NCBI GenBank assembly: GCA_024277525.1 | Contig: JAJRUZ010000043.1 | Span: forward strand, 1 to 60,226 | Direction: 5' to 3' | Length of the DNA stretch: 60,226 nt | Source: Caldifarciminota bacterium | Lineage (GTDB): Bacteria; Hydrothermota; Hydrothermia; Hydrothermales; JAJRUZ01 | Shown here: positions 1-60,226 of the stretch, piece after piece | How positions within the stretch are numbered: the first letter of the stretch is position 1 | Layout: each line of letters begins with the position of its first letter | The notes under the pieces: model-generated | The model's database searches: none | Told to the model about the DNA's origin: nothing | What the model saw: the letters and a program-made list of their open reading frames with translations, nothing else | Translations under genes and position numbers: made by a program

Positions 1-331
1 ATAAGACATGACATTTTTTAATCTCTTCAAGAACATCGTCAGGAACCGCCTTTTTCACTTTGGCTCTGTTTTCAATCGTCAGACCTTCAATTTTCCTGAA
101 TTCCACCTTACCGTTTTCTTCTTCCTCTTTTAAAAGAAACCTCAAAACCCTTAATGCTTCATCCGTTATGTAAGGTCCTATTCCGTCACCACCTGCAACT
201 CCTATCACTATCGGCTTAACAGCCTTATAATCTATCCAATCTTGTGCCTTTTTTAACCTTTCAACCCTTTCCAATTGTTTTTTTAAAAGTTCCGCAAATT
301 TATCCTGAGCCTTTTTGATTGCTTCTTCCAT
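1..331 (-). CDS. icd: Isocitrate dehydrogenase, N-terminal part (cut by window edge)
   Basis: Reading leftward from an ATG at 331 gives about 110 residues before the window ends. After a charged helical leader of about 38 residues comes VIGVAGGDGIGPYITDEA, the nucleotide-binding start of the isocitrate/isopropylmalate dehydrogenase family (GDGIGP motif). It is followed by VEFRKIEGLTIENRA, which fits isocitrate dehydrogenase better than LeuB. The enzyme oxidises isocitrate to 2-oxoglutarate in the cytoplasm, the substrate of the ferredoxin oxidoreductase encoded at 30353-33208. An AAAGG element precedes the start, which lies inside the end of the LolA-like gene (32-nt overlap), so translation is probably coupled. 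Most of the catalytic domain is outside the window, so cofactor preference cannot be judged. Confidence 0.8.
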   Translation of the reverse strand, partial: MEEAIKKAQDKFAELLKKQLERVERLKKAQDWIDYKAVKPIVIGVAGGDGIGPYITDEALRVLRFLLKEEEENGKVEFRKIEGLTIENRAKVKKAVPDDVLEEIKKCHVL

Positions 332-902
332 TTTTTTTACCTTTGTTTTTTTCAAGGACTTGAACCTTTTTAAAAATTTCCTCTTTTAATAAAGGATTAA
401 ATATAAATTTTTTAAAAATTATTAAATATTTTATTGCAAGCGAAGAAGAAATTATCTCAATTTTATAAGGCTTAAAACCTTCGGAAGGCATATATAAATT
501 TATTTTATCATAAATCAGTGTTGTATCTTTTCTCTTAAAAGAAAAAATCAAGGTATCTTTTTTATTTTTTCGTGCACTGAATTCATAAAAATTTTCAAAA
601 TTTAAAAGAAAAAACTCAGGAAGATAAGGAGAGTAAAATATCTCGGTTTCTTTTTTTTCCTCAAAATCATACAAATAAACTTTATCATTTCTAACAAAAA
701 GCAGTTGTGAATCAGGCTTTTCAATTAAAAACTTAAGAAATCCCTTTCGCTTAGCCCACAATCTTCCCTCATATTCGGTAGATTCATTATCAGAAAATAA
801 AATCTCCTTAAATTCCGCATATAAAGAATTCACATTTTTATCATAATAATTTTTTATTTCCTTCCAGGGCAGTAAGATAATAAAGAAAATTAGAAAACCC
901 AT
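300..902 (-). CDS. LolA-like periplasmic lipoprotein carrier
   Basis: A 200-residue protein with a short hydrophobic export signal (GFLIFFIILLPW). The following segment matches LolA: YYDKNVNSLYAEFKEI, then EGRLWAKRKGFLKF, then LLFVRNDKVYLYDFEEKK, the usual 'GRL..KRPGKFRF...DG..LWLYD' progression of beta strands. LolA carries lipoproteins across the periplasm to the outer membrane, so it implies a two-membrane cell. The C-terminal 20 residues are very lysine-rich. The ATG overlaps the sucD stop by one base (TAATG) and the stop lies inside icd, so it sits in one operon between two TCA-cycle genes. Family assignment is by pattern and reasonably secure; no symbol is given because LolA-fold proteins have several roles. 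Confidence 0.65.
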   Translation of the reverse strand: MGFLIFFIILLPWKEIKNYYDKNVNSLYAEFKEILFSDNESTEYEGRLWAKRKGFLKFLIEKPDSQLLFVRNDKVYLYDFEEKKETEIFYSPYLPEFFLLNFENFYEFSARKNKKDTLIFSFKRKDTTLIYDKINLYMPSEGFKPYKIEIISSSLAIKYLIIFKKFIFNPLLKEEIFKKVQVLEKNKGKKNGRSNQKGSG

Positions 903-1774
903 TAAGTTTTTAACCTTTGTTTCATTAATTCAGCAACTTCTGAAGGTAACGAAGCAACCGAAACATTTGCAGAATTAAGTGCTTTAATTTTACTTTCCGC
1001 TGTTCCTTTTCCTCCTTCAATTATGGCTCCTGCATGTCCCATTCTTTTTTCAGGAGGAGCAGTTCTTCCTGCTATGAAAGCAACAACCGGTTTTGAGATA
1101 TTTTTTTTGATAAATTCTGCTGCATCCTCCTCATCTGTCCCGCCTATTTCGCCTATTAAAACGATTCCTTCTGTTTCAGGGTCTTTTTCAAACAATTCAA
1201 GGATATCTATAAATCTTGTTCCTATAATAGGGTCTCCTCCTATCCCGATCGCAGTGGATTGTCCGAGATTTGAGACAGTTAAATGATGCACAACTTCATA
1301 GGTCAGTGTTCCGCTTCTTGAAACAACACCGATAGGTCCTTTTTTGAAAATATGCCCGGGCATAATTCCTACTTTTGCTATTTCGGGCGCAATAACACCT
1401 GGACAATTCGGACCTATGATTCTTGTATCTTTTCCGGAAATATAATCCATAATTTCAGCCATATCCTGAGCAGGTATTCCTTCGGTAATAACCACAATTA
1501 ATTTTATTCCTGCATCTATGGATTCATAAATCGCATCCTTTGCAAACTTTGCAGGAACAAATATTATGGAAGTATTTGCTCCTTCCTTTTTAACAGCTTC
1601 AAAAACACTGTTAAAGACCGGTATTCCATCCACACTCTGTCCGCCTTTTCCGGGTGTAACACCTGCTACAACCTTTGTTCCGTATTCTCTCATTTTTTTA
1701 GCATGAAAAGAACCATCGCGTCCTGTAATTCCTTGCACAACAACCCTTGTATCATTTGATAAAAGTATCGCCAT
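902..1774 (-). CDS. sucD: Succinyl-CoA synthetase (ADP/GDP-forming) alpha subunit
   Basis: 290 residues, normal length. The N-terminal CoA-binding Rossmann fold shows [18 protein letters not shown] and [12 protein letters not shown]. The ligase half shows [14 protein letters not shown] and [17 protein letters not shown], and the phosphohistidine loop [17 protein letters not shown] supplies the catalytic His. SucD with SucC interconverts succinyl-CoA and succinate with substrate-level phosphorylation. No sucC lies in the window, so the beta subunit must be elsewhere. It is first in a minus-strand operon with the LolA-like gene and icd. The ATG is preceded by a strong GGAGGG Shine-Dalgarno. Confidence 0.95.
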
Positions 1775-1800
1775 TTTTCCCTCCTTGTTATTTAGAACAA

Positions 1801-1830
1801 ATTATATTATAGATTTTATTCTTAATTCAA
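1801..1830 (-). promoter_or_regulatory. Promoter of sucD-lolA-icd operon
   Basis: On the minus strand TTGAAT (1825-1830) and TATAAT (1801-1806) are separated by 18 bp. The predicted start near 1794 gives a leader of about 20 nt that contains the GGAGGG Shine-Dalgarno of sucD. It overlaps the divergent ndk promoter region. Confidence 0.65.
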
Positions 1831-1840
1831 ACCATTATTT

Positions 1841-1846
1841 TATAAT
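1841..1846 (+). promoter_or_regulatory. -10 box of ndk, leaderless type
   Basis: TATAAT ends 6 nt before the ndk ATG (TAACTT between), so transcription should begin at or next to the start codon. There is no Shine-Dalgarno. The -35 element is weak or absent. Confidence 0.6.
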
Positions 1847-1852
1847 TAACTT

Positions 1853-2254
1853 ATGAAAGAAAAAACCCTTTTAATTATAAAACCTGATGCGGTTGAAAGA
1901 AATTTAATCGGAAAAATTATTATGATGTGCGAAGAAAACGGATTTGTTATTAAAAATATCCAAATGAAAAAACTGGAAAAAGAGGAAGCAGAAAGTTTCT
2001 ATGCAATACATAAAGAAAAAGAATTTTTTAATAAACTGGTTGATTATGTAACTTCTGGTCCTATTGTTGCAGTGTTGCTTGAAAGGGAAAACGCTATTGA
2101 AATTTTAAGAGATTTAATAGGAAACACTGACCCGAAAAAGGCAAAACCCGGAACAATAAGATTCCTGTTCGGGTTGGATATAACCAGAAATTCTGTTCAT
2201 GCCTCGGACTCAAAGGAAAGTTTTGAATATGAAGTAAAACATTTTTTTGAATGA
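1853..2254 (+). CDS. ndk: Nucleoside diphosphate kinase
   Basis: 133 residues. It opens with TLLIIKPDAVERNLIGKI, the NDK N-terminal signature, and contains the active-site stretch NSVHASDS, whose His is phosphorylated during transfer of gamma-phosphate from NTPs to NDPs. RFLFGLDITRNSVHASD replaces the more usual RG.Y, with the key His retained. It is slightly shorter than most bacterial NDKs (about 140). The gene heads a plus-strand operon whose next three genes each overlap their predecessor, and it appears to be transcribed as a leaderless mRNA. Confidence 0.96.
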   Translation: MKEKTLLIIKPDAVERNLIGKIIMMCEENGFVIKNIQMKKLEKEEAESFYAIHKEKEFFNKLVDYVTSGPIVAVLLERENAIEILRDLIGNTDPKKAKPGTIRFLFGLDITRNSVHASDSKESFEYEVKHFFE

Positions 2255-3582
2255 TCTTTCATTTTTCTGAACTCTTTTTTCCTATTTTAAAAGAGGAAAT
2301 TGAGGAAAAATTAAAAAATAAAAGAGTTAAAAAAAATATTCTGAAAGACTATGAAATTTTTATTATATTTGAAAAAAAACTGAGTCTTTTAATCTCACTT
2401 CATCCCCAGATTTATTATATTTTATTTGATTATGTCTCCGAAATCTCGGGCAAGGAAATTCCTTATTTAAAAGAATTTGTTCTCAAAAATTCAGAAATCA
2501 TAGAAGGTGAAAGATTCATGACACTTAATTTTGAAAGAAAAAACCCTTTGGGAGAAATTGAAAAAAGAAAAGCAATAATTGATTTTACAAAAAGAGCAAA
2601 AGATTTTTTGATTTTAAAAGAGGATAAAGTGATATATTCTTTCAGGAAGAAAAAAGAATTCAAAGTGAATTTATTTTCTAAAATAAATATTTTTAAAGGT
2701 AAAATGAATGATGAAAAGTTTTTTTATATAAAAAAACATATGCCTTATTTATGTGAGATTCTGAATGAAAAAGATAAAGATTTAAAAAACAAACTGGAAT
2801 TAATTAAAAAAGGGAGTTTTTATGTTGATGAAGATTTAAATTTACATTTTATAAAAGATGATAAATATATTGAATTTCCCTCTTTAAATGAAGTCCTTTT
2901 ATTCATTTACAGAAAAATAAAAGAAAAGATGGAAGAAGAAAAAAAGCAAAGAATCCTGAAAAAGAAGAAAGAAAAAGAAGAAAGAAAAAGATTAATCAGG
3001 GAAATAAAGATAGATCCTGAAGTATACAGAATAAAGGGAGATGTAATTTTAATGAATTTAAAACAACTTAAAGGAAAAAAGGGGAAATTTAAACTTTTTC
3101 ACCCCGAAAAAGGGGAGGTTGAGGTTGAAATTAGAAAAAATGAAACACCGGAAAAAGCAGCGGAAAGGTATTATGAAAGATATAAAAAAATGAAAAGAAA
3201 AATAGAAAAAACAAAAGAGATAAAGGAAAAGAAAGAAGAGAAAAAACCTTTCAGGGAATACATATCGCCTTCCGGTTTTAAAGTGTATGTATCAAAAAGT
3301 CAGGATGTTGCAAATTCTTTAACTTTTAAAAAAGCAGACCCCTGGGATTATTTCTTTCATGTAAGGGATGCTCCGGGTGCCCATGTTATTATAAAAAGAA
3401 GTAAAAATGAAGAAATCCGAAAAGAAGATATAATTTTTGCAGCAAAACTTGCAAAGAAGTTCAGCAAATTAAAGAATGAGGAAAAAGTTTTGGTCATATG
3501 GACGGAAAGAAAATATGTAAAGCCAATCAAAGGATTCAAAGGTAAAGTAAAAATTTTGAAAGAAAATGTTATAAGAATATGA
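2251..3582 (+). CDS. rqcH: RqcH/NFACT-family ribosome quality-control protein (short)
   Basis: 443 residues against about 550-580 for typical RqcH. The C-terminal NFACT-R domain (about 334-443) is clear: FREYISPSGFKVYVSKS, then ADPWDYFFHVRDAPGAHV, the usual D-W-x-H-x-R..PG-x-H core. Residues 220-255 and 305-333 are long lysine/glutamate coiled coils. The N-terminal 200 residues resemble a diverged NFACT-N domain and have no obvious helix-hairpin-helix segment, which accounts for the shortness. RqcH binds stalled 50S subunits with peptidyl-tRNA and adds C-terminal alanine tails. The ATG overlaps the ndk stop (ATGA). Family membership is secure; whether the reduced N-terminus still supports tailing is not visible. 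Confidence 0.8.
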   Translation: MIFHFSELFFPILKEEIEEKLKNKRVKKNILKDYEIFIIFEKKLSLLISLHPQIYYILFDYVSEISGKEIPYLKEFVLKNSEIIEGERFMTLNFERKNPLGEIEKRKAIIDFTKRAKDFLILKEDKVIYSFRKKKEFKVNLFSKINIFKGKMNDEKFFYIKKHMPYLCEILNEKDKDLKNKLELIKKGSFYVDEDLNLHFIKDDKYIEFPSLNEVLLFIYRKIKEKMEEEKKQRILKKKKEKEERKRLIREIKIDPEVYRIKGDVILMNLKQLKGKKGKFKLFHPEKGEVEVEIRKNETPEKAAERYYERYKKMKRKIEKTKEIKEKKEEKKPFREYISPSGFKVYVSKSQDVANSLTFKKADPWDYFFHVRDAPGAHVIIKRSKNEEIRKEDIIFAAKLAKKFSKLKNEEKVLVIWTERKYVKPIKGFKGKVKILKENVIRI

Positions 3583-4226
3583 TAAAATACATTCTTTATG
3601 GTTCAAAACTCTTAGTTTTTTTTGCTTCAAAAACATTTTATTTATCTTATTTACCCCCTGAAACATTAAAAATTGAAAAACCTTTATTTTTCAGGGATGT
3701 TAAAACGGATAATTTCTTTGTTTATTTCTTGCTTAATGACGGAACATTGTTCTCACTCAATCCTCAGACAGGTAGTTTAAAATCAAAATTTAAACTTAAA
3801 TCCCTTATTTATTCAAATCTGTTTGATGTTTCATCCACAGGCAATTTTTATTTTTTATTGAACAAAGGAGGTATTTATTCAATTTTAAGACTTAAATTTT
3901 CACCTTTCGACACCACCGAATCTTTTTATGATTTTAATCAAAAAATCATAAATTTTTATGTAATAAAGGATAGTTTTTTCATTTTTGTATTTAAAGATAA
4001 AACAAAAATATTCAGAAAAAAGAGTGAAATTCTTGAAATAAAGGGGGAAAGTAAAAACTGCGGGAAATTCAAAAATATATTTTTTGATTATAAAAACGAC
4101 ACCCTTTATATTTTTAATGGAAAATTAAAAAAGAAGTTCCTATCAGGATTTAAATCGGTTTTTATGAACGATAAAGGTATCTTTGTAATTAAAAATCAAG
4201 ACATAGAATTTATTAAAAATGATTGA
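3579..4226 (+). CDS. Uncharacterised envelope protein, propeller-like strands
   Basis: 215 residues, not recognised. It has a hydrophobic N-terminus (ILYGSKLLVFFASKTFYLSYL) that could be an export signal or anchor. Next come short beta strands of alternating aromatic and polar residues, including GTLFSLNPQTGSLKSKF, which resembles a PQQ-type beta-propeller blade. There are no catalytic motifs and no cysteine cluster. It overlaps the RqcH-like gene by an ATGA junction and the next envelope gene by 8 nt, so the pair 3579-7185 is probably made together. Confidence 0.55.
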   Translation: MIKYILYGSKLLVFFASKTFYLSYLPPETLKIEKPLFFRDVKTDNFFVYFLLNDGTLFSLNPQTGSLKSKFKLKSLIYSNLFDVSSTGNFYFLLNKGGIYSILRLKFSPFDTTESFYDFNQKIINFYVIKDSFFIFVFKDKTKIFRKKSEILEIKGESKNCGKFKNIFFDYKNDTLYIFNGKLKKKFLSGFKSVFMNDKGIFVIKNQDIEFIKND

Positions 4227-7185
4227 AATTATCTTATTCTTCAATTTAACGAAGGGAATAATAACTTTCAATAATCCTTATTTGGTTTTAAGTTCACCCA
4301 TTATTTCAACTATAAAGGTTTTTAAAGATTCAAATCCTGTTCCATACAAATTGAAAGGAGATACGGTTTATCCTCTTATACCATTAAAGAACGGAGATAC
4401 AATTGAAGTTATTTATGAATCTTTTTTCTATAAAAAAGACACCACCCTTTTTAAACCGAAACCCTTTATTCCTGAAGAAAAAAAAGAAAAAAAAGAAACC
4501 TTTAAGATTGAGTCAGAGAGCCAAAATATAAATTTTTCGGGTGAAAAAACGCTTTCTGCAGGTATTTCTGATCAAGGTTTCAAAATTGAACAAAGTATGC
4601 ATTTTGAGATAAGCGGTGAAATATCCGAAGGATACAGGGTAAGCGGTGTAATAAGTGATGAATCATATCCGGATGAAGAGGGATTTACAAGAAATCTATC
4701 AGAACTTGAGGAAGCAAGTATCAGATTTGAAGGAAAGGACTTTTTCGCGAGATTGGGGGAATTTAAAATTAAATCAAATTCTTTCCGGAATTTCAGCAAA
4801 GAGATGCTCGGGATCGAGGTTAAATACAGAAATAACAGAGAGGAATATTCCTTTTCCTTAGGATATCCGAGGGGCAGGTTTAAGACCGTGTATATTGAAC
4901 TTATAAACAAAGACATAAATACTTTTACCCTCATTGACCCTTTAAAAGAGAAAATCGTTCCGGGTTCAGAAAAGGTCTATCTTGATGGAAAACCTTTAAA
5001 ACCGGGCAGGGAGGGTGATTATATCATTGACTATTCAAGGGGAACAATAACTTTAACTCCCAACCTCTTTTACACCTCAAATTCAAATCTAAGAGTTGAT
5101 CTTGAAGTAACCGAAAATGCTTATTCTAATTGGACTTTTCTATCAGGATTTAAAAAAAATTTTAAATTTTTTAATTTAAATCTCATGTTTTTCAACGAAA
5201 GTGACATTCCTTCAATGCCGAAAATTTTACTGACAGACGAAGATAAAGAATTTCTTAAAAATGTAAATGATACCTCATGGGTTATGTTAAACGGAATAGT
5301 TACGGTAGATTCAGGAGAAGGTGATTATGTATTAAAAAATGATACTCTCATTTATGTAGGTAAAAATAAAGGAGACATAAAACCGCAATTTATTTTTGTA
5401 GGTCCTGGTAAAGGTGATTACGATTATGTAGAAGAGAAGGGTTATTTTGTTTATGTAGGGGAAAATATGGGGAGTTATAAAATAGGCAAATGGGGTTTAA
5501 CCCCTAAGAGTCTTAAAGATTTTATAATCGGTTTAAACGCAAATAAAAAAAATTTAAATTTTAATTGTGAAACCGGTTTCAGTTTCTTTAATCAGAATCT
5601 CTTTAATAAATATTTAAAAAAGGGATATTTTAATAATATAAAATTTAAAATCAATTTACCTTTTAAAATATCTCCGGGTTTTGAATTTTATTTTTTAAAT
5701 AAAAAAGATTTTAAATCTCCTTTCAGGGTGACAAGTGAAAATTATTTTTATTATTGGGCAAAGAAATTTAAGGGAAATTTTTATGATTTAAGATTGAATC
5801 CTTTTATTGATTTTTACAAATTACTTAAAATCAAATTCGGTTACTCATATTTAGGTTCAGAAAACCTAAAAATGGTAAAAAAGGAAATCGGGTTTGAGGA
5901 AAGAATAATTTTAAATGCCGATTTTAATTTTGAGGAAGTCAGTTTTAAGAATTATAAATTTAAAAGGTACAAATTTTATATACAAAAGCAGGGAACAATA
6001 ATTCCCTTTTACGGGTATAACTATGAAATAGACACATTGAACAACAAGAAAATAGAAGAAAAAACAGGGTTTAAGATAAATTTCAAAAAACTAAAATTCG
6101 GTTATGAACTTTTATCTTTCAGGTACTTAGATAAAAGAGAATTAAAAAATGGATTTAAAATTACCTTAAATCATGAAAAAGGAAATTTGAGATTAACCTT
6201 GAATGACATAAGAAAAATAAAAGCTTTTCAAAAGAATAAAGATTTCCTTTATTATGCAGAGGCAAATTTATATCCAAATGAAAAATTTAACTTTCATTTA
6301 GTTTCAAACTTAAGAAAAGAACAGGGAGAGAAGAGGATTTTTGAATATGTATATGTAGGTAAAGGGAGAGGGTCTTTTGAATATGATTCCTTGAAAAAAA
6401 TTTTTTATCCTGATCCGGAAGGTTCTTATATTAAGAGGGTCAGGGAAATTCCGCTGGGAGAGGGAATATATAAAATGGAAAACGAGGGTAGTTTAAATTT
6501 TAATCTTAATAAATTTTATTTAGGCTCCGGAATAACTTGCAGAAATGAAAAAGGCGGAGAGAAAAAAGATTATCTATCTTTTTATTCATTCTTAAACTTT
6601 AATTTCCCTCTTAATCCCTCTTTTTCCTTTATTTTTAACAAGGATGAAAATTATTTATTAAACGAAATCTTTAAAAATAAAGACATAAATATGAATTTAA
6701 CTGTTAAAAAAACATTTTTGAATAATTTCACTTTTGAGACCGGTTTTGATTTTAAAAGCAATTCTTTTGAAAGTTACGGAAACAAGTATGTAAAAAGAAC
6801 ATACGGTGTAGTATTCTCGGGCAATTATTTTTTAAAAGAAAAAGAGATAAGGTTAAAATTATTACCCGGTTATATTATTTACAATTATTTTTTACCCGAG
6901 GAAGAAAAGTTTACGGGTTATACCGTAGAGACAAAAACTCATTTTTTATTTTTGTTTTTATTTAAGACAAAATTTAAATCGGATATAGGAGTTATTTTCA
7001 AAAAGCCTTTTATTAAAAGTTATGTTTCAAATTTTGACAAAGACAGATGGAGAATTAATATTGAAAGCAGTATGGAAAGAAATTTAACGAATAATATTTT
7101 GCTCATATTGAAAGCCAGGTATAGAAGGGGATCAGTTTCAAAGCCGTTTTATAATTTTTATTTAGAAAGCAAATTACTTTTCTGA
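4219..7185 (+). CDS. Large envelope protein with a SprA-like module, probable outer-membrane barrel
   Basis: 988 residues with a short hydrophobic start. Residues about 248-281 read PGSEKVYLDGKPL... DYIIDYSRGTITLTP. This is the same module found at about residues 518-548 of the SprA-family protein at 40439-45862 (EGSEEVYFG... DYIIDYETGTLTIL). Three glycine-rich stretches of the form 'YVGKGRGSFEYDS' or 'FVGPGKGDYDYVEE' repeat through the middle. From about residue 450 the chain is alternating aromatic/polar strands with repeated lysine and asparagine, as in a large beta-barrel. It has no T9SS sorting tail and ends in an aromatic strand (YLESKLLF), typical of BAM-inserted barrels. Function is unknown; a SprA paralogue or T9SS-related surface protein is an inference from the shared module. 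Confidence 0.7.
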   Translation: MIEIILFFNLTKGIITFNNPYLVLSSPIISTIKVFKDSNPVPYKLKGDTVYPLIPLKNGDTIEVIYESFFYKKDTTLFKPKPFIPEEKKEKKETFKIESESQNINFSGEKTLSAGISDQGFKIEQSMHFEISGEISEGYRVSGVISDESYPDEEGFTRNLSELEEASIRFEGKDFFARLGEFKIKSNSFRNFSKEMLGIEVKYRNNREEYSFSLGYPRGRFKTVYIELINKDINTFTLIDPLKEKIVPGSEKVYLDGKPLKPGREGDYIIDYSRGTITLTPNLFYTSNSNLRVDLEVTENAYSNWTFLSGFKKNFKFFNLNLMFFNESDIPSMPKILLTDEDKEFLKNVNDTSWVMLNGIVTVDSGEGDYVLKNDTLIYVGKNKGDIKPQFIFVGPGKGDYDYVEEKGYFVYVGENMGSYKIGKWGLTPKSLKDFIIGLNANKKNLNFNCETGFSFFNQNLFNKYLKKGYFNNIKFKINLPFKISPGFEFYFLNKKDFKSPFRVTSENYFYYWAKKFKGNFYDLRLNPFIDFYKLLKIKFGYSYLGSENLKMVKKEIGFEERIILNADFNFEEVSFKNYKFKRYKFYIQKQGTIIPFYGYNYEIDTLNNKKIEEKTGFKINFKKLKFGYELLSFRYLDKRELKNGFKITLNHEKGNLRLTLNDIRKIKAFQKNKDFLYYAEANLYPNEKFNFHLVSNLRKEQGEKRIFEYVYVGKGRGSFEYDSLKKIFYPDPEGSYIKRVREIPLGEGIYKMENEGSLNFNLNKFYLGSGITCRNEKGGEKKDYLSFYSFLNFNFPLNPSFSFIFNKDENYLLNEIFKNKDINMNLTVKKTFLNNFTFETGFDFKSNSFESYGNKYVKRTYGVVFSGNYFLKEKEIRLKLLPGYIIYNYFLPEEEKFTGYTVETKTHFLFLFLFKTKFKSDIGVIFKKPFIKSYVSNFDKDRWRINIESSMERNLTNNILLILKARYRRGSVSKPFYNFYLESKLLF

Positions 7186-7220
7186 ATTTTAATTCTTAAT
7201 CCGGAATAATGAACTTGAGT

Positions 7221-9098
7221 TTAAAAGAGTGAGCTATTATGCCCGTCGTGGCATCCTCCGGCACAATAGTCCGTAGACGTCTGATTTGCATGCCATCCGG
7301 GTCCTCCCAGAACATGACAGGCTGTACAAAGCTCATACCAATAACCATATTGAGTTACACTGACTGGTTGTCCATTAACAACGGTCTTTATAAGGAATAT
7401 ATTAGGAGAACCATGAGGATCATGACAATCAGTGCAGGCAAGCACATAATTAAAACCGTTTAATATTTGATTCTCACTATAAGGAGCAATAACATCTCCG
7501 TAACTTGTGCCTGTTGCAACACTGTCTCCGTGAACATCTCCGTAAGGACCCCAGTCAATGGGATCTCTGGCTAAGGAGTCAAAGTCACTGCTGTGACATT
7601 CGAGACAAAAAGTTACATAATCAGGAATAGAATCATAAGGGGCAAGTGTATCTACAGGGTCTTTCATCCAGCCTATCAGAACATCGGTAGAATCAGGAAA
7701 AACTAACGGTCTTTGAGCAGTTATAATATGCGGATTATGACAATTTGTACACTCAACTTTTCGTGTCCTATCAAGGGGCTGGTATATCTGTTCTGAGTCA
7801 ACAACAGGGTGATGGGTTGAATCCTGAAATTTACTTTTTACATCATATGCAGGAATTCCATCATGACAGGTATAACACAGATCTTCCTCTTCATTGTTAA
7901 GCGTATCACCTATGCTTATTTCTTCAACACATAACTTCGGATATACACCAGTAGTCGGGGAATCATCCGGCCATCCATGCGGCCAGTGACAATTAAAACA
8001 GGAATTCCTGAAAGAGGAAGGAAGGGGAGAATTTGGAATTGCATCAGCGGCTCTTGCAGGAGGCAGGACATTCCCGAGTGTATCCACATAGGCATAATTT
8101 GAGCCGTATTGTCCTCCGGGCCATAAAACGGTGGTATCTGTTAAATGAAGCCCTAAATTATTATTGTTAAATGTATGACACATTGTACAAATTTCATTTA
8201 TTATTTGATTCAAAAGATAACCGTCTCCGCTTCCTGTCTTGCGAATTACATATCTATTTCCGCCTATAATTCCTGCTCCGAACAGAGAATCTGTCCATGA
8301 AATTGTATTGGAAGTATTTGAACTTATTATTCTTACTTGATACCAATTTCCTGTATCACTTCCCGCAGGGTATATCTTAACTTGCCATCCCACAAATTGA
8401 TTTGCTGCCCAGTTTTTTAAAGTATCGGTCAAAGAGGTTCTTGTTCCAGAGCTTGCAGTTCCGTATTCACTTGTATCCGAATAAGCATAATGAACATCAT
8501 GACAGGTCATGCATCCGATGGTGTCTCCTGCAAAAAGGGGCAAATTAGCAGGAACTGAATAATCCTTGGTTGCAGGTATCGGAACACCTACAGGATGTGA
8601 AGTATAAGGAGGAGTATTTTGACTTCGCGGGGCATGACAATCCCTGCACATCTCCTCTGCATCAGCCATTAAGAACGGCTTTCCATTTCTATGATTGTGC
8701 TGTTCATGACAGGTTGAACACACAAGATTATTTGCATCAACTCCTGTGGTAACATAATAATTTATATAAGTTGCAGTAGAAGTGCTTGCATCATACCCGG
8801 AATTATCACCCGGTACATCCCAGGCATGATGTATCCCGCCTGTTCCGGGATTTGCCTTTTTCGTCTCATCTATAACAAAATTCTTCGCATCCCCTGTAGG
8901 ATTATGACATAAAGAATAACACATATTGTAATTACCGTTTACAATTGCCAAATAAGGACCCAATGCATTATGAGGGTCATGACAGGATTTACACCTCACA
9001 TCCCAATCTTTTATTGAAGAATCATTATTGTGAGGATAATCGGTAGCAAGGAGAAAAGAAATGAAAAACAAAATTAAAATTCCTATTTTATTTTTCAT
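7221..9098 (-). CDS. Multihaem c-type cytochrome, 13 haem-binding sites
   Basis: 625 residues with a signal peptide (KIGILILFFISFLLA). I count eleven CXXCH motifs (residues about 36, 127, 151, 196, 304, 367, 408, 450, 498, 555, 591) and two CX3CH motifs (CYSLCH near 60, CAGGCH near 612). Several are followed by DPH, NPH or WPH, as in doubled-CXXCH/NrfB-like cytochromes. Residues 205-290 form a haem-free insert (TLKNWAANQFVGWQVK... NTISWTDS) of a type also seen in Geobacter-like surface cytochromes. It should be an exported electron carrier. No T9SS tail and no membrane anchor are seen after the signal. Its ATG overlaps the stop of the secreted propeller upstream, so the two are co-expressed. 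No cytochrome-maturation genes are in the window. Confidence 0.92.
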   Translation of the reverse strand: MKNKIGILILFFISFLLATDYPHNNDSSIKDWDVRCKSCHDPHNALGPYLAIVNGNYNMCYSLCHNPTGDAKNFVIDETKKANPGTGGIHHAWDVPGDNSGYDASTSTATYINYYVTTGVDANNLVCSTCHEQHNHRNGKPFLMADAEEMCRDCHAPRSQNTPPYTSHPVGVPIPATKDYSVPANLPLFAGDTIGCMTCHDVHYAYSDTSEYGTASSGTRTSLTDTLKNWAANQFVGWQVKIYPAGSDTGNWYQVRIISSNTSNTISWTDSLFGAGIIGGNRYVIRKTGSGDGYLLNQIINEICTMCHTFNNNNLGLHLTDTTVLWPGGQYGSNYAYVDTLGNVLPPARAADAIPNSPLPSSFRNSCFNCHWPHGWPDDSPTTGVYPKLCVEEISIGDTLNNEEEDLCYTCHDGIPAYDVKSKFQDSTHHPVVDSEQIYQPLDRTRKVECTNCHNPHIITAQRPLVFPDSTDVLIGWMKDPVDTLAPYDSIPDYVTFCLECHSSDFDSLARDPIDWGPYGDVHGDSVATGTSYGDVIAPYSENQILNGFNYVLACTDCHDPHGSPNIFLIKTVVNGQPVSVTQYGYWYELCTACHVLGGPGWHANQTSTDYCAGGCHDGHNSSLF

Positions 9099-10120
9099 TT
9101 TATCTTTACTCCTTTTTTAATAAAAAATTTACCGCTTTTTTCTTTGAGAATTACAAAATAAACCCCGGGTTTTATATTCAGATTTAACTTCTTCTCAATT
9201 TTACCTCTTAAGGAATTAAGCCCGGAAATCACCTTTATTTTCCTTCCATCAACAGAGAAAATGCTTAACTCATAGACTCCGGGAGGAACAATAATATTTA
9301 AGAACAGTCTTTTTCCTTTACTCTCTATACCTTCAAAAGGCTTCTCATCAATTTTAATAATTTGATACGCAAATATATCTATTCTTGAGTTTCTTTCATT
9401 AAGAATATAAAGTTTTTTATTTTTCCATATAAGTCTCGTAGGTGTTTTGAACTCCAAACTGTCCGAACCGTAATTTCCGAATGAATCAATTATTGTGCCT
9501 TTTGCAGGAAAAATTTTATATATTTTACCGTACAACGCATCGGAAACCAAAAGGTTCCCTTCGTCATCAAAGACAATTCCTCCACCTATTGTCCCTATTT
9601 TTTCAAAGATTGTATCTATAAGACTTCCAGACAAATCAAAAGCAATGATTCTTATCTTCGGTGCCGGTCCCCCTCTTTCCAAAACATAAAATTTTCTATT
9701 CTTTAAAATAAAGTCCCGGGGTTTATAAAGGGGAAATGAAATCCCTTTTTGCTCTATTCCATTAGCTGAAAGATAAATTTTGAGTATTTTGGAAGATTCC
9801 CTTTCAAGCAAATAGAGTGTATCCTTCACTTTCAATCCTCTTATATAGAACCCCGGAGGCAAATCCAAGAGTTTTGCCTTTCGCCCTTTTGTATAAGCAA
9901 AAAGTATGTTGTTACTCACAAAAAATAAAGTGTCCCCGGAAGAAAAAAGTGCATAAGGTTTTTTCACAATGATTTTAAATCCTGCTTGATAATTTAAAAT
10001 AAAATTCTCTTCCGGGTAAGAAACCCATATTTTATCTTTACAAATAGCAAAATCACTCGCAAGTCCCCTATAGCTAATGCTGCCAATCAAATAAATTGAA
10101 AAAATTATCAATTTAATCAT
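9095..10120 (-). CDS. Secreted beta-propeller (NHL-like) protein with T9SS-type C-terminal tail
   Basis: 341 residues. A hydrophobic export signal is followed by about 250 residues of propeller repeats: GGGIVFDDEGNLLVSDALYG is an NHL blade, and KLYILNERNSRIDIF and RDFILKNRKFYVLERG are similar. The last 75 residues ([19 protein letters not shown]... GVYFVILKEKSG... KKGVKIK) resemble the type A T9SS sorting domain, so it is probably exported through the SprA/PorV system and retained at the surface. It heads a two-gene operon with the 13-haem cytochrome. A strong AGGAGGT lies before the ATG. What it binds cannot be inferred. Confidence 0.72.
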   Translation of the reverse strand: MIKLIIFSIYLIGSISYRGLASDFAICKDKIWVSYPEENFILNYQAGFKIIVKKPYALFSSGDTLFFVSNNILFAYTKGRKAKLLDLPPGFYIRGLKVKDTLYLLERESSKILKIYLSANGIEQKGISFPLYKPRDFILKNRKFYVLERGGPAPKIRIIAFDLSGSLIDTIFEKIGTIGGGIVFDDEGNLLVSDALYGKIYKIFPAKGTIIDSFGNYGSDSLEFKTPTRLIWKNKKLYILNERNSRIDIFAYQIIKIDEKPFEGIESKGKRLFLNIIVPPGVYELSIFSVDGRKIKVISGLNSLRGKIEKKLNLNIKPGVYFVILKEKSGKFFIKKGVKIK

Positions 10121-10140
10121 TTCGGTACCTCCTTTATATA

Positions 10141-10170
10141 ATTATAACTTTAAGAATTAAAAAAAATCAA
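10141..10170 (-). promoter_or_regulatory. Promoter of propeller-cytochrome operon
   Basis: Minus strand TTGATT (10165-10170), 18 bp, TATAAT (10141-10146). The short leader carries AGGAGGT about 6 nt before the ATG at 10120. Confidence 0.6.
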
Positions 10171-10274
10171 ATCTTCTATAATAAAATATTAAATGTACAA
10201 AACAAATTGTTGGATTATAACGGAACATAAAGGTTTTTATTGAAGATATTCACTGGATTGACTCTTCAAGTTTA

Positions 10275-11981
10275 ATGTTTTTGAAAGAAATGAAAAAAAC
10301 GCCTTTTACATTTATTGCAACTTCAAGACCGGAAGAATTTGAAAGATTAAAAGGAATAGAATTTGAATGTATGGATTTAAAACCCCTTCCAGAGAAATTC
10401 CAGAAAAGGCTGATTGAGAATATTCTTAAAGCAAAGCCTGATGAAAAACTTAAAAAATTTTTAACAGAAAAGGCTCAGGGAAATCCCTTTTATATTGAGC
10501 AATTAATACTTGATTTAAAAGAGAAAAATTTAATAAAAAGAAAAAACGGTGTGTGGTCTCTAAAAGAAAATATCAAAGAGGTTCCCTTTAAAATTCATTC
10601 TTTGCTTCTATCAAGGTTTGAAAGAATAAAAGGTAAAGCAAGAAAAATACTGGAAATAGGTTCATGTATAGGAAATGAGTTTGAGTTCAATACAATTAAA
10701 AGGATAGAGAGAGGTATAAAAAAATATATAGAAACTCCTGTAAAAGAAAAAATTCTTTTTAAAAGAAACCGAGCATACGCCTTTACTCACTCTCTTTTCA
10801 GAGAAACCATACTCTCTTCATTACTTGAAAGGAAAAGAAAAAAATACCATCTTTTAATAGGAGAAGTCTTTATAAAGGAAAATAGAGACTCTTATGAAAT
10901 TGCTTATCATTTAACAGAAGGGGAAGACATTAAAAGGGCGGTTATATACTGGGAGGAAGTTTTCGAAAATCTTTTTTCTCAGGGGTTAAAAGAGGAAATA
11001 GAAAACATTTTTGAATATCTTAAAAAACATAAAAATAAAAAGGTTCATAATATTTATAAACTTCTGAAAGCAAGGTATCTTGTAAAAACAGGAGAATATG
11101 AGAAAGCAGAAAAAATATTAAAAAAACTTATAAAATTCAGGGATTTAAAAAATGCGGTCTTGCTTTTCCTTTCAGACCTTTATGACTGGTGGGGAAAATA
11201 TGAGAATATGAAAAAAATTCTTGAAAAGATAAAGTATAGGAAACTTTTTAAAAAACAAAAATTCTTTTATCTTGAAGAATGGGGGATTTATTATGATATG
11301 ACGGGTAATAATAAAAAGGCAACTCAATATTACAAAAAAGTAATAGAGTTCGCAAAAAGAATGAATGAAATAAAAGCAATTCATGTAAATCTGTATAATA
11401 TCGGCTGGGTTTATTTTAAAACAGCAGAATATGGAAAGGCGGAAAAATATTTAAGAGAATCCCTGGAGATAACACCCGAAGGTTATATATTTGATGAAGC
11501 AACCTGTTATTTAAGGTTAGGGCAGATTTATATAATAAAAAAAGAACTTGAAAAAGCGTATATATACCTGCAAAAAGCCCTTGAAGGATTCAGGAAAACA
11601 GGTTTTTATTACTGGGAAGAGCTCGCTTTATCTTCTTTAGCCGATTTTTACGCTGAAAAAAAGGATTATAAAAATTCACTCAAATATGCAAAAATGGCTG
11701 ATAGAATATCATATAAATTGGGACATAAGGGCTTATGGGAGTTAAAGGTCTATTTATTTTTTAAAAAACTTAAGGAATTTGAAGAAAAAATTAAGAATAA
11801 AGAAAAAGATTTTCCCCTGTTGTATTATATATATCTTCATGCGAAAGAGAAAAGGGAAACAGCCGAAAAATGGAAAAAGGAATGTAAAAATTTAATACAA
11901 ATAGACAAAAAATTGTTAAATAAAAAATTTACTCCCCTTCACATGATAAGCCTTTATAAAAAATATGTGAGAAACATTTGA
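10275..11981 (+). CDS. AAA-type ATPase/TPR regulator, N-terminally truncated
   Basis: 568 residues from the first ATG, but the coding frame is open back to 10221 and encodes VFIEDIHWIDSSSLMFLKEM. This is the Walker B/sensor region of the large ATPases found in adenylate cyclase-like and MalT/AfsR-type signal proteins. The P-loop and everything before it are missing, and an in-frame TAA lies at 10218. After the ATPase remnant (TFIATSRPEEFERL, GNPFYIEQLILDL, RNRAYAFTHSLFRETIL) come TPR-like helices (GEYEKAEKILKKL, GWVYFKTAEYGKAEKYL). No Shine-Dalgarno precedes 10275 and the upstream 100 bases belong to a divergent promoter. It is most likely a 5'-deleted gene that still has an intact frame; alternatively it is expressed as a TPR protein. 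Confidence 0.6.
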   Translation: MFLKEMKKTPFTFIATSRPEEFERLKGIEFECMDLKPLPEKFQKRLIENILKAKPDEKLKKFLTEKAQGNPFYIEQLILDLKEKNLIKRKNGVWSLKENIKEVPFKIHSLLLSRFERIKGKARKILEIGSCIGNEFEFNTIKRIERGIKKYIETPVKEKILFKRNRAYAFTHSLFRETILSSLLERKRKKYHLLIGEVFIKENRDSYEIAYHLTEGEDIKRAVIYWEEVFENLFSQGLKEEIENIFEYLKKHKNKKVHNIYKLLKARYLVKTGEYEKAEKILKKLIKFRDLKNAVLLFLSDLYDWWGKYENMKKILEKIKYRKLFKKQKFFYLEEWGIYYDMTGNNKKATQYYKKVIEFAKRMNEIKAIHVNLYNIGWVYFKTAEYGKAEKYLRESLEITPEGYIFDEATCYLRLGQIYIIKKELEKAYIYLQKALEGFRKTGFYYWEELALSSLADFYAEKKDYKNSLKYAKMADRISYKLGHKGLWELKVYLFFKKLKEFEEKIKNKEKDFPLLYYIYLHAKEKRETAEKWKKECKNLIQIDKKLLNKKFTPLHMISLYKKYVRNI

Positions 11982-12013
11982 AATATTTACAACTTTGAAA
12001 ACACAATATAATC

Positions 12014-12886
12014 ATGAAAAAAATAATATTTGACCTTCACCAGGACTTGCTCCATCCCTTAATTTTTAAAAAGGATTTTACAAAGGATTTTTTTAAATTC
12101 AATGTTGTATCAATATTTACACTTCAACCATGGATGAACGATTATATTGAAACCTCCGATATTTCAGAGGTTTTGAGAATCATAGAAACATACAGGGAAT
12201 TTGCGGAGAAAAATAATATTATAATTATTGAAACAAAAAAAGATTTAAAAAGGGTTTTAAATTCAAATAAAAAGGGATTTATTTTAGAAATTGAAGGATG
12301 TGCAAGTATAAGGGATAAATATATTTTAAAAGCTTTTATAGACCTGGGAATCAGAATTTTCACATTGACCTGGAACAATTCAAATCATATTGCTTCTTCA
12401 TGTATGGATAAAAATGATTACGGACTCACGGGTTTCGGGAAAGAAATTGTTATGAAAATTGCAGAGGAAAAATGCATTGTTGATTTAGCTCATTCAGGAA
12501 GAAAAACCTTTTATGATGTTTATAAATTAAAGGTTCCCTTTATTGTTTCTCATACCGGAATACTTGAAAAACCGAAAAACAGGAGAAATATTTCATATAA
12601 AGAAATGAATATGATTAAGAAAAGAAAAAGCGTTGCAGGAATAGGCCTCGGAAATCTCTTCTTTGAAAGAAAAATGAAAAAAGAAGAGGTTTTAAAGGAA
12701 ATAAAAAAATTGATTAAAAAATATCCCGAAAATCTTGCCGTGGGTTCTGATTTATTCGGACTCTCCGAAAAACACATAATAGAAGGGCTTTACGGTTATA
12801 AAGAAATAGAGGAATCTTTAAAAGATTTACCTGATTCCTTTCTTTATTTAAACGCCTATAAATTTTTTGAAAAAAATCTGCCCTGA
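12014..12886 (+). CDS. Membrane dipeptidase-like metallopeptidase (family M19)
   Basis: 290 residues, short for M19 (usually 320-400). The metal ligands are in place: HxD at residues 9-11 (DLHQDLL), a Glu in LEIEGCAS (about 92-94), His160 in VDLAHSG, His180 in VSHTG and Asp246 in AVGSDLFGL. The segment GLTGFGKEIVMKIAEE is also diagnostic. Renal-dipeptidase-type enzymes hydrolyse dipeptides, including D-amino-acid-containing ones, with a dinuclear zinc site. No signal peptide is visible, so it is probably cytoplasmic. The residue HQD at the very start confirms the start region. It stands alone between unrelated genes. Confidence 0.88.
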   Translation: MKKIIFDLHQDLLHPLIFKKDFTKDFFKFNVVSIFTLQPWMNDYIETSDISEVLRIIETYREFAEKNNIIIIETKKDLKRVLNSNKKGFILEIEGCASIRDKYILKAFIDLGIRIFTLTWNNSNHIASSCMDKNDYGLTGFGKEIVMKIAEEKCIVDLAHSGRKTFYDVYKLKVPFIVSHTGILEKPKNRRNISYKEMNMIKKRKSVAGIGLGNLFFERKMKKEEVLKEIKKLIKKYPENLAVGSDLFGLSEKHIIEGLYGYKEIEESLKDLPDSFLYLNAYKFFEKNLP

Positions 12887-12887
12887 T

Positions 12888-12917
12888 TTGACTTTTAACC
12901 TTCAACCTTATTAAAAT
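12888..12917 (+). promoter_or_regulatory. Leaderless-type promoter of the DUF4143 ATPase gene
   Basis: TTGACT (12888-12893), 18-bp spacer, TAAAAT (12912-12917), then exactly 6 nt to the ATG at 12924. Both hexamers are close to the sigma70 consensus and there is no room for a ribosome-binding site. Confidence 0.7.
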
Positions 12918-12923
12918 TGAAAT

Positions 12924-14237
12924 ATGTTCAATAATAATATTATTAAAATTGACAAAGAGGAAATTTTAATAAGGGATATTTTTTATGAAATTTTGAAGGT
13001 TATTGAGAGGAAGGAAATCTTTGTGATAAAGGGGCCGAGGCAAAGCGGTAAGACGACCCTTTTGAAAATTTTAGAATTTTATTATAAAAAGAAAAAATAT
13101 GAAGTCATATTTTTAAATTTTGAAGACCCTGATATACTTGAGGGATTTGAGAAAAATCCCAAGGAATATATTAAAAGTTTTATTCTTAAAAAGAAAAAAT
13201 ACGTATTTCTCATGGATGAATATCATTATGTAAAGGAGCACGGAAAAAAATTAAAACTTCTTTTTGATATTTTTAAAGGAGTAAAATTTATTGCCACGGG
13301 AAGTTCATCCCTTGAAATCAAATACAGTCTGGGAAAATACCTTGTAGGAAGGGTTTTTTCCTTTGAACTTTTACCATTCAATTTTTATGAATTTTTAAGA
13401 TTTAAAAATGAGCGTCTCGCAAGGGTGTATTTACAAAAAAGAGAAAATCTTATAAGTTTTTTAAATAAAGGAACAAAAAAAATTGACTTAAGTGATATTT
13501 TCATAAGAGAATTCTTACCTTATTTCAATGAATATGCAGTATACGGCGGTTATCCGGAAGTTGTTAAAGAAAATAATTCAGAAATCAAAAGAATGATTTT
13601 GAAGAACATCTATGATACCTATATATCAAAGGATGTAATAGGTTTTTTAAAATATGATGACCCTTTTAAATACAGATGTCTTATAAAGGTTCTTTCAGTT
13701 TTGATAGGTAAACTTTTAAATTATAAAGAACTTCAGGATTCGTGTAACATCCATTTCAGGGAATTAAAAAGGTTAATTTCAATGCTTGAGGAAACATATA
13801 TAATAGAGCGTATTCTGCCTTTTTTCAGAAATCCGGTTACCGAAATAAGAAAAAATCCGAAAATTTATTTTTTTGACACGGGATTGAGAAATTATGTATA
13901 CGGAAATTTTGAAAATATTTATGAAAGACCTGATAAAGGAGAAATAGTCGAAAACTTTGTTTTTCTTGAACTTAAAAATATATTTAAGGATTATTCAATA
14001 AATTTTTACAGGACAATTGCAAAAGCCGAAGTGGATTTTGTTGTATCGTCGGGTAGCAGGATTTTACCGGTTGAGGTTAAATTTAAAAGTTTCAAAAAGC
14101 CCGAAATTACAAAAGGATTCATAAACTTTATAAAAAAATATAATCCCGAGAAAGCGCTGATTGTAACAAAAGATTATTTAAATAAAATCAAAATAAATAA
14201 CACTCAGGTAATTTTTTATCCCGTATTTTTTATTTAA
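12924..14237 (+). CDS. AAA ATPase with C-terminal DUF4143 nuclease-like domain
   Basis: 437 residues of the COG1373 type. Walker A is GPRQSGKTT at residues 37-45. Walker B is YVFLMDEYHYV. ATGSSSLEIKYSLGKYLVGR is the family's sensor region, and ELLPFNFYEFLRFK is its hallmark. The C-terminal DUF4143 part ends in a PD-(D/E)XK-like fold with AEVDFVVSSGSRILPVEVKF. The biological role of these single-gene ATPases is not established; they are abundant in archaea and candidate phyla and are often horizontally transferred. It is monocistronic, with its own leaderless-type promoter. Confidence 0.88.
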   Translation: MFNNNIIKIDKEEILIRDIFYEILKVIERKEIFVIKGPRQSGKTTLLKILEFYYKKKKYEVIFLNFEDPDILEGFEKNPKEYIKSFILKKKKYVFLMDEYHYVKEHGKKLKLLFDIFKGVKFIATGSSSLEIKYSLGKYLVGRVFSFELLPFNFYEFLRFKNERLARVYLQKRENLISFLNKGTKKIDLSDIFIREFLPYFNEYAVYGGYPEVVKENNSEIKRMILKNIYDTYISKDVIGFLKYDDPFKYRCLIKVLSVLIGKLLNYKELQDSCNIHFRELKRLISMLEETYIIERILPFFRNPVTEIRKNPKIYFFDTGLRNYVYGNFENIYERPDKGEIVENFVFLELKNIFKDYSINFYRTIAKAEVDFVVSSGSRILPVEVKFKSFKKPEITKGFINFIKKYNPEKALIVTKDYLNKIKINNTQVIFYPVFFI

Positions 14238-14263
14238 AACTTTTAAATCCTAAAATTATTCCT

Positions 14264-14728
14264 ATGAATTTTGCGGATTCCCTTATTTTAACAATTGCTT
14301 TAATGGGTGATTTATTGCCCGGAAATGTTTTAAAGAACAGGATTCCTCCTGATTCGGGATTTATTCTTTTTGAAAAAGTTTCAAATTTCATAAAAGAATG
14401 CGATTTATCCTTTGCAAATTTTGAGGGAACATTTGAAGGAGAAGGAAAAGAAAGGGAAAAAGAATTCAGGTTTATTGTGCCTTTAAGTTCCCTAAAAGGT
14501 CTTAAAAAAAGCGGAATAAAGGAATTTCAATTGCAAACAACCATATTTGAACTCAGGAGAAAAATCAGCAAAAAAACTTATGAAATCCTGAAAAAGGGAG
14601 GCTTTATTATTTGGGGACCAAAAGGCACGCATCCCTATTACTTTCAAAACATAAACCTGAATAAACTTCTTTCAAAATACATCCGCAAAAGACCTTACCC
14701 GGGTCTAAGTTTTTCTAAATTTGTCTAA
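14264..14728 (+). pseudogene. Decayed capA (poly-gamma-glutamate biosynthesis-like) gene
   Basis: The first 85 residues match the start of the CapA/PGA_cap metallophosphatase family: IALMGDLLPGN, then NFIKECDLSFANFEGTFEG. The next conserved block is in another frame. Bases 14521-14547 in frame +2 encode GISIANNHI (the family's SLANNH motif), after which the original frame resumes with KKTYEILKKGGF. Two compensating indels therefore sit within about 30 bp. The chain then jumps to GPKGTHPYYFQ, resembling the later GSHPHVVQ motif, and stops at 154 residues against roughly 330-380 for intact homologues, so a large central deletion is also likely. A leaderless-type -10 (TAAAAT, 14251-14256) still precedes it. 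Confidence 0.7.
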
Positions 14729-14751
14729 AAATAGGGGGTATATCATATACT
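14721..14751 (+). promoter_or_regulatory. Promoter of the GGDEF gene, leaderless type
   Basis: TTGTCT (14721-14726), 19 bp, TATACT (14746-14751), 7 nt, ATG at 14759. No Shine-Dalgarno. Confidence 0.5.
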
Positions 14752-14758
14752 TTTAGTA

Positions 14759-15535
14759 ATGCACATAAAATTAAGGATTTTTTTAATTTTGCTTTCTGCA
14801 GCTCTTTTATCAGTTTTTAAAGAGTCTGCTCTCTTTTACCCATTGCTTATAACTTTAATATCTTTTATCATATATTTTTTTATTGAATACATTTATTATA
14901 AGAAAGAAATTGTGAAGATTTTGGCATCAATAATAAAAGAACAAAAGTTACCTTTAAAAATAAAAAAAATGAAAGGAATATTTTCCGGAATTGAAGAACT
15001 TTTAATAATGGTATTTGATGAATTATCTTTAAAGACTTATGAATTAAAAGAACTTGCCTTCAAAGATCCTTTAACCAGATTTTATAATTTACTGTATCTT
15101 GAAGAACATTTAAAAGATATAATGAGTACTTTTACAAATGAAAAAATTTCAATTTTTATGATTGACATCGATAAGTTCAAGGAAATAAACGATACATTCG
15201 GTCATATTGCAGGAGACCATTATTTAAAAGAATTTTCGGATGAATTAAGGAAATCCCTTAAAAAGGTAAGAACACTTATTTTCAGATACGGAGGAGATGA
15301 GTTTTTGATATTCATTGATGATGAATTCGAAAAATCAAAAAATTTAATGGAAAAAATAAGGAAAATATTTGAGGAAAAAGAAATTTTAATTGATAATAAA
15401 AAATTGAAAACAACAATAAGCATCGGGGGGGGAGAATTCAGATGGGAGGAATTGAAAAACATTGAGAATATTTTAAAAACTCTGGATAAGAAACTTTACA
15501 AAGCAAAGGAAACCCGTAATACACTTTATGTTTGA
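14759..15535 (+). CDS. Membrane-bound diguanylate cyclase (GGDEF)
   Basis: 258 residues. Two membrane helices (about 6-22 and 28-48) are followed by a short linker and a single GGDEF domain (about 95-258). Metal-binding FMIDIDKFKEINDTFGH and the active loop RYGGDEF are intact, so it should condense two GTP into cyclic-di-GMP. The inhibitory I-site, normally RxxD just before the loop, reads KVRT here and is lost, so product inhibition at that site is not expected. There is no periplasmic sensor of useful size. It is the only c-di-GMP gene in the window, and no PilZ or EAL partner is seen. Confidence 0.9.
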   Translation: MHIKLRIFLILLSAALLSVFKESALFYPLLITLISFIIYFFIEYIYYKKEIVKILASIIKEQKLPLKIKKMKGIFSGIEELLIMVFDELSLKTYELKELAFKDPLTRFYNLLYLEEHLKDIMSTFTNEKISIFMIDIDKFKEINDTFGHIAGDHYLKEFSDELRKSLKKVRTLIFRYGGDEFLIFIDDEFEKSKNLMEKIRKIFEEKEILIDNKKLKTTISIGGGEFRWEELKNIENILKTLDKKLYKAKETRNTLYV

Positions 15536-15561
15536 AAAAATTTAATTTTTTATGGTATTTT
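15532..15561 (+). promoter_or_regulatory. Promoter of tRNA-Ser
   Basis: TTGAAA (15532-15537), 18 bp, TATTTT (15556-15561), then 9 nt to the mature tRNA 5' end. The same 9-nt distance is seen at tRNA-Val. A second TATAAT at 15561-15566 is too close to the tRNA to be the -10. The -35 overlaps the stop of the GGDEF gene. Confidence 0.5.
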
Positions 15562-15570
15562 ATAATATAC

Positions 15571-15662
15571 GGAGAGGTGCCCGAGCCTGGCCGAAGGGGC
15601 ACGACTGGAAATCGTGCGTACCCCCACAAGGGGTACCGCGGGTTCGAATCCCGCCCTCTCCG
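15571..15662 (+). tRNA. tRNA-Ser (GGA anticodon)
   Basis: The 92-nt class II tRNA has acceptor arms GGAGAGG/CCTCTCC and discriminator G (typical of Ser). Anticodon stem CACGA/TCGTG encloses loop CTGGAAA (anticodon GGA). A long variable arm (GTACCCCCACAAGGGGTAC) and T-arm CGGGTTCGAATCCCG follow. The 3' CCA is not encoded, so it must be added. It reads UCC and UCU codons. Confidence 0.96.
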
Positions 15663-15676
15663 TTTCTTAAAATCAA

Positions 15677-17167
15677 ATGAATATTTTTCTTTTTATTTTT
15701 TTATCTCAAACTGCTTTAAATTTTTATTTCAGAAACCCTTTAAATTCTCTTTATTTTTTACACAGGGGATTCTTGGATGTCTCTCAGGGTGAAGGAATAA
15801 CAGGCGCTTCGTATAATCCGGCAGCCTTACATTTCGGTTCAAAAAATGAAATCACGGTTTTTGGAAGTAGTGGATACAAAACTTATATTGACTTTAACAT
15901 TCCAATCGGAATTGACTCTGTTAATGGAACAGAAGTTCCTAAAATTGTGGTCCCTTTCAATTTTTCTCTTGAAGACAGAGGGGGGATGGATTTTATAGGA
16001 GCAAAGACAAAGATAGGAGCTTTTGATATAGGAATTTCTTATTATACAGAAGATGTTATAGGTATGGATCTTATTTTGGATTTTAGTCAGCAGATAAACA
16101 ATTTAACTTTAAACATAAAAGATACCCTTTCCCGAGAAGATCACCCTGATATTCCCTCAGGTACAGAAATACCCGTTAATATTACACTTAAAGGTGATTT
16201 AAACTTCTCACTTTCCGGAAACGGCGGAATAGAAGCAAGTGTTAAACCGATTTCCTTGGGTGCCGCGATAGGATTCGGACCGGTTGCAATAGGAGCAGGA
16301 CTGAATATAAAAAGATATAAAGGAAATGTAAATTTAAAATATGATATCTTCGGGGGTTCTCAAGGACTTTCCCTTTATTTTGATTCACTTGTTGTTGACA
16401 ATCAGGGGGATACTTGGAATGTTGATTTAAACATTAACGGAAACCTTAACCAGAAATTATTTGAAGATAAAATATTCGGAGGATTTTCAGGGACTCAAAT
16501 CGGGCTTTTATTGGGGACAAAGATTCAGGTTCCTTTAATAACCGCAGGGCTTGCAATTGAGTATTCTCTGCCTTTCACTATTTCGGGAAGTATTAGCGGA
16601 ACATATGAATACATAGATGGAATCCAAAGTTATGTGATTGATACAAATCAGGTAAATATTGATACTGTGACGAATACGATAACGGGCGATGTTGTAATTG
16701 ATTCTATTGAATTTTATTATTCAACTCAAAAATATGAAATATTAAAAACATCTTTAAACTTCCCGGGGATCTTAGGAGTTAAAGCGGGTATAAATTTAAA
16801 TCTTATTGCATTTAACTTTAATCTTGCGGGAGGAATTGATATACCTTCAGGAAATTATTGTTTCGGAAAAGCGTATTTTATGTTGGCAACCGGATTCGGT
16901 GCGGGTCCTTTCCATGCAAATCTTGGAAGTGTTTTTTCATGGCGGTATTTAAAATATAAAGACTTTTATCTTTTCACACCCCCGAATGTAACACTCGGAA
17001 TAGGAGGAAATATAAGCTTTCCTTATTTTTCAATTTACCTCGGAGCAAGGGCACAGCCGTTAGCCGGGGTTTTATCAGGAATTAAGAAAATCGGGGGACA
17101 GGGAAAGATAACCTTAAATCCTTTAAAAGCAAGTGCATTTAATTTCGGAATCAAGATAAAAATTTAA
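15677..17167 (+). CDS. Outer-membrane beta-barrel protein, PorV/FadL-like fold
   Basis: 496 residues. The signal peptide is NIFLFIFLSQTALNFYF. The N-terminal plug-like segment QGEGITGASYNPAALHFG resembles the 'MG.A.TA.ADD..A.YYNPA' region of the PorV/FadL families. The rest is regular beta strands with many glycines (LGAAIGFGPVAIGAGLNI, ATGFGAGPFHANLGSVFSW), ending in a barrel strand (AFNFGIKIKI). It is probably an outer-membrane channel or assembly protein; the substrate is unknown. The start lies 14 nt after tRNA-Ser with no Shine-Dalgarno, and the stop overlaps the prenyl-synthase start. Confidence 0.75.
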   Translation: MNIFLFIFLSQTALNFYFRNPLNSLYFLHRGFLDVSQGEGITGASYNPAALHFGSKNEITVFGSSGYKTYIDFNIPIGIDSVNGTEVPKIVVPFNFSLEDRGGMDFIGAKTKIGAFDIGISYYTEDVIGMDLILDFSQQINNLTLNIKDTLSREDHPDIPSGTEIPVNITLKGDLNFSLSGNGGIEASVKPISLGAAIGFGPVAIGAGLNIKRYKGNVNLKYDIFGGSQGLSLYFDSLVVDNQGDTWNVDLNINGNLNQKLFEDKIFGGFSGTQIGLLLGTKIQVPLITAGLAIEYSLPFTISGSISGTYEYIDGIQSYVIDTNQVNIDTVTNTITGDVVIDSIEFYYSTQKYEILKTSLNFPGILGVKAGINLNLIAFNFNLAGGIDIPSGNYCFGKAYFMLATGFGAGPFHANLGSVFSWRYLKYKDFYLFTPPNVTLGIGGNISFPYFSIYLGARAQPLAGVLSGIKKIGGQGKITLNPLKASAFNFGIKIKI

Positions 17168-18042
17168 TGCAGGATTTTTTAAAAGAATATGAAAAAAGAA
17201 GAGAATTAATCGAGATATATTTGAAAAAATTTCTTGAATTAGAAGGAGTCTCTTCACCTTTAAAAGAAGCGATGCAATATACAATTAAAGCAGGAGGTAA
17301 AAGATTCAGACCCGTTATAATGTATGAAACTTACAGAATTTGCGGGGGCAGAGATGAGGAAGAAATCATGCCTCCTGCCTGTGCTGCTGAATTAATCCAT
17401 ACATTTACTCTCATTCATGATGATTTACCCGCAATTGATAATGATGAACTGAGAAGGGGAAAACCGACTTTACATAAAGTTTTCGGAGAAGATGTTGCAA
17501 TACTTGCAGGTGATGCACTTTTTATTTACGGAATAGAAGTTTTTCTTGAGGCGAAGTCGGAACCAGAAAAAATCTTGAAAGCCCTTAAATCACTCGTAAA
17601 ATCCTTAGGGTCAAAAGGTGTAATTGAGGGTGAAGTTCTTGATGTAAAAGGTGTGGGAATGAAACCGAATCAGAACTATGTTAAGAAAATTCACGCAAAA
17701 AAAACAGCTCTTTTTATCTCATCTTGTCTTGAAATCGGTTCTATTTTCGGAGGAGCAAACGATGAAGAAATAAAGAAATTTAAAGAAGCGGGGTTTGAAA
17801 TGGGTATGGCTTTTCAAATACAGGACGACATTCTGGATATAGTAGGAGAAAAGGAAAAACTCGGCAAAGAAGTAAGAAAGGATGCAGACAAAATGACCTT
17901 TGTTAAAGTGTTCGGTCTTGAAAAATCAAAAGAGATTGCAAGAATACATATTCAAAATGCGAAAAAAATTTTAAAAGAATTGCCTTATAACACAAAATTC
18001 CTTGAAAAAACATGCGATTTCATAATTTCAAGAAATTATTAA
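17167..18042 (+). CDS. ispA: Polyprenyl diphosphate synthase (FPP/GGPP synthase)
   Basis: 291 residues. GGKRFRPVIMYE is followed by the first aspartate-rich motif HDDLPAIDNDELRRGKPT and the second, QDDILDIVG, with GDALFIYG between them. These bind Mg-diphosphate of DMAPP/GPP and IPP. The layout and length are those of IspA-type farnesyl/geranylgeranyl synthases. The product feeds undecaprenyl-PP (UppS at 58395-59075), quinones or other isoprenoids. Chain length cannot be set with certainty from the residues before the first motif. The ATG touches the preceding stop (TAATG) and the gene overlaps the next by 31 nt. Confidence 0.92.
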   Translation: MQDFLKEYEKRRELIEIYLKKFLELEGVSSPLKEAMQYTIKAGGKRFRPVIMYETYRICGGRDEEEIMPPACAAELIHTFTLIHDDLPAIDNDELRRGKPTLHKVFGEDVAILAGDALFIYGIEVFLEAKSEPEKILKALKSLVKSLGSKGVIEGEVLDVKGVGMKPNQNYVKKIHAKKTALFISSCLEIGSIFGGANDEEIKKFKEAGFEMGMAFQIQDDILDIVGEKEKLGKEVRKDADKMTFVKVFGLEKSKEIARIHIQNAKKILKELPYNTKFLEKTCDFIISRNY

Positions 18043-19577
18043 TTTTTTTCATTTTTCTTATATCTTTATTCTCTCAGGAAATAGAAGAGGAAGAAATTAA
18101 AGAACCTGCACTTATTGAGGAAATATATGAAAAAGAGTTTATAAAGGTAAATGTAAACAAAGCACAATTAAATGAATTGCTCAACATATCCGGTATAAAC
18201 AGGAAACTCGCAAAAAAAATCATTAAAGAAAGGAAAAAAGGTTTCTTTGTATCCTTCAAAGATTTTAAACAGAGATTAAATCTATCCGATGAATATGATT
18301 ACCTTGAAAATTATCTTGATTTTAATCTCTTAATTCTAAATTTTTATCAGGAGACAAAGGGATACTACAGGGATAAATACGGAGAAGGAAAATTTTACAG
18401 AACGGTAAAAGGAAAATTAAAAGGTACATACTCATTTATTAATTTCGGGATCGTGCATTATCAATTTCAAAACATTGATAAATTTTTCAGTGAAATCAGG
18501 TATAAAAGAATGAAATTAATTATCGGAAATTATGTATTTGAGTACGGCAAAGGATTTTTATTCGGTAAAAACTATGCCTTTTCTTCGGAACTCTTTTACA
18601 TACCTTCAAGATTAAAAAATTTAAAACCTACAATCTCATACAGTAGGGAAATAGGAGAAGAAGGAATTGCTTTAAGTTATAAAAATTTAGATATAGGTTT
18701 TGCATATAAAAAGGATACATTTTATACCCTTTACACTGCTTTTCCGATCGAAAGATTACAAATTTTACCTTTGTTCGGTTTTTTAAAAGATATAAAAAAC
18801 AATAAAGATGTGCCCTTTTTTGCGGTTACCGGTTCTTTTTTCGGTCCGTTTTATTTATTTACGGAAACAGGCTATATAAACAATTCTTTTTATACATACA
18901 CAGGAATAAGAAAAATTTATGATTTTTCAAGATTATTTTTGTTTTTCTATATATTACCTCAAAATCATATAAATTATTTCAATACATGTTTTGATTCCCG
19001 AAAAGAGGGAAAGAACGAAAAGGGCGCAGGAATAAGATGGGAAGGGAAATGGAAAAAATTGATTTTGAGAATAGACGAAAGAATTTTTAAATCATCTGAT
19101 TTTTACGGTGGTTATGAGAGTTATATAAGAGGATACATAAAAATAAATAAACCTTTCAGATACATGTTTGAAATAAAAGATAGAAAGGTGAGTTTACATC
19201 GTTTAAGGCTTAAAAACAGGTTGGAATACAGAAAAAAAGATTTAAGAATAAGATTTAATTTATATTTTGAATGGAAAAATTATATAAAAGATACTCCCGG
19301 TGTTTTAGGAGGGATTGAGTTTACCAAGAACATATTTTTCGCAGGTATTTACAGTTTTAACATAAATGATTATTATAAAAGAATTTATGTATATGAAGCG
19401 GAGCCTCCTTCCTCTTTTTACCTTGAACCGATGTATGGAAATGGCTCCAGAATATATTTGGGATTTAAAATAAAAACGCAAATGTTGCACCTATTTACCA
19501 AATATTCGGAGAACATCTCGGACAGGGTAAGACCTGACAGGAGATTTTTATTAATTTTGATTCTGAAAAATTATTGA
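18012..19577 (+). CDS. Exported helix-hairpin-helix protein with barrel-like C-terminal domain
   Basis: 521 residues. The signal peptide (KKLLIFFIFLISLFSQ) is followed by an acidic linker. Residues about 50-105 form a ComEA-type helix-hairpin-helix pair: VNVNKAQLNELLNISGINRKLAKKII (shown in the chain as two blocks around NISG), then GFFVSFKDFKQRLNL. The remaining 400 residues are alternating aromatic/polar strands ending in RRFLLILILKNY, as in an outer-membrane barrel. ComEA HhH units bind double-stranded DNA in competence. Fused to a barrel they could hold DNA at the outer membrane, but that is inference. The gene sits between ispA and recO, with overlapping ends. Confidence 0.7.
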   Translation: MRFHNFKKLLIFFIFLISLFSQEIEEEEIKEPALIEEIYEKEFIKVNVNKAQLNELLNISGINRKLAKKIIKERKKGFFVSFKDFKQRLNLSDEYDYLENYLDFNLLILNFYQETKGYYRDKYGEGKFYRTVKGKLKGTYSFINFGIVHYQFQNIDKFFSEIRYKRMKLIIGNYVFEYGKGFLFGKNYAFSSELFYIPSRLKNLKPTISYSREIGEEGIALSYKNLDIGFAYKKDTFYTLYTAFPIERLQILPLFGFLKDIKNNKDVPFFAVTGSFFGPFYLFTETGYINNSFYTYTGIRKIYDFSRLFLFFYILPQNHINYFNTCFDSRKEGKNEKGAGIRWEGKWKKLILRIDERIFKSSDFYGGYESYIRGYIKINKPFRYMFEIKDRKVSLHRLRLKNRLEYRKKDLRIRFNLYFEWKNYIKDTPGVLGGIEFTKNIFFAGIYSFNINDYYKRIYVYEAEPPSSFYLEPMYGNGSRIYLGFKIKTQMLHLFTKYSENISDRVRPDRRFLLILILKNY

Positions 19578-20329
19578 AAAGTTTATACTTTATAATAAAG
19601 GAAAAAGGAGTTATTTTGAGGACTGTAAATTTCAAGGAAAGTTCATTAATATTTCACTTATTAGGAGAGAAATTCGGAACTTCAAAAATAATTGCTCTCG
19701 GAGTAAAAAGACCCACAAACCCCTTTAAAGGAACTGTAAGTCCCGGGAATATAGTGGAGATAGTATATTATAAAAAAGAAAGCGCAGAATTCGGAAAAAT
19801 GAGGGAAATAAGTTTAATATGGAAACCCGAAAAAGTAACTCGGGATTATAGAAAATTTCTGATAATGGGGTTTTTATTAAAGATAATATACATGTATACC
19901 ATAGAGGGTGTAAAAGTTTCGGGATTATTCAAATTTACCGAAAAGATGCTTAAAGAAATAAATGAGGTTGAGCCGAAAAGGAATGTTGTTTATTCTCTTG
20001 TTTTGAAATTCTTGAGTGTAATCGGTGTGGGGCCGGAGATTGAAATTTGTTTGAGATGTTCTCAAAACTTACAAAAAGGATATTTTATAATAAACGAAGG
20101 AGGAGTTTTTTGTGAAGATTGTGCATCGAATTTTTTTGATAAAGTTTTTATAGACAGGAAGAATTTAGCATATTTCAGATTTCTGAGGGATAAGAAATTG
20201 AAATCCGTAAAAAATCTTAAAATTGAAAATGATGAAAATTTAAAAGAAATTTTATTAAATTTTACAAATTTTTACTTAGGAGAAACGATCTGTAAAGATT
20301 TTAAAGAAATTTTAAAAAGAGAAATCTGA
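19574..20329 (+). CDS. recO: DNA repair protein RecO
   Basis: 251 residues. The OB-fold start GVILRTVNFKESSLIFHLL and FGTSKIIALGVKRP are RecO hallmarks. A zinc-ribbon with CLRC and CEDC follows at about 157-180. RecO anneals strands and loads RecA with RecR. The start is TTG at 19574, overlapping the previous stop (TTGA), which implies translational coupling. A leader of about 12 residues before GVILR is a little long, but no better start exists. It is last in the operon with the HhH envelope protein. Confidence 0.9.
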   Translation: MKSLYFIIKEKGVILRTVNFKESSLIFHLLGEKFGTSKIIALGVKRPTNPFKGTVSPGNIVEIVYYKKESAEFGKMREISLIWKPEKVTRDYRKFLIMGFLLKIIYMYTIEGVKVSGLFKFTEKMLKEINEVEPKRNVVYSLVLKFLSVIGVGPEIEICLRCSQNLQKGYFIINEGGVFCEDCASNFFDKVFIDRKNLAYFRFLRDKKLKSVKNLKIENDENLKEILLNFTNFYLGETICKDFKEILKREI

Positions 20330-20499
20330 TTAAACCGGAGAAAAAAGATTTAAAATTTCGTTCTCGGAGAAGAGAATGAATATTAAAAATTCTCTTAGGA
20401 GAAAGAAAATCAAAACAAATACATGAAAACACGGTTCTTATAGAAGAGCAAAAGCGGTATGTGAAGAGTAAGTAATTACATAGCGGTACAATTCACACT
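20330..20499. other. Intergenic stretch with one hairpin
   Basis: 170 bp between the recO stop and the convergent HAD gene. It holds an 8-bp perfect inverted repeat (AAGAGAAT/ATTCTCTT, 20370-20396, 11-nt loop) without a T-run, so it is a poor terminator. Two AGCGGTA direct repeats lie about 28 bp apart near 20453-20490. No ORF or tRNA is seen. Confidence 0.35.
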
Positions 20500-21150
20500 T
20501 TATCTGTCACCTATCAGAAAAGCCCTTAATTCCTGAACCGAACCGAAAATAAAATCAGGACATAAACTTTTGATTCTTTCAAAGTTCCCAAATCCATAGG
20601 TTACAGCAATTACTTTTATTCCAAACTTTTTTGATGCAATTACATCAACCTCATGGTCACCTATAAATATAAAATGTTCTTTGTTTTCAAATTTTTTTAA
20701 TATAAAATCAAGAAGTTCTTCCTTTGAAGTAAATGTTTCGTCAAGATTGCTTCCCTTAACAAAATCAAAATACTCATAAATATCAAAATATTTAAGAATT
20801 TTTTCAGCATAAACCGTTGGTTTTGAGGTGCATAAAATTAAAAATTTATTTTTATTTTTTAATTCCCTTAAAAGTTCTTTAATACCGGGATAAATTTCAT
20901 TCTCATAAATTCCCTTCTCAGAAAAATATTCCCTGTAATATTTGACAGCAAGAAGTGCCCTTTCTTTGTCCATATTAAAATATTTCACAAAGGATTCATG
21001 AAGAGGCGGACCTATAAATTTTTTCAAAAATTCTCTGTCATTAAAGTCTATATTCATTTTTCTGAGAGCATAAATTACAGAGTTAATTATTCCTTCAGAA
21101 GGGTCTGTAAGTGTCCCATCAAGGTCAAAAATTATATAATTGAAAGGCAT
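20500..21150 (-). CDS. HAD-superfamily phosphatase, phosphoglycolate-phosphatase-like
   Basis: 216 residues, usual length. Motif I is FDLDGTLTDPSEGI, with both aspartates. Motif II is LILCTSKP, motif III the Lys in FTSKEELL, and motif IV FIGDHEVDVIAS. The small alpha-helical cap (KFIGPPLHESFVKYF) places it with Gph/PpaX-type enzymes that hydrolyse small phosphates such as 2-phosphoglycolate or pyrophosphate. The substrate is not certain. It is monocistronic and divergent from hypC across 53 bp. Its own -10 on the minus strand (ATTTTA at 21157-21162) lies 6 nt from the ATG, predicting a leaderless mRNA. Confidence 0.85.
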   Translation of the reverse strand: MPFNYIIFDLDGTLTDPSEGIINSVIYALRKMNIDFNDREFLKKFIGPPLHESFVKYFNMDKERALLAVKYYREYFSEKGIYENEIYPGIKELLRELKNKNKFLILCTSKPTVYAEKILKYFDIYEYFDFVKGSNLDETFTSKEELLDFILKKFENKEHFIFIGDHEVDVIASKKFGIKVIAVTYGFGNFERIKSLCPDFIFGSVQELRAFLIGDR

Positions 21151-21156
21151 TATTAA

Positions 21157-21162
21157 ATTTTA
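21157..21162 (-). promoter_or_regulatory. -10 box of HAD phosphatase gene, leaderless type
   Basis: TAAAAT on the minus strand, 6 nt before the ATG at 21150. It sits beside the divergent hypC promoter, so both starts share a 53-bp intergenic region. Confidence 0.5.
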
Positions 21163-21167
21163 AGATT

Positions 21168-21197
21168 TTGAAATGTAATAATGTTTTAATTTAAAAT
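21168..21197 (+). promoter_or_regulatory. Promoter of hypC operon, leaderless type
   Basis: TTGAAA (21168-21173), 18 bp, TAAAAT (21192-21197), 6 nt, ATG at 21204. No Shine-Dalgarno precedes hypC. Confidence 0.65.
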
Positions 21198-21203
21198 AAA
21201 TTT

Positions 21204-21452
21204 ATGTGCCTTGGTATCCCGGGTAAAATTATAGAAATTTATGAAAAGAATAATTCAAAATTCGGAAAGGTGGATTTCAGCGGGATCAAGAGAGAGGTCT
21301 GTCTTGATTTAACTCCAGATGCAAAGGTGGGTGATTATGTGATAGTCCATGTGGGTTTCTCCATCTCAATTCTTGATGAAAAGGAAGCCATTGAAACTTT
21401 AAAAACATATAAGGAATATATGGATTCCTTGGAAGATGAAATATCTCTCTGA
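21204..21452 (+). CDS. hypC: Hydrogenase maturation chaperone HypC
   Basis: 82 residues starting MCLGIPGKIIEI, with the essential N-terminal Cys2, then KVDFSGIKREVCLDL and VGDYVIVHVGFSI, the HypC/HupF signature. It partners HypD to carry the Fe(CN)2CO unit to the [NiFe]-hydrogenase large subunit. It heads an operon with hypD (17-nt overlap). No hydrogenase structural genes are in the window. Confidence 0.96.
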   Translation: MCLGIPGKIIEIYEKNNSKFGKVDFSGIKREVCLDLTPDAKVGDYVIVHVGFSISILDEKEAIETLKTYKEYMDSLEDEISL

Positions 21453-22530
21453 GTTCAGAGACCCAACCGCAGTTGAGAAAGTTATTGAAAAAATAAAAGA
21501 TATATCCAGAAAAGAATACACAATAATGGAGATATGCGGTTCCCAGACCCATTCAATTCTGAATTCAGGAATTGATGCCTTACTTCCCGAAAATGTTGTG
21601 CTTGTGCACGGACCGGGCTGTCCTGTATGTGTTACTCCGAAGGAAATGATTGATACCGCCATTGAGCTTGCAAAGATGAAGGAAAATATCCTTTTCACAT
21701 ACGGAGATATGCTCAGGGTTCCGGGTTCAAAAGAGTCCCTTTTTCAGGCAAGGGGAGGGGGAGCAAATATTAAAATGGTTTATTCTCCTTTTGATATTCT
21801 TGATTTTGCAAAGAATAACCCTGATAAAAATGTTATATTTTTCGGAATAGGTTTTGAAACAACGACCCCTGCAAATGCAATGACGATATTGAAAGCAAGG
21901 GAAATGAACTTAAAGAATTTCTATGTTTTAATAGCACAGTTCAGGGTTCCTCCTGCCATTTCCGCGATATTAAATGACCCGTTTAACAAAGTTCAGGGCT
22001 TTCTTGCACCGGGTCATGTATGCACTGTGATGGGAACAGAGGAGTATATTCCTATTGCTGAAAAATATAAGGTTCCGATTGTTGTCACAGGTTTTGAACC
22101 CCTTGACCTTGCTGAGGGAATCTATATGGTTATAGAAAGCCTATCAAATGGAGAACACGGTGTCAAAATTCAGTATAAAAGGTCGGTAAGACCCGAAGGG
22201 AATTTAAAGGCAAAAGAAATTATAAATAAAGTTTTTAAAATAGGAAATCAGAAATGGAGAGGGATAGGTGAAATTCCTGAAAGCGGATGGGTCTTAAAAG
22301 AGGAATTTGAGGATATGGATGCAAGGAAGCTTTTAAATAAAAAAATAGAAGAAATTGAGGAGACAAAAGAGGGATGCATTGCAGCCCTTATATTGCAGGG
22401 AAAAAAGAAACCGAATGACTGCGAGTTATTTGCTAAAACCTGTACTCCTCTAAATCCTCTCGGCGCCCCGATGGTTTCTTCAGAAGGAGCATGTGCTGCA
22501 TATTATAAATATAAAAAATATGAAAATTGA
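21436..22530 (+). CDS. hypD: Hydrogenase maturation protein HypD
   Basis: 364 residues, normal length. MEICGSQTHSILNSGIDALL, HGPGCPVCVTPKEMID (catalytic cysteines), APGHVCTVMGTEEY and the C-terminal iron-sulfur cysteines of CELFAKTCTPL/SSEGACAAYY are all present. HypD is the scaffold on which cyanide and CO are attached to iron, using its [4Fe-4S] cluster and the HypC cysteine. It overlaps hypC at its 5' end and the Mth938-like gene at its 3' end. Confidence 0.97.
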   Translation: MKYLSEFRDPTAVEKVIEKIKDISRKEYTIMEICGSQTHSILNSGIDALLPENVVLVHGPGCPVCVTPKEMIDTAIELAKMKENILFTYGDMLRVPGSKESLFQARGGGANIKMVYSPFDILDFAKNNPDKNVIFFGIGFETTTPANAMTILKAREMNLKNFYVLIAQFRVPPAISAILNDPFNKVQGFLAPGHVCTVMGTEEYIPIAEKYKVPIVVTGFEPLDLAEGIYMVIESLSNGEHGVKIQYKRSVRPEGNLKAKEIINKVFKIGNQKWRGIGEIPESGWVLKEEFEDMDARKLLNKKIEEIEETKEGCIAALILQGKKKPNDCELFAKTCTPLNPLGAPMVSSEGACAAYYKYKKYEN

Positions 22531-22864
22531 ACATTACGAATTCGGTAAAATTGTTGTGGAAGGGAAAGTTTATACACATGATTTGATAATTTATCCTGAT
22601 AAGATCACAGAAAGCTGGTGGAGGAAAGAAGGACATTCTTTATGTATTGAGGATATTGAAGAAGTCTTTGAATATAAACCCGAAATTTTAATTATAGGCA
22701 CGGGTTATTCCGGTGTTATGAATGTCCCTGAGGAGGTTATAAAGGAAATTGAGAAAAAGGGAATAAGAGTTGAAGTTTATTTCACAAAAGAGGCGGTTAA
22801 TAAGTTCAATGATTATATTGAAAAAGGTAAAAAGGTTGTGTGTGCTTTACATCTGACCTGTTAA
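22520..22864 (+). CDS. Mth938-like domain protein (DUF498)
   Basis: 114 residues from the ATG at 22520, which overlaps the end of hypD by 11 nt. KIEHYEFGKIVVEGKVYTHDLIIYPD, read as two short blocks, then WWRKEGHSL and EILIIGTGYSGVMNVPEEV match the Mth938/NDUFAF3-like fold. An upstream ATG at 22493 is also in frame but would start inside hypD without homology. The family's biochemical role is not established; in mitochondria it acts in complex I assembly. Its position among hyp genes suggests a link to metalloenzyme maturation, but that is inference. Confidence 0.8.
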   Translation: MKIEHYEFGKIVVEGKVYTHDLIIYPDKITESWWRKEGHSLCIEDIEEVFEYKPEILIIGTGYSGVMNVPEEVIKEIEKKGIRVEVYFTKEAVNKFNDYIEKGKKVVCALHLTC

Positions 22865-22865
22865 T

Positions 22866-23810
22866 ATGAAAATAATAGAGGTTAAAAATCTTACAAAGAT
22901 TTATAACGGTAAAAAGAAAACAATCGCTGTTAATAATATTTCTTTTGAAGTTGAAAAGGGTGAGATAATAGGACTTTTAGGTCCCAACGGAGCGGGTAAA
23001 ACAACAACAATCAAATGTATTGCAACCCTTATAATCCCTGATTCGGGTGATATATTTATAAAGGGTAAAAACGCCTTTAAGCATCCCTCCTTTGCCTTAA
23101 AAAATATTTCCGCTGTTCTTGAAGGGAACAGAAATATTTACTGGAGATTAAGTGTAAGGAATAATCTTGAATTCTTTGCAGGGCTTCAGGGATTGAATCC
23201 GAAAAAAATAAAAAATAAAATTGATGAACTGATTGATTATTTCAATTTAAGAGAAAAAGAGAAAGCTCAAGCAAGATTTCTATCAAGGGGAATGCAGCAG
23301 AAACTTGCTGTTGCCTGTGCCTTTGTAAGGGATACAGAAATTTTGCTTTTAGACGAACCCACACTCGGGCTTGATGTGGAAACAACCCATGAATTGAAGG
23401 AACTTATCAAAAAGAAAGCAAAGGAGGAGGGAAAGACATTAATTTTGAGTTCCCATAATATGAAACTTGTTGAGGATATATGTGAAAGGGTTATAATAAT
23501 AAACAAGGGCAAAGTTGTTGCAATAGATTCAATAAGAAACTTAAAAGAATTTTTCGGATATAAAGATTTTTATTTTGAAATAGAAGGTAAAATTAAAGAG
23601 GAGATAAAAAGGGAATTTATTGAAAAATTTGAACTTGTTAAATTTAAAGAGGATGAATATGTCACAGAGATTGAGATAGAATTGAAATCAGCCGAATATA
23701 TTTATGATGTAATTGATATGATGAGGAAAAATAGTTTTAAATTAAAAAGAATTGAAGAAAGAACCCCTGATTTTGAGGAGATTTATTTAAAAATTGTTAA
23801 AAATGGGTGA
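22866..23810 (+). CDS. ABC exporter ATP-binding protein (ABC-2 type)
   Basis: 314 residues. Walker A is GPNGAGKTTT, the signature LSRGMQQKLAVA, Walker B ILLLDEPTLGLD and the switch His is in LSSHN. A C-terminal extension of about 80 residues (from residue 230) is typical of NodI/CcmA-like multidrug or polysaccharide export ATPases. It precedes its permease with an 8-nt overlap. The substrate is unknown. The gene follows the Mth938-like gene by one base, so it is probably in the hyp operon. Confidence 0.92.
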   Translation: MKIIEVKNLTKIYNGKKKTIAVNNISFEVEKGEIIGLLGPNGAGKTTTIKCIATLIIPDSGDIFIKGKNAFKHPSFALKNISAVLEGNRNIYWRLSVRNNLEFFAGLQGLNPKKIKNKIDELIDYFNLREKEKAQARFLSRGMQQKLAVACAFVRDTEILLLDEPTLGLDVETTHELKELIKKKAKEEGKTLILSSHNMKLVEDICERVIIINKGKVVAIDSIRNLKEFFGYKDFYFEIEGKIKEEIKREFIEKFELVKFKEDEYVTEIEIELKSAEYIYDVIDMMRKNSFKLKRIEERTPDFEEIYLKIVKNG

Positions 23811-24579
23811 TTTGATACTTTTCAAAACGGTTTTTAAGAAAGAGTTTATTGAAATGAAAAATTATCTTTTCAATACCCTTTTCAGTATGATTTCAATTTA
23901 TATGATTTTTGTTTTTATGTTTTTCGGAATAAAATTTATTTCTCCACAGGCAGTAAAGTTCGGAAACACAATTGAGGGGTTAATAATAGGTTATTTTATA
24001 TGGCTTTTCTCAATTTTCGGATACTCGGATATGTCATGGGGTATAATGGAGGAGGCAAGAGCAGGAACACTTGAACAATTATCAATGACACCTTTCGGAC
24101 TGCATAGGGTTCTAATTTACAGAATTATATCAACTTTTTTACTGACCTTTTTATACACGGTTCCCATGCTTTTCCTGATGATGATAACCACGGGTAAATT
24201 CCTTCATATTGACCTTCTGACAGTGTTACCGCTTATATTATTCACAATTCTTCCTTCCTTTGGTCTCGGATTCATTATGTCGGGTCTCGGGCTCATATTC
24301 AAAAGATTGCAGGCATCCTTTCAGATCTTACAGTTCATATTCATAGTTTTTCTTCTTGCACCCTCTGATAAAATATTTGCCTTCAAATTTCTACCTTTTT
24401 CACTCGGTGTAAGATTGATTTCTCAAAACATGATACATAAAATAAAAATATTTGAAATGAATCGCCTTGATCTTTTAATTCTTGTTATTGTTGCTCTTTT
24501 CTATTTTTTTGCAGGATTTTATATTTTTAAAATATGTGAAAGAATTGCAAAAAAGAAAGGAGTTCTGGGGCATTATTGA
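23803..24579 (+). CDS. ABC-2 type exporter permease
   Basis: About 258 residues from the ATG at 23803 (a TTG at 23794 is the alternative). Six hydrophobic helices are visible: SMISIYMIFVFMFFG, EGLIIGYFIWLFSIFG, ISTFLLTFLYTVPMLFLMM, LTVLPLILFTILPSFGLG, LQFIFIVFLLAP and LLILVIVALFYFFAGFY. EEARAGTLEQLSMTPFG is the cytoplasmic loop typical of ABC-2 permeases that meets the ATPase. It forms an exporter with the preceding gene. Confidence 0.88.
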   Translation: MGDLILFKTVFKKEFIEMKNYLFNTLFSMISIYMIFVFMFFGIKFISPQAVKFGNTIEGLIIGYFIWLFSIFGYSDMSWGIMEEARAGTLEQLSMTPFGLHRVLIYRIISTFLLTFLYTVPMLFLMMITTGKFLHIDLLTVLPLILFTILPSFGLGFIMSGLGLIFKRLQASFQILQFIFIVFLLAPSDKIFAFKFLPFSLGVRLISQNMIHKIKIFEMNRLDLLILVIVALFYFFAGFYIFKICERIAKKKGVLGHY

Positions 24580-24583
24580 AATG

Positions 24584-24613
24584 TTGATAAATCTAAAAAA
24601 AAGAAGTTAAAAT
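24584..24613 (+). promoter_or_regulatory. Promoter of the two small membrane genes, leaderless type
   Basis: TTGATA (24584-24589), 18 bp, TAAAAT (24608-24613), 5 nt, ATG at 24619. It lies just after the permease stop, so the small genes and hypE may be transcribed separately from hypCD. Confidence 0.6.
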
Positions 24614-24618
24614 TTATT

Positions 24619-24846
24619 ATGGAAAACAGAATTGAACTTATTAAGGCTCAAATTGAGAAGCTGAAAATTGTAACTACATTCATCATAACTTTGAGTGGTG
24701 GTATTTCTACCTTACTTTTTGCCGGGAAGTTGAGCATATTGAAAATATTACTTCTGATTGCAGGACTTATACTTCTTGGCATATTTATTACAATAGGATT
24801 GAAAATTTATGCTAAAATTAAAAAATTGGAAGAGGAGGTAATCTGA
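24619..24846 (+). CDS. Small two-helix membrane protein
   Basis: 75 residues, not recognised. An amphipathic start (ENRIELIKAQIEKLK) is followed by two membrane helices (about 17-34 and 43-62) and a charged tail (KIKKLEEEVI). Its stop overlaps the next ATG (TGATG), so the two are translationally coupled. It has its own promoter. This layout resembles small membrane accessory subunits, but there is no homology that I can name. Confidence 0.65.
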   Translation: MENRIELIKAQIEKLKIVTTFIITLSGGISTLLFAGKLSILKILLLIAGLILLGIFITIGLKIYAKIKKLEEEVI

Positions 24847-24953
24847 TGATAAAAATCATATTCGCAATAATCGGTTCTTTGTTGCTTCTGGTTATGGCTG
24901 TAAGCTGGCTTATAATGGAATTAAAAGAGCCTAAAAGGAAAGCATCAGAATAA
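24846..24953 (+). CDS. 35-residue single-helix membrane peptide
   Basis: The ATG shares a base with the preceding TGA. The product is one hydrophobic helix (IIFAIIGSLLLLVMAVSWLI) followed by a charged tail (MELKEPKRKASE). AAAAGG at its 3' end may serve as the Shine-Dalgarno of hypE. It is tightly coupled to the 75-residue gene and is likely real, though too short for homology. Confidence 0.55.
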   Translation: MIKIIFAIIGSLLLLVMAVSWLIMELKEPKRKASE

Positions 24954-25957
24954 TAAAAAAAATAGAACTTGCTCACGGTTCGGGCGGGATTTTAATGAGG
25001 GAGTTTATAGAAAAGGAGATAAAGGAAAGATTTAAAAATAATGAACTTGAGAAATTGCTTGATTCTGCAATCCTTGAGACAAAAAACAAAAAAATTGCCT
25101 TCACAACCGACTCCTATGTTGTATCCCCGATATTTTTTCCGGGTGGAAACATAGGAGAACTTGCTGTAAACGGAACCGTAAATGATTTAACCGCTGTGGG
25201 TGCTTTCCCTGAATTCATTTCCCTATCCCTTATTATTGAAGAGGGTTTCTCTTTTGAGGATTTAAGGAAAATACTTGATTCAATAAAAAAATCAGCGGAA
25301 AAGGCGGGTGTCAGGATTGTTACAGGAGACACAAAGGTTGTTGACAAGGGAAAAGGGGATGGAATTTTCATAAACACATCGGGAATAGGATTTATTCCAC
25401 AGGATGTGGACCTGGGTTACCACAGGATTGAAGAAGGAGACCTGGTAATAATAAATGGTCCTCTGGGTCTGCACGGATTTTCAATACTTGTTTCAAGGGA
25501 AAACATTGAAATTGAGGGAGAGCTTAAAAGTGATACGGCACCCCTGAACGGTTTATGGAAAGCCCTTTATGAAAACAAAATTGAAGTTCATTTCATGAGA
25601 GACCCCACAAGGGGAGGTGTTCAGGGAGTTTTGAATGAGATTGCGGAGTCCTCAGGGTTTGATATTTTAATAAGGGAAAAGGACATTCCTGTAACTGATG
25701 AAGTAAAGGGACTTTCCGAAATTCTCGGAATAGACCCCCTTTTAATGGCAAATGAGGGAAAAATGATTTTTATTGTAAAAAAAGAGGACGGAGAAAAAGC
25801 ACTCGAGATATTAAAAAATACAAAGTACGGAAAAGAAAGCAAAATTATAGGAGAAATCCTGAAAAAGGGAGAGGGAGTTCTTAAATATGAAACAGCAATG
25901 GGAGTCGTAAGAATTCTTGATATGCCTTATGCTGATCCTTTGCCGAGAATTTGCTGA
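24950..25957 (+). CDS. hypE: Hydrogenase maturation protein HypE (5' end lacks a standard start)
   Basis: About 320-336 residues. The first ATG is at 24995, but the frame is open back to 24935 and bases 24962-24994 encode IELAHGSGGIL, the conserved N-terminal HypE motif (HGSGG), so the real protein begins earlier. No ATG, GTG or TTG exists in that stretch; ATA at 24950/24953 or ATC at 24944 follow AAAAGGAA at a usable distance. Later landmarks are ELAVNGTVNDLTAVGA, RDPTRGGVQGVLNEIA and the C-terminal PLPRIC whose final Cys is carbamoylated and dehydrated to thiocyanate. It is an AIR-synthase-like ATPase that makes the CN ligand with HypF. The exact 5' end is uncertain. Confidence 0.9.
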   Translation: MIKKIELAHGSGGILMREFIEKEIKERFKNNELEKLLDSAILETKNKKIAFTTDSYVVSPIFFPGGNIGELAVNGTVNDLTAVGAFPEFISLSLIIEEGFSFEDLRKILDSIKKSAEKAGVRIVTGDTKVVDKGKGDGIFINTSGIGFIPQDVDLGYHRIEEGDLVIINGPLGLHGFSILVSRENIEIEGELKSDTAPLNGLWKALYENKIEVHFMRDPTRGGVQGVLNEIAESSGFDILIREKDIPVTDEVKGLSEILGIDPLLMANEGKMIFIVKKEDGEKALEILKNTKYGKESKIIGEILKKGEGVLKYETAMGVVRILDMPYADPLPRIC

Positions 25958-26022
25958 TATAAAATCTCGGTTGTGTTTTAATCGTGTCTATGTTCTGGAT
26001 TTCCCGAGTAGGACAGTTTCAA

Positions 26023-26529
26023 TCAGGGCTTTTTTCCTTTTGCAGAAATGTAAAGTTTTCGGAATTGTTCGTTGTCAACTATTGCCTGGTTAATAAGAAA
26101 ATAAGTTTCAAGATTTTTATTGGTTTCCCTTATTCTATCCGATAATTCCTCAACCAGATTCTTTAAAACAATAACCCCTATTTTCGGATCCTTTTCAACA
26201 ATTTTCCAGAAATCATCTTTTTTCAAAACATAAAGAATTGTGTCTTTTAAAGCAGTGCAAGTTGCACTTCTCGGAGCATCCGTTATCAAAGAGAGTTCCC
26301 CGAAAAAGGAACCTTCATCAAGTTCCGCAAGGACCAATACAAGATCCCCTCTTTTTAACCTCACCTCTACCCTTCCGTCCTTAATTATAAAAAGAGAATT
26401 TCCCGGTGTTCCTTCTTCAAAAATGATCTCTCCTTTTTCATAAGTTTTTTCGTCCAAAGATTCCGCAATTTTTGAAAGTTGTTCATCTTTTAAACCATAA
26501 AAAAGCCGAACTCTTTTTAATATATTCAC
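26023..26529 (-). CDS. Cyclic-nucleotide-binding domain protein without DNA-binding domain
   Basis: 168 residues, GTG start with AAAGGAGA before it. Residues 10-125 form a cNMP domain: LFYGLKDEQLSKIAESLD, KGEIIFEEGTPGNSLFIIKDG, and the phosphate-binding cassette FFGELSLITDAPRSATC. The Arg and Glu that hold the cyclic phosphate are present. The C-terminus (about 125-168) is helical and too short for a winged-helix. It is probably a cyclic-nucleotide sensor that acts on a partner protein. It lies directly after tRNA-Val and the kor-hdr operon on the same strand. Confidence 0.85.
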   Translation of the reverse strand: MNILKRVRLFYGLKDEQLSKIAESLDEKTYEKGEIIFEEGTPGNSLFIIKDGRVEVRLKRGDLVLVLAELDEGSFFGELSLITDAPRSATCTALKDTILYVLKKDDFWKIVEKDPKIGVIVLKNLVEELSDRIRETNKNLETYFLINQAIVDNEQFRKLYISAKGKKP

Positions 26530-26548
26530 AATCTTCTCCTTTAAAAAG

Positions 26549-26624
26549 TGGGCGATGGAGGATTCGAACCTCCGACCTCCACGTTGTCAACGTGGCGCTC
26601 TCACCAACGCTGAGCTAATCGCCC
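26549..26624 (-). tRNA. tRNA-Val (GAC anticodon)
   Basis: 76 nt. Acceptor GGGCGAT/ATCGCCC, discriminator A, D-arm GCTC...GAGC, anticodon stem CCACG/CGTGG with loop TTGACAA (anticodon GAC), T-arm GGAGGTTCGAATCCTCC. CCA is not encoded. It sits between hdrA and the cNMP-binding gene, on their strand. Confidence 0.96.
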
Positions 26625-26633
26625 ACTTATAAA

Positions 26634-26662
26634 ATTATATAAAAAATTCAATCAAATTTCAA
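26634..26662 (-). promoter_or_regulatory. Promoter of tRNA-Val inside the hdrA 3' end
   Basis: Minus strand TTGAAA (26657-26662), 17 bp, TATAAT (26634-26639), 9 nt to the tRNA. This is a near-consensus promoter. The -35 overlaps the hdrA stop region. Confidence 0.75.
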
Positions 26663-26663
26663 G

Positions 26664-29129
26664 TCAAACAGCTGCGGGTGTTTTGAGGAGTTCCATTAAC
26701 CTCTGATATTTCTTGGGAGTTTTCATTTTGGCAAGAATTTCCTTTGTCTTCTCAATTTCTTCCTTCGTAACGCTTTTTACAACTTCAGCCATTTCCTTCA
26801 TTTTATTTGCAAACTGAATTCCCTCAGCAGCAGAAAACCAATCAAGTTGAACCCTCTCCTTCCTGATGCCCATTCTTTCAAGCCTTCTCACCATGTTTTC
26901 ATATCTTCTTTTTGTATGCAAATTGGCATTGTTATAATGACAATCACCTATATGACACCCTGACCATAAAACGGCACCTGCACCTTTTTTGAGAGCATGA
27001 ATTATAAAATCCGGTTTTATTCTTGCTGAACACATCGTCCTTATGATCCTCGCATTTGCAGGATATTGAAATCTTGAAACACCTGCGAGGTCCGCTCCTG
27101 CATAAGAACACCAGTTACAGGCAAAAACAAGAACCTTTTTTTCGGGCTCTTCCTCAAGGAGTGCATCAATTTGAGCATAAATTGCCTCATCGGGAAAATG
27201 TTTCATATCAATTGCTTCGGAAGGACACTCAGCACCGCATGCACCACAACCCGCACAGGAAGCCTCTATTAACGCAGGGACATTCCTTTCCTCTTTACTC
27301 CATATCCAAGCATTATAAGGACACACATTAGCACACATTCCGCATTTTTTACATGTTTCCGGATCAATCTGAGGAGTAAGAGCTTCAACCGTCACTTCAC
27401 CTTTTGCCATTAAGATTCCTGCCCTTGCTGCTGCGGCAGATGCCTGTGTTACACTATCCTTAATATCTTTTGGTCCTTCAGCACAACCTGCAAGAAAAAC
27501 GCCTCCTATCGCCGTATCAACGGGTTTTAACTTAGGATGTGACTCAAGATAAAAACCATCTTCGGATAGACTTAAAGCTAATAGCTTTTGAATCTCATTC
27601 CTGTCCCTTCTGGGAATTAATCCGACAGATAATATTGCCATATCCGCATCAAGTTCCACTTTTTCGGATAAAAGTGTATCTTCTGCATAAATTCTTAATC
27701 TCTTATCCGGGAGTTCCTCAATGCGCGAAGGAAGCCCCCTTATATAAACTACCCCTTCTTCCTTGCTTCTTCTGAACAAATCCTCAAATCCCTTTCCGAA
27801 AGCTCTTATATCCTGATAAAAAACATAAATTTGCGTATCAGGCCAGTGTTCTTTTATCAAAAGTGCATCCTTCACCGTGTTCATACAGCACACATTAGAA
27901 CAGTATTTCTGCCCTGTTCTTAAATCCCTTGAACCCACACACTGAATAAATGCAACAACTTTCGGTATTTTACCATCCGAAGGTCTTATAAGTGTCCCTT
28001 TCGTAGGTCCTGCTGAATTAATGAGTCTTTCAAATTCAAGAGAGGTAATCACATTTTCATAAATACCGTATCCGTAGTCATGATTTTTCATAGGATCATA
28101 TACATCCATCCCTGTTGCAATTATAATTGTTCCTACATCAAGTTCAACAATTTCATCTTTATCATCAAAGTTAATTGCTTTCTTTTCACATGCAGAAATA
28201 CACTCTTCACAGACAATTGCTCCTTTCTTTAAGTTTAGACATAATTCCGGATCAATAATGTACTGGGTCGGAACAGCCTGAGGAAACGGGATGTAAATTG
28301 CTTTTCTTGTTGCCATTCCAACATCAAATTCATTGGGATGCTCTTTCGGACAAACTTCCGAACAATCCCCGCAGGCGGTACAGTCTTCTGTAACATATCT
28401 TGCTTTTTTCTCAATCTTGACATGAAAATTACCTATATAACCGGTTATCTCTTTTATTACCGAGTTTGTGAAAATCTTAATATTCGGATGTCTTCCTGCC
28501 TCAGCCATCTTCGGTGCAAGAATACAAATCGAACAATCCATTGTAGGAAAAGTTTTGTCAATCTGAGCCATTCTTCCTCCGATAGAAGGTTCCTTTTCAA
28601 CCATATAGACTTGATATCCGGTGTCTGCCAAATCCAATGCTGCCTGAATACCCGCAACACCGCCTCCCACAACGAGTGCCTTTCTTATTATAGGCACCTT
28701 CGGCTCTTCTTGAGGCTTCAAAAATCTGGCTCTTGCAACAGCCGCTTTTACCAAATCTTTTGCTTTCTCGGTTGCCCCTTTTCTGTCATAAAGATGGACC
28801 CAAGAACAATGTTCCCTGATATTTGCCATTTCAAGAAGATATTTATTGAGCCCGGCTTCTTCAAGCGTTTTTCTGAAAGTTGGCTCATGTAATCTCGGGG
28901 AACATGATGCAACTACAACTCTGTTTAAATTATATTCCTTTATATCATTTTTTATTATTTCTTGACCAGGGTCAGAACATGTATATTTATAATCCCTTGC
29001 AACAACCACATTCGGTAATTTACTCGCAAACTCAGCCACATCTATGCAATCCACACTTCCTGCTATGTTTAATCCGCAATGGCAAACATACACCCCTATC
29101 CTGATTTCCTCATTGTTATTTTCCTTCAT
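26664..29129 (-). CDS. hdrA: Heterodisulfide reductase subunit A fused to MvhD (electron-bifurcating FAD/Fe-S protein)
   Basis: 821 residues. N-terminal domain 1-145 (GVYVCHCGLNIAGSVD) is the extra HdrA cluster domain. FAD binding is at 152-190 (VVGGGVAGIQAALDLADTG, EPSIGGRMAQ). A [4Fe-4S] set lies at 250-260 (CTACGDCSEVC), a cysteine group at 297-314, and a ferredoxin pair at 593-603 and 625-635. Residues about 660-790 (VLVFACNWCSYAGAD, SGCHIGDCHY) are the MvhD domain, normally a separate subunit linking hydrogenase or formate dehydrogenase to HdrA. HdrA-MvhD fusions are known in some archaea. The FAD is the bifurcation site in HdrABC complexes. It ends the operon korDABC-hdrCBA. The ATG has AGGAGG before it. 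The electron partner in this cell is inferred. Confidence 0.94.
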   Translation of the reverse strand: MKENNNEEIRIGVYVCHCGLNIAGSVDCIDVAEFASKLPNVVVARDYKYTCSDPGQEIIKNDIKEYNLNRVVVASCSPRLHEPTFRKTLEEAGLNKYLLEMANIREHCSWVHLYDRKGATEKAKDLVKAAVARARFLKPQEEPKVPIIRKALVVGGGVAGIQAALDLADTGYQVYMVEKEPSIGGRMAQIDKTFPTMDCSICILAPKMAEAGRHPNIKIFTNSVIKEITGYIGNFHVKIEKKARYVTEDCTACGDCSEVCPKEHPNEFDVGMATRKAIYIPFPQAVPTQYIIDPELCLNLKKGAIVCEECISACEKKAINFDDKDEIVELDVGTIIIATGMDVYDPMKNHDYGYGIYENVITSLEFERLINSAGPTKGTLIRPSDGKIPKVVAFIQCVGSRDLRTGQKYCSNVCCMNTVKDALLIKEHWPDTQIYVFYQDIRAFGKGFEDLFRRSKEEGVVYIRGLPSRIEELPDKRLRIYAEDTLLSEKVELDADMAILSVGLIPRRDRNEIQKLLALSLSEDGFYLESHPKLKPVDTAIGGVFLAGCAEGPKDIKDSVTQASAAAARAGILMAKGEVTVEALTPQIDPETCKKCGMCANVCPYNAWIWSKEERNVPALIEASCAGCGACGAECPSEAIDMKHFPDEAIYAQIDALLEEEPEKKVLVFACNWCSYAGADLAGVSRFQYPANARIIRTMCSARIKPDFIIHALKKGAGAVLWSGCHIGDCHYNNANLHTKRRYENMVRRLERMGIRKERVQLDWFSAAEGIQFANKMKEMAEVVKSVTKEEIEKTKEILAKMKTPKKYQRLMELLKTPAAV

Positions 29130-29146
29130 TTTTAATTCCTCCTTTT

Positions 29147-29932
29147 TTAAATTAAATTATCTTTTATTCTATGAAATTCAAAACCAATTTTTTCTTTTTC
29201 AAGCCCGAGAGCATAGGCAAGAAGTTCAAAGTAAAAATATACGGGTACCCTTTTTTCTTTGTTAAGGGAAATAACACTTTCAAATTGAGAAAAACAGGAA
29301 GGACATATTACTACTATCCCATCCACATCTCCGAAAGATTCAATTCTTCTTTTTGCAAGTTCAAGGGAAAGCTCTTTATCGGTTATAAAAACCGGGAGCC
29401 CGCAACATTCGTCTCCTTTTTCAACTACATCCGCACCGAGCAATTCCACCATCTCTTTCAATATTTTCGCATTTTTTAATTCGTCAAATTCCTGACTTAC
29501 AAGATATGAAGGTCTCTTAAAATGACAACCTTCATGAACAGCAAATTTTTTACCCTTTAGGTCTTTGACAATTTTATTCTTTATTTCATCCTTTTTCTCT
29601 TTCCACAATGTATAAAGAAGATGCTCAACAGGAATAAAATTTCCGTTTCCTTTCAATTTTTTCACAGAATAGAGGGTCTCAAAACACCCGTTACAGATTG
29701 TCACAAGTTTGGAACCCAAATTTTTGGAAATTTCCAAATTTTTAACACCTCTTTCCATCCATTCTTCATATGAAAGAGACCTTACCCATACAGGATCAGG
29801 ACAGCATGAGAATTCTTCACTTGTTTTATACTCAAGAGACAATTTTTCAAGTACAAATCTTGCGGAAAGGTCAAAACCAGGGAATTTCCTTGAAGCAAGA
29901 CATCCGGGAAAATAAACGAGTTTGTTCTCCAT
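29147..29932 (-). CDS. hdrB: Heterodisulfide reductase subunit B (CCG-domain protein)
   Basis: 261 residues. Both CCG cluster-binding sets are seen: YFPGCLASR with FSCCPDPVWV and ICNGC in the first half, and HEGCHFKRP, GDECCGLPVF and CPSC in the second. In methanogen HdrB these bind two non-cubane [4Fe-4S] clusters that reduce the CoM-S-S-CoB disulfide. In bacteria the disulfide or other acceptor is unknown. AGGAGGT precedes its ATG and lies in the end of hdrC. Order hdrC-hdrB-hdrA. Confidence 0.92.
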   Translation of the reverse strand: MENKLVYFPGCLASRKFPGFDLSARFVLEKLSLEYKTSEEFSCCPDPVWVRSLSYEEWMERGVKNLEISKNLGSKLVTICNGCFETLYSVKKLKGNGNFIPVEHLLYTLWKEKKDEIKNKIVKDLKGKKFAVHEGCHFKRPSYLVSQEFDELKNAKILKEMVELLGADVVEKGDECCGLPVFITDKELSLELAKRRIESFGDVDGIVVICPSCFSQFESVISLNKEKRVPVYFYFELLAYALGLEKEKIGFEFHRIKDNLI

Positions 29933-29933
29933 T

Positions 29934-30356
29934 TTATTTACCTCCTGCTTTAATCAAGGTGTTTGATTCAAGCCATCTTTTTGCTCTCGGAGACAAAGGA
30001 ACAGAGAAACCTTCTTTTCTTACAAGCTCAAGCTCCTGTACAGGAGTCTTAGGAGCAAATCCTTTTTCATACGCCTTTGTTCTTAAAAAAACAATGAGTT
30101 CAACAAAATTTAAACCTTGCGGACAATTTTCTGTACATTCATAACATGTTGTACATCTCCATATTTCATCCTTCTGAAGAACATCTTCTGCACCTATGTT
30201 TACCATTTCAATAATTCTTCTCGGGTTGAACCTTGTAGGGTATAGGCTGAAAACAGGGCAAAAAGAGGAACATTTGCCGCATTGATAACACATCCTCAAA
30301 GCATGTTCCCCCATTGCCCTGAAAACTTCTTCTTTAAAAGAAGGGTTTAATTTCAT
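29934..30356 (-). CDS. hdrC: Heterodisulfide reductase subunit C
   Basis: 140 residues with two [4Fe-4S] ferredoxin motifs, CYQCGKCSSFCPVF (about 23-36) and CTTCYECTENCPQG, and the helical C-terminal half of HdrC. It conducts electrons from HdrA to HdrB. The start overlaps the korC stop (ATGA), linking the Hdr module physically to the oxidoreductase module. No membrane segment is present, so this is the soluble type. Confidence 0.92.
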   Translation of the reverse strand: MKLNPSFKEEVFRAMGEHALRMCYQCGKCSSFCPVFSLYPTRFNPRRIIEMVNIGAEDVLQKDEIWRCTTCYECTENCPQGLNFVELIVFLRTKAYEKGFAPKTPVQELELVRKEGFSVPLSPRAKRWLESNTLIKAGGK

Positions 30357-30925
30357 CTTTTAACCCCCGCTTTTAAAACCTGTTCGGCAAGTTCTTTTCC
30401 GACTTCAAGTGCTTTTAAATTAATGTCTACATAATCTTTTTTAACTCCGTTTTTTATAGACTCTTTCAATGCGTCCATAGAACACACATTCGTAATTCTC
30501 TGAAGTGCGCCGAGCATAATACAGTTTGCAACAAGTTTATTACCGATTTCTTCTGCCTTTCTTGTGGCGGGAATAGGATATTTTTCAACATCATTATTTT
30601 CTTCCGGTGTAACAAGGTCCGAATCATAAATCAGTATTCCTCCCTTTTTTAAGGTCTTTATATATTTTGAATATGCTTCCTGAGACATACATACAAGCAC
30701 ATCAGGTTCTGTAACCTTGGGATAAGAAACCATTTCATCGGGTCTATCCGCAATCACGATGCCGGAGGAACAAGCACCTCCTCTTGCTTCTGGACCGTAA
30801 CTTTGGGTCATTGAAGTGTTGATTTTTTCAAATATTGTTAATGCCTGACCCAAAAGATAACTCGCAAGAACAATTCCCTGTCCTCCGAAACCCGCAAATT
30901 GTATTTCTTTTATTTTATCCTCCAT
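30353..30925 (-). CDS. korC: 2-oxoacid:ferredoxin oxidoreductase gamma subunit
   Basis: 190 residues. EIQFAGFGGQGIVLASYLLG is the gamma-domain glycine-rich motif; SYGPEARGGACSSGIVIAD and PDVLVCMSQEAYSKY follow. It belongs with the alpha, beta and delta genes as a four-subunit enzyme. Its substrate (2-oxoglutarate rather than pyruvate) is inferred from the KorA/KorB type and from TCA genes at 1-1774. Overlaps hdrC by 4 nt. Confidence 0.9.
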   Translation of the reverse strand: MEDKIKEIQFAGFGGQGIVLASYLLGQALTIFEKINTSMTQSYGPEARGGACSSGIVIADRPDEMVSYPKVTEPDVLVCMSQEAYSKYIKTLKKGGILIYDSDLVTPEENNDVEKYPIPATRKAEEIGNKLVANCIMLGALQRITNVCSMDALKESIKNGVKKDYVDINLKALEVGKELAEQVLKAGVKR

Positions 30926-30926
30926 T

Positions 30927-31772
30927 TTAACCCTCCTTAATTTGAGATATACTTTCTTTTAAAATTTGCATATAAGAAGGTTTTTCTATTTCAACAAATT
31001 CACCGACAATAATGTTTCCTCCGTGAAAGGAAAGCTCAGCATCCTTCGGGTCTATTCCGTTTTTTACAACACTTTTCTCCTTATAATACTTCATCTCATC
31101 CAGTCCTTCTCCTATTTTATTGGGTCTTCCGAAACCCGTGGGACACGGTGAAATTACCTCAATAAAAGAAAAACCGTCCCTTTGCAGTGCCTTTTTTATA
31201 CTTTGTCTGAGATTGTACGCATGTAATACGGTCCATCTTGCAACAAATGTTGCGCCCGCTGATGCTGCAAGATAGGGAAGGTTGAACGGAAATTCAAAAT
31301 TTCCGTAAGGAGTTGTTGTCGTCTTTGCCTTATACGGTGTTGTAGGTCCGAACTGTCCCCCTGTCATTCCGTAATTGAAATTATTTACACAAATCACGAT
31401 TAAATCCATGTTTCTTCTTGCTGCATGAATAAAGTGATTGCCTCCGATTGCAATTATATCTCCGTCTCCCGAAAATACAACAATCTTCATTTCGGGTTTT
31501 GCAATTTTAAGACCTATTGCAAAGGGAATCGGTCTTCCGTGAGTGGTGTGATAAGAATCAACCCTTATATACCCCGCTATTCTTCCTGTACACCCTATTC
31601 CGCTTATAATCGCAATATCCTTCGGGTCAATCTTCAATTCCTCCAGAGCATATAAAAACGAACTCATTGCTATTCCCAAACCGCATCCGGAACACCATAT
31701 ATGAGGCCATCTTTCTTCCCTTATCCACTTTGAAAGCGGATGTTCAATTTTTTCCCTGGTTTTTGTTCCCAT
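30927..31772 (-). CDS. korB: 2-oxoglutarate:ferredoxin oxidoreductase beta subunit (TPP-binding)
   Basis: 281 residues. WCSGCGLGI supplies cluster and TPP contacts, GIGCTGRIAGYI and THGRPIPFAIGLKIA follow, and the TPP motif is SGDGDIIAIGGNHFIHAARRN (two blocks around GDGD...NN, with ICVNNFNYGMTGGQ). It decarboxylates the 2-oxoacid with CoA and passes electrons to ferredoxin. The length fits KorB. Gap to korA is 3 nt. Confidence 0.93.
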   Translation of the reverse strand: MGTKTREKIEHPLSKWIREERWPHIWCSGCGLGIAMSSFLYALEELKIDPKDIAIISGIGCTGRIAGYIRVDSYHTTHGRPIPFAIGLKIAKPEMKIVVFSGDGDIIAIGGNHFIHAARRNMDLIVICVNNFNYGMTGGQFGPTTPYKAKTTTTPYGNFEFPFNLPYLAASAGATFVARWTVLHAYNLRQSIKKALQRDGFSFIEVISPCPTGFGRPNKIGEGLDEMKYYKEKSVVKNGIDPKDAELSFHGGNIIVGEFVEIEKPSYMQILKESISQIKEG

Positions 31773-31775
31773 TCT

Positions 31776-32921
31776 TTATTCCTCCTTTATTTTTTTAATT
31801 ATTTCATAAGGTGTTATTAAATCGCCACCGAGTTTATGAACCCCGATAACAGGTAAATCACTTTTTATCGCCTTCAAAACCTCTCCCCTCACCTGTCCTG
31901 AATTTATCTCTGCAACAACTATCTTTGAAACTTTTCTTGAAAGCTCTTCTATTTTTTCATAGGGAAAAGGCCATACGGTTATCAATCTTAAAAGACCCGC
32001 TTTAATCCCCTCTTTTCTCAAAATCTGAACCGCTTTCAGAGAACTTCTCGCTGTAATTCCGTATGAGACAATCAAAATATCCGCATCATCCGTTTCTATT
32101 TCCTCATATTTTATTATATCATGTTTGTTTTTCTGAATTTTATCAAGCAACCTTCTTACAAGTTTTTCATGTGCCTCCCCTGTAATAACGGGATAACCCC
32201 TTTCATCATGAGTAAGACCCGTCATATGAACAAAATAACCCTCGCCCGCAATCGCCATCGGAGGCACTAAGTCACCGTTCGGTTTATATGCAAGATATTC
32301 CTCGGGTGGAACATCAGGTTTTTTTCTTTCAATAAGGGATATTGCCTTTTCCTCCGGAATTACCACTTTTTCTCTTAAATGACCAACTGCCTCATCCGAA
32401 AGGATCACGACCGGTGTCCTGTATTTTTCAGCCATATTAAATGCCTCAATCGTTAAGTCAAACATCTCTTGGCATGAAGCAGGAGCATAGGCAATAATTT
32501 CATAGTCTCCGTGAGAACCCCATTTTGCCTGCATTACATCTCCCTGCCCCACAAGGGTCGGAAGTCCTGTGGAAGGAGCTCCTCTTTGCACATTTACCAC
32601 AACACAAGGGACTTCCAGCATCACCGCAAGTCCGAGATTCTCCATCATAAGTGACATTCCCGGTCCGCTCGTTGAAGTCATGGATTTCATACCTCCGCAG
32701 GAAGCCCCTATTATGGCTGCCATTGAAGCAAGTTCATCTTCCATCTGAATATAAACACCTCCGAATTTGGGTAGTCTCCTTGACATCCATTCTGCAACCT
32801 CTGTAGCAGGAGTAATGGGGTATCCTGCAAAAAACCTGCATCCCGCGGCTATTGCTCCCTCTGCACAGGCATGGTCTCCGAGCATATAATGAATACCTGT
32901 CAATATTTTCCCGGCCATCAT
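31776..32921 (-). CDS. korA: 2-oxoglutarate:ferredoxin oxidoreductase alpha subunit
   Basis: 381 residues. GDHACAEGAIAAGCRFFAGY, PITPATEVAEWM, MEDELASMAAIIGAS and TSTSGPGMSLMMENLG are the alpha-domain signatures. VNVQRGAPSTGLPTLVGQGD is typical of KorA/VorB. RSSLKAVQILRKEGIKAGLL marks domain II. A pyruvate enzyme is less likely because the sequence follows the short KorA layout, but vorB cannot be excluded. Its ATG overlaps the ferredoxin-subunit stop. Confidence 0.92.
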   Translation of the reverse strand: MMAGKILTGIHYMLGDHACAEGAIAAGCRFFAGYPITPATEVAEWMSRRLPKFGGVYIQMEDELASMAAIIGASCGGMKSMTSTSGPGMSLMMENLGLAVMLEVPCVVVNVQRGAPSTGLPTLVGQGDVMQAKWGSHGDYEIIAYAPASCQEMFDLTIEAFNMAEKYRTPVVILSDEAVGHLREKVVIPEEKAISLIERKKPDVPPEEYLAYKPNGDLVPPMAIAGEGYFVHMTGLTHDERGYPVITGEAHEKLVRRLLDKIQKNKHDIIKYEEIETDDADILIVSYGITARSSLKAVQILRKEGIKAGLLRLITVWPFPYEKIEELSRKVSKIVVAEINSGQVRGEVLKAIKSDLPVIGVHKLGGDLITPYEIIKKIKEE

Positions 32922-33208
32922 TTCACCTCCACTTCAATTTTTTCTGCAATGATTGCAAACTCAGGACATACTCTTTCACAGAATCCACAACCCGTACAGT
33001 TCTCCGGATTAAAAACAGGAGGATGGTAACCTTTGGAGTTTAACTTATCAGACCTCTCAAGGGATTCTGTGGGACAAAACTCTATACAAAACCCACAGCC
33101 CTTGCAAAGGTCTTCAATTATCGTAACTTCTCCTTTCCTTTTTTTAATTTCTTTATAATCAAGCGGAGTCCTCCAAAAAGTCTCCGAGTTTTTTTTAGGT
33201 TCGTCCAT
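32918..33208 (-). CDS. korD: 2-oxoacid:ferredoxin oxidoreductase delta (ferredoxin) subunit
   Basis: 96 residues with two cubane motifs, CKGCGFCIEFCPTE and CTGCGFCERVCPE. It receives electrons from KorB. It is first in the operon; GGAGGG lies before the ATG. A 30-residue lysine-rich N-terminus precedes the ferredoxin core. Confidence 0.92.
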   Translation of the reverse strand: MDEPKKNSETFWRTPLDYKEIKKRKGEVTIIEDLCKGCGFCIEFCPTESLERSDKLNSKGYHPPVFNPENCTGCGFCERVCPEFAIIAEKIEVEVK

Positions 33209-33241
33209 TTTTTTCCCTCCTTCGGTGTTATTTTAGGGTAA

Positions 33242-33270
33242 ATTATAAGTTATAAAAAGAAAAGAATCAA
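33242..33270 (-). promoter_or_regulatory. Promoter of korDABC-hdrCBA operon
   Basis: Minus strand TTGATT (33265-33270), 17 bp, TATAAT (33242-33247). It predicts a 27-nt leader with the korD Shine-Dalgarno. Confidence 0.7.
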
Positions 33271-33321
33271 AAAACTTAAAAAAATTACTCCCTTTTTAAG
33301 AAATAAAATATAACAAAAGAT

Positions 33322-33340
33322 GGGGGGATTTTACCCCCCC
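33322..33340 (-). terminator. G/C-hairpin terminator of the C25 protease gene
   Basis: A GGGGGG/CCCCCC arm pair with a 6-nt loop (ATTTTA) lies 12 nt after the protease stop. Read on the minus strand it is followed by ATCTTTTG, a modest T-run. It is the clearest terminator in the window and insulates the kor-hdr promoter. Confidence 0.75.
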
Positions 33341-33351
33341 GAAATTTAATT

Positions 33352-36009
33352 TTACCTTATGACCTGTACCTTTTTAATATCTCTCCTCTTCGGATTTTCA
33401 AGAACCAGGAAGTACGTCCCTGTCGGTAGAGGTCCGGATTTTACGGAATTTGTCCATTTAAAGGTGTAAAAACCGGGGTCAAGGGTTCTTTCGAAAACTT
33501 TACCCACGCGTCTTCCTGAAACATCCCTTACATAAAGTTTCACCTTTCCTCGAATATCGTTCGTGAATTGAATTACGGTGTAATTTCTGGAAGGATTGGG
33601 AGCAATAGAATGAATTGCGAGCGGTCTACCGTAAATAGAGACTTTCACTTTAACAGGACCGAATGTTTGGACTCCACCGGATACCGTTCTTAGAACAGCT
33701 TTATAAATATATGTTTTTTTCCATTTTACATTTTTGTCAGTATAGGCGAATTCAGATTTTGCAACTTTTCCGGTGTAAACAGTTTTAAAGCTTTTTGCAT
33801 TTTCTTCTTTTTTATAGATTGTGAGATTTCCTGCACTTCTCAAACCGCTCACTCTAATTACAACCCCCTCAGGTGATTCGGTTGCAGCCATATGTGCTTC
33901 CATCACTCCGGCAAGTATATCTATAATTGCAAATCCTTCATAAGGCAGGTAATTACTGTATTTCACAACCGTAACCCACATTGTATCAAGGTCAACAGTC
34001 GGACTTATTTGAAGTGTATCAACGCCGTTAGCATTAGTGTAACCTCTCACATACATTGTGCTATCTTCTTTACACCACAATGTTATTAAGGCACTATCAA
34101 GAGGCGTGACTCCGTCTTGATCATATACTTGAACTATCACATCTACGGGAGTTGAAGTTACGGTTATGGTATCAGGATGGTTAACAACCATCGGAACCGG
34201 CACATCCGTCCATATATGAAGCTGAGGGTCTCCGAATAAATTATATTCCTGCATGCACCAGTTAACAATAGCGTCCGCTGCTATGTAAGGGACTTGTTGT
34301 GATTTCATTCTGTCTACAGCAGCTCCTAATATATCATAACCTTCCTGTCCCCATGCTTTTGTAAACCAGATTGACTGCCATTCTGAACGTCCCAAGTTGG
34401 AAAGTGTTCCCCAGCCGTATCTATAATTCAGGAGAAAAGCAACTGCACCACGTCCTACAAGCGTCATTAGATGTTCTGCATAAGAATCATAGTCATAAGC
34501 TCCGGGAAAACAGCTTATGGCATACATGATAAAGAGTCTATCACCGTTTAATAAGGAAGTCTCAATATCCGAAACCTGAACAGGATCACCGGAGCCGTAC
34601 ATCACTCCTATTTCATCACCGTGTCCCGCAGCATGCCAGAACCCGACTCCTACATTTAAGGTATCAATGGTCGCAATAGAACTGTAATTTGCCAGAATTT
34701 GATCATCAAGGAAAATATCTGTAAAACCAACAGGGTCATATTTGGCAATGGAATCATTAACCTGAATGCCTCCGTAACTCGGTCTGAAAAGAAGTTCCGA
34801 GGTAAGCAGTATTCTCGGCTGATAACCCAAGGGAGGATTTTTCTCATATGTAAGAGTCTTATATACAAATAGAGAGCAGGCGTCATATGCTTCCAGAGCT
34901 TCATCAAATAAAACCCTTCCAACATATACCTCCTGATAAAGGTCTCCATCCCAATCTGCATACCAAAAATCAGCTGCGATGGTGTCTTCATCAGAATAAT
35001 ATCCGGCTGCGGAAGAAGTGATAAAGACATCCTTTCTGGGCATCCACGTTCCTACATCGGTTTCGGCGTTTGTATTTAAAGGATCATCAGCATCTACATC
35101 ATCTTCTCCCACAAGTAAAACATACTGAACCTGCCAAGCTGTATCAACATAAGCAATAAATTCCTTTATTTTATCCTGAACAGTTAGTCCCGGAAAATTA
35201 GCTTCAATAGAATCAAGCACAACTATTTTCGTAGGTACACCTTTTTTTGTTTTCCAATAAGCAAAAGGCTCCATAGCTTCATATATTTCCGGATGGTCCA
35301 AACCATCTATATTTATATCAGATGTGTCAACAATTATTACATATTCAACAAGATTGTCAGGAACAGGAACAAAAACTAAAGGAGCAAACGTATTTACATC
35401 TTCCGGATTCACGACCAAATCCGACACAATTTTTTTGGCAATCCTATATTTATTAAAACTTATCTTTTTTACAGGATTTACTCCTTCTTGATATCTTATC
35501 AGAATTTCAATTTCCGAATAAAGGTACAACTCCTTTGTTGAAGGAATATATTGAATCGGCGAAATAGAAACAGTGACAAGCTTAAATCCGTTCTTTGTTC
35601 CCACATGTGTTATTTTTGCTATTTCCGAAGGATAAGGCTTATTTGAATTATAAATTTTCGGATCAGGTCCTACAAAGGGAGGCAATTCTTTCTTATGAAA
35701 CGGCACTGCCTTTTGAACAGGATAAATATTATATTTGCCGAGGAATATTCTTTTTGCTTTAACAACCTTTAACCCTTCAACCTCTGCGGAAGGCGGAATA
35801 ACAAAAGTATAAGGAATCACCGGCAATTGAGGAGCACCGACCCGATACCAGTAGCTTGCACCTTTAACTTTGAGTTTTACAACATCATAGCCTTTTTCCT
35901 TTGTGAAGGAGATATCCTTTTTAGAGTAGTAGAAGGTCTTGGAGAGGGTACCGCCGTTCAGAACAGCGGCCATCAGACATAGGGCACATATTTTTTTTAC
36001 ATACTTCAT
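33352..36009 (-). CDS. Gingipain-like cysteine protease (family C25) with T9SS sorting domain
   Basis: 885 residues. The signal peptide (KKICALCLMAAVLNGG) is followed by an N-terminal propeptide (about 20-220), then the caspase-like C25 domain: VQYVLLVGEDDVD near 295, the catalytic His463 in WHAAGHGDE and Cys500 in MYAISCFPGAYD. An Ig-like linker comes next. The last 85 residues (HSIAPNPSRNYTVIQF, KVKLYVRDVSGRRVG, GPLPTGTYFLVLEN) are a clear type A T9SS sorting domain, so the protein leaves by the SprA/PorV system and is anchored or released at the surface. Gingipains degrade extracellular protein; C25 also includes the sortase PorU. PorU lacks a sorting tail, so this is a secreted substrate. 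AAAGGTGAT precedes the ATG. Confidence 0.93.
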   Translation of the reverse strand: MKYVKKICALCLMAAVLNGGTLSKTFYYSKKDISFTKEKGYDVVKLKVKGASYWYRVGAPQLPVIPYTFVIPPSAEVEGLKVVKAKRIFLGKYNIYPVQKAVPFHKKELPPFVGPDPKIYNSNKPYPSEIAKITHVGTKNGFKLVTVSISPIQYIPSTKELYLYSEIEILIRYQEGVNPVKKISFNKYRIAKKIVSDLVVNPEDVNTFAPLVFVPVPDNLVEYVIIVDTSDINIDGLDHPEIYEAMEPFAYWKTKKGVPTKIVVLDSIEANFPGLTVQDKIKEFIAYVDTAWQVQYVLLVGEDDVDADDPLNTNAETDVGTWMPRKDVFITSSAAGYYSDEDTIAADFWYADWDGDLYQEVYVGRVLFDEALEAYDACSLFVYKTLTYEKNPPLGYQPRILLTSELLFRPSYGGIQVNDSIAKYDPVGFTDIFLDDQILANYSSIATIDTLNVGVGFWHAAGHGDEIGVMYGSGDPVQVSDIETSLLNGDRLFIMYAISCFPGAYDYDSYAEHLMTLVGRGAVAFLLNYRYGWGTLSNLGRSEWQSIWFTKAWGQEGYDILGAAVDRMKSQQVPYIAADAIVNWCMQEYNLFGDPQLHIWTDVPVPMVVNHPDTITVTSTPVDVIVQVYDQDGVTPLDSALITLWCKEDSTMYVRGYTNANGVDTLQISPTVDLDTMWVTVVKYSNYLPYEGFAIIDILAGVMEAHMAATESPEGVVIRVSGLRSAGNLTIYKKEENAKSFKTVYTGKVAKSEFAYTDKNVKWKKTYIYKAVLRTVSGGVQTFGPVKVKVSIYGRPLAIHSIAPNPSRNYTVIQFTNDIRGKVKLYVRDVSGRRVGKVFERTLDPGFYTFKWTNSVKSGPLPTGTYFLVLENPKRRDIKKVQVIR

Positions 36010-36030
36010 ATCACCTTTTTTAGTTAAAGA

Positions 36031-36043
36031 GGGATTCGGACCC
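36031..36043 (-). other. tRNA T-arm-like 13-mer in the protease leader
   Basis: On the minus strand GGGTCCGAATCCC forms a 3-4 bp stem with a 7-nt loop, like a tRNA T-arm. It lies between the predicted transcription start (about 36054) and the Shine-Dalgarno. No other tRNA arm is found around it. Confidence 0.4.
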
Positions 36044-36060
36044 TACACATCCTTCATTAT

Positions 36061-36089
36061 ATTTTACCATCTTTTTTTTAAAATTTCAA
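36061..36089 (-). promoter_or_regulatory. Promoter of the C25 protease gene
   Basis: Minus strand TTGAAA (36084-36089), 17 bp, TAAAAT (36061-36066); leader about 45 nt with a Shine-Dalgarno. Confidence 0.65.
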
Positions 36090-36112
36090 GTATTAAATCC
36101 AATTCATTTTCA

Positions 36113-36142
36113 TTGAAAATCATTAATCTATTTATATAAAAT
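36113..36142 (+). promoter_or_regulatory. Promoter of the TPR-ileS-lspA-sprA operon
   Basis: TTGAAA (36113-36118), 18 bp, TAAAAT (36137-36142), 8 nt to the ATG at 36151, so nearly leaderless. No Shine-Dalgarno. Divergent from the protease promoter. Confidence 0.6.
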
Positions 36143-36150
36143 AAAAAACT

Positions 36151-36843
36151 ATGAATGACGAACAAAAATTATTCAAAGAAGCAAAAAAACTGTTTGATGA
36201 AGGAAAACTCTGGGATGCATTGAGAATTATGAAAGACCTTGCTGAAAAGAAAAAAAATTATGCAGATTTTCAAAAATTTCTCGGAGTAATATATTATTCC
36301 CTGGGTTTTACGGACGAAGCAATTGAACAATTCGAAAAAGCGCTTAAAATTAATCCGAATTATATTGAGGCTCACTTGAATATGGCTATTGTCTTAAATG
36401 ATAAAGGTGATTATGTCAGAGCAAAGGAACATTACGAAATAGCCACAAAATTGGAAAAAGAAGGAGGAAGAATACCAACCTCCTTGAGAAATAATTTGGC
36501 AAACACTTATATGAAACTCGGAGACACCTATTTTGAAGTAGGTGAGTATGAAAAGGCAAAGGAAGAATATGAAAGAGCACTTGAACTTGCTCCTTATTTT
36601 CTTGATATAAGAACAAAACACGCAAGAGTCCTCATGCAAATGGGTGAAATAGATAAGGCAATATACTCACTTGAAGAGGTAACAATGTTGAATCCGAAAT
36701 ATGAGGAGGCAAAACTTTTACTCGGAATGTGTTATTTCAAGAAAAATAATAAAGAAAAAGCAAAAAAGTTATGGACCGAAATTCTTGAAAAAAATCCCGA
36801 AAACCAAAAAGTAAAAGCATATCTCTCACTTTTAAAAAAATGA
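36151..36843 (+). CDS. TPR-repeat protein
   Basis: 230 residues, nearly all tetratricopeptide repeats, including YYSLGFTDEAIEQFEKALKI and YFEVGEYEKAKEEYERALEL with their PNY/APY turns (about five repeats). No signal peptide or catalytic domain is visible. TPRs mediate protein-protein contacts; the partner is unknown. The stop overlaps the ileS start (ATGA) and the gene heads the operon reaching sprA. A T9SS accessory role is possible but only by association. Confidence 0.85.
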   Translation: MNDEQKLFKEAKKLFDEGKLWDALRIMKDLAEKKKNYADFQKFLGVIYYSLGFTDEAIEQFEKALKINPNYIEAHLNMAIVLNDKGDYVRAKEHYEIATKLEKEGGRIPTSLRNNLANTYMKLGDTYFEVGEYEKAKEEYERALELAPYFLDIRTKHARVLMQMGEIDKAIYSLEEVTMLNPKYEEAKLLLGMCYFKKNNKEKAKKLWTEILEKNPENQKVKAYLSLLKK

Positions 36844-39611
36844 AAGGAGATAATTTGAGGGAAACATTAAATCTTCCGAAAACCGAATTTAAAATGAAGG
36901 CTTCCTTAAAACAAAGGGAGCCCGATATGATCAAATTCTGGGACAGGATTAAAGTCTATCACAAAATGCTCTCCGAAGAAAGAAAACTCTTTGTGCTCCA
37001 CGATGGTCCCCCCTATTCAAACGGACATATTCATATCGGAACAGCAATGAATAAGATACTCAAAGACTTCATTATAAAGAGCAAAATGATAATGGGATAT
37101 AAGACTCCTTATATTACGGGCTGGGACAATCACGGGATGCCTATTGAAAATGAGGTTGTAAAAAGTGATAAGGAAATAAATGAAATCCTCTCAAAAGACC
37201 CGCTTGCACTCAGGAAGGATAATGTGCGGAAAATACTGAGAAAAAAATGTGAGGATTTCGCGAGAAAATGGATGGAGATTCAAAAACAGGAATTTAAGCG
37301 ACTTTTATGCATAGGAGACTGGGAAAATCCGTATTATACAATGCATCCTAAGTATGAAGCAGAAGAACTGAGAATTTTTGCAGAACTTGTAAGAAAAGGA
37401 TTTATACAAAGGGGATTTATGCCGCTTCATTTCTGTGCCCAGTGTAAAACGGTGCTTGCAATGGCTGAGATTGAATATAAGGATAAGAAATCACCCTCAA
37501 TTTACTTCCTTATGGAATCTTTACCTGAAAATGATTTTCCCGAAAATACCTGTGCCCTTGTATGGACAACAACACCCTGGACCATAATTTCAAATACCGC
37601 TCTTGCTTTTAATCCTGATTTCCATTACGGAATTATAAGTGTTAAGGAAAGGAAACTTTTATTAGCCCTTGAGACCCTTGACAGGGTCAAGGAAGAACTT
37701 GAATTTGAAAATTTTGAAATAATAAGAGATTTTAAAGGATTTGAACTTGAAGGCAAAAAATTTAAACATCCCTTTTATGAAAGAGTATCTGTGGCTGTTT
37801 TGGCTGACTTTGTTGAAAGGGAAACCGGTTCAGGTATTGTTCACATTGCTCCCGGACACGGAAAAGAAGATTTTGAAGTGGGTCAAAAATATAAATTATC
37901 CGTCCTCTCCCCGATTGATGAAACAGGAAGATTTACCAAAGAAGCAGAAGGTTTTGAAGGAATGGATGTGGATTCTGCCTCAATTAAAGTAATGGAAATT
38001 TTGGAGAAGAATAATAAACTTTTAAAAAAAGGAGAGATTGAGCATTCCTATCCTCATTGCTGGAGATGTAAAAAACCTTTAATTTTCAGAGCAACGGAAC
38101 AGTGGTTTTTAAGGGTTGACCATTTAAATTTAAGGAAAAGGGCACTCGCGGAAATTAAAAATGTGAAATGGGTCCCTCCTGCAACACAGCAAAGTATTTA
38201 TAATGCGGTTTATGAAAGACCTGACTGGTGCATATCAAGACAAAGAGCCTGGGGATTACCGATTCCTGCTTTCAGATGTAAAAAATGCAAAAAAAGTTTT
38301 ATTGACCCTGATTTTATTTTAAAACTTGCTGATATTGTTGAAGAAAGAGGTTCCGAAGTATTTTGGGAAGATACGGATATATCTCTTCCGAACTGTCCTG
38401 ATTGCGGGTCCTCTGAACTTGAAAAAGAAAAAGATGTTCTTGATGTATGGATTGATTCGGGTGTAACCAATTTGATTGTTTTAAAGCAGAACGGTCTTCC
38501 CTGGCCAAGTGATGTCTATATTGAAGGACCCGACCAGCACAGAGGATGGTTCAATGCTTCTTTAATGCTCAGTGTTGCCCTCAAAGAAAAGGCACCTTAT
38601 AAAACGGTGATAACTCACGGCTGGACACTTGACGAAAAAGGAAGGGCAATGCATAAGTCACTCGGCAATGTTGTGTCTCCTTTGGATGTAATTGACAAAT
38701 ACGGAGCAGAAATTTTAAGGGTATGGACTGCTTCCTCGGAATTCACGCAGGATGTGAGGATTTCGGATAATATCCTTCAATTGATGGTTGAAAATTACAG
38801 AAAAATCAGAAATACTTTCAGATTTATGCTCGGAAATATTTATGATTTTGAGCCTGAAAAACATTCTGTTCCTTTTGATGAGATGCTCCCCCAGGATAAA
38901 TATATGTTAGTAAAAACAGAAGAATTAAAAAATAAAATTCTTAACTTCTATGAAGAATATGCTTTTCATCGTGCCTTTCACACTTTTCACAGATTCTGCA
39001 CCCTTGATTTATCTTCTTTTTATTTTGACATTTTGAAGGATAGATTATATACCTATTATTATAACTCAAAAGAAAGAAGAAGTGCGCAAACCGTTCTTTA
39101 TTATATTTTAAAGACCCTCGTAATACTCGGGGCTCCTATTCTTTCCTTCACTTGTGAGGAAGTGTATCAAAGTTTAAAAAACAAAGATAAGGAAAGCGTG
39201 TTTCTGGAAACAATTGAAAAAGAAATTAAATTCAAGGATGATGTACTTGTGAAAGATTTTGAATTTATAATGGATTTAAGGGAGATTATTTTAAAACTTC
39301 TTGAAGAGATGAGAATCAATAAAAAAATCGGTTCATCCCTTGAAGCGGAAATTTATATTGAAGGAGAAAATGAGATAATAAATAAATATATGGAATTTTT
39401 ACCCGAGATTTTCATTGTTTCGGAAGTCAAAAAAGGCAGACCCAGACATTATGAACTTGAAGCAGAGAAAGAGGACTTAAAAATTTATACAGCCAAATCA
39501 AAAGGGGAGAAATGTGAAAGATGTTGGAGATATCTTGAGGAAGTAGGTAAAAATGAGAAAAAAATTTGTAAGAGGTGTGAAGATGTCTTGATAAAAATGG
39601 GGAAGATTTGA
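36840..39611 (+). CDS. ileS: Isoleucyl-tRNA synthetase
   Basis: 923 residues, normal for bacterial IleRS. The HIGH motif lies in PYSNGHIHIGTAMNKIL and the KMSKS loop reads AMHKSLGN (a His in place of the second Met/Ser-type position). WTTTPWTIISNTALAF is the editing domain and GWDNHGMPIENEV the class I core. A C-terminal zinc site has CERCWRY and CKRCEDV. It charges tRNA-Ile and edits valine. It starts in the TPR gene stop; the zinc-finger gene follows one base later. Confidence 0.97.
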   Translation: MKGDNLRETLNLPKTEFKMKASLKQREPDMIKFWDRIKVYHKMLSEERKLFVLHDGPPYSNGHIHIGTAMNKILKDFIIKSKMIMGYKTPYITGWDNHGMPIENEVVKSDKEINEILSKDPLALRKDNVRKILRKKCEDFARKWMEIQKQEFKRLLCIGDWENPYYTMHPKYEAEELRIFAELVRKGFIQRGFMPLHFCAQCKTVLAMAEIEYKDKKSPSIYFLMESLPENDFPENTCALVWTTTPWTIISNTALAFNPDFHYGIISVKERKLLLALETLDRVKEELEFENFEIIRDFKGFELEGKKFKHPFYERVSVAVLADFVERETGSGIVHIAPGHGKEDFEVGQKYKLSVLSPIDETGRFTKEAEGFEGMDVDSASIKVMEILEKNNKLLKKGEIEHSYPHCWRCKKPLIFRATEQWFLRVDHLNLRKRALAEIKNVKWVPPATQQSIYNAVYERPDWCISRQRAWGLPIPAFRCKKCKKSFIDPDFILKLADIVEERGSEVFWEDTDISLPNCPDCGSSELEKEKDVLDVWIDSGVTNLIVLKQNGLPWPSDVYIEGPDQHRGWFNASLMLSVALKEKAPYKTVITHGWTLDEKGRAMHKSLGNVVSPLDVIDKYGAEILRVWTASSEFTQDVRISDNILQLMVENYRKIRNTFRFMLGNIYDFEPEKHSVPFDEMLPQDKYMLVKTEELKNKILNFYEEYAFHRAFHTFHRFCTLDLSSFYFDILKDRLYTYYYNSKERRSAQTVLYYILKTLVILGAPILSFTCEEVYQSLKNKDKESVFLETIEKEIKFKDDVLVKDFEFIMDLREIILKLLEEMRINKKIGSSLEAEIYIEGENEIINKYMEFLPEIFIVSEVKKGRPRHYELEAEKEDLKIYTAKSKGEKCERCWRYLEEVGKNEKKICKRCEDVLIKMGKI

Positions 39612-39612
39612 T

Positions 39613-39975
39613 ATGAAAAAAGAAGAACTTGAAAAATTAAGGAAGAAATTGATTAAAAAAAGAGATAAAATCAAGAAGTTTCTTGAAAGGGCAGAAAGAG
39701 GTGCAAGGGAATGGGGAGAGAGCGGAGAAAGAATATTTCATCATCATATATCGGACACAGCTACGGATGAGGAATTAAAGGAACTTGCTTTTATGAGTGC
39801 AACAAGATTGAGGGAAGAGCTTGCAATGATTGAAGAAGCAATTTCAAGAATAAAAGATGGGACATACGGAATATGCTTAAAATGTTCCAAAAAAATTCCT
39901 CTTGAAAGATTAAGGGCAATTCCCTATGCAAGATATTGTATTAAGTGTCAGAGGGAAATAGAGGAAAGGATTTGA
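39613..39975 (+). CDS. TraR/DksA-family zinc-finger protein
   Basis: 120 residues. The coiled-coil hairpin (about 1-80) has an acidic patch (HISDTATDEELKEL) and the C-terminal zinc finger has CLKCSKKIPLERLRAIPYA then CIKCQ. DksA-type proteins bind the RNA-polymerase secondary channel and shift transcription of rRNA and amino acid genes. A DksA-like role is plausible, but the coiled-coil tip aspartates are not in the canonical DxxDxA form, so a YbiI/TraR-type protein is equally likely. It lies between ileS and lspA. Confidence 0.85.
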   Translation: MKKEELEKLRKKLIKKRDKIKKFLERAERGAREWGESGERIFHHHISDTATDEELKELAFMSATRLREELAMIEEAISRIKDGTYGICLKCSKKIPLERLRAIPYARYCIKCQREIEERI

Positions 39976-40442
39976 GAAAAAATTTAAAAAGACTTGCAAT
40001 AGGAATTTCAACCGGTATCGGTGTTTTTATCCTTGACCAATTTACAAAATTTCTTGCAATGAAGAACTTAACTTACGGAGTTCCTTTTGAAATCCTCGGT
40101 CCTTATTTCAGACTTACTCTTGTTTTCAATCCCTACGGAGTATGGGGACTTCCGATAACAAAGATCATCCCTTATGAACCTGTTGCTATTATTGCAATAA
40201 TACTTATTTTATTTTTTATTGTAAAGGAAAATTTTATGCTTTATAATATATTCTATGGGTTTATACTGGGTGGTGCACTCGGAAATTTGACAGATAGATT
40301 TAAAATGAAGGCGGTTATTGACTTTATTGAGATCGGTATTTCGGAAAAACTGCACTGGCCGATATTTAACATTGCTGATACTTTTATTTCCATAGGCATA
40401 GCAGGGCTTATAATCTTTTCAATATTAAAAAAAGAAAAATGA
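39972..40442 (+). CDS. lspA: Lipoprotein signal peptidase (signal peptidase II)
   Basis: 156 residues from a TTG at 39972 that overlaps the previous TGA (TTGA), with GAGGAAAGGA before it; a GTG at 39945 lies in the same frame but further inside the neighbour. Four membrane helices are visible. ILDQFTKFLA, FNPYGVWG, the first catalytic Asp in GGALGNLTDR and the second in FNIADTFI are present. It removes signal peptides from prolipoproteins and fits with LolA at 300-902. The lspA-ileS pairing is common. Confidence 0.92.
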   Translation: MRKNLKRLAIGISTGIGVFILDQFTKFLAMKNLTYGVPFEILGPYFRLTLVFNPYGVWGLPITKIIPYEPVAIIAIILILFFIVKENFMLYNIFYGFILGGALGNLTDRFKMKAVIDFIEIGISEKLHWPIFNIADTFISIGIAGLIIFSILKKEK

Positions 40443-43400
40443 TTTATTTAACCTTTATTTTTTTTATTCATACTCAAAATTATCTTGACTCCCTTTTATT
40501 GAATGCCATAGAGAAAAACTATGTAAGTGAAAGTTTAAAAACCATTGATTCTATTGAAGTAAAATTTATTTACAGGAAAGATAATTTGATAAGGATTGAA
40601 GGAAAAACTTTAAAGGATAAGGAGAAGGTTGAGGAGAAGATAATTGAAAGTATAAAAAAGGAATTGTCATCCGAGTCTGTCCAAAAAGTTGCAAAGAGAG
40701 GCACGGGTTTAATTCCTGATATAACAATTCCAATACCGGTTGAGCTGCCTTTCGGACTTAAAGAAGAGACAAAGGTTAAGATAAACGGTTTTCAGGATTT
40801 GTCAATGGGTTTGAGGAGAAGGTCTTATTCAAATGAGGCAAAAACAACTCCTCAGGGTTCATCAAGTCCTGAAATTCAGTTAAATCAGCGTTTAAGGGTC
40901 AATACCGAAGGAATAATAGGAGGGAAAATTCACATAAGGCTTGATCATGATTCCGAAAGGGAATCACAGGATTTAAATACGATTAAGATAAGATATGAGG
41001 GAGACGAGGACGAAATAATTAAGTCAATTGAAGGGGGAAACAAAATAGGAAAAGGAGGGGGAGGAGGTCTTTTCGGTATAAGTGCGCAATTTCAACTGGG
41101 TCCTTTGAATCTTAACACAAAAATTGCAAGGGAGGTCGGGAACAGAAAGGAAATAGAATTTGAAAAAGGAGGAGTTGAAATCGACACTCTTGAAATAGAG
41201 GATAAAGACTATGTAAAAGACAGATTTTTTATTCTACCCCTTCTTCCGGGAGAAGAAATAATTTCTGACTCCGTTTATATATTTTATGATGACAACGAGC
41301 CGACTAATATTTTGAAACCTGTTGAAGCAAGAACATTCCTTGAAGATAACCCTGATTCTTTAAGTGACAAAACTTACATTTTCGAATTATTGACAAAAGG
41401 AATTGATTGGGATTTCGCTTTTTGTGGCAATGTAATTCAAATAAAAAAAGAGGATATCACACAAAATTTCCGCCTTGCGGTCTATTATAAAACAACTCAA
41501 AGAAAAATAGGCTATTATAATCCTAATAATCAGAATGATACCGCAAAGCTTATGTTAATAAGAGATGTAGACCTTAACGATGCGGAAGACCCTACATGGA
41601 AATATATGTTAAAAAATATATATTACATAGGGGAACTCAGAGGTGATTCCGGTTCAATTATCATTTACCGTGATGAATCTTCGGTTCCTGTATATGTTGA
41701 AAACGGGAAAACATTCCTCCAGATTCTCGGACTTGACAACAATGGGGACGGTGTCATTGATGAGCAGATTGAATATCAAGGAGTACCTAATTTTATCCCT
41801 TATCAGCACGGATATCTGTTTTTCCCTGACCCCGAGCCTTTTGCTTCTCCTAAACTTTCCAAAAAAGACACAATAATTTATAAATACAGGTCCGGTACAG
41901 AAGTTGAACAGCGAAATGTAAAGTACAAAATAAGAGTTATAACACAGAGGAGACCAGAAGTCATAAATCTGGGATTTACAAGGATAGTTGAAGGGAGTGA
42001 AGAAGTATATTTCGGATCCGAGAAATGGGAAAGGGGGAAAGATTATATAATAGATTACGAAACAGGAACATTAACAATATTAAATGATGAATATAAAACC
42101 GATTTTTCCAGAAAGTTAAAAATAAAATTTAATGAGAGTGCTTTATTCCAAACAAAAAAGAGAACCACTGTTACTTTAAACGGAAATTACGATGTTGGAC
42201 AAAATTCAAAGTTAAATTTCGGAATCAAGTACAGGGGTGAGTCAACAACAGAGCAGAAACCGAGATTCGGAGAGGAACCTAAGAGGGTTCTTTTAATCAA
42301 TTCAAATTTTAATTTCCAAAAAGAATTTTCTTTTAATCCCCTTTCTTTTCTACCCTGGTTAAGAGAGATAAAATCTCCGCTTTTAAAAGCAAGTTTTAAA
42401 TTCAATCAGGCATTTCCTGATCCGAACACCCGGGGTTCTGCCTATCTTGACGATATGGAAGCAACAAAACTTGAAATTCCTATCTCTTTGAGTTATACAA
42501 ACTGGATATACGGTTCACTTCCATCGTATTTGAAAGATGACTCTCTTATATCCCCCGTACGGGTTGAGGATGACTATGTAAATAAACTGATCTGGGTTGA
42601 GACAAACAAATTTACAAATGCTGATATTTATCCCTATGTTCCAGGTGCACAAGCAAAAAAAACAGCAAATGTTATGAAAATTATTATAAGACCGGGTACA
42701 AAAGGTGATGTTGCATTTGCTTCACTTACACAGCTTCTTTCAAGGGATGGATTTGATTTGTCTTCTTATGATTATATTGAATTAATTATAAAGGCAGATA
42801 AAGGAATTATGGGAATTGATATAGGAACCGAGATAAATGAGGATGCGTTGATGAGGGATGCTCAGGGGAATCTTATCGGTTTGGGTATTCTGAATACCGA
42901 AGACGGTGCAAATGGGGGACCAAGGGATGGACAATATGAAGCAATTGAAGATGTGGGACTTGACATGGCTCCTGATGGAAGTAAAAATGATGCAGGGAAT
43001 GATAATTTCGATGCGGGAAATATTGAGAAAGTGAACGGAACAGAAGGAAACGGACGGTTAGACACAGAAGACCTTAACAGAAACGGTTTTCTTGACAAAG
43101 AGGATCATTGTTTTACTTATGTAATTAACTTAGAGGAGGAAAATTACGATCAGATTAATAACGGCTTTAAATTTTACAAAATCCCCTTAGATAAAGTAAC
43201 AAAAATTTACGGAAAGCCTGATATAAGATTAATTAAAAAAATAAGAATATTCTTTACAGGATTTGACAAAACAGACACAATCTATATAGCAAGACTTTCA
43301 ATTACCGGTAACAGGTATGTAGCAAAAGGTATTTTTAATAAAGGAAAACCTGCAGACAGCACCTCAAAGCAATTTACGATTACAACTTACAGTAATCAGG

Positions 43401-45862
43401 AAGATGCAAAAATTTACTCTCCTCCTCCAGGGGTTCACATAGTTACCACATCCGAAGGTGAAGAAGAGGAAAGGACACTTGTTTTAAAATTCAAAAATTT
43501 TGAACCGAATGATGTAGGAATAGCAATAAGACAGATTCCCAATTATCAAGACTTCTGGGAATATAAAAAGTTAAAATTTTATTTAAAAGCTGTGGTACCC
43601 GATACAATAAAATCTTTACCTACATTTTTTATAAGGTTTGCAAGTGTTGATACCAGCAATTATTATGAATACAGAGTAAAGAATGTACCGAAGGAATGGA
43701 AAGAATTTGAGATTGATATTGAAAAATTTACCCAGTTAAAAAATAAGAGAGGGAACAAATCCACCGATACCCTTTATTCAGATCCTTCTTTTCCCAATTA
43801 TTATGTAAAGGGCAATCCGAATTTTAAGAAAATAAATAAATACATAATCGGGGTTAAGAATGAAAGTAATGAAAAAATGTCAGGGGAAGTATGGTTTAAT
43901 GAATTGATAATTACCACTCCTGACAGGATGGGAGCTTATTCATTTGAGAGTTCAATAAATTACAACTTAGGAGAAATCGGAGGTTTATCTTTTAGTTATT
44001 CCCGAAATTCGGCAGGCTTTGCAGGAGAAAATCTCAAAAGGCAATTAAATTCACAAGAAAATTTGGGAGGAAATATTTCTTTAAATTTAAATAAACTTTT
44101 AAATATAAACTTTTTAAATCTTTCTTTCGGTTATTCGGCTTCAAAGAGTAAGACTCTTCCTATATTCCTTCCCAGTTCGGATATAAAATTGACAAAAGAA
44201 CAATCGGAAAGAGAAAAGAGTGAATCTTTTGCAAACTCATTCAGCTTCAGTATATCACGGAATTTAGCAAATAAGAAAACAGAAGAAGGACTGAAAGATA
44301 AAATTTTCAAATATACAATTGATGCTCTTCAATACAGTACCTCTTTACAATATTCAAGAACCAATACACCTCTTAATAAAAATTACACCAGAAATTTTCA
44401 ACAATCCCTATCATACGGAATAACTATTCCTTTTAAGGGTATAAAAATATTAGGGCAGAGCATAAATCCTCTTCCTCAAAATATCCGAGCAGGAGTATCA
44501 TATTCAAAGATAAAAAGGAAAACCCTTGATTTTGTGTTGCCAGATTCGGTTTGGGCACAGACAATCTCGGTCAAACGGGAAGGCGGGGGACTAAATTACA
44601 ACATATTCAGAATCAGTCCTTTAAATGCATTAAAAATTGACTTTGGCGGAAAAGTCGATTATGACATAGGTCTCAAAAAATTGACAGGGAGGTTTTATGG
44701 AATGGATATCAGAAGAGGTACCAATTATTCATTAAGATACAATCCTACATTACCTTCATTCTTAAGAAACTTTGTAAGCCCTCTTAATTTCTCCTATAAT
44801 GCAACTTTTAATGATGAACATGATCCGATGAACCAGAAGGATAGTTTAAATCCTTTAAGAAGAATTAACAATTATTCAAGTTATTCAATTCAAACCGGTG
44901 TAAACACATTCAATATACTTGCACCTTTGATAAAGCTCATTATGAAGCTCGGTAATCCCAAAGCAATGAAAGACATAGATAAATTAAGGTATCTATTCAG
45001 AAATATAAGTATAACATATACAAGAAACTTAAGTTCAAGATACTATAATCTGACCAAACCACCTTCATTTTACTATGAGATAGGAAGAACAATGAATCCG
45101 CAAATTCAATATGAGGAAAATATAAACAATAGCATCCAAGACTCACGAAATATAGGAGCAAATACAGGGACTAAAATATTTGATATAGGAGTAAATGTGT
45201 CAGGTAACTATCAACAAAGTTTCACCTTTTATCCTGCTCAAAAGATAAAAACAGAAGATTACACCAAGAATTTTCCCAATATAAGTATTCAGGTCGGTAT
45301 GTTAAATAAGAAAATAAAAATACTTGATAGATATTTATCAAACTTATCTCTAAAAAGTTCATATAATTCTACAAACAAGCAAAATATTTCTTCTTATAAT
45401 AAAACTGAAACAAAGACAACAAACTTTACCCCTTTATTTTCCATTCAAGGTAGAACAAGAAATGGTGTAGGGTTCAGTATATCTCACACAAAGACACAGA
45501 GCCTGAGATTGAAGTACAGCGGTAGTACGGTAACAGAAGAAAAGACACTTATGAAAGGAATTCAGGCTTCCCTGGATTTTTCAATCTCAAAATCGCTTTC
45601 AAAAAAGCTCTTCGGATTTATGAAAATAAGGTCTCAGGTTAATGCAAGCATAACTTTTTCACATCAGAATAACAAGACAATAGCCAGAGGGATAGAAAGA
45701 AATAATACAGCTATGACAAGTTTAAACGGAACATTGAGTTTCAGATTTACCGAGGATATAACAGGGAGTGCTACAATGTCTTACAATAACAAAAAAGATA
45801 ATTTAAGGGGAACATCAAATAAAGACTTCGGAATTAACTTCGGAGTAAGGATTAACTTTTAA
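40439..45862 (+). CDS. sprA: SprA-family type IX secretion translocon protein
   Basis: 1807 residues, shorter than Flavobacterium SprA (about 2400). It has a hydrophobic export start. SprA landmarks are in order: RLRVNTEGIIGGKIHIRLDH near 152-170, RIVEGSEEVYFG... DYIIDYETGTLTIL near 516-548, PDPNTRGSAYLDDMEATKLE near 661-678, RPGTKGDVAFASLTQLLSR, and GEVWFNELIITTPDRMGAYS. The C-terminal half is beta-barrel strands ending in FGINFGVRINF. SprA forms the huge single-chain outer-membrane barrel through which T9SS substrates pass, plugged by PorV. The start overlaps the lspA stop (ATGA) and porV faces it 68 bp downstream. SprA homologues also occur outside Bacteroidota. Confidence 0.92.
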   Translation: MIYLTFIFFIHTQNYLDSLLLNAIEKNYVSESLKTIDSIEVKFIYRKDNLIRIEGKTLKDKEKVEEKIIESIKKELSSESVQKVAKRGTGLIPDITIPIPVELPFGLKEETKVKINGFQDLSMGLRRRSYSNEAKTTPQGSSSPEIQLNQRLRVNTEGIIGGKIHIRLDHDSERESQDLNTIKIRYEGDEDEIIKSIEGGNKIGKGGGGGLFGISAQFQLGPLNLNTKIAREVGNRKEIEFEKGGVEIDTLEIEDKDYVKDRFFILPLLPGEEIISDSVYIFYDDNEPTNILKPVEARTFLEDNPDSLSDKTYIFELLTKGIDWDFAFCGNVIQIKKEDITQNFRLAVYYKTTQRKIGYYNPNNQNDTAKLMLIRDVDLNDAEDPTWKYMLKNIYYIGELRGDSGSIIIYRDESSVPVYVENGKTFLQILGLDNNGDGVIDEQIEYQGVPNFIPYQHGYLFFPDPEPFASPKLSKKDTIIYKYRSGTEVEQRNVKYKIRVITQRRPEVINLGFTRIVEGSEEVYFGSEKWERGKDYIIDYETGTLTILNDEYKTDFSRKLKIKFNESALFQTKKRTTVTLNGNYDVGQNSKLNFGIKYRGESTTEQKPRFGEEPKRVLLINSNFNFQKEFSFNPLSFLPWLREIKSPLLKASFKFNQAFPDPNTRGSAYLDDMEATKLEIPISLSYTNWIYGSLPSYLKDDSLISPVRVEDDYVNKLIWVETNKFTNADIYPYVPGAQAKKTANVMKIIIRPGTKGDVAFASLTQLLSRDGFDLSSYDYIELIIKADKGIMGIDIGTEINEDALMRDAQGNLIGLGILNTEDGANGGPRDGQYEAIEDVGLDMAPDGSKNDAGNDNFDAGNIEKVNGTEGNGRLDTEDLNRNGFLDKEDHCFTYVINLEEENYDQINNGFKFYKIPLDKVTKIYGKPDIRLIKKIRIFFTGFDKTDTIYIARLSITGNRYVAKGIFNKGKPADSTSKQFTITTYSNQEDAKIYSPPPGVHIVTTSEGEEEERTLVLKFKNFEPNDVGIAIRQIPNYQDFWEYKKLKFYLKAVVPDTIKSLPTFFIRFASVDTSNYYEYRVKNVPKEWKEFEIDIEKFTQLKNKRGNKSTDTLYSDPSFPNYYVKGNPNFKKINKYIIGVKNESNEKMSGEVWFNELIITTPDRMGAYSFESSINYNLGEIGGLSFSYSRNSAGFAGENLKRQLNSQENLGGNISLNLNKLLNINFLNLSFGYSASKSKTLPIFLPSSDIKLTKEQSEREKSESFANSFSFSISRNLANKKTEEGLKDKIFKYTIDALQYSTSLQYSRTNTPLNKNYTRNFQQSLSYGITIPFKGIKILGQSINPLPQNIRAGVSYSKIKRKTLDFVLPDSVWAQTISVKREGGGLNYNIFRISPLNALKIDFGGKVDYDIGLKKLTGRFYGMDIRRGTNYSLRYNPTLPSFLRNFVSPLNFSYNATFNDEHDPMNQKDSLNPLRRINNYSSYSIQTGVNTFNILAPLIKLIMKLGNPKAMKDIDKLRYLFRNISITYTRNLSSRYYNLTKPPSFYYEIGRTMNPQIQYEENINNSIQDSRNIGANTGTKIFDIGVNVSGNYQQSFTFYPAQKIKTEDYTKNFPNISIQVGMLNKKIKILDRYLSNLSLKSSYNSTNKQNISSYNKTETKTTNFTPLFSIQGRTRNGVGFSISHTKTQSLRLKYSGSTVTEEKTLMKGIQASLDFSISKSLSKKLFGFMKIRSQVNASITFSHQNNKTIARGIERNNTAMTSLNGTLSFRFTEDITGSATMSYNNKKDNLRGTSNKDFGINFGVRINF

Positions 45863-45930
45863 ACAAATTATCTCAAATATTCCTCTACTTCTGCACCCAA
45901 AAATTGAAATAACTTACAAAATTCTATTTA

Positions 45931-46965
45931 TTAAAAAACGTATCCGAGTGAAAATCTGTAATTCTGAGTATCAAAGTCATAAATTGGAGAATCAACTCCG
46001 ATATCAAATGTGAATTTACCCAATTTCACACCCCCACCGAACATAGGACCTTTTCGGTAACCTTCCGCATCCCAGAAATATCCGAATCTCAATGAAACGA
46101 AATCATAATATGTAAATTCAACACCGAAATGCTTCCAAGCCTCCCACCATACATAACTGAATCCCTGCTCATCCCAATCTTTTTTGAGATTAACAAGAAT
46201 CTTTGTGATATCAGATGCAAAAGTAAATTTCACCGCTTCACTCCTGTATAAAGGAAGAGCAATACCTATTTTAAGGGTCCTGGGAAGCGGGTCCTCTCCT
46301 CCACCCTGTCTTGTATATCTGATTCCGGGTCCGAAATTTAAGAGAGAAAGCCCGAAATTTAAACCGGGTAAAATTTTGCTTTCAGAGGAGAATTTATATT
46401 TATATAAAAGTCCTGCATCAAAGGCATACGTTATACCGGTTCCACCACCTCCTGACTCAGGGAAAAATCTCTTTACAAGCCAATCAGGGGCAAGAAAAGA
46501 ATAAATGAATTTTGCGCCGATTCCTACACCGAGATTTTCATAGATTTTATATCCGTAATTTAAAGTAACAGCAAAATCAAAATTAACAAACCTCGCTATC
46601 GGCGTGCCATCCCAGTCATATACCTCTGTCTCACCTGTAGTTAAATATATAATATGTCCTCCAACGGAGCCCAAATCACTCATCGGTTTAACAAATCCGA
46701 AAAACTCATAATACATATCGGGCCATAAACCCGTAAGCCAATTTGAATGCTGTAAAGTTACCTCTGTATTTTCAAAAAACGGAATCCCCCCGGGATTGTA
46801 AAAAGTGGCAGTTGCATCATCAGCAACAGCAGTAAACGCGGCTCCCATCCCTACCGCTCTTGCACCGGGAAATATTGTTAAAAATACAACCGCAGCATCA
46901 CTCGCCGCCGAAAAAAGCAAAGCGGGAAAAACAATCACTATAATTAAAGTTTTTAAAAATTTCAT
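45931..46965 (-). CDS. porV: PorV-family outer-membrane protein (T9SS)
   Basis: 344 residues. The signal peptide LIIVIVFPALLFSAASDAA is followed by the PorV/PorQ signature FPGARAVGMGAAFTAVADDA and ATFYNPGGI. A 14-strand-type barrel ends in NYRFSLGYVF. In Porphyromonas, PorV binds sorting domains and shuttles cargo from SprA to the PorU attachment complex. PorQ-like paralogues share the fold, so the exact role rests on its position beside sprA. AGGAGG precedes the ATG. Confidence 0.88.
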   Translation of the reverse strand: MKFLKTLIIVIVFPALLFSAASDAAVVFLTIFPGARAVGMGAAFTAVADDATATFYNPGGIPFFENTEVTLQHSNWLTGLWPDMYYEFFGFVKPMSDLGSVGGHIIYLTTGETEVYDWDGTPIARFVNFDFAVTLNYGYKIYENLGVGIGAKFIYSFLAPDWLVKRFFPESGGGGTGITYAFDAGLLYKYKFSSESKILPGLNFGLSLLNFGPGIRYTRQGGGEDPLPRTLKIGIALPLYRSEAVKFTFASDITKILVNLKKDWDEQGFSYVWWEAWKHFGVEFTYYDFVSLRFGYFWDAEGYRKGPMFGGGVKLGKFTFDIGVDSPIYDFDTQNYRFSLGYVF

Positions 46966-46984
46966 GTTTTTCCTCCTTTATAAT

Positions 46985-47013
46985 ATTATATCCTATAAAA
47001 TTAATTTTTTCAA
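46985..47013 (-). promoter_or_regulatory. Promoter of porV
   Basis: Minus strand TTGAAA (47008-47013), 17 bp, TATAAT (46985-46990); leader about 15 nt with AGGAGG. Confidence 0.65.
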
Positions 47014-47015
47014 CA

Positions 47016-47792
47016 ATGGAAAAAATAATAGGCATTATAACCGATTTCGGATTTGAAAATCCCTATGTGGGGTCTGTAAAGGCTAAAATCTATGAAACTG
47101 CAGGAAATGAGATTGAAATAATTGACATATTCCATCATATTGAAAAACACAACATAAGGGAAGCTGCCTATTGGATAAATTTCTTATATAAGGATTACCC
47201 TGAGGGCACAATATTTTTATGTGTTATAGATCCGACCGTAGGGACAGAAAGAAAAGGAATTTTAGTATCACTCGAAAACAGATTTTTTATAGGTCCGGAT
47301 AACGGGATCTTTACCCTCTTAATAAAAAAGAAGGCAAAAGTTTACATTTTACCGCTCCCTCCTGAAACTGCTTCTTCTACATTTCATGCAAGGGATTATT
47401 TTTCCGTATGGACCGCAAAAATAGCAGTTTCACCTTTCATAATCAGAACGCTTAAAGTCCACAAAAATCCCTGTATTCTTAAACTACCGAAAAGTTATAA
47501 GAAAAATAATAAAATTTTCGGTAACGCGGTGATAAAGGATAAATTCGGAAACATCCTAACAGATATCCCCAATTCATGGATAGAAAATAAAAGATTGATA
47601 CTTAAAATAAAAAATTTCAAAATTATCGGACCCTCAAAAACATATGCGGATAAAAATAAAGGAGAACTCCTTTTTTTAAAAGGAAGTTTCGGATTTGTTG
47701 AAATTGCTGCAAATATGGAAAGTGCCTTTGATGTTATAAAACCCGAATTCCCTGAAGAGATTGAAATTGAAGAAGAAAAAAATTTAAAGTAA
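47016..47792 (+). CDS. S-adenosyl-L-methionine hydrolase (adenosine-forming), DUF62 family
   Basis: 258 residues. IIGIITDFGFENPYVGSVKA is the N-terminal signature, and CVIDPTVGTERKGI and FIGPDNGIFTLL follow. FHARDYFSVW carries the His/Arg/Asp relay that activates water or hydroxide. The family splits SAM to adenosine and methionine, or uses halide in SalL. The C-terminal beta domain shows FGNILTDI. It is separated from the next gene by 3 nt, so it shares an operon with an aminotransferase and aspartokinase, making a methionine/lysine metabolic link plausible. Confidence 0.93.
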   Translation: MEKIIGIITDFGFENPYVGSVKAKIYETAGNEIEIIDIFHHIEKHNIREAAYWINFLYKDYPEGTIFLCVIDPTVGTERKGILVSLENRFFIGPDNGIFTLLIKKKAKVYILPLPPETASSTFHARDYFSVWTAKIAVSPFIIRTLKVHKNPCILKLPKSYKKNNKIFGNAVIKDKFGNILTDIPNSWIENKRLILKIKNFKIIGPSKTYADKNKGELLFLKGSFGFVEIAANMESAFDVIKPEFPEEIEIEEEKNLK

Positions 47793-47795
47793 AAA

Positions 47796-48935
47796 ATGGA
47801 ATTTTCAAAAAGAATTAAAAAATTTCCTCATTATTTTTTTGAGGAACTGGATAAATTAAAGGAAAAATATAGAGAGGATCTAATTGATATGGGTGTCGGA
47901 GACCCTGATCTTCCTACACCTTCTGAAATTATTGAAATACTTACAAAGGAGGCAAAAAATCCGATATTTCACAAATACTCCCCTTATCAGGGTTTTAAGT
48001 TTCTGAAAAAAGCAATTATTAGTTATTATAAGAAAAGATTTGATGTCAATTTGAAAGAAGAAGAAGTTCTTGTACTCATAGGCTCAAAAGAAGGGCTTTC
48101 CCATCTCGCATTTGTTTTAATTGATGAGGGAACCTATTCTCTGATTCCGGATCCTGCTTATCCTGCTTATGAACTTGCCTCAAAAATGGCGGGTGCTGAA
48201 ATTTATAAACTTTCTCTTAAAGAAGAGAATGGTTTTTTACCCGATTTTTCAGAAATCAAAAATGATATTTTTGAAAAAACAAGGGTTTTATATCTGAATT
48301 ATCCGAATAATCCAACAGGTGCGGAGGCAAATCTTGAGTTTTTTAAGGATGCACAAAATCTGGCTAAAAAATATGACTTCGCACTTGTCAATGACCTTTG
48401 TTATGCAGAAATTTATGAAGAAAATAAACCTGTTTCTTTATTACAGGTATCAAAGGAAAATTGTGTTGAATTCAATTCATTATCAAAAACATTTAATATG
48501 ACAGGTTGGAGAATTGCTTTTGTGTGCGGAGATGAAAGAATTATTCAAAATCTTGCAAAGTTTAAAACTGTTATAGATAATTCCCAATTCGGTGCAATTC
48601 AAAAGGCTGCGGAATTTGCCCTTTTAAATTTTGAAAAATTAAATAAACCGATAAGGGAAAGATATAAAAAAAGGAGAGAAAAATTAAAAAACACATTAAT
48701 GGAACTCGGAATGCCTTTTTTCAATTCACAATCAACTTTTTATATCTGGGCTAAACCGAAAAGCCGCTCAAGTTATGATTTTTGTTTAAAACTTCTGGAG
48801 AAGAAAAAACTGATGGTTATTCCCGGAGAAGGATTCGGAGAAAAAGGAAAGAATTATATAAGATTCAGCATCACTGTATCAGATGATAAATTTGAGGAAG
48901 CATTGAAAAGATTGAGAGAATTTTTTAATGATTAA
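47796..48935 (+). CDS. PLP-dependent class I/II aminotransferase, possibly LL-diaminopimelate type
   Basis: 379 residues. IDMGVGDPDLPTPSEIIEIL and KYSPYQGFKFLKKAI begin the fold; YPNNPTGAEA is the substrate-binding loop, the cofactor Lys sits in SLSKTFNMTGWR, and NYIRFSITVSDDKF ends it. The 'GDPDLPTP' start and the neighbouring aspartokinase are typical of DapL-like enzymes that make LL-diaminopimelate in lysine and peptidoglycan synthesis. An aspartate or alanine aminotransferase cannot be excluded. Overlaps the aspartokinase by 8 nt. Confidence 0.88.
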   Translation: MEFSKRIKKFPHYFFEELDKLKEKYREDLIDMGVGDPDLPTPSEIIEILTKEAKNPIFHKYSPYQGFKFLKKAIISYYKKRFDVNLKEEEVLVLIGSKEGLSHLAFVLIDEGTYSLIPDPAYPAYELASKMAGAEIYKLSLKEENGFLPDFSEIKNDIFEKTRVLYLNYPNNPTGAEANLEFFKDAQNLAKKYDFALVNDLCYAEIYEENKPVSLLQVSKENCVEFNSLSKTFNMTGWRIAFVCGDERIIQNLAKFKTVIDNSQFGAIQKAAEFALLNFEKLNKPIRERYKKRREKLKNTLMELGMPFFNSQSTFYIWAKPKSRSSYDFCLKLLEKKKLMVIPGEGFGEKGKNYIRFSITVSDDKFEEALKRLREFFND

Positions 48936-50121
48936 AGTATTAAAATTCGGAGGAGAAGTATTAAAAAACACTTTGAGAATTAAAAAAGCAGCAGAAGAAG
49001 TTAAAAAAATTGTTGATAAAAAATTTCATCCGGTTGTCATTGTTTCTGCAATGGGGGACACAACGGATGAACTCCTTGAACTTTCATCTAAAATTACAAA
49101 AAATCCTGATCCAAGAGAGATTGATATGCTTTTAACTGCCGGAGAAAGAATTTCAATGGCTCTTTTTGCAATGGCTCTGAGAGAAAAAGGAATAAAGGCA
49201 AAATCATTAACAGGCTCTCAGGCAGGAATATTAACCGATACAAGACACAGTAACGCACACATTATTGAAATAAAGGGAAAGAGAATTATTGAAATAATAA
49301 AAAAAGGAGAAATACCGATTATAGCGGGTTTTCAGGGAGTAAGTATTGAGAAAGAAATTACAACTCTCGGAAGAGGCGGTTCTGACCTAACAGCAGCCGC
49401 GGTTTCAGTTTTCTTAGGGTCAAAAGAAGTGATATTTTACAAAGATGTGGATGGAATTTATTCCTTGCCCCCAAAAATTTTCAAAAATGCAAAAAAGATA
49501 AAAGAACTGTGTTATGAAGAAATGCTTTTTCTATCAGAATACGGAGCAGAAGTATTAAATCCAAGAGCAGTGGCAATAGGAATGAAGTTTGGTTTAAAAT
49601 TTTTTATTAAAAATTTATACAAAAAAGACCAAACGGTGATTAAAAAAGAAGCAATTGAAACCCCTTATATTAAAGCAATAACAATTAAGAAAGGAATATC
49701 ACTTCTTGTCCTTGAAAAGGTTAAGGAAAATTTTGAAATCCCTCAGGTTGCAGAATTTCTTAATGAAAAGAATGTAAGTGTTTTATTTTTTATGCACGGA
49801 ATAAGGGATAAGAAGGGGGTTGATTTGTTATACACAATAGAAAGTAAAAATTTCAGCAAAAAAATTATCTCAGAATTAAAGAAAATGTATAAACCTTACA
49901 GAATAAAAGTTATGGAAAAATTGGGAACATTGACCCTTGTGGGTTACGGAATAGGAGACTCACCTGATATTCTGGGAAAATCAATGAAAGAACTTGAAAA
50001 AAACAGAATTCACATTTATGCAATTTTCTCCGCAAGACCCGGAATCATATTTGTTTTAAAAGAAAAAGATTTAAAAAAGAGCGCCAAAATTTTATCGGAA
50101 AAATGGGGATTAATATATTAA
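48928..50121 (+). CDS. lysC: Aspartate kinase
   Basis: 397 residues. The amino-acid kinase domain begins KVLKFGGEVLKNTLRIK (usual GGTSV replaced by GGEVL). VVIVSAMGDTTDELLEL, RGGSDLTAAAVSVFLG and FYKDVDGIYSLPPKIF are diagnostic. Two C-terminal ACT domains (about 255-397) include TLVGYGIGDSPDILGKSM, the likely lysine/threonine feedback site. It makes aspartyl phosphate, the first step to lysine, threonine and methionine. It overlaps both neighbours. Confidence 0.94.
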   Translation: MIKVLKFGGEVLKNTLRIKKAAEEVKKIVDKKFHPVVIVSAMGDTTDELLELSSKITKNPDPREIDMLLTAGERISMALFAMALREKGIKAKSLTGSQAGILTDTRHSNAHIIEIKGKRIIEIIKKGEIPIIAGFQGVSIEKEITTLGRGGSDLTAAAVSVFLGSKEVIFYKDVDGIYSLPPKIFKNAKKIKELCYEEMLFLSEYGAEVLNPRAVAIGMKFGLKFFIKNLYKKDQTVIKKEAIETPYIKAITIKKGISLLVLEKVKENFEIPQVAEFLNEKNVSVLFFMHGIRDKKGVDLLYTIESKNFSKKIISELKKMYKPYRIKVMEKLGTLTLVGYGIGDSPDILGKSMKELEKNRIHIYAIFSARPGIIFVLKEKDLKKSAKILSEKWGLIY

Positions 50122-51416
50122 AAATCATTGAAAAAAAGAGGGACGGGAAAATTCTATCAAAAGAAGAAATTGAATTTTTTATAGAAGGTGTTATAAAGGG
50201 GAAAATTCCTGATTACCAAATTTCCGCTCTTCTAATGGCAATATATATAAACGGGATGAATGAAGAAGAGACATTTTATTTAACAAGGGCAATGAGGGAT
50301 TCGGGTAAAAGAATAGAAATAAAGGAAATTTCACCTCTTATAGATAAGCATTCCACAGGGGGAGTGGGAGATAAAGTTTCGCTTGCACTTGCTCCTTTGG
50401 TTGCAGTTTACGGGGTTTATGTCCCCATGATTTCCGGAAGAGCACTCGGACACACAGGAGGAACGGTTGATAAACTCGAAAGCATTCCGGGTTATAAAAC
50501 GGACTTAAATCCGGATGAGTTTGAGAGGATTGTTAAGAAAATCGGGTGTTCAATAATAGGTCAGTCGGAGCAGATTGCACCTGCGGATAAAACAATTTAC
50601 TCAATAAGGGATGTTACAGGAACCGTGCCTTCAATTCCGCTTATAACAGCAAGTATTTTATCAAAGAAATTATCACTCAATCTTGAGGGAATTGTATTTG
50701 ATGTTAAGGTCGGAACAGGAGCATTTATGGTTAAATTTCCTGATGCCGAAAATCTGGCGGGTTCTTTGGTAAAAATATCAAAAAAGATGGGGGTAAAAGT
50801 AAATGCTCTCATTACGGATATGAATGAACCCTTGGGAACAACTGTCGGCAATAGACTGGAAGTTATGGAAGTTTTATTTTATTTAAACGGTGCTGAAATT
50901 AAGGACCTTGACGAGGTCGTAAAAACTCTGGGCGCGTATATGTTAAAACTCGGTAATAAAACAGAGAATATTGATATAGGAAAGGAAATGATCGAAAAAG
51001 CAAGAAAAAACGGAAAGGGCTTAGAAAAGTTCTTGCAAATGGTAAATATGCACGGTGGAGATGTCTCCGCTCTTGAATTTTTAAGAATAGACGAATTCAT
51101 AAAAGCAAATTGTATTGATTTTGTTGAGGCGGATGTTGAGGGGTATATAACAAGAATGGATGCAAGAATTGTAGGCGAAACGGCAAGAATTTTGGGTGCG
51201 GGAAGGTTTAAAAAAGAAGACAAAATAATACCAGAGGCAGGCATTATTATCCATAAAAAGGTGGGAGACTATGTGAGAAAAGGAGAAAAAATATTTGAAA
51301 TAAGAAGCAGAGATGAGGACAGAATAGAAAAAGCAAAAAAAATGCTTTTAAATTCTCTTGATTATGACATAAATAAGCCCCCTGAAAGGATAATGATTTA
51401 CCGGGTAATTGAATAA
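50103..51416 (+). CDS. pdp: Pyrimidine-nucleoside phosphorylase (thymidine phosphorylase family)
   Basis: 437 residues. LIDKHSTGGVGDKVSLALA and MISGRALGHTGGTVDKLESI are the family hallmark, and the C-terminal domain ends with EAGIIIHKKVGDYVRKGEKI (biotinyl-like fold). It cleaves uridine or thymidine with phosphate for salvage. The length fits Pdp/DeoA; uridine versus thymidine preference is not visible. It overlaps aspartokinase by 19 nt and ends the operon. Confidence 0.94.
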   Translation: MGINILKIIEKKRDGKILSKEEIEFFIEGVIKGKIPDYQISALLMAIYINGMNEEETFYLTRAMRDSGKRIEIKEISPLIDKHSTGGVGDKVSLALAPLVAVYGVYVPMISGRALGHTGGTVDKLESIPGYKTDLNPDEFERIVKKIGCSIIGQSEQIAPADKTIYSIRDVTGTVPSIPLITASILSKKLSLNLEGIVFDVKVGTGAFMVKFPDAENLAGSLVKISKKMGVKVNALITDMNEPLGTTVGNRLEVMEVLFYLNGAEIKDLDEVVKTLGAYMLKLGNKTENIDIGKEMIEKARKNGKGLEKFLQMVNMHGGDVSALEFLRIDEFIKANCIDFVEADVEGYITRMDARIVGETARILGAGRFKKEDKIIPEAGIIIHKKVGDYVRKGEKIFEIRSRDEDRIEKAKKMLLNSLDYDINKPPERIMIYRVIE

Positions 51417-51506
51417 ATGAGAATAAGGAATCTTTCTTACAGTTCGAAACCACTTTTATATTCCCATCCACCGAGTAGAGTTGTATTCTTACGGCAAACA
51501 ATTTGC

Positions 51507-52448
51507 TTACCTCAAATAAACCCATAAAGAGGTTATCAAAAAATTTAAAATAGAAAGGGGCAGAAGTATTTTCCAGCCGATTTCAAGTGCCTGGTCAAAT
51601 CTAAACCTCGGTAAAGAAGCTCTTGCCCAGATAAATATAAATATTAAAGGAACAACCTTGATTACAAAACCCAGATAAGGAGGTAGGAAAAACAATTTCC
51701 AGCCCCCTAAATAGAGGGTTACAATGAGCGATGAAATGAGAATAATGTGTAAATATTCACCCAGGAAAAACCATGCAAATTTAATTGAACTGTATTCTGT
51801 ATGAAATCCTCCGGTTAATTCGGATTCTGCTTCCGGAATATCAAAAGGTGTTCTTTTTGTCTCCATAAAACCGCTTATTAAAAAGACAAAAAAGCCGAGA
51901 ATTTGAGGAAATATAAAAGGAATTTTCTGCATTTCAACAATTTCTCTTAATGAGAAACTACTTGCCTGAAAAGCAATACTTAAAATGCATATCAAAATTG
52001 CTGTTTCAAAAGATAAAAACATTAAAGCACCTCTTATTCCTCCTATCACAGAATATTTACTTGTAGAGGAAAATCCGCCGAAAATTACTCCATATAAAGT
52101 AAAAGAGGATAAGACAAGAAGCAAAATAAGACCAAGGTTGATATCCGGAAAGGGACCCTCGGGGGAGAGGGGAATCAAGAAAAAAGGTATAATTGCAAGC
52201 GAGGATATTATTAAAGGCGAAATAAAATATATAAATTTTGATGTGACTTTTAAAGGTGTAATGTCTTCCTTAAAAAAAAGCTTTATAGCATCTGCTATCG
52301 GCTGAAAAAAACCTTTCGGTCCTGCTCTATTCGGACCTATTCTATCCTGAAAATAAGCAAGCAGTTTTCTTTCAACATATGTCATATAGGCTGCGAGACC
52401 GATAAGAGTAAAAATGAAAATAAAAGATTTAATCAAGAATTCTTTCAT
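51507..52448 (-). CDS. nuoH: NADH-quinone oxidoreductase subunit H
   Basis: 313 residues with about eight membrane helices. MTYVERKLLAYFQDRIGPNR, GFFQPIADAIKLFFKEDITP, DIPEAESELTGGFHTEYSSI and WARASLPRFRFDQALEIGWK are NuoH motifs lining the quinone site. The subunit is shared by complex I and membrane hydrogenases; these motifs are of the complex I kind. No other nuo gene is in the window, so it is detached from the usual nuo operon. Its start overlaps the mgtC stop by 4 nt. Confidence 0.95.
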   Translation of the reverse strand: MKEFLIKSFIFIFTLIGLAAYMTYVERKLLAYFQDRIGPNRAGPKGFFQPIADAIKLFFKEDITPLKVTSKFIYFISPLIISSLAIIPFFLIPLSPEGPFPDINLGLILLLVLSSFTLYGVIFGGFSSTSKYSVIGGIRGALMFLSFETAILICILSIAFQASSFSLREIVEMQKIPFIFPQILGFFVFLISGFMETKRTPFDIPEAESELTGGFHTEYSSIKFAWFFLGEYLHIILISSLIVTLYLGGWKLFFLPPYLGFVIKVVPLIFIFIWARASLPRFRFDQALEIGWKILLPLSILNFLITSLWVYLR

Positions 52449-52870
52449 TTTTTCGTTTTTAAAGCCCTTTTTTCAAGCCATGCCCCTCCTATCAAAACAA
52501 GAAGGACCAGAAATGTTGTAAAGCATGCCACAAGAATATAGCCGAGTCCTACCGCAAGTCCTATTGCTCCCATTACCCATATATCTGATGCGGTTGTTAA
52601 ACCCCTTATTTTGTCCTCATCCCTGAAAATTGCACCGGCACCTATAAAACCGATACCTGTCACAACCTGTGCAGCAATTCTGGAAGGGTCAATCGTTCCT
52701 GTTTCGGATTTAACAAGAATTGAAAGAAGCGCATAAAGGGTTGAACCCATTCCGACAAGCATATGTGTTCTTAAACCTGCTGTTTTTCCCGATATTTCCC
52801 TCTCTATTCCTATTACTCCCGAAAGAATAAAAGAAATAAAAAGTCTTGATAAAAAAGCAATTTCATTCAT
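52445..52870 (-). CDS. MgtC/SapB-family membrane protein
   Basis: 141 residues. SGVIGIEREISGKTAGLRTH, ASQ-like VTGIGFIGAGAIFRDEDKI and RGLTTASDIWVMGAIGLAVG are the MgtC/SapB signatures, with four to five helices. It lacks the long C-terminal cytoplasmic domain of Salmonella MgtC and ends with a lysine-rich tail. Related proteins affect Mg homeostasis or F-ATPase. It is leader of a two-gene unit with nuoH. Confidence 0.9.
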   Translation of the reverse strand: MNEIAFLSRLFISFILSGVIGIEREISGKTAGLRTHMLVGMGSTLYALLSILVKSETGTIDPSRIAAQVVTGIGFIGAGAIFRDEDKIRGLTTASDIWVMGAIGLAVGLGYILVACFTTFLVLLVLIGGAWLEKRALKTKK

Positions 52871-52876
52871 AAATAT

Positions 52877-52905
52877 ATTATAATAAAATCAAAACGAAAA
52901 TGCAG
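52877..52905 (-). promoter_or_regulatory. Promoter of mgtC-nuoH, leaderless type
   Basis: Minus strand CTGCAT (52900-52905), 17 bp, TATAAT (52877-52882), 6 nt to the ATG at 52870. No Shine-Dalgarno. Confidence 0.55.
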
Positions 52906-53706
52906 AATTTTTTATTAATTTTTTATTTATTAATTTATTTTTTACTTCTTTACTTTATCATATTAAGTGTAATAAATTATTTTTTAAATAAAAGTTTCTT
53001 AAAAGGAATTATTATTTTATTTCCTGTCATTATTCTTGTTTTTATATCCGGAAATTTATTGGGAATTTTATTCTCGGGTGGTTTAAATTTTGCGGTTAAA
53101 AGTTCTCTGTCTGTAATAATTTTTGTATCTTTAATTATACTGTTGATAAAATCAATTGAAAACTTAAGCAAAGTTTACCATTTCAGGAATTTTGTAAAAA
53201 AATATAAATTGAAAATAAAATTTTTGAAAGCAAAAAGTGATTTATTATCAAAATTGAAACTTGCAGAAATGTATGAAAAAGTTAATGAATATGAAAAAGC
53301 AGATAAAATTTATGAGAGATTAAAAAATGAAGTAGATGATTTAAATTTAGTAAATCTCATAGAAAGAAACCGAATGAGAATCAGTTCCTATATAAAAGCA
53401 TCAGAGCAAGCGGAAAAAGATATTTGTGATAACTGTGGAAATAAAATACCCGTTGACAGAATATTTTGTCCCTTTTGCAATTCATCTTTTTACCCTTTAA
53501 ATTTATACAAATTTTTCAAATATAAACTCAAATTCAAAAGGATACACTTTGTTTTTTTAGCATTATTTATTTTCTCATATCTCATATTTCTCGGACCGTT
53601 TTGTTTTATAGCTTTTTTAATAGAACTATCCGCTCTTTTTTCCTTAATTTATGATCCGTTTGAAGGACTCTCGGAATTTGAATTAATGATAAAAAGATTT
53701 GATTGA
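52900..53706 (+). CDS. Membrane protein with zinc ribbon
   Basis: 268 residues, not recognised as a named family. The first 100 residues hold three hydrophobic helices. Residues about 115-170 are a helical TPR-like stretch (KLAEMYEKVNEYEKADKIYERL). A zinc ribbon with CDNCG and CPFC follows near 176-191, then two further helices. It is divergent from mgtC across 29 bp. A TAAAAT -10 (52884-52889) lies 10 nt before the ATG. Function unknown. Confidence 0.7.
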   Translation: MQNFLLIFYLLIYFLLLYFIILSVINYFLNKSFLKGIIILFPVIILVFISGNLLGILFSGGLNFAVKSSLSVIIFVSLIILLIKSIENLSKVYHFRNFVKKYKLKIKFLKAKSDLLSKLKLAEMYEKVNEYEKADKIYERLKNEVDDLNLVNLIERNRMRISSYIKASEQAEKDICDNCGNKIPVDRIFCPFCNSSFYPLNLYKFFKYKLKFKRIHFVFLALFIFSYLIFLGPFCFIAFLIELSALFSLIYDPFEGLSEFELMIKRFD

Positions 53707-53757
53707 TTTAAAAGACAGAAAGATTGCATCCGATTCTTAAAATAAAAAATCAAAATT

Positions 53758-53788
53758 TTGAATGTTAATTTCAGAAAAAGTATATAAT
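53758..53788 (+). promoter_or_regulatory. Promoter of mfd-metK, leaderless type
   Basis: TTGAAT (53758-53763), 17-19 bp, TATATAAT (53781-53788), 6 nt to the ATG at 53795. No Shine-Dalgarno. Confidence 0.65.
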
Positions 53789-53794
53789 TAAATT

Positions 53795-56410
53795 ATGTCC
53801 GAATATATAGAATATCTTGCTCTCACAAACACAGAAAAAGGGAAGTACCCTGTCATTTTTTCAATTAACAAAGACGAATATAAATTTTTTAAAAAAGGAA
53901 AAAATAAAATTCTATTATGGGACCCTTATGAGGAGCCTTTTGTATTGAATAGCACCGAAAAAAACAAAAGATGTTTCCTTGAGTTAAAAAAAGGGGGAAA
54001 TTTGAACCCGAATAAACTCATAAAAATTTTAATTAAATCAAATTATACGGAATATGATAAAGTATATTCCGAAAAAGAATTTGCAAAAAGAGGTTTTATA
54101 ATAGATATTTTCTTTGAAGAATCCGCCTATCCCATAAGAATTGAATTTTTCGGAGATACAATAGAGGAAATAAGAATTTTTGAACCTTGGTCTCAAAGAA
54201 AAATAAAGATAAAAGATTCCTTAATAGTTTATCTTCCTTCCATCCACAGAAAAGACTTTAAAGATGAGGAACTTTTAAAACCCGAAGATTTTCATTTTAT
54301 AGAGGAAGAAAAAATAGAAAAGAAAAGGATCTCACTTTTGTTGAAATTTAAAAATTTCGGAGAGTTTATTGATTTTCTGAAAAAAGGAAAAAAAGAAATA
54401 ATATATGTTGCCGAAGATGAGATAAGATTTTCTTATCTGAAAAAAATAATTCCCGAAATCAAATTTTTAAAAGGTGTTATTACGGGGAGTTTTGAAATTG
54501 AAGAGGAGAAAAAGATTATAATATCGGAAAGGGATATTTATCCGGGTATTACAAGGGTTAGAAAATTTGTTTTACCTTTCAGGGAAGAGAGTTTTTTTGA
54601 ATTGAATCCAGGAGATACAGTAATTTATGAGGAAGAAGGAATATGTTCTTTAAAGGGTTTTAAGAAAATTGAGACAAACGGTAGGGAAATTGAGCATATT
54701 GAACTTGTTTTCAAGGATAATCAAAAACTCTATGTTCCTTTTTGGGAGATAAGTAAAATAGAAAAATATTTCGGAAAAAGGGAGTTTACGGATTATTCAA
54801 CAAAAAAATGGGTTAACCAATTTGTCAGGGCAAAGATGGAAATTCATGAATTTGCAAAAAAAATACTCAAATTAACAGCAAGAAGAAAAGTAATGAAAGG
54901 GATTTCTTTTAAATTGGATAATGAAGAAGAGGAAATTCTTAATGAAATTATAGCAAGTTTTCCTTACACCGAGACGGAGGATCAGAAAAAAGTATGGGAG
55001 GAGGTAAAAAGGGATATGGAATCCGAAAAAAGGATGGAAAGATTGATAATAGGAGATTCGGGTTTCGGTAAAACCGAGATTGCATTAAGAGCCGCTTCTT
55101 TATGTGCATTAAAAGGCTATCAGGCACTTTTTATATGTCCCACAACTCCGCTTGCCCTCCAACATTACAAAAACTTTGAAGAAAGGTTAAGACTTTTCCC
55201 TTTAAATGTTAAAATGTTATCCCGTCTTTTGACAAAAAAGGAAGAGAAAGAGGTTTTACGGGAATTAAAAGAGGGAAGAATTGATATTTTAATTGCCACG
55301 CACAGAGCATTATCTCCGGATGTCCGGTTCAAAAACCTCGGACTACTTATAATTGATGAAGAGCAGAGATTCGGTGTTGAGCATAAAGAGAAAATAAAAT
55401 TTTTAAGAGAAGAAATTGATTATTTAAGCTTGTCCGCAACTCCGATACCCAGAACCCTTGCCCTTTCTATTTACGGAATAAATGATATTTCAAGAATAAG
55501 GACACCTCCGCCGGGTAGAAAGGAAAGTGAAATAATAATTGCACCTTACAGTTTACAAAAAATAAAAGAAGCGATTGATAAAGAACTAAAAAGAAACGGA
55601 CAAGTGATATATGTAAGGAACAGAATCAAACCTCTGGAAGAAATAAAGAAAAAGATAGAGACAATTTTTCCGGGTATAAAATGTGATATATTGCACGGTA
55701 GAATGGACAAAATTCAGATAGAGAACAAACTTATTTCCTTCATATTAGGAGATACAAAAATTTTAATAACCACCTCCATTTTGGAAACAGGAATGGATTT
55801 TGAAAATGTAAATACATTAATTATTGAAAGACCGGACATGTTCGGGTTATCAGAACTTTATGCTTTAAAAGGAAGGGTAGGAAGGAGGGATAAAAAGTCT
55901 TTTGTTTATATTCTTCTGCCTCATAAATTAAGTGAAAAGGCGAGGGAGAGGATAAGAATTATAAAAAGGTATAATTTTCCGGGAAGCGGAGAGAAGGTTG
56001 CTTTAAAAGACCTTGAATTAAGGGGACCGGGTGAGATTTTCGGTAAAAAACAGAAAGGATTTATAAAAAATTTCGGGATTTCGATGTATATAAAAATGTT
56101 AGAGGAAGAAATAAAGAAATTAAAAGGAGAAAAGGTTTTAAAAAAAGATGTAAAGATTGTTTCTTATACTTCGTTATGTCTCCCCGGGGACATGGAGGAA
56201 GAGGATAAAATTCATTTTACAAGGAGTTTGTTTTCAGCAGAGACAGAGGAGGAGATTGAGCAGATAATAGAGGAATACAGGGACAGATTCGGGAAACCTG
56301 ACAGAATGGTAAAGAAAATTTTTGACCTTGCAAGAGTATATTTAAAGACGAAAAGGGAAGGCAAGAATATGATAAAGGTTTTTGAAAATGTTATTTACGC
56401 GGAGTATTAA
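53795..56410 (+). CDS. mfd: Transcription-repair coupling factor Mfd, compact form
   Basis: 871 residues against about 1050-1180 usually. The UvrB-like N-terminus is cut to about 265 residues, with [20 protein letters not shown] and [16 protein letters not shown] still visible. The RNA-polymerase-binding RID domain begins at about 268 ([20 protein letters not shown]). Helicase motifs are full: Walker [10 protein letters not shown] at 420-428 (usual GDVGYGKTE), DEEQRFGV near 521, [15 protein letters not shown], the TRG region [14 protein letters not shown] and [13 protein letters not shown]. The C-terminal domain ([17 protein letters not shown]) is present. It dislodges stalled RNA polymerase; UvrA recruitment by the shortened N-terminus is uncertain. 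Confidence 0.92.
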
Positions 56411-56441
56411 TTTATATTAAAATTATTACTTCTTCAAACCG

Positions 56442-56454
56442 AGGTTCAAATCCT
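56442..56454 (+). other. tRNA T-arm-like 13-mer upstream of metK
   Basis: AGGTTCAAATCCT has a 3-bp stem and a TTCAAAT loop like a tRNA T-arm. No acceptor, D or anticodon arm surrounds it. It sits 24 nt before the metK start, in sense orientation. Confidence 0.35.
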
Positions 56455-56465
56455 TTTAAAAAAAT

Positions 56466-56471
56466 TAAAAT
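56466..56471 (+). promoter_or_regulatory. -10 box of metK, leaderless type
   Basis: TAAAAT, 7 nt before the GTG start. No good -35 and no Shine-Dalgarno, so metK may also be read from the mfd promoter. Confidence 0.4.
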
Positions 56472-56478
56472 TATAAAA

Positions 56479-57630
56479 GTGAGAAAAATAAAAGGAATCT
56501 CTTATTTTACATCCGAATCTGTTACAGAAGGACATCCGGATAAGCTTTGTGATCAGGTTTCTGATGCTATTTTGGATGCGATAATTGCAAAGGACCCGGA
56601 TGCAAGGGTCGCATGTGAAGCACTTACCTCACGCGGAATGTTTGTTGTTGCAGGGGAAATAACAACCGAGTGTTATGTAGAAATCCCTGACATAGTGAGG
56701 GAAACAATAAGGGAAGCAGGTTATACCAATCCTTCATACGGACTTGATCATGAGACTGTTGCTGTATTGACTGCCATTCAGGCTCAATCAGGAGATATAG
56801 CAAAAGGTGTGGATATAGGTGGAGCAGGTGATCAGGGTATGATGTTCGGATTTGCAATAAATGAAACTCCTGAATTTATGCCCCTTCCGATCATGCTTGC
56901 TCATAAACTCGTGAAAAGATTAGCCCATGTGCGAAAAAACGGAACACTTCCCTATTTAAGACCGGATGGCAAATCTCAGGTTACAGTGAGATATGTTGAC
57001 GGAAAGCCCGACAAGGTTACGGCAATAATTTTATCAGCCCAACATGACCCTGATATTTCCATTAAAGAATTAAGGGAAGACTTAATAGAAGTTGTAATAG
57101 AAAAGGTGATACCCAGGGAGATGATGGATGAAGATGTAAAAATTTACATAAATCCCACGGGAAGATTTGTTACCGGCGGTCCTCAGGCTGATACGGGTTT
57201 AACAGGAAGGAAAATAATGGTTGACACTTATGGAGGTTATGCAAGACACGGAGGCGGCTGTTTTTCCGGAAAAGACCCAACAAAAGTTGATAGGTCTGCT
57301 TCTTATATGGCTCGTTATCTTGCCAAAAATATTGTAGCTGCGGGTCTTGCTGAAACATGTGAGATACAGCTTGCTTATGCCATAGGTGTTCCTGAACCGG
57401 TTGCGGTTTATGTGAATACTTACGATACAGGAAAAGTTCCTGAGGAAAGAATTGTGAAATTTATAAGAGAAAGATTTGACCTCTCTCCGAGAGGAATAAT
57501 TGATTTTCTCGAATTAAGAAGACCGATATACAAAAGAACAGCAGTTTACGGACATTTCGGAAGAGAAGAGCAAGGTTTTACATGGGAGAGAACGGATAGT
57601 AAAGAAGATTTCATGGAACTCCTGGGTTAA
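56479..57630 (+). CDS. metK: S-adenosylmethionine synthetase
   Basis: 383 residues, normal length. [43 protein letters not shown] and [20 protein letters not shown] are the ATP/methionine-binding signatures. It makes SAM from methionine and ATP. The start is GTG at 56479, placing [10 protein letters not shown] at about residue 10. The last 20 bases overlap the convergent cdsA. SAM is also broken down by the hydrolase at 47016-47792. There is no SAM-riboswitch-like leader. Confidence 0.97.
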
Positions 57631-58438
57631 ACAGAATTAAATAAAAATAATAAAAATATATTGAAATTAAAAGGGAATCTATTCTGTCAAGAAATCCTCC
57701 GTGTCCGGGAAGCAGAGAAGAGGAATCTTTTATACCCATTTCCCTTTTAAACATTGACTCCCACAAATCACCTAAGAAGGCAAATACTGAGATAAAAACA
57801 GAAGTTAAAACCCTTTCATAAATATTTGCATTTGTGAACAAGGAAAAAATCATTGAAAATAAAATTGCAAAAACAAATCCTCCGACTGTGCCCTCTATTG
57901 TTTTATTTTTTGATACCCTCTCCCATAATTTTCTTTTCCCGAAAAATTTTCCGCAGAAAAAAGAAAAAGAATCAAAAAACCATACAACTCCGAATAAAAA
58001 AATGACTTCTTTAAACCCGAAATCTTTTCTTATATTATAAAAGAACAAAGCAGGAAGAATTATATAGAAAATACTAACAAGTGATGAAGAGAAAAACATA
58101 AATCCTTTTCTCTTCTCAGCAAAAAAAAGGGAGATAAAAAAATAAATTAAAATCAGAAAAAAAAGCAGAAAAATATCTTTTTCCTGAAAAAAGGTAAGAA
58201 AAGGAAGAAATAAAATGTTAATAAAAAAAATAATATTGGGTTTTAAGATATAACCGGAATTATAAAGGATTTTTAAGAATTCAAATAAGGAAAAAAAAGC
58301 AAAAACAAAAATTAAAATAAAAAAATAAAAATCCCCCTTATATGTAAGAAAAAGTGTAATAAGTATTAATATTATTCCTGTTAATATTCTGAGACTAAAT
58401 TTTGCCAAATCTTCTTTCTCTTTTGGAGTATTCTTCAA
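57611..58438 (-). CDS. cdsA: Phosphatidate cytidylyltransferase
   Basis: 275 residues with about seven membrane helices. The C-terminal signature is [21 protein letters not shown] then DRIDSLL. The Mg-binding Asp and Lys-Asp pair are present. It makes CDP-diacylglycerol for phospholipid synthesis. The chosen start lies 44 nt inside uppS; the following hydrophobic helix fits. It is third in frr-uppS-cdsA, a widespread order. Confidence 0.93.
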
Positions 58439-59075
58439 TTGCTTTTAAAAAATCTTCCTTTCTGAAATCAGGCCAGTATTTGTCCGTAAAGTAAAGTTCT
58501 GTATAAGCAATTTCCCATAAAAAGAAGTTTGAAATTCTCATTTCACCGCTTGTTCTGATTAAAAGGTCAGGGTCAGGAAGTTGAGGGTCATATAAATATT
58601 TTCTGAAATCCCTCTCATTTATTTCTTTTTTTCCGTTCTTTAAAATTTTATTTATTGCGTCTATAATTTCAACCCTTCCTCCGTAGTTAATTGCCAGATA
58701 TAAAAACATGTCATTATTATGTTTTGTTTTTTCCTCTGCCTCTTGAATTACTTTCTTAGTTTTCTCCGGAATGTTCTCTCTTTTTCCTATGACTTTCAAT
58801 CTAATTCCGTTTTTTAAAAGTAATTTAATTTCCCTTTTTGCGACTGTTTCCAAAAGATTAAAGAGTCCCTTCACTTCATCTTCCGGTCTATCCCAGTTTT
58901 CTGTTGAGAAAGTAAAGAGGGTTAAATACTTCACTCCGATTTCCCTGGCAGTCCTCACAACCTCCCTTACGGATTCAACTCCTTCTTTATGTCCTACTAT
59001 TCTGGGTAAATTTCTTTCCTTAGCCCACCTCCCGTTTCCGTCCATTATTACCGCAACATGCAAAGGAATTCTCAT
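58395..59075 (-). CDS. uppS: Undecaprenyl diphosphate synthase
   Basis: 226 residues. HVAVIMDGNGRWAKERNLPR holds the catalytic Asp. GHKEGVESVREVVR, TLFTFSTENWDRP and RTSGEMRISNFFLWEIAYTE are the cis-prenyltransferase motifs. It extends FPP (from IspA) to C55-PP for peptidoglycan. The ATG overlaps the frr stop (ATGA). Confidence 0.97.
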   Translation of the reverse strand: MRIPLHVAVIMDGNGRWAKERNLPRIVGHKEGVESVREVVRTAREIGVKYLTLFTFSTENWDRPEDEVKGLFNLLETVAKREIKLLLKNGIRLKVIGKRENIPEKTKKVIQEAEEKTKHNNDMFLYLAINYGGRVEIIDAINKILKNGKKEINERDFRKYLYDPQLPDPDLLIRTSGEMRISNFFLWEIAYTELYFTDKYWPDFRKEDFLKAIEEYSKRERRFGKI

Positions 59076-59626
59076 TCTTCCATTATTTCTTTTTCTTTAA
59101 TCTTTACTATATCATCTATTTCCTTTGTTTTATCTTCGATAATTTCCTGCACCTTTTTTTTAAATCTTTCTGCATCATCCTCGGATACCTCTCCGTTCTC
59201 TTTTTTTTCTTTTATCTTCTCCAGAATATCCCTTCTTATATTTCTCAATGCGACTTTTGCTTCTTCTGCAAATTTTTTGACAAGTTTTACAAGTTCTTTT
59301 CTTCTCTCTTCTGAAAGAGGAGGAATTGGTAATTTAATTACACCGCCCTCTGTTTTCGGGGTGAGCCCGAGTCCGCTTTTAAGAATAGCCTTTTCAATTT
59401 CTGACACCACATTTTTATCGTAGGGTTTTATAACAAGAAGACGCGGTTCAGGAGCTCCTATTCCGGCTATTTGCATAAGGGGAATCTCCTGTCCGTAGTA
59501 GTTGACCTTTATATTCTCCAATAAAGAAGGAGAAGCCCTACCTGTTCTGAGTCTTTTGAGTTCATCCTTTAAGTTGTTAATTGTCTTTTGCATTCGCAAT
59601 TCACCGTCTTTGATAAGGTCTTCCAT
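59072..59626 (-). CDS. frr: Ribosome recycling factor
   Basis: 184 residues. RMQKTINNLKDELKRLRTGR, ASPSLLENIKVNYYGQEIPL, ITPYDK-like VIKPYDKNVVSEIEKAI and EERRKELVKLVKKFAEEAKV are RRF motifs. It splits the post-termination 70S ribosome with EF-G. It is first in the frr-uppS-cdsA unit. The upstream leader holds a T-arm-like 13-mer at 59649-59661. Confidence 0.97.
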   Translation of the reverse strand: MEDLIKDGELRMQKTINNLKDELKRLRTGRASPSLLENIKVNYYGQEIPLMQIAGIGAPEPRLLVIKPYDKNVVSEIEKAILKSGLGLTPKTEGGVIKLPIPPLSEERRKELVKLVKKFAEEAKVALRNIRRDILEKIKEKKENGEVSEDDAERFKKKVQEIIEDKTKEIDDIVKIKEKEIMEE

Positions 59627-59648
59627 AGCAATTTAAGAATAATTTAAA

Positions 59649-60157
59649 GGGAATTGAACCCGAATTAAATAAGATTTTAATAAAATTAAAGAAAAAAATC
59701 AAATACTTTCGTTTTCCACATAAGTTTGATATAATTTTTAATACCCGGGAGTGAAATAACCAAGAAGAATATGCTATTTATCGCGCAGAATTTCAAAAAT
59801 ATTAAGATATATATAAAAACTTCCTGTTGCACAACAACTTACATAAAAACCAATCAACTTGCATTTTTTATTTTTTGATGGTATTGTATAATACAAACCC
59901 GAATCAGGCGGACAAAAAAGGAGTGGTTTTGATGAAATTTTTTATTTTGTATTTTCAATTTGCAAAAACTGGAAAAAGGGAGGTATTATTCAAATATGAG
60001 AGTTCTCTCTCTCTCTCGGTGAAATTTATTCAATTTTTCCTTTCGGATTTTTACATCCATGGTTGACGCATCTTCCTCCGCCATTCGGTAAATTTTGAGA
60101 AAAGGCTTGCGGAGTTAAAGATAAGAAAAAAGTATTTTAATTTTGGGTTCAATTCCC
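59649..60157. repeat. 509-bp non-coding segment bounded by inverted 13-mers
   Basis: GGGAATTGAACCC (59649-59661) and its exact reverse complement GGGTTCAATTCCC (60145-60157) bound the segment; similarity continues inward for a few AT-rich bases (GAATTAAAT versus AAAATTAAAAT). Each 13-mer is also tRNA T-arm-like and points outward toward a start codon. The interior has a TATAAT at 59730-59735, another at 59887-59892, a CT tract near 60005 and short ORFs only. No flanking duplication is seen. It could be a miniature element or paired leader elements of divergent genes. Confidence 0.4.
59932..60066 (+). CDS. Possible 44-residue ORF downstream of a promoter
   Basis: An ATG at 59932 follows AAGGAG (59918-59923) and a TATAAT (59887-59892). 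The product (MKFFILYFQFAKTGKREVLF and so on) has a hydrophobic start but no recognisable family. A second start with a strong GGGAGGT (59978-59984) at 59996 reads eight codons (MRVLSLSR) through a CT tract and stops. The real product, if any, is unclear. Confidence 0.2.
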   Translation: MKFFILYFQFAKTGKREVLFKYESSLSLSVKFIQFFLSDFYIHG

Positions 60158-60190
60158 GTTATATTAAAAAGGAGGAAAACACAGCAATTT

Positions 60191-60226
60191 ATGCAACCGG
60201 TTGGCAAATCACGGATATTGACTTTA
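60191..60226 (+). CDS. Possible start of a gene running off the right edge
   Basis: ATG at 60191 with GGAGG at 60171-60175 (15 nt away, rather far) reads MQPVGKSRILTL to the window end. Too short to identify; the T-arm-like 13-mer at 60145-60157 lies upstream. Confidence 0.25.
   Translation, partial: MQPVGKSRILTL

Follow-up and report, generated by a model that had tools for sequence, protein, structure and literature searches.

Background

Operons that combine propeller and cytochrome genes are already known. In the cluster description of PMC10734462, the Uet porin-cytochrome cluster of the Tenderiales and Gallionella comprises genes for an undecahaem cytochrome, a tetrahaem cytochrome, a beta-barrel and an NHL protein, and CX3CH is counted there among the haem sites. 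In the SEEP-SRB1-type operon of PMC5539420, genes for cytochromes with 16 and 26 haems and for a peptidyl-prolyl isomerase accompany that of a six-bladed propeller, and the Oet/OmcKL conduits have been described in part of PMC10553843. In Dethiobacter, clusters in which NHL proteins accompany multihaem cytochromes are reported in a passage of PMC10376724, where the NHL proteins are proposed to aid secretion and surface orientation.

Here we describe a related gene pair on a 60,226-nucleotide stretch of a Caldifarciminota bacterium (contig JAJRUZ010000043.1, positions 1 to 60,226), the whole of which is referred to below as the window. An initial annotation of this DNA had proposed that a 13-haem cytochrome and a secreted propeller with a sorting-type tail may form a surface electron-transfer assembly whose scaffold is exported by the type IX secretion system (T9SS).

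Results

The cytochrome and propeller genes (Table 1) share four bases, ATGA, and the overlapping arrangement first reported was correct in its coordinates, strand and lengths. Motif positions likewise confirmed the reported haem sites of the cytochrome, with 11 CXXCH motifs at aa 36, 127, 151, 196, 304, 367, 408, 450, 498, 555 and 591 and two CX3CH motifs at aa 60 (CYSLCH) and aa 612 (CAGGCH). In 2000 shuffles of the protein, CXXCH occurred 0.056 times on average and at most twice. The Paired_CXXCH_1 model matched at 88.8 bits (cut-off 20.6), and the DmsE-type decahaem model TIGR03508 reached 79 bits, under its cut-off of 192.2. The haem-free insert, also part of the first description, is conserved in all six phylum members of the cytochrome and was absent from seven more distant aligned cytochromes and from all other open-reading frames (ORFs) of the loci searched.

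Table 1 Features of the propeller-cytochrome pair and T9SS context genes in the window
Feature	Position	Strand	Length or basis
13-haem c-type cytochrome	7221..9098	minus	625 aa
Terminal CX3CH haem site, CAGGCH, aa 612-617	7248..7265	minus	
Haem-free beta-rich insert, about aa 205-292	8223..8486	minus	
CX3CH haem site 2, CYSLCH, aa 60-65	8904..8921	minus	
Secreted six-bladed NHL-type propeller (predicted) with C-terminal T9SS-type tail	9095..10120	minus	341 aa
T9SS type A sorting-tail match (TIGR04183)	9122..9301	minus	
Propeller domain, about aa 14-257	9350..10081	minus	predicted structure and structural alignment
C25 peptidase with propeptide and T9SS tail (context)	33352..36009	minus	PF01364 141.1 bits; TIGR04183 27.1 bits
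SprA/Sov, T9SS outer-membrane translocon (context)	40439..45862	plus	TIGR04189 349.2 bits, cut-off 200
PorV/PorQ-family T9SS outer-membrane protein (context)	45931..46965	minus	NF033709 207.3 bits, cut-off 90

The two CX3CH sites differ in their distribution. Haem site 2 is CX3CH in the three members from the same family and CXXCH in the three class-level relatives, so that among the six aligned phylum members this variant is confined to the own family. Relatives in various phyla likewise have a CX3CH as the last site, which is CX4CH in genomes G029 and G030, and many of the cytochromes from T9SS-bearing groups considered below, like the window protein, end 13-36 residues past such a site. Far from being an oddity, a CX3CH in the last position characterises this subfamily of cytochromes, which corrects the first description. 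The accompanying comparison with NrfA-like proteins found no support anywhere in the analysis; NrfA is known for CXXCK and not for CX3CH.

By reading, the cytochrome starts with a Sec-type signal peptide, and a lipobox is ruled out because its first cysteine is at aa 36. A PDB search with the single sequence gave no match, and a cytochrome profile gave weak ones, the best being 6qvm, 'Multiheme cytochrome cf' (6.7e-10), followed by 6r2q chain A (8.4e-9). A multihaem, secreted and unanchored protein could also be the subunit of an extracellular OmcS/OmcE-like wire that the propeller caps or nucleates, and NHL genes are reported in a Geoalkalibacter locus with an OmcE-like cytochrome in one section of PMC12016550. 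However, among the 12 PDB chains with a match at E<=0.01 none bears the name OmcS or OmcE, and the AlphaFold model of the cytochrome, built from 11 sequences, is unusable (mean pLDDT 36.9); a filament is in our view quite unlikely. The size of the haem-free insert and one weak PDB match to an ammonia-forming nitrite reductase (E 0.0026) would suit an enzymatic role, in which the multihaem protein turns over a small substrate and the propeller is its substrate-binding or stabilising subunit, but all 13 haem sites are CXXCH or CX3CH and the genomic company of the pair, described below, is conduit-like, which makes an enzyme very unlikely.

For the propeller protein, a Pfam scan returned no propeller family at E<=0.1, and in NCBIfam the only such match, of NHL type, was weak at 26.6 bits against a cut-off of 350. 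An AlphaFold structure model based on 10 sequences (mean pLDDT 74.9, pTM 0.64) was aligned by VIA-align to NHL propellers with Z up to 25.7 and an rmsd of 2.7 over 233 residues, and across the 50 propellers listed Z was 22.2 to 25.7 over 223-239 residues. On the strength of this model, the window propeller is predicted to be a six-bladed NHL fold. The earlier identification of a propeller, although without Pfam support, is thus borne out by the predicted fold and by its NHL structural matches in Foldseek and VIA-align. Residues 271-340 of the model form a separate, C-terminal beta domain. PorZ (PDB 5m11) was the second Foldseek row for the model, at an rmsd of 10.9; PorZ has two propellers, and it was rejected as the identity of the window protein because size and propeller number differ.

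When the C-terminus was compared with sorting-domain profiles, the sorting-type tail proved borderline in the window protein, which fell just under the curated cut-off of TIGR04183 (22.2 bits, cut-off 23) and under that of PF18962 (17.6 bits, cut-off 27). Three of five orthologues passed TIGR04183 (26.9 bits in G029, 27.2 in G030 and 35.0 in G054), and this model did not match those of G043 and G044. In a genome-wide search, the window tail scored 22.7 bits, or 23.2 together with its neighbours in the frame, as one of 73 such matches genome-wide. The window also encodes T9SS proteins (Table 1), including a C25 peptidase that is possibly a PorU-type sortase or a T9SS cargo. As SprA is present in 145 of the 147 phylum genomes, nearly the whole phylum has T9SS, and the T9SS genes in the window are background and nothing specific to the pair. 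A separate observation concerns a 988-aa protein at 4219-7185 on the plus strand, convergent with the cytochrome gene, which has a barrel-like alternation signal (z 4.1) and, at 4951-5169, a fragmentary SprA match that stays under the cut-off (25.4 bits).

The cytochrome was found in 6 of the 147 phylum genomes, namely its own, G029 and G030 (same family) and G043, G044 and G054 (same class). In each of the six the propeller gene lies directly upstream, although these carriers represent three families, so that the co-occurrence counts are not independent and stand for few independent events. The genes overlap by 4 bases in the own genome, G029, G030 and G054, and are separated by gaps of 16 and 13 bases in G043 and G044, respectively. 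A direct search with the propeller at E<=1e-5 recovered the own-family orthologues and missed those of G043, G044 and G054; the propeller profiles of these two groups align over 267 columns (E 3.7e-5, probability 71).

To extend the comparison across phyla, contigs were searched with the cytochrome. The single sequence found no relative, and the six-sequence alignment found 78 loci in Bacteroidota, Acidobacteriota, Gammaproteobacteria, Verrucomicrobiota and others. Upstream neighbours on the same strand, of at least 250 aa, with fewer than three CXXCH and a gap of -300 to 400, were available at 39 of the 78 loci and downstream neighbours at 23. The loci outside these sets had contig ends, opposite strands, or short or haem-rich neighbours, gene calls being ORF-based and greedy; L057 was lost in this way, as an antisense ORF masked its propeller, which was located separately. 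NHL matches were present in 31 of the 39 upstream neighbours and Por_Secre_tail in 16 (E<=0.001), and the 23 downstream neighbours gave two NHL, 11 ResB and three cytochrome c assembly protein matches. When the propeller profile was built from phylum members only, it picked out 12 of 37 genes in the upstream position, as against 20 of 334 others (Fisher p 9e-6). Cytochrome homologues that consistently lacked a propeller would have spoken against the proposed assembly; instead, the two are paired in every phylum genome with the cytochrome, and the pairing recurs across phyla. That the two genes are mere neighbours without a functional connection would be in keeping with the rest of the window, which holds no other multihaem gene (the remaining six-frame motif matches are isolated), but it is contradicted by the 6/6 pairing in two genomic contexts and by the enrichment across phyla, and we regard it as hardly credible.

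Geothrix loci L102, L103, L106 and L111 carry a second cytochrome subfamily, in which the last haem site is a CXXCH about 72-76 residues from the end; these loci also hold propeller-like genes.

In T9SS-bearing groups, the sorting signal was divided unevenly between the partners. The tail profile (E<=0.01) matched 14 of 19 propellers, counted at 15 Bacteroidota or Chlorobiota loci and four WOR-3 loci including the window. None of the 20 cytochromes, from these loci and from L073, which has no upstream gene, carried a sorting tail, and TIGR04183 was not among their 16 matched families. The cytochromes of L074, L081, L112 and L115, which reach a contig end or come close to one, were not part of the tail count. 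At L068, L102 and L103, an extra cytochrome gene stands between the propeller and the matched cytochrome. The tail asymmetry was not found in the open-licence PMC literature searched.

These counts bear on where the pair resides. It could be periplasmic, with a propeller whose tail has degenerated and which helps the cytochrome to assemble or dock there. The tail scores under the curated cut-offs here and the two unmatched orthologues point that way, as do the presence of the propeller in relatives outside the T9SS-bearing groups and the SEEP-SRB1 operon, whose propeller and cytochromes are predicted to be periplasmic in part of PMC5539420. Tail matches on 14 of 19 propellers and three phylum orthologues over the cut-off argue against a periplasmic pair, which we consider unlikely.

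In two relatives, the pair stands in a conduit-like neighbourhood. The gene order in G054 is tetrahaem cytochrome, barrel-like protein of 536 aa, propeller, 15-haem, 11-haem, 8-haem and 7-haem cytochromes and NHL protein, followed by genes that, by sequence reading, are Rieske- and cytochrome b-like; in G043, up to the contig end, it is tetrahaem, barrel-like, propeller and 15-haem. In the own genome, a separate contig, C72 (L043:5893-11448), holds together tetrahaem, 528-aa barrel-like, undecahaem, 8-haem, 7-haem and NHL genes, and the undecahaem protein has nine CXXCH, one CX3CH and one CX4CH site. The genomes with the undecahaem gene are precisely the 6 of 147 that have the window cytochrome; both genes are missing from G028, which belongs to the genus of G029 and G030. 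The window pair resembles a part of a larger conduit cluster that has been moved elsewhere. Against a conduit, the propeller of G044 adjoins an 18-haem cytochrome instead of a barrel.

The alternating-residue signal of the barrel-like proteins had z values of 5.0, 2.8 and 1.8, compared to 4.6 for SprA and 2.5 for PorV, and was below zero for four cytosolic controls and the window propeller. This alternation is support, and no proof, for a putative outer-membrane barrel, and the 528-aa barrel is a prediction. The barrel candidates (528-536 aa) had no match in Pfam, NCBIfam or PDB sequences, likeness between those of the two lineages was not detectable (hhalign E 0.36), and a search with the 528-aa protein found it in 3 of 147 genomes, all from the own family.

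Other multihaem genes were seen in the own genome. By haem count and reading, contigs C9 and C25 (L044, L046) hold clusters of 8-, 9-, 16- and 18-haem genes, some of which adjoin genes read as Rieske- or cytochrome b-like. Within the window, genes for HypD (21436-22530, plus strand), an AIR-synthase-type protein (24995-25957, plus strand) and FlpD/iron-sulfur flavoprotein (26664-29129, minus strand) suggest a possible hydrogenase or heterodisulfide-type metabolism.

Discussion

We favour, with a probability of about 0.58, the reading that places the pair at the cell surface, as the outer end of a porin-cytochrome conduit whose propeller is delivered by T9SS. The propeller would be exported via Sec and then T9SS, directed by its C-terminal tail, and be retained at the surface. 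The lack of both an N-terminal anchor cysteine and a sorting tail makes a docking partner for the cytochrome plausible, and the 13-haem protein, with its signal peptide, would dock on the propeller. Electrons would move, in one direction or the other, between inner-membrane cytochrome complexes, periplasmic multihaem proteins, an undecahaem cytochrome in the barrel and the outer 13-haem cytochrome. The undecahaem partner and the barrel would be those encoded on contig C72 alongside another NHL propeller and cytochromes of 4, 8 and 7 haems, and the gene evidence supports the window pair and the C72 set as one putative system. What speaks against the conduit is that the window tail lies under both curated cut-offs and that two of the six orthologues have no tail match.

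A more speculative and rather unlikely reading is that the propeller acts as a T9SS-addressed escort, the sorted protein, encoded immediately upstream, binding the haem-loaded, tail-less cytochrome and bringing it across or to the outer membrane, in a division of labour that would have been kept in WOR-3 and Bacteroidota. If true, surface cytochromes would have a route that requires neither a lipid anchor nor a sorting signal of their own.

At this locus, a T9SS-sorted propeller would enter a recurring propeller-cytochrome operon, which offers a testable answer to how T9SS bacteria might place multihaem cytochromes at the surface. It also makes a candidate electron conduit in only 6 of the 147 genomes of the phylum, for which no described conduit was found in the literature searched.

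Compared with known systems, the window propeller resembles PorZ, a T9SS surface component, in joining a propeller to a T9SS C-terminal domain, but the PorZ chain has 748 residues, and the window protein is a single propeller encoded beside a cytochrome gene. The proposed layout of barrel, inner multihaem and outer multihaem protein is that of MtrCAB/MtoAB and PCC3, and the window cytochrome gives a match, albeit under the cut-off, to the DmsE-type model. PF22113, a domain of MtrC/MtrF type, was seen in the G054 orthologue (45.9 bits, cut-off 30) and not in the window protein. Here, unlike in those systems, the outer cytochrome has no lipid anchor and has a propeller as its partner. It is equally unlike the lipoprotein-anchored outer cytochrome of the OetB type, having no cysteine before aa 36.

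The SEEP-SRB1-type operon and Oet/OmcKL share with the present system a six-bladed propeller encoded next to large multihaem cytochromes, together with a conduit. They differ in haem numbers, and the window pair has no isomerase and has a propeller with a T9SS-type tail; in the two genes that flank the pair neither haem motifs nor isomerase matches were seen, and no second large cytochrome stands beside it.

By gene content, the set most readily likened to Uet is on C72 and, likewise, in G054, where undecahaem, tetrahaem, predicted barrel and NHL genes occur together. The described Uet set has trihaem cytochromes and a peptidyl-prolyl isomerase, and C72 and G054 have 8- and 7-haem cytochromes instead; no ORF in L043 encodes a trihaem cytochrome (three CXXCH), and a Pfam scan of the six C72 cluster genes gave no peptidyl-prolyl isomerase match. 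What sets the present system apart from Uet is, in addition, the pairing of a 13- to 15-haem cytochrome with a propeller that bears a tail.
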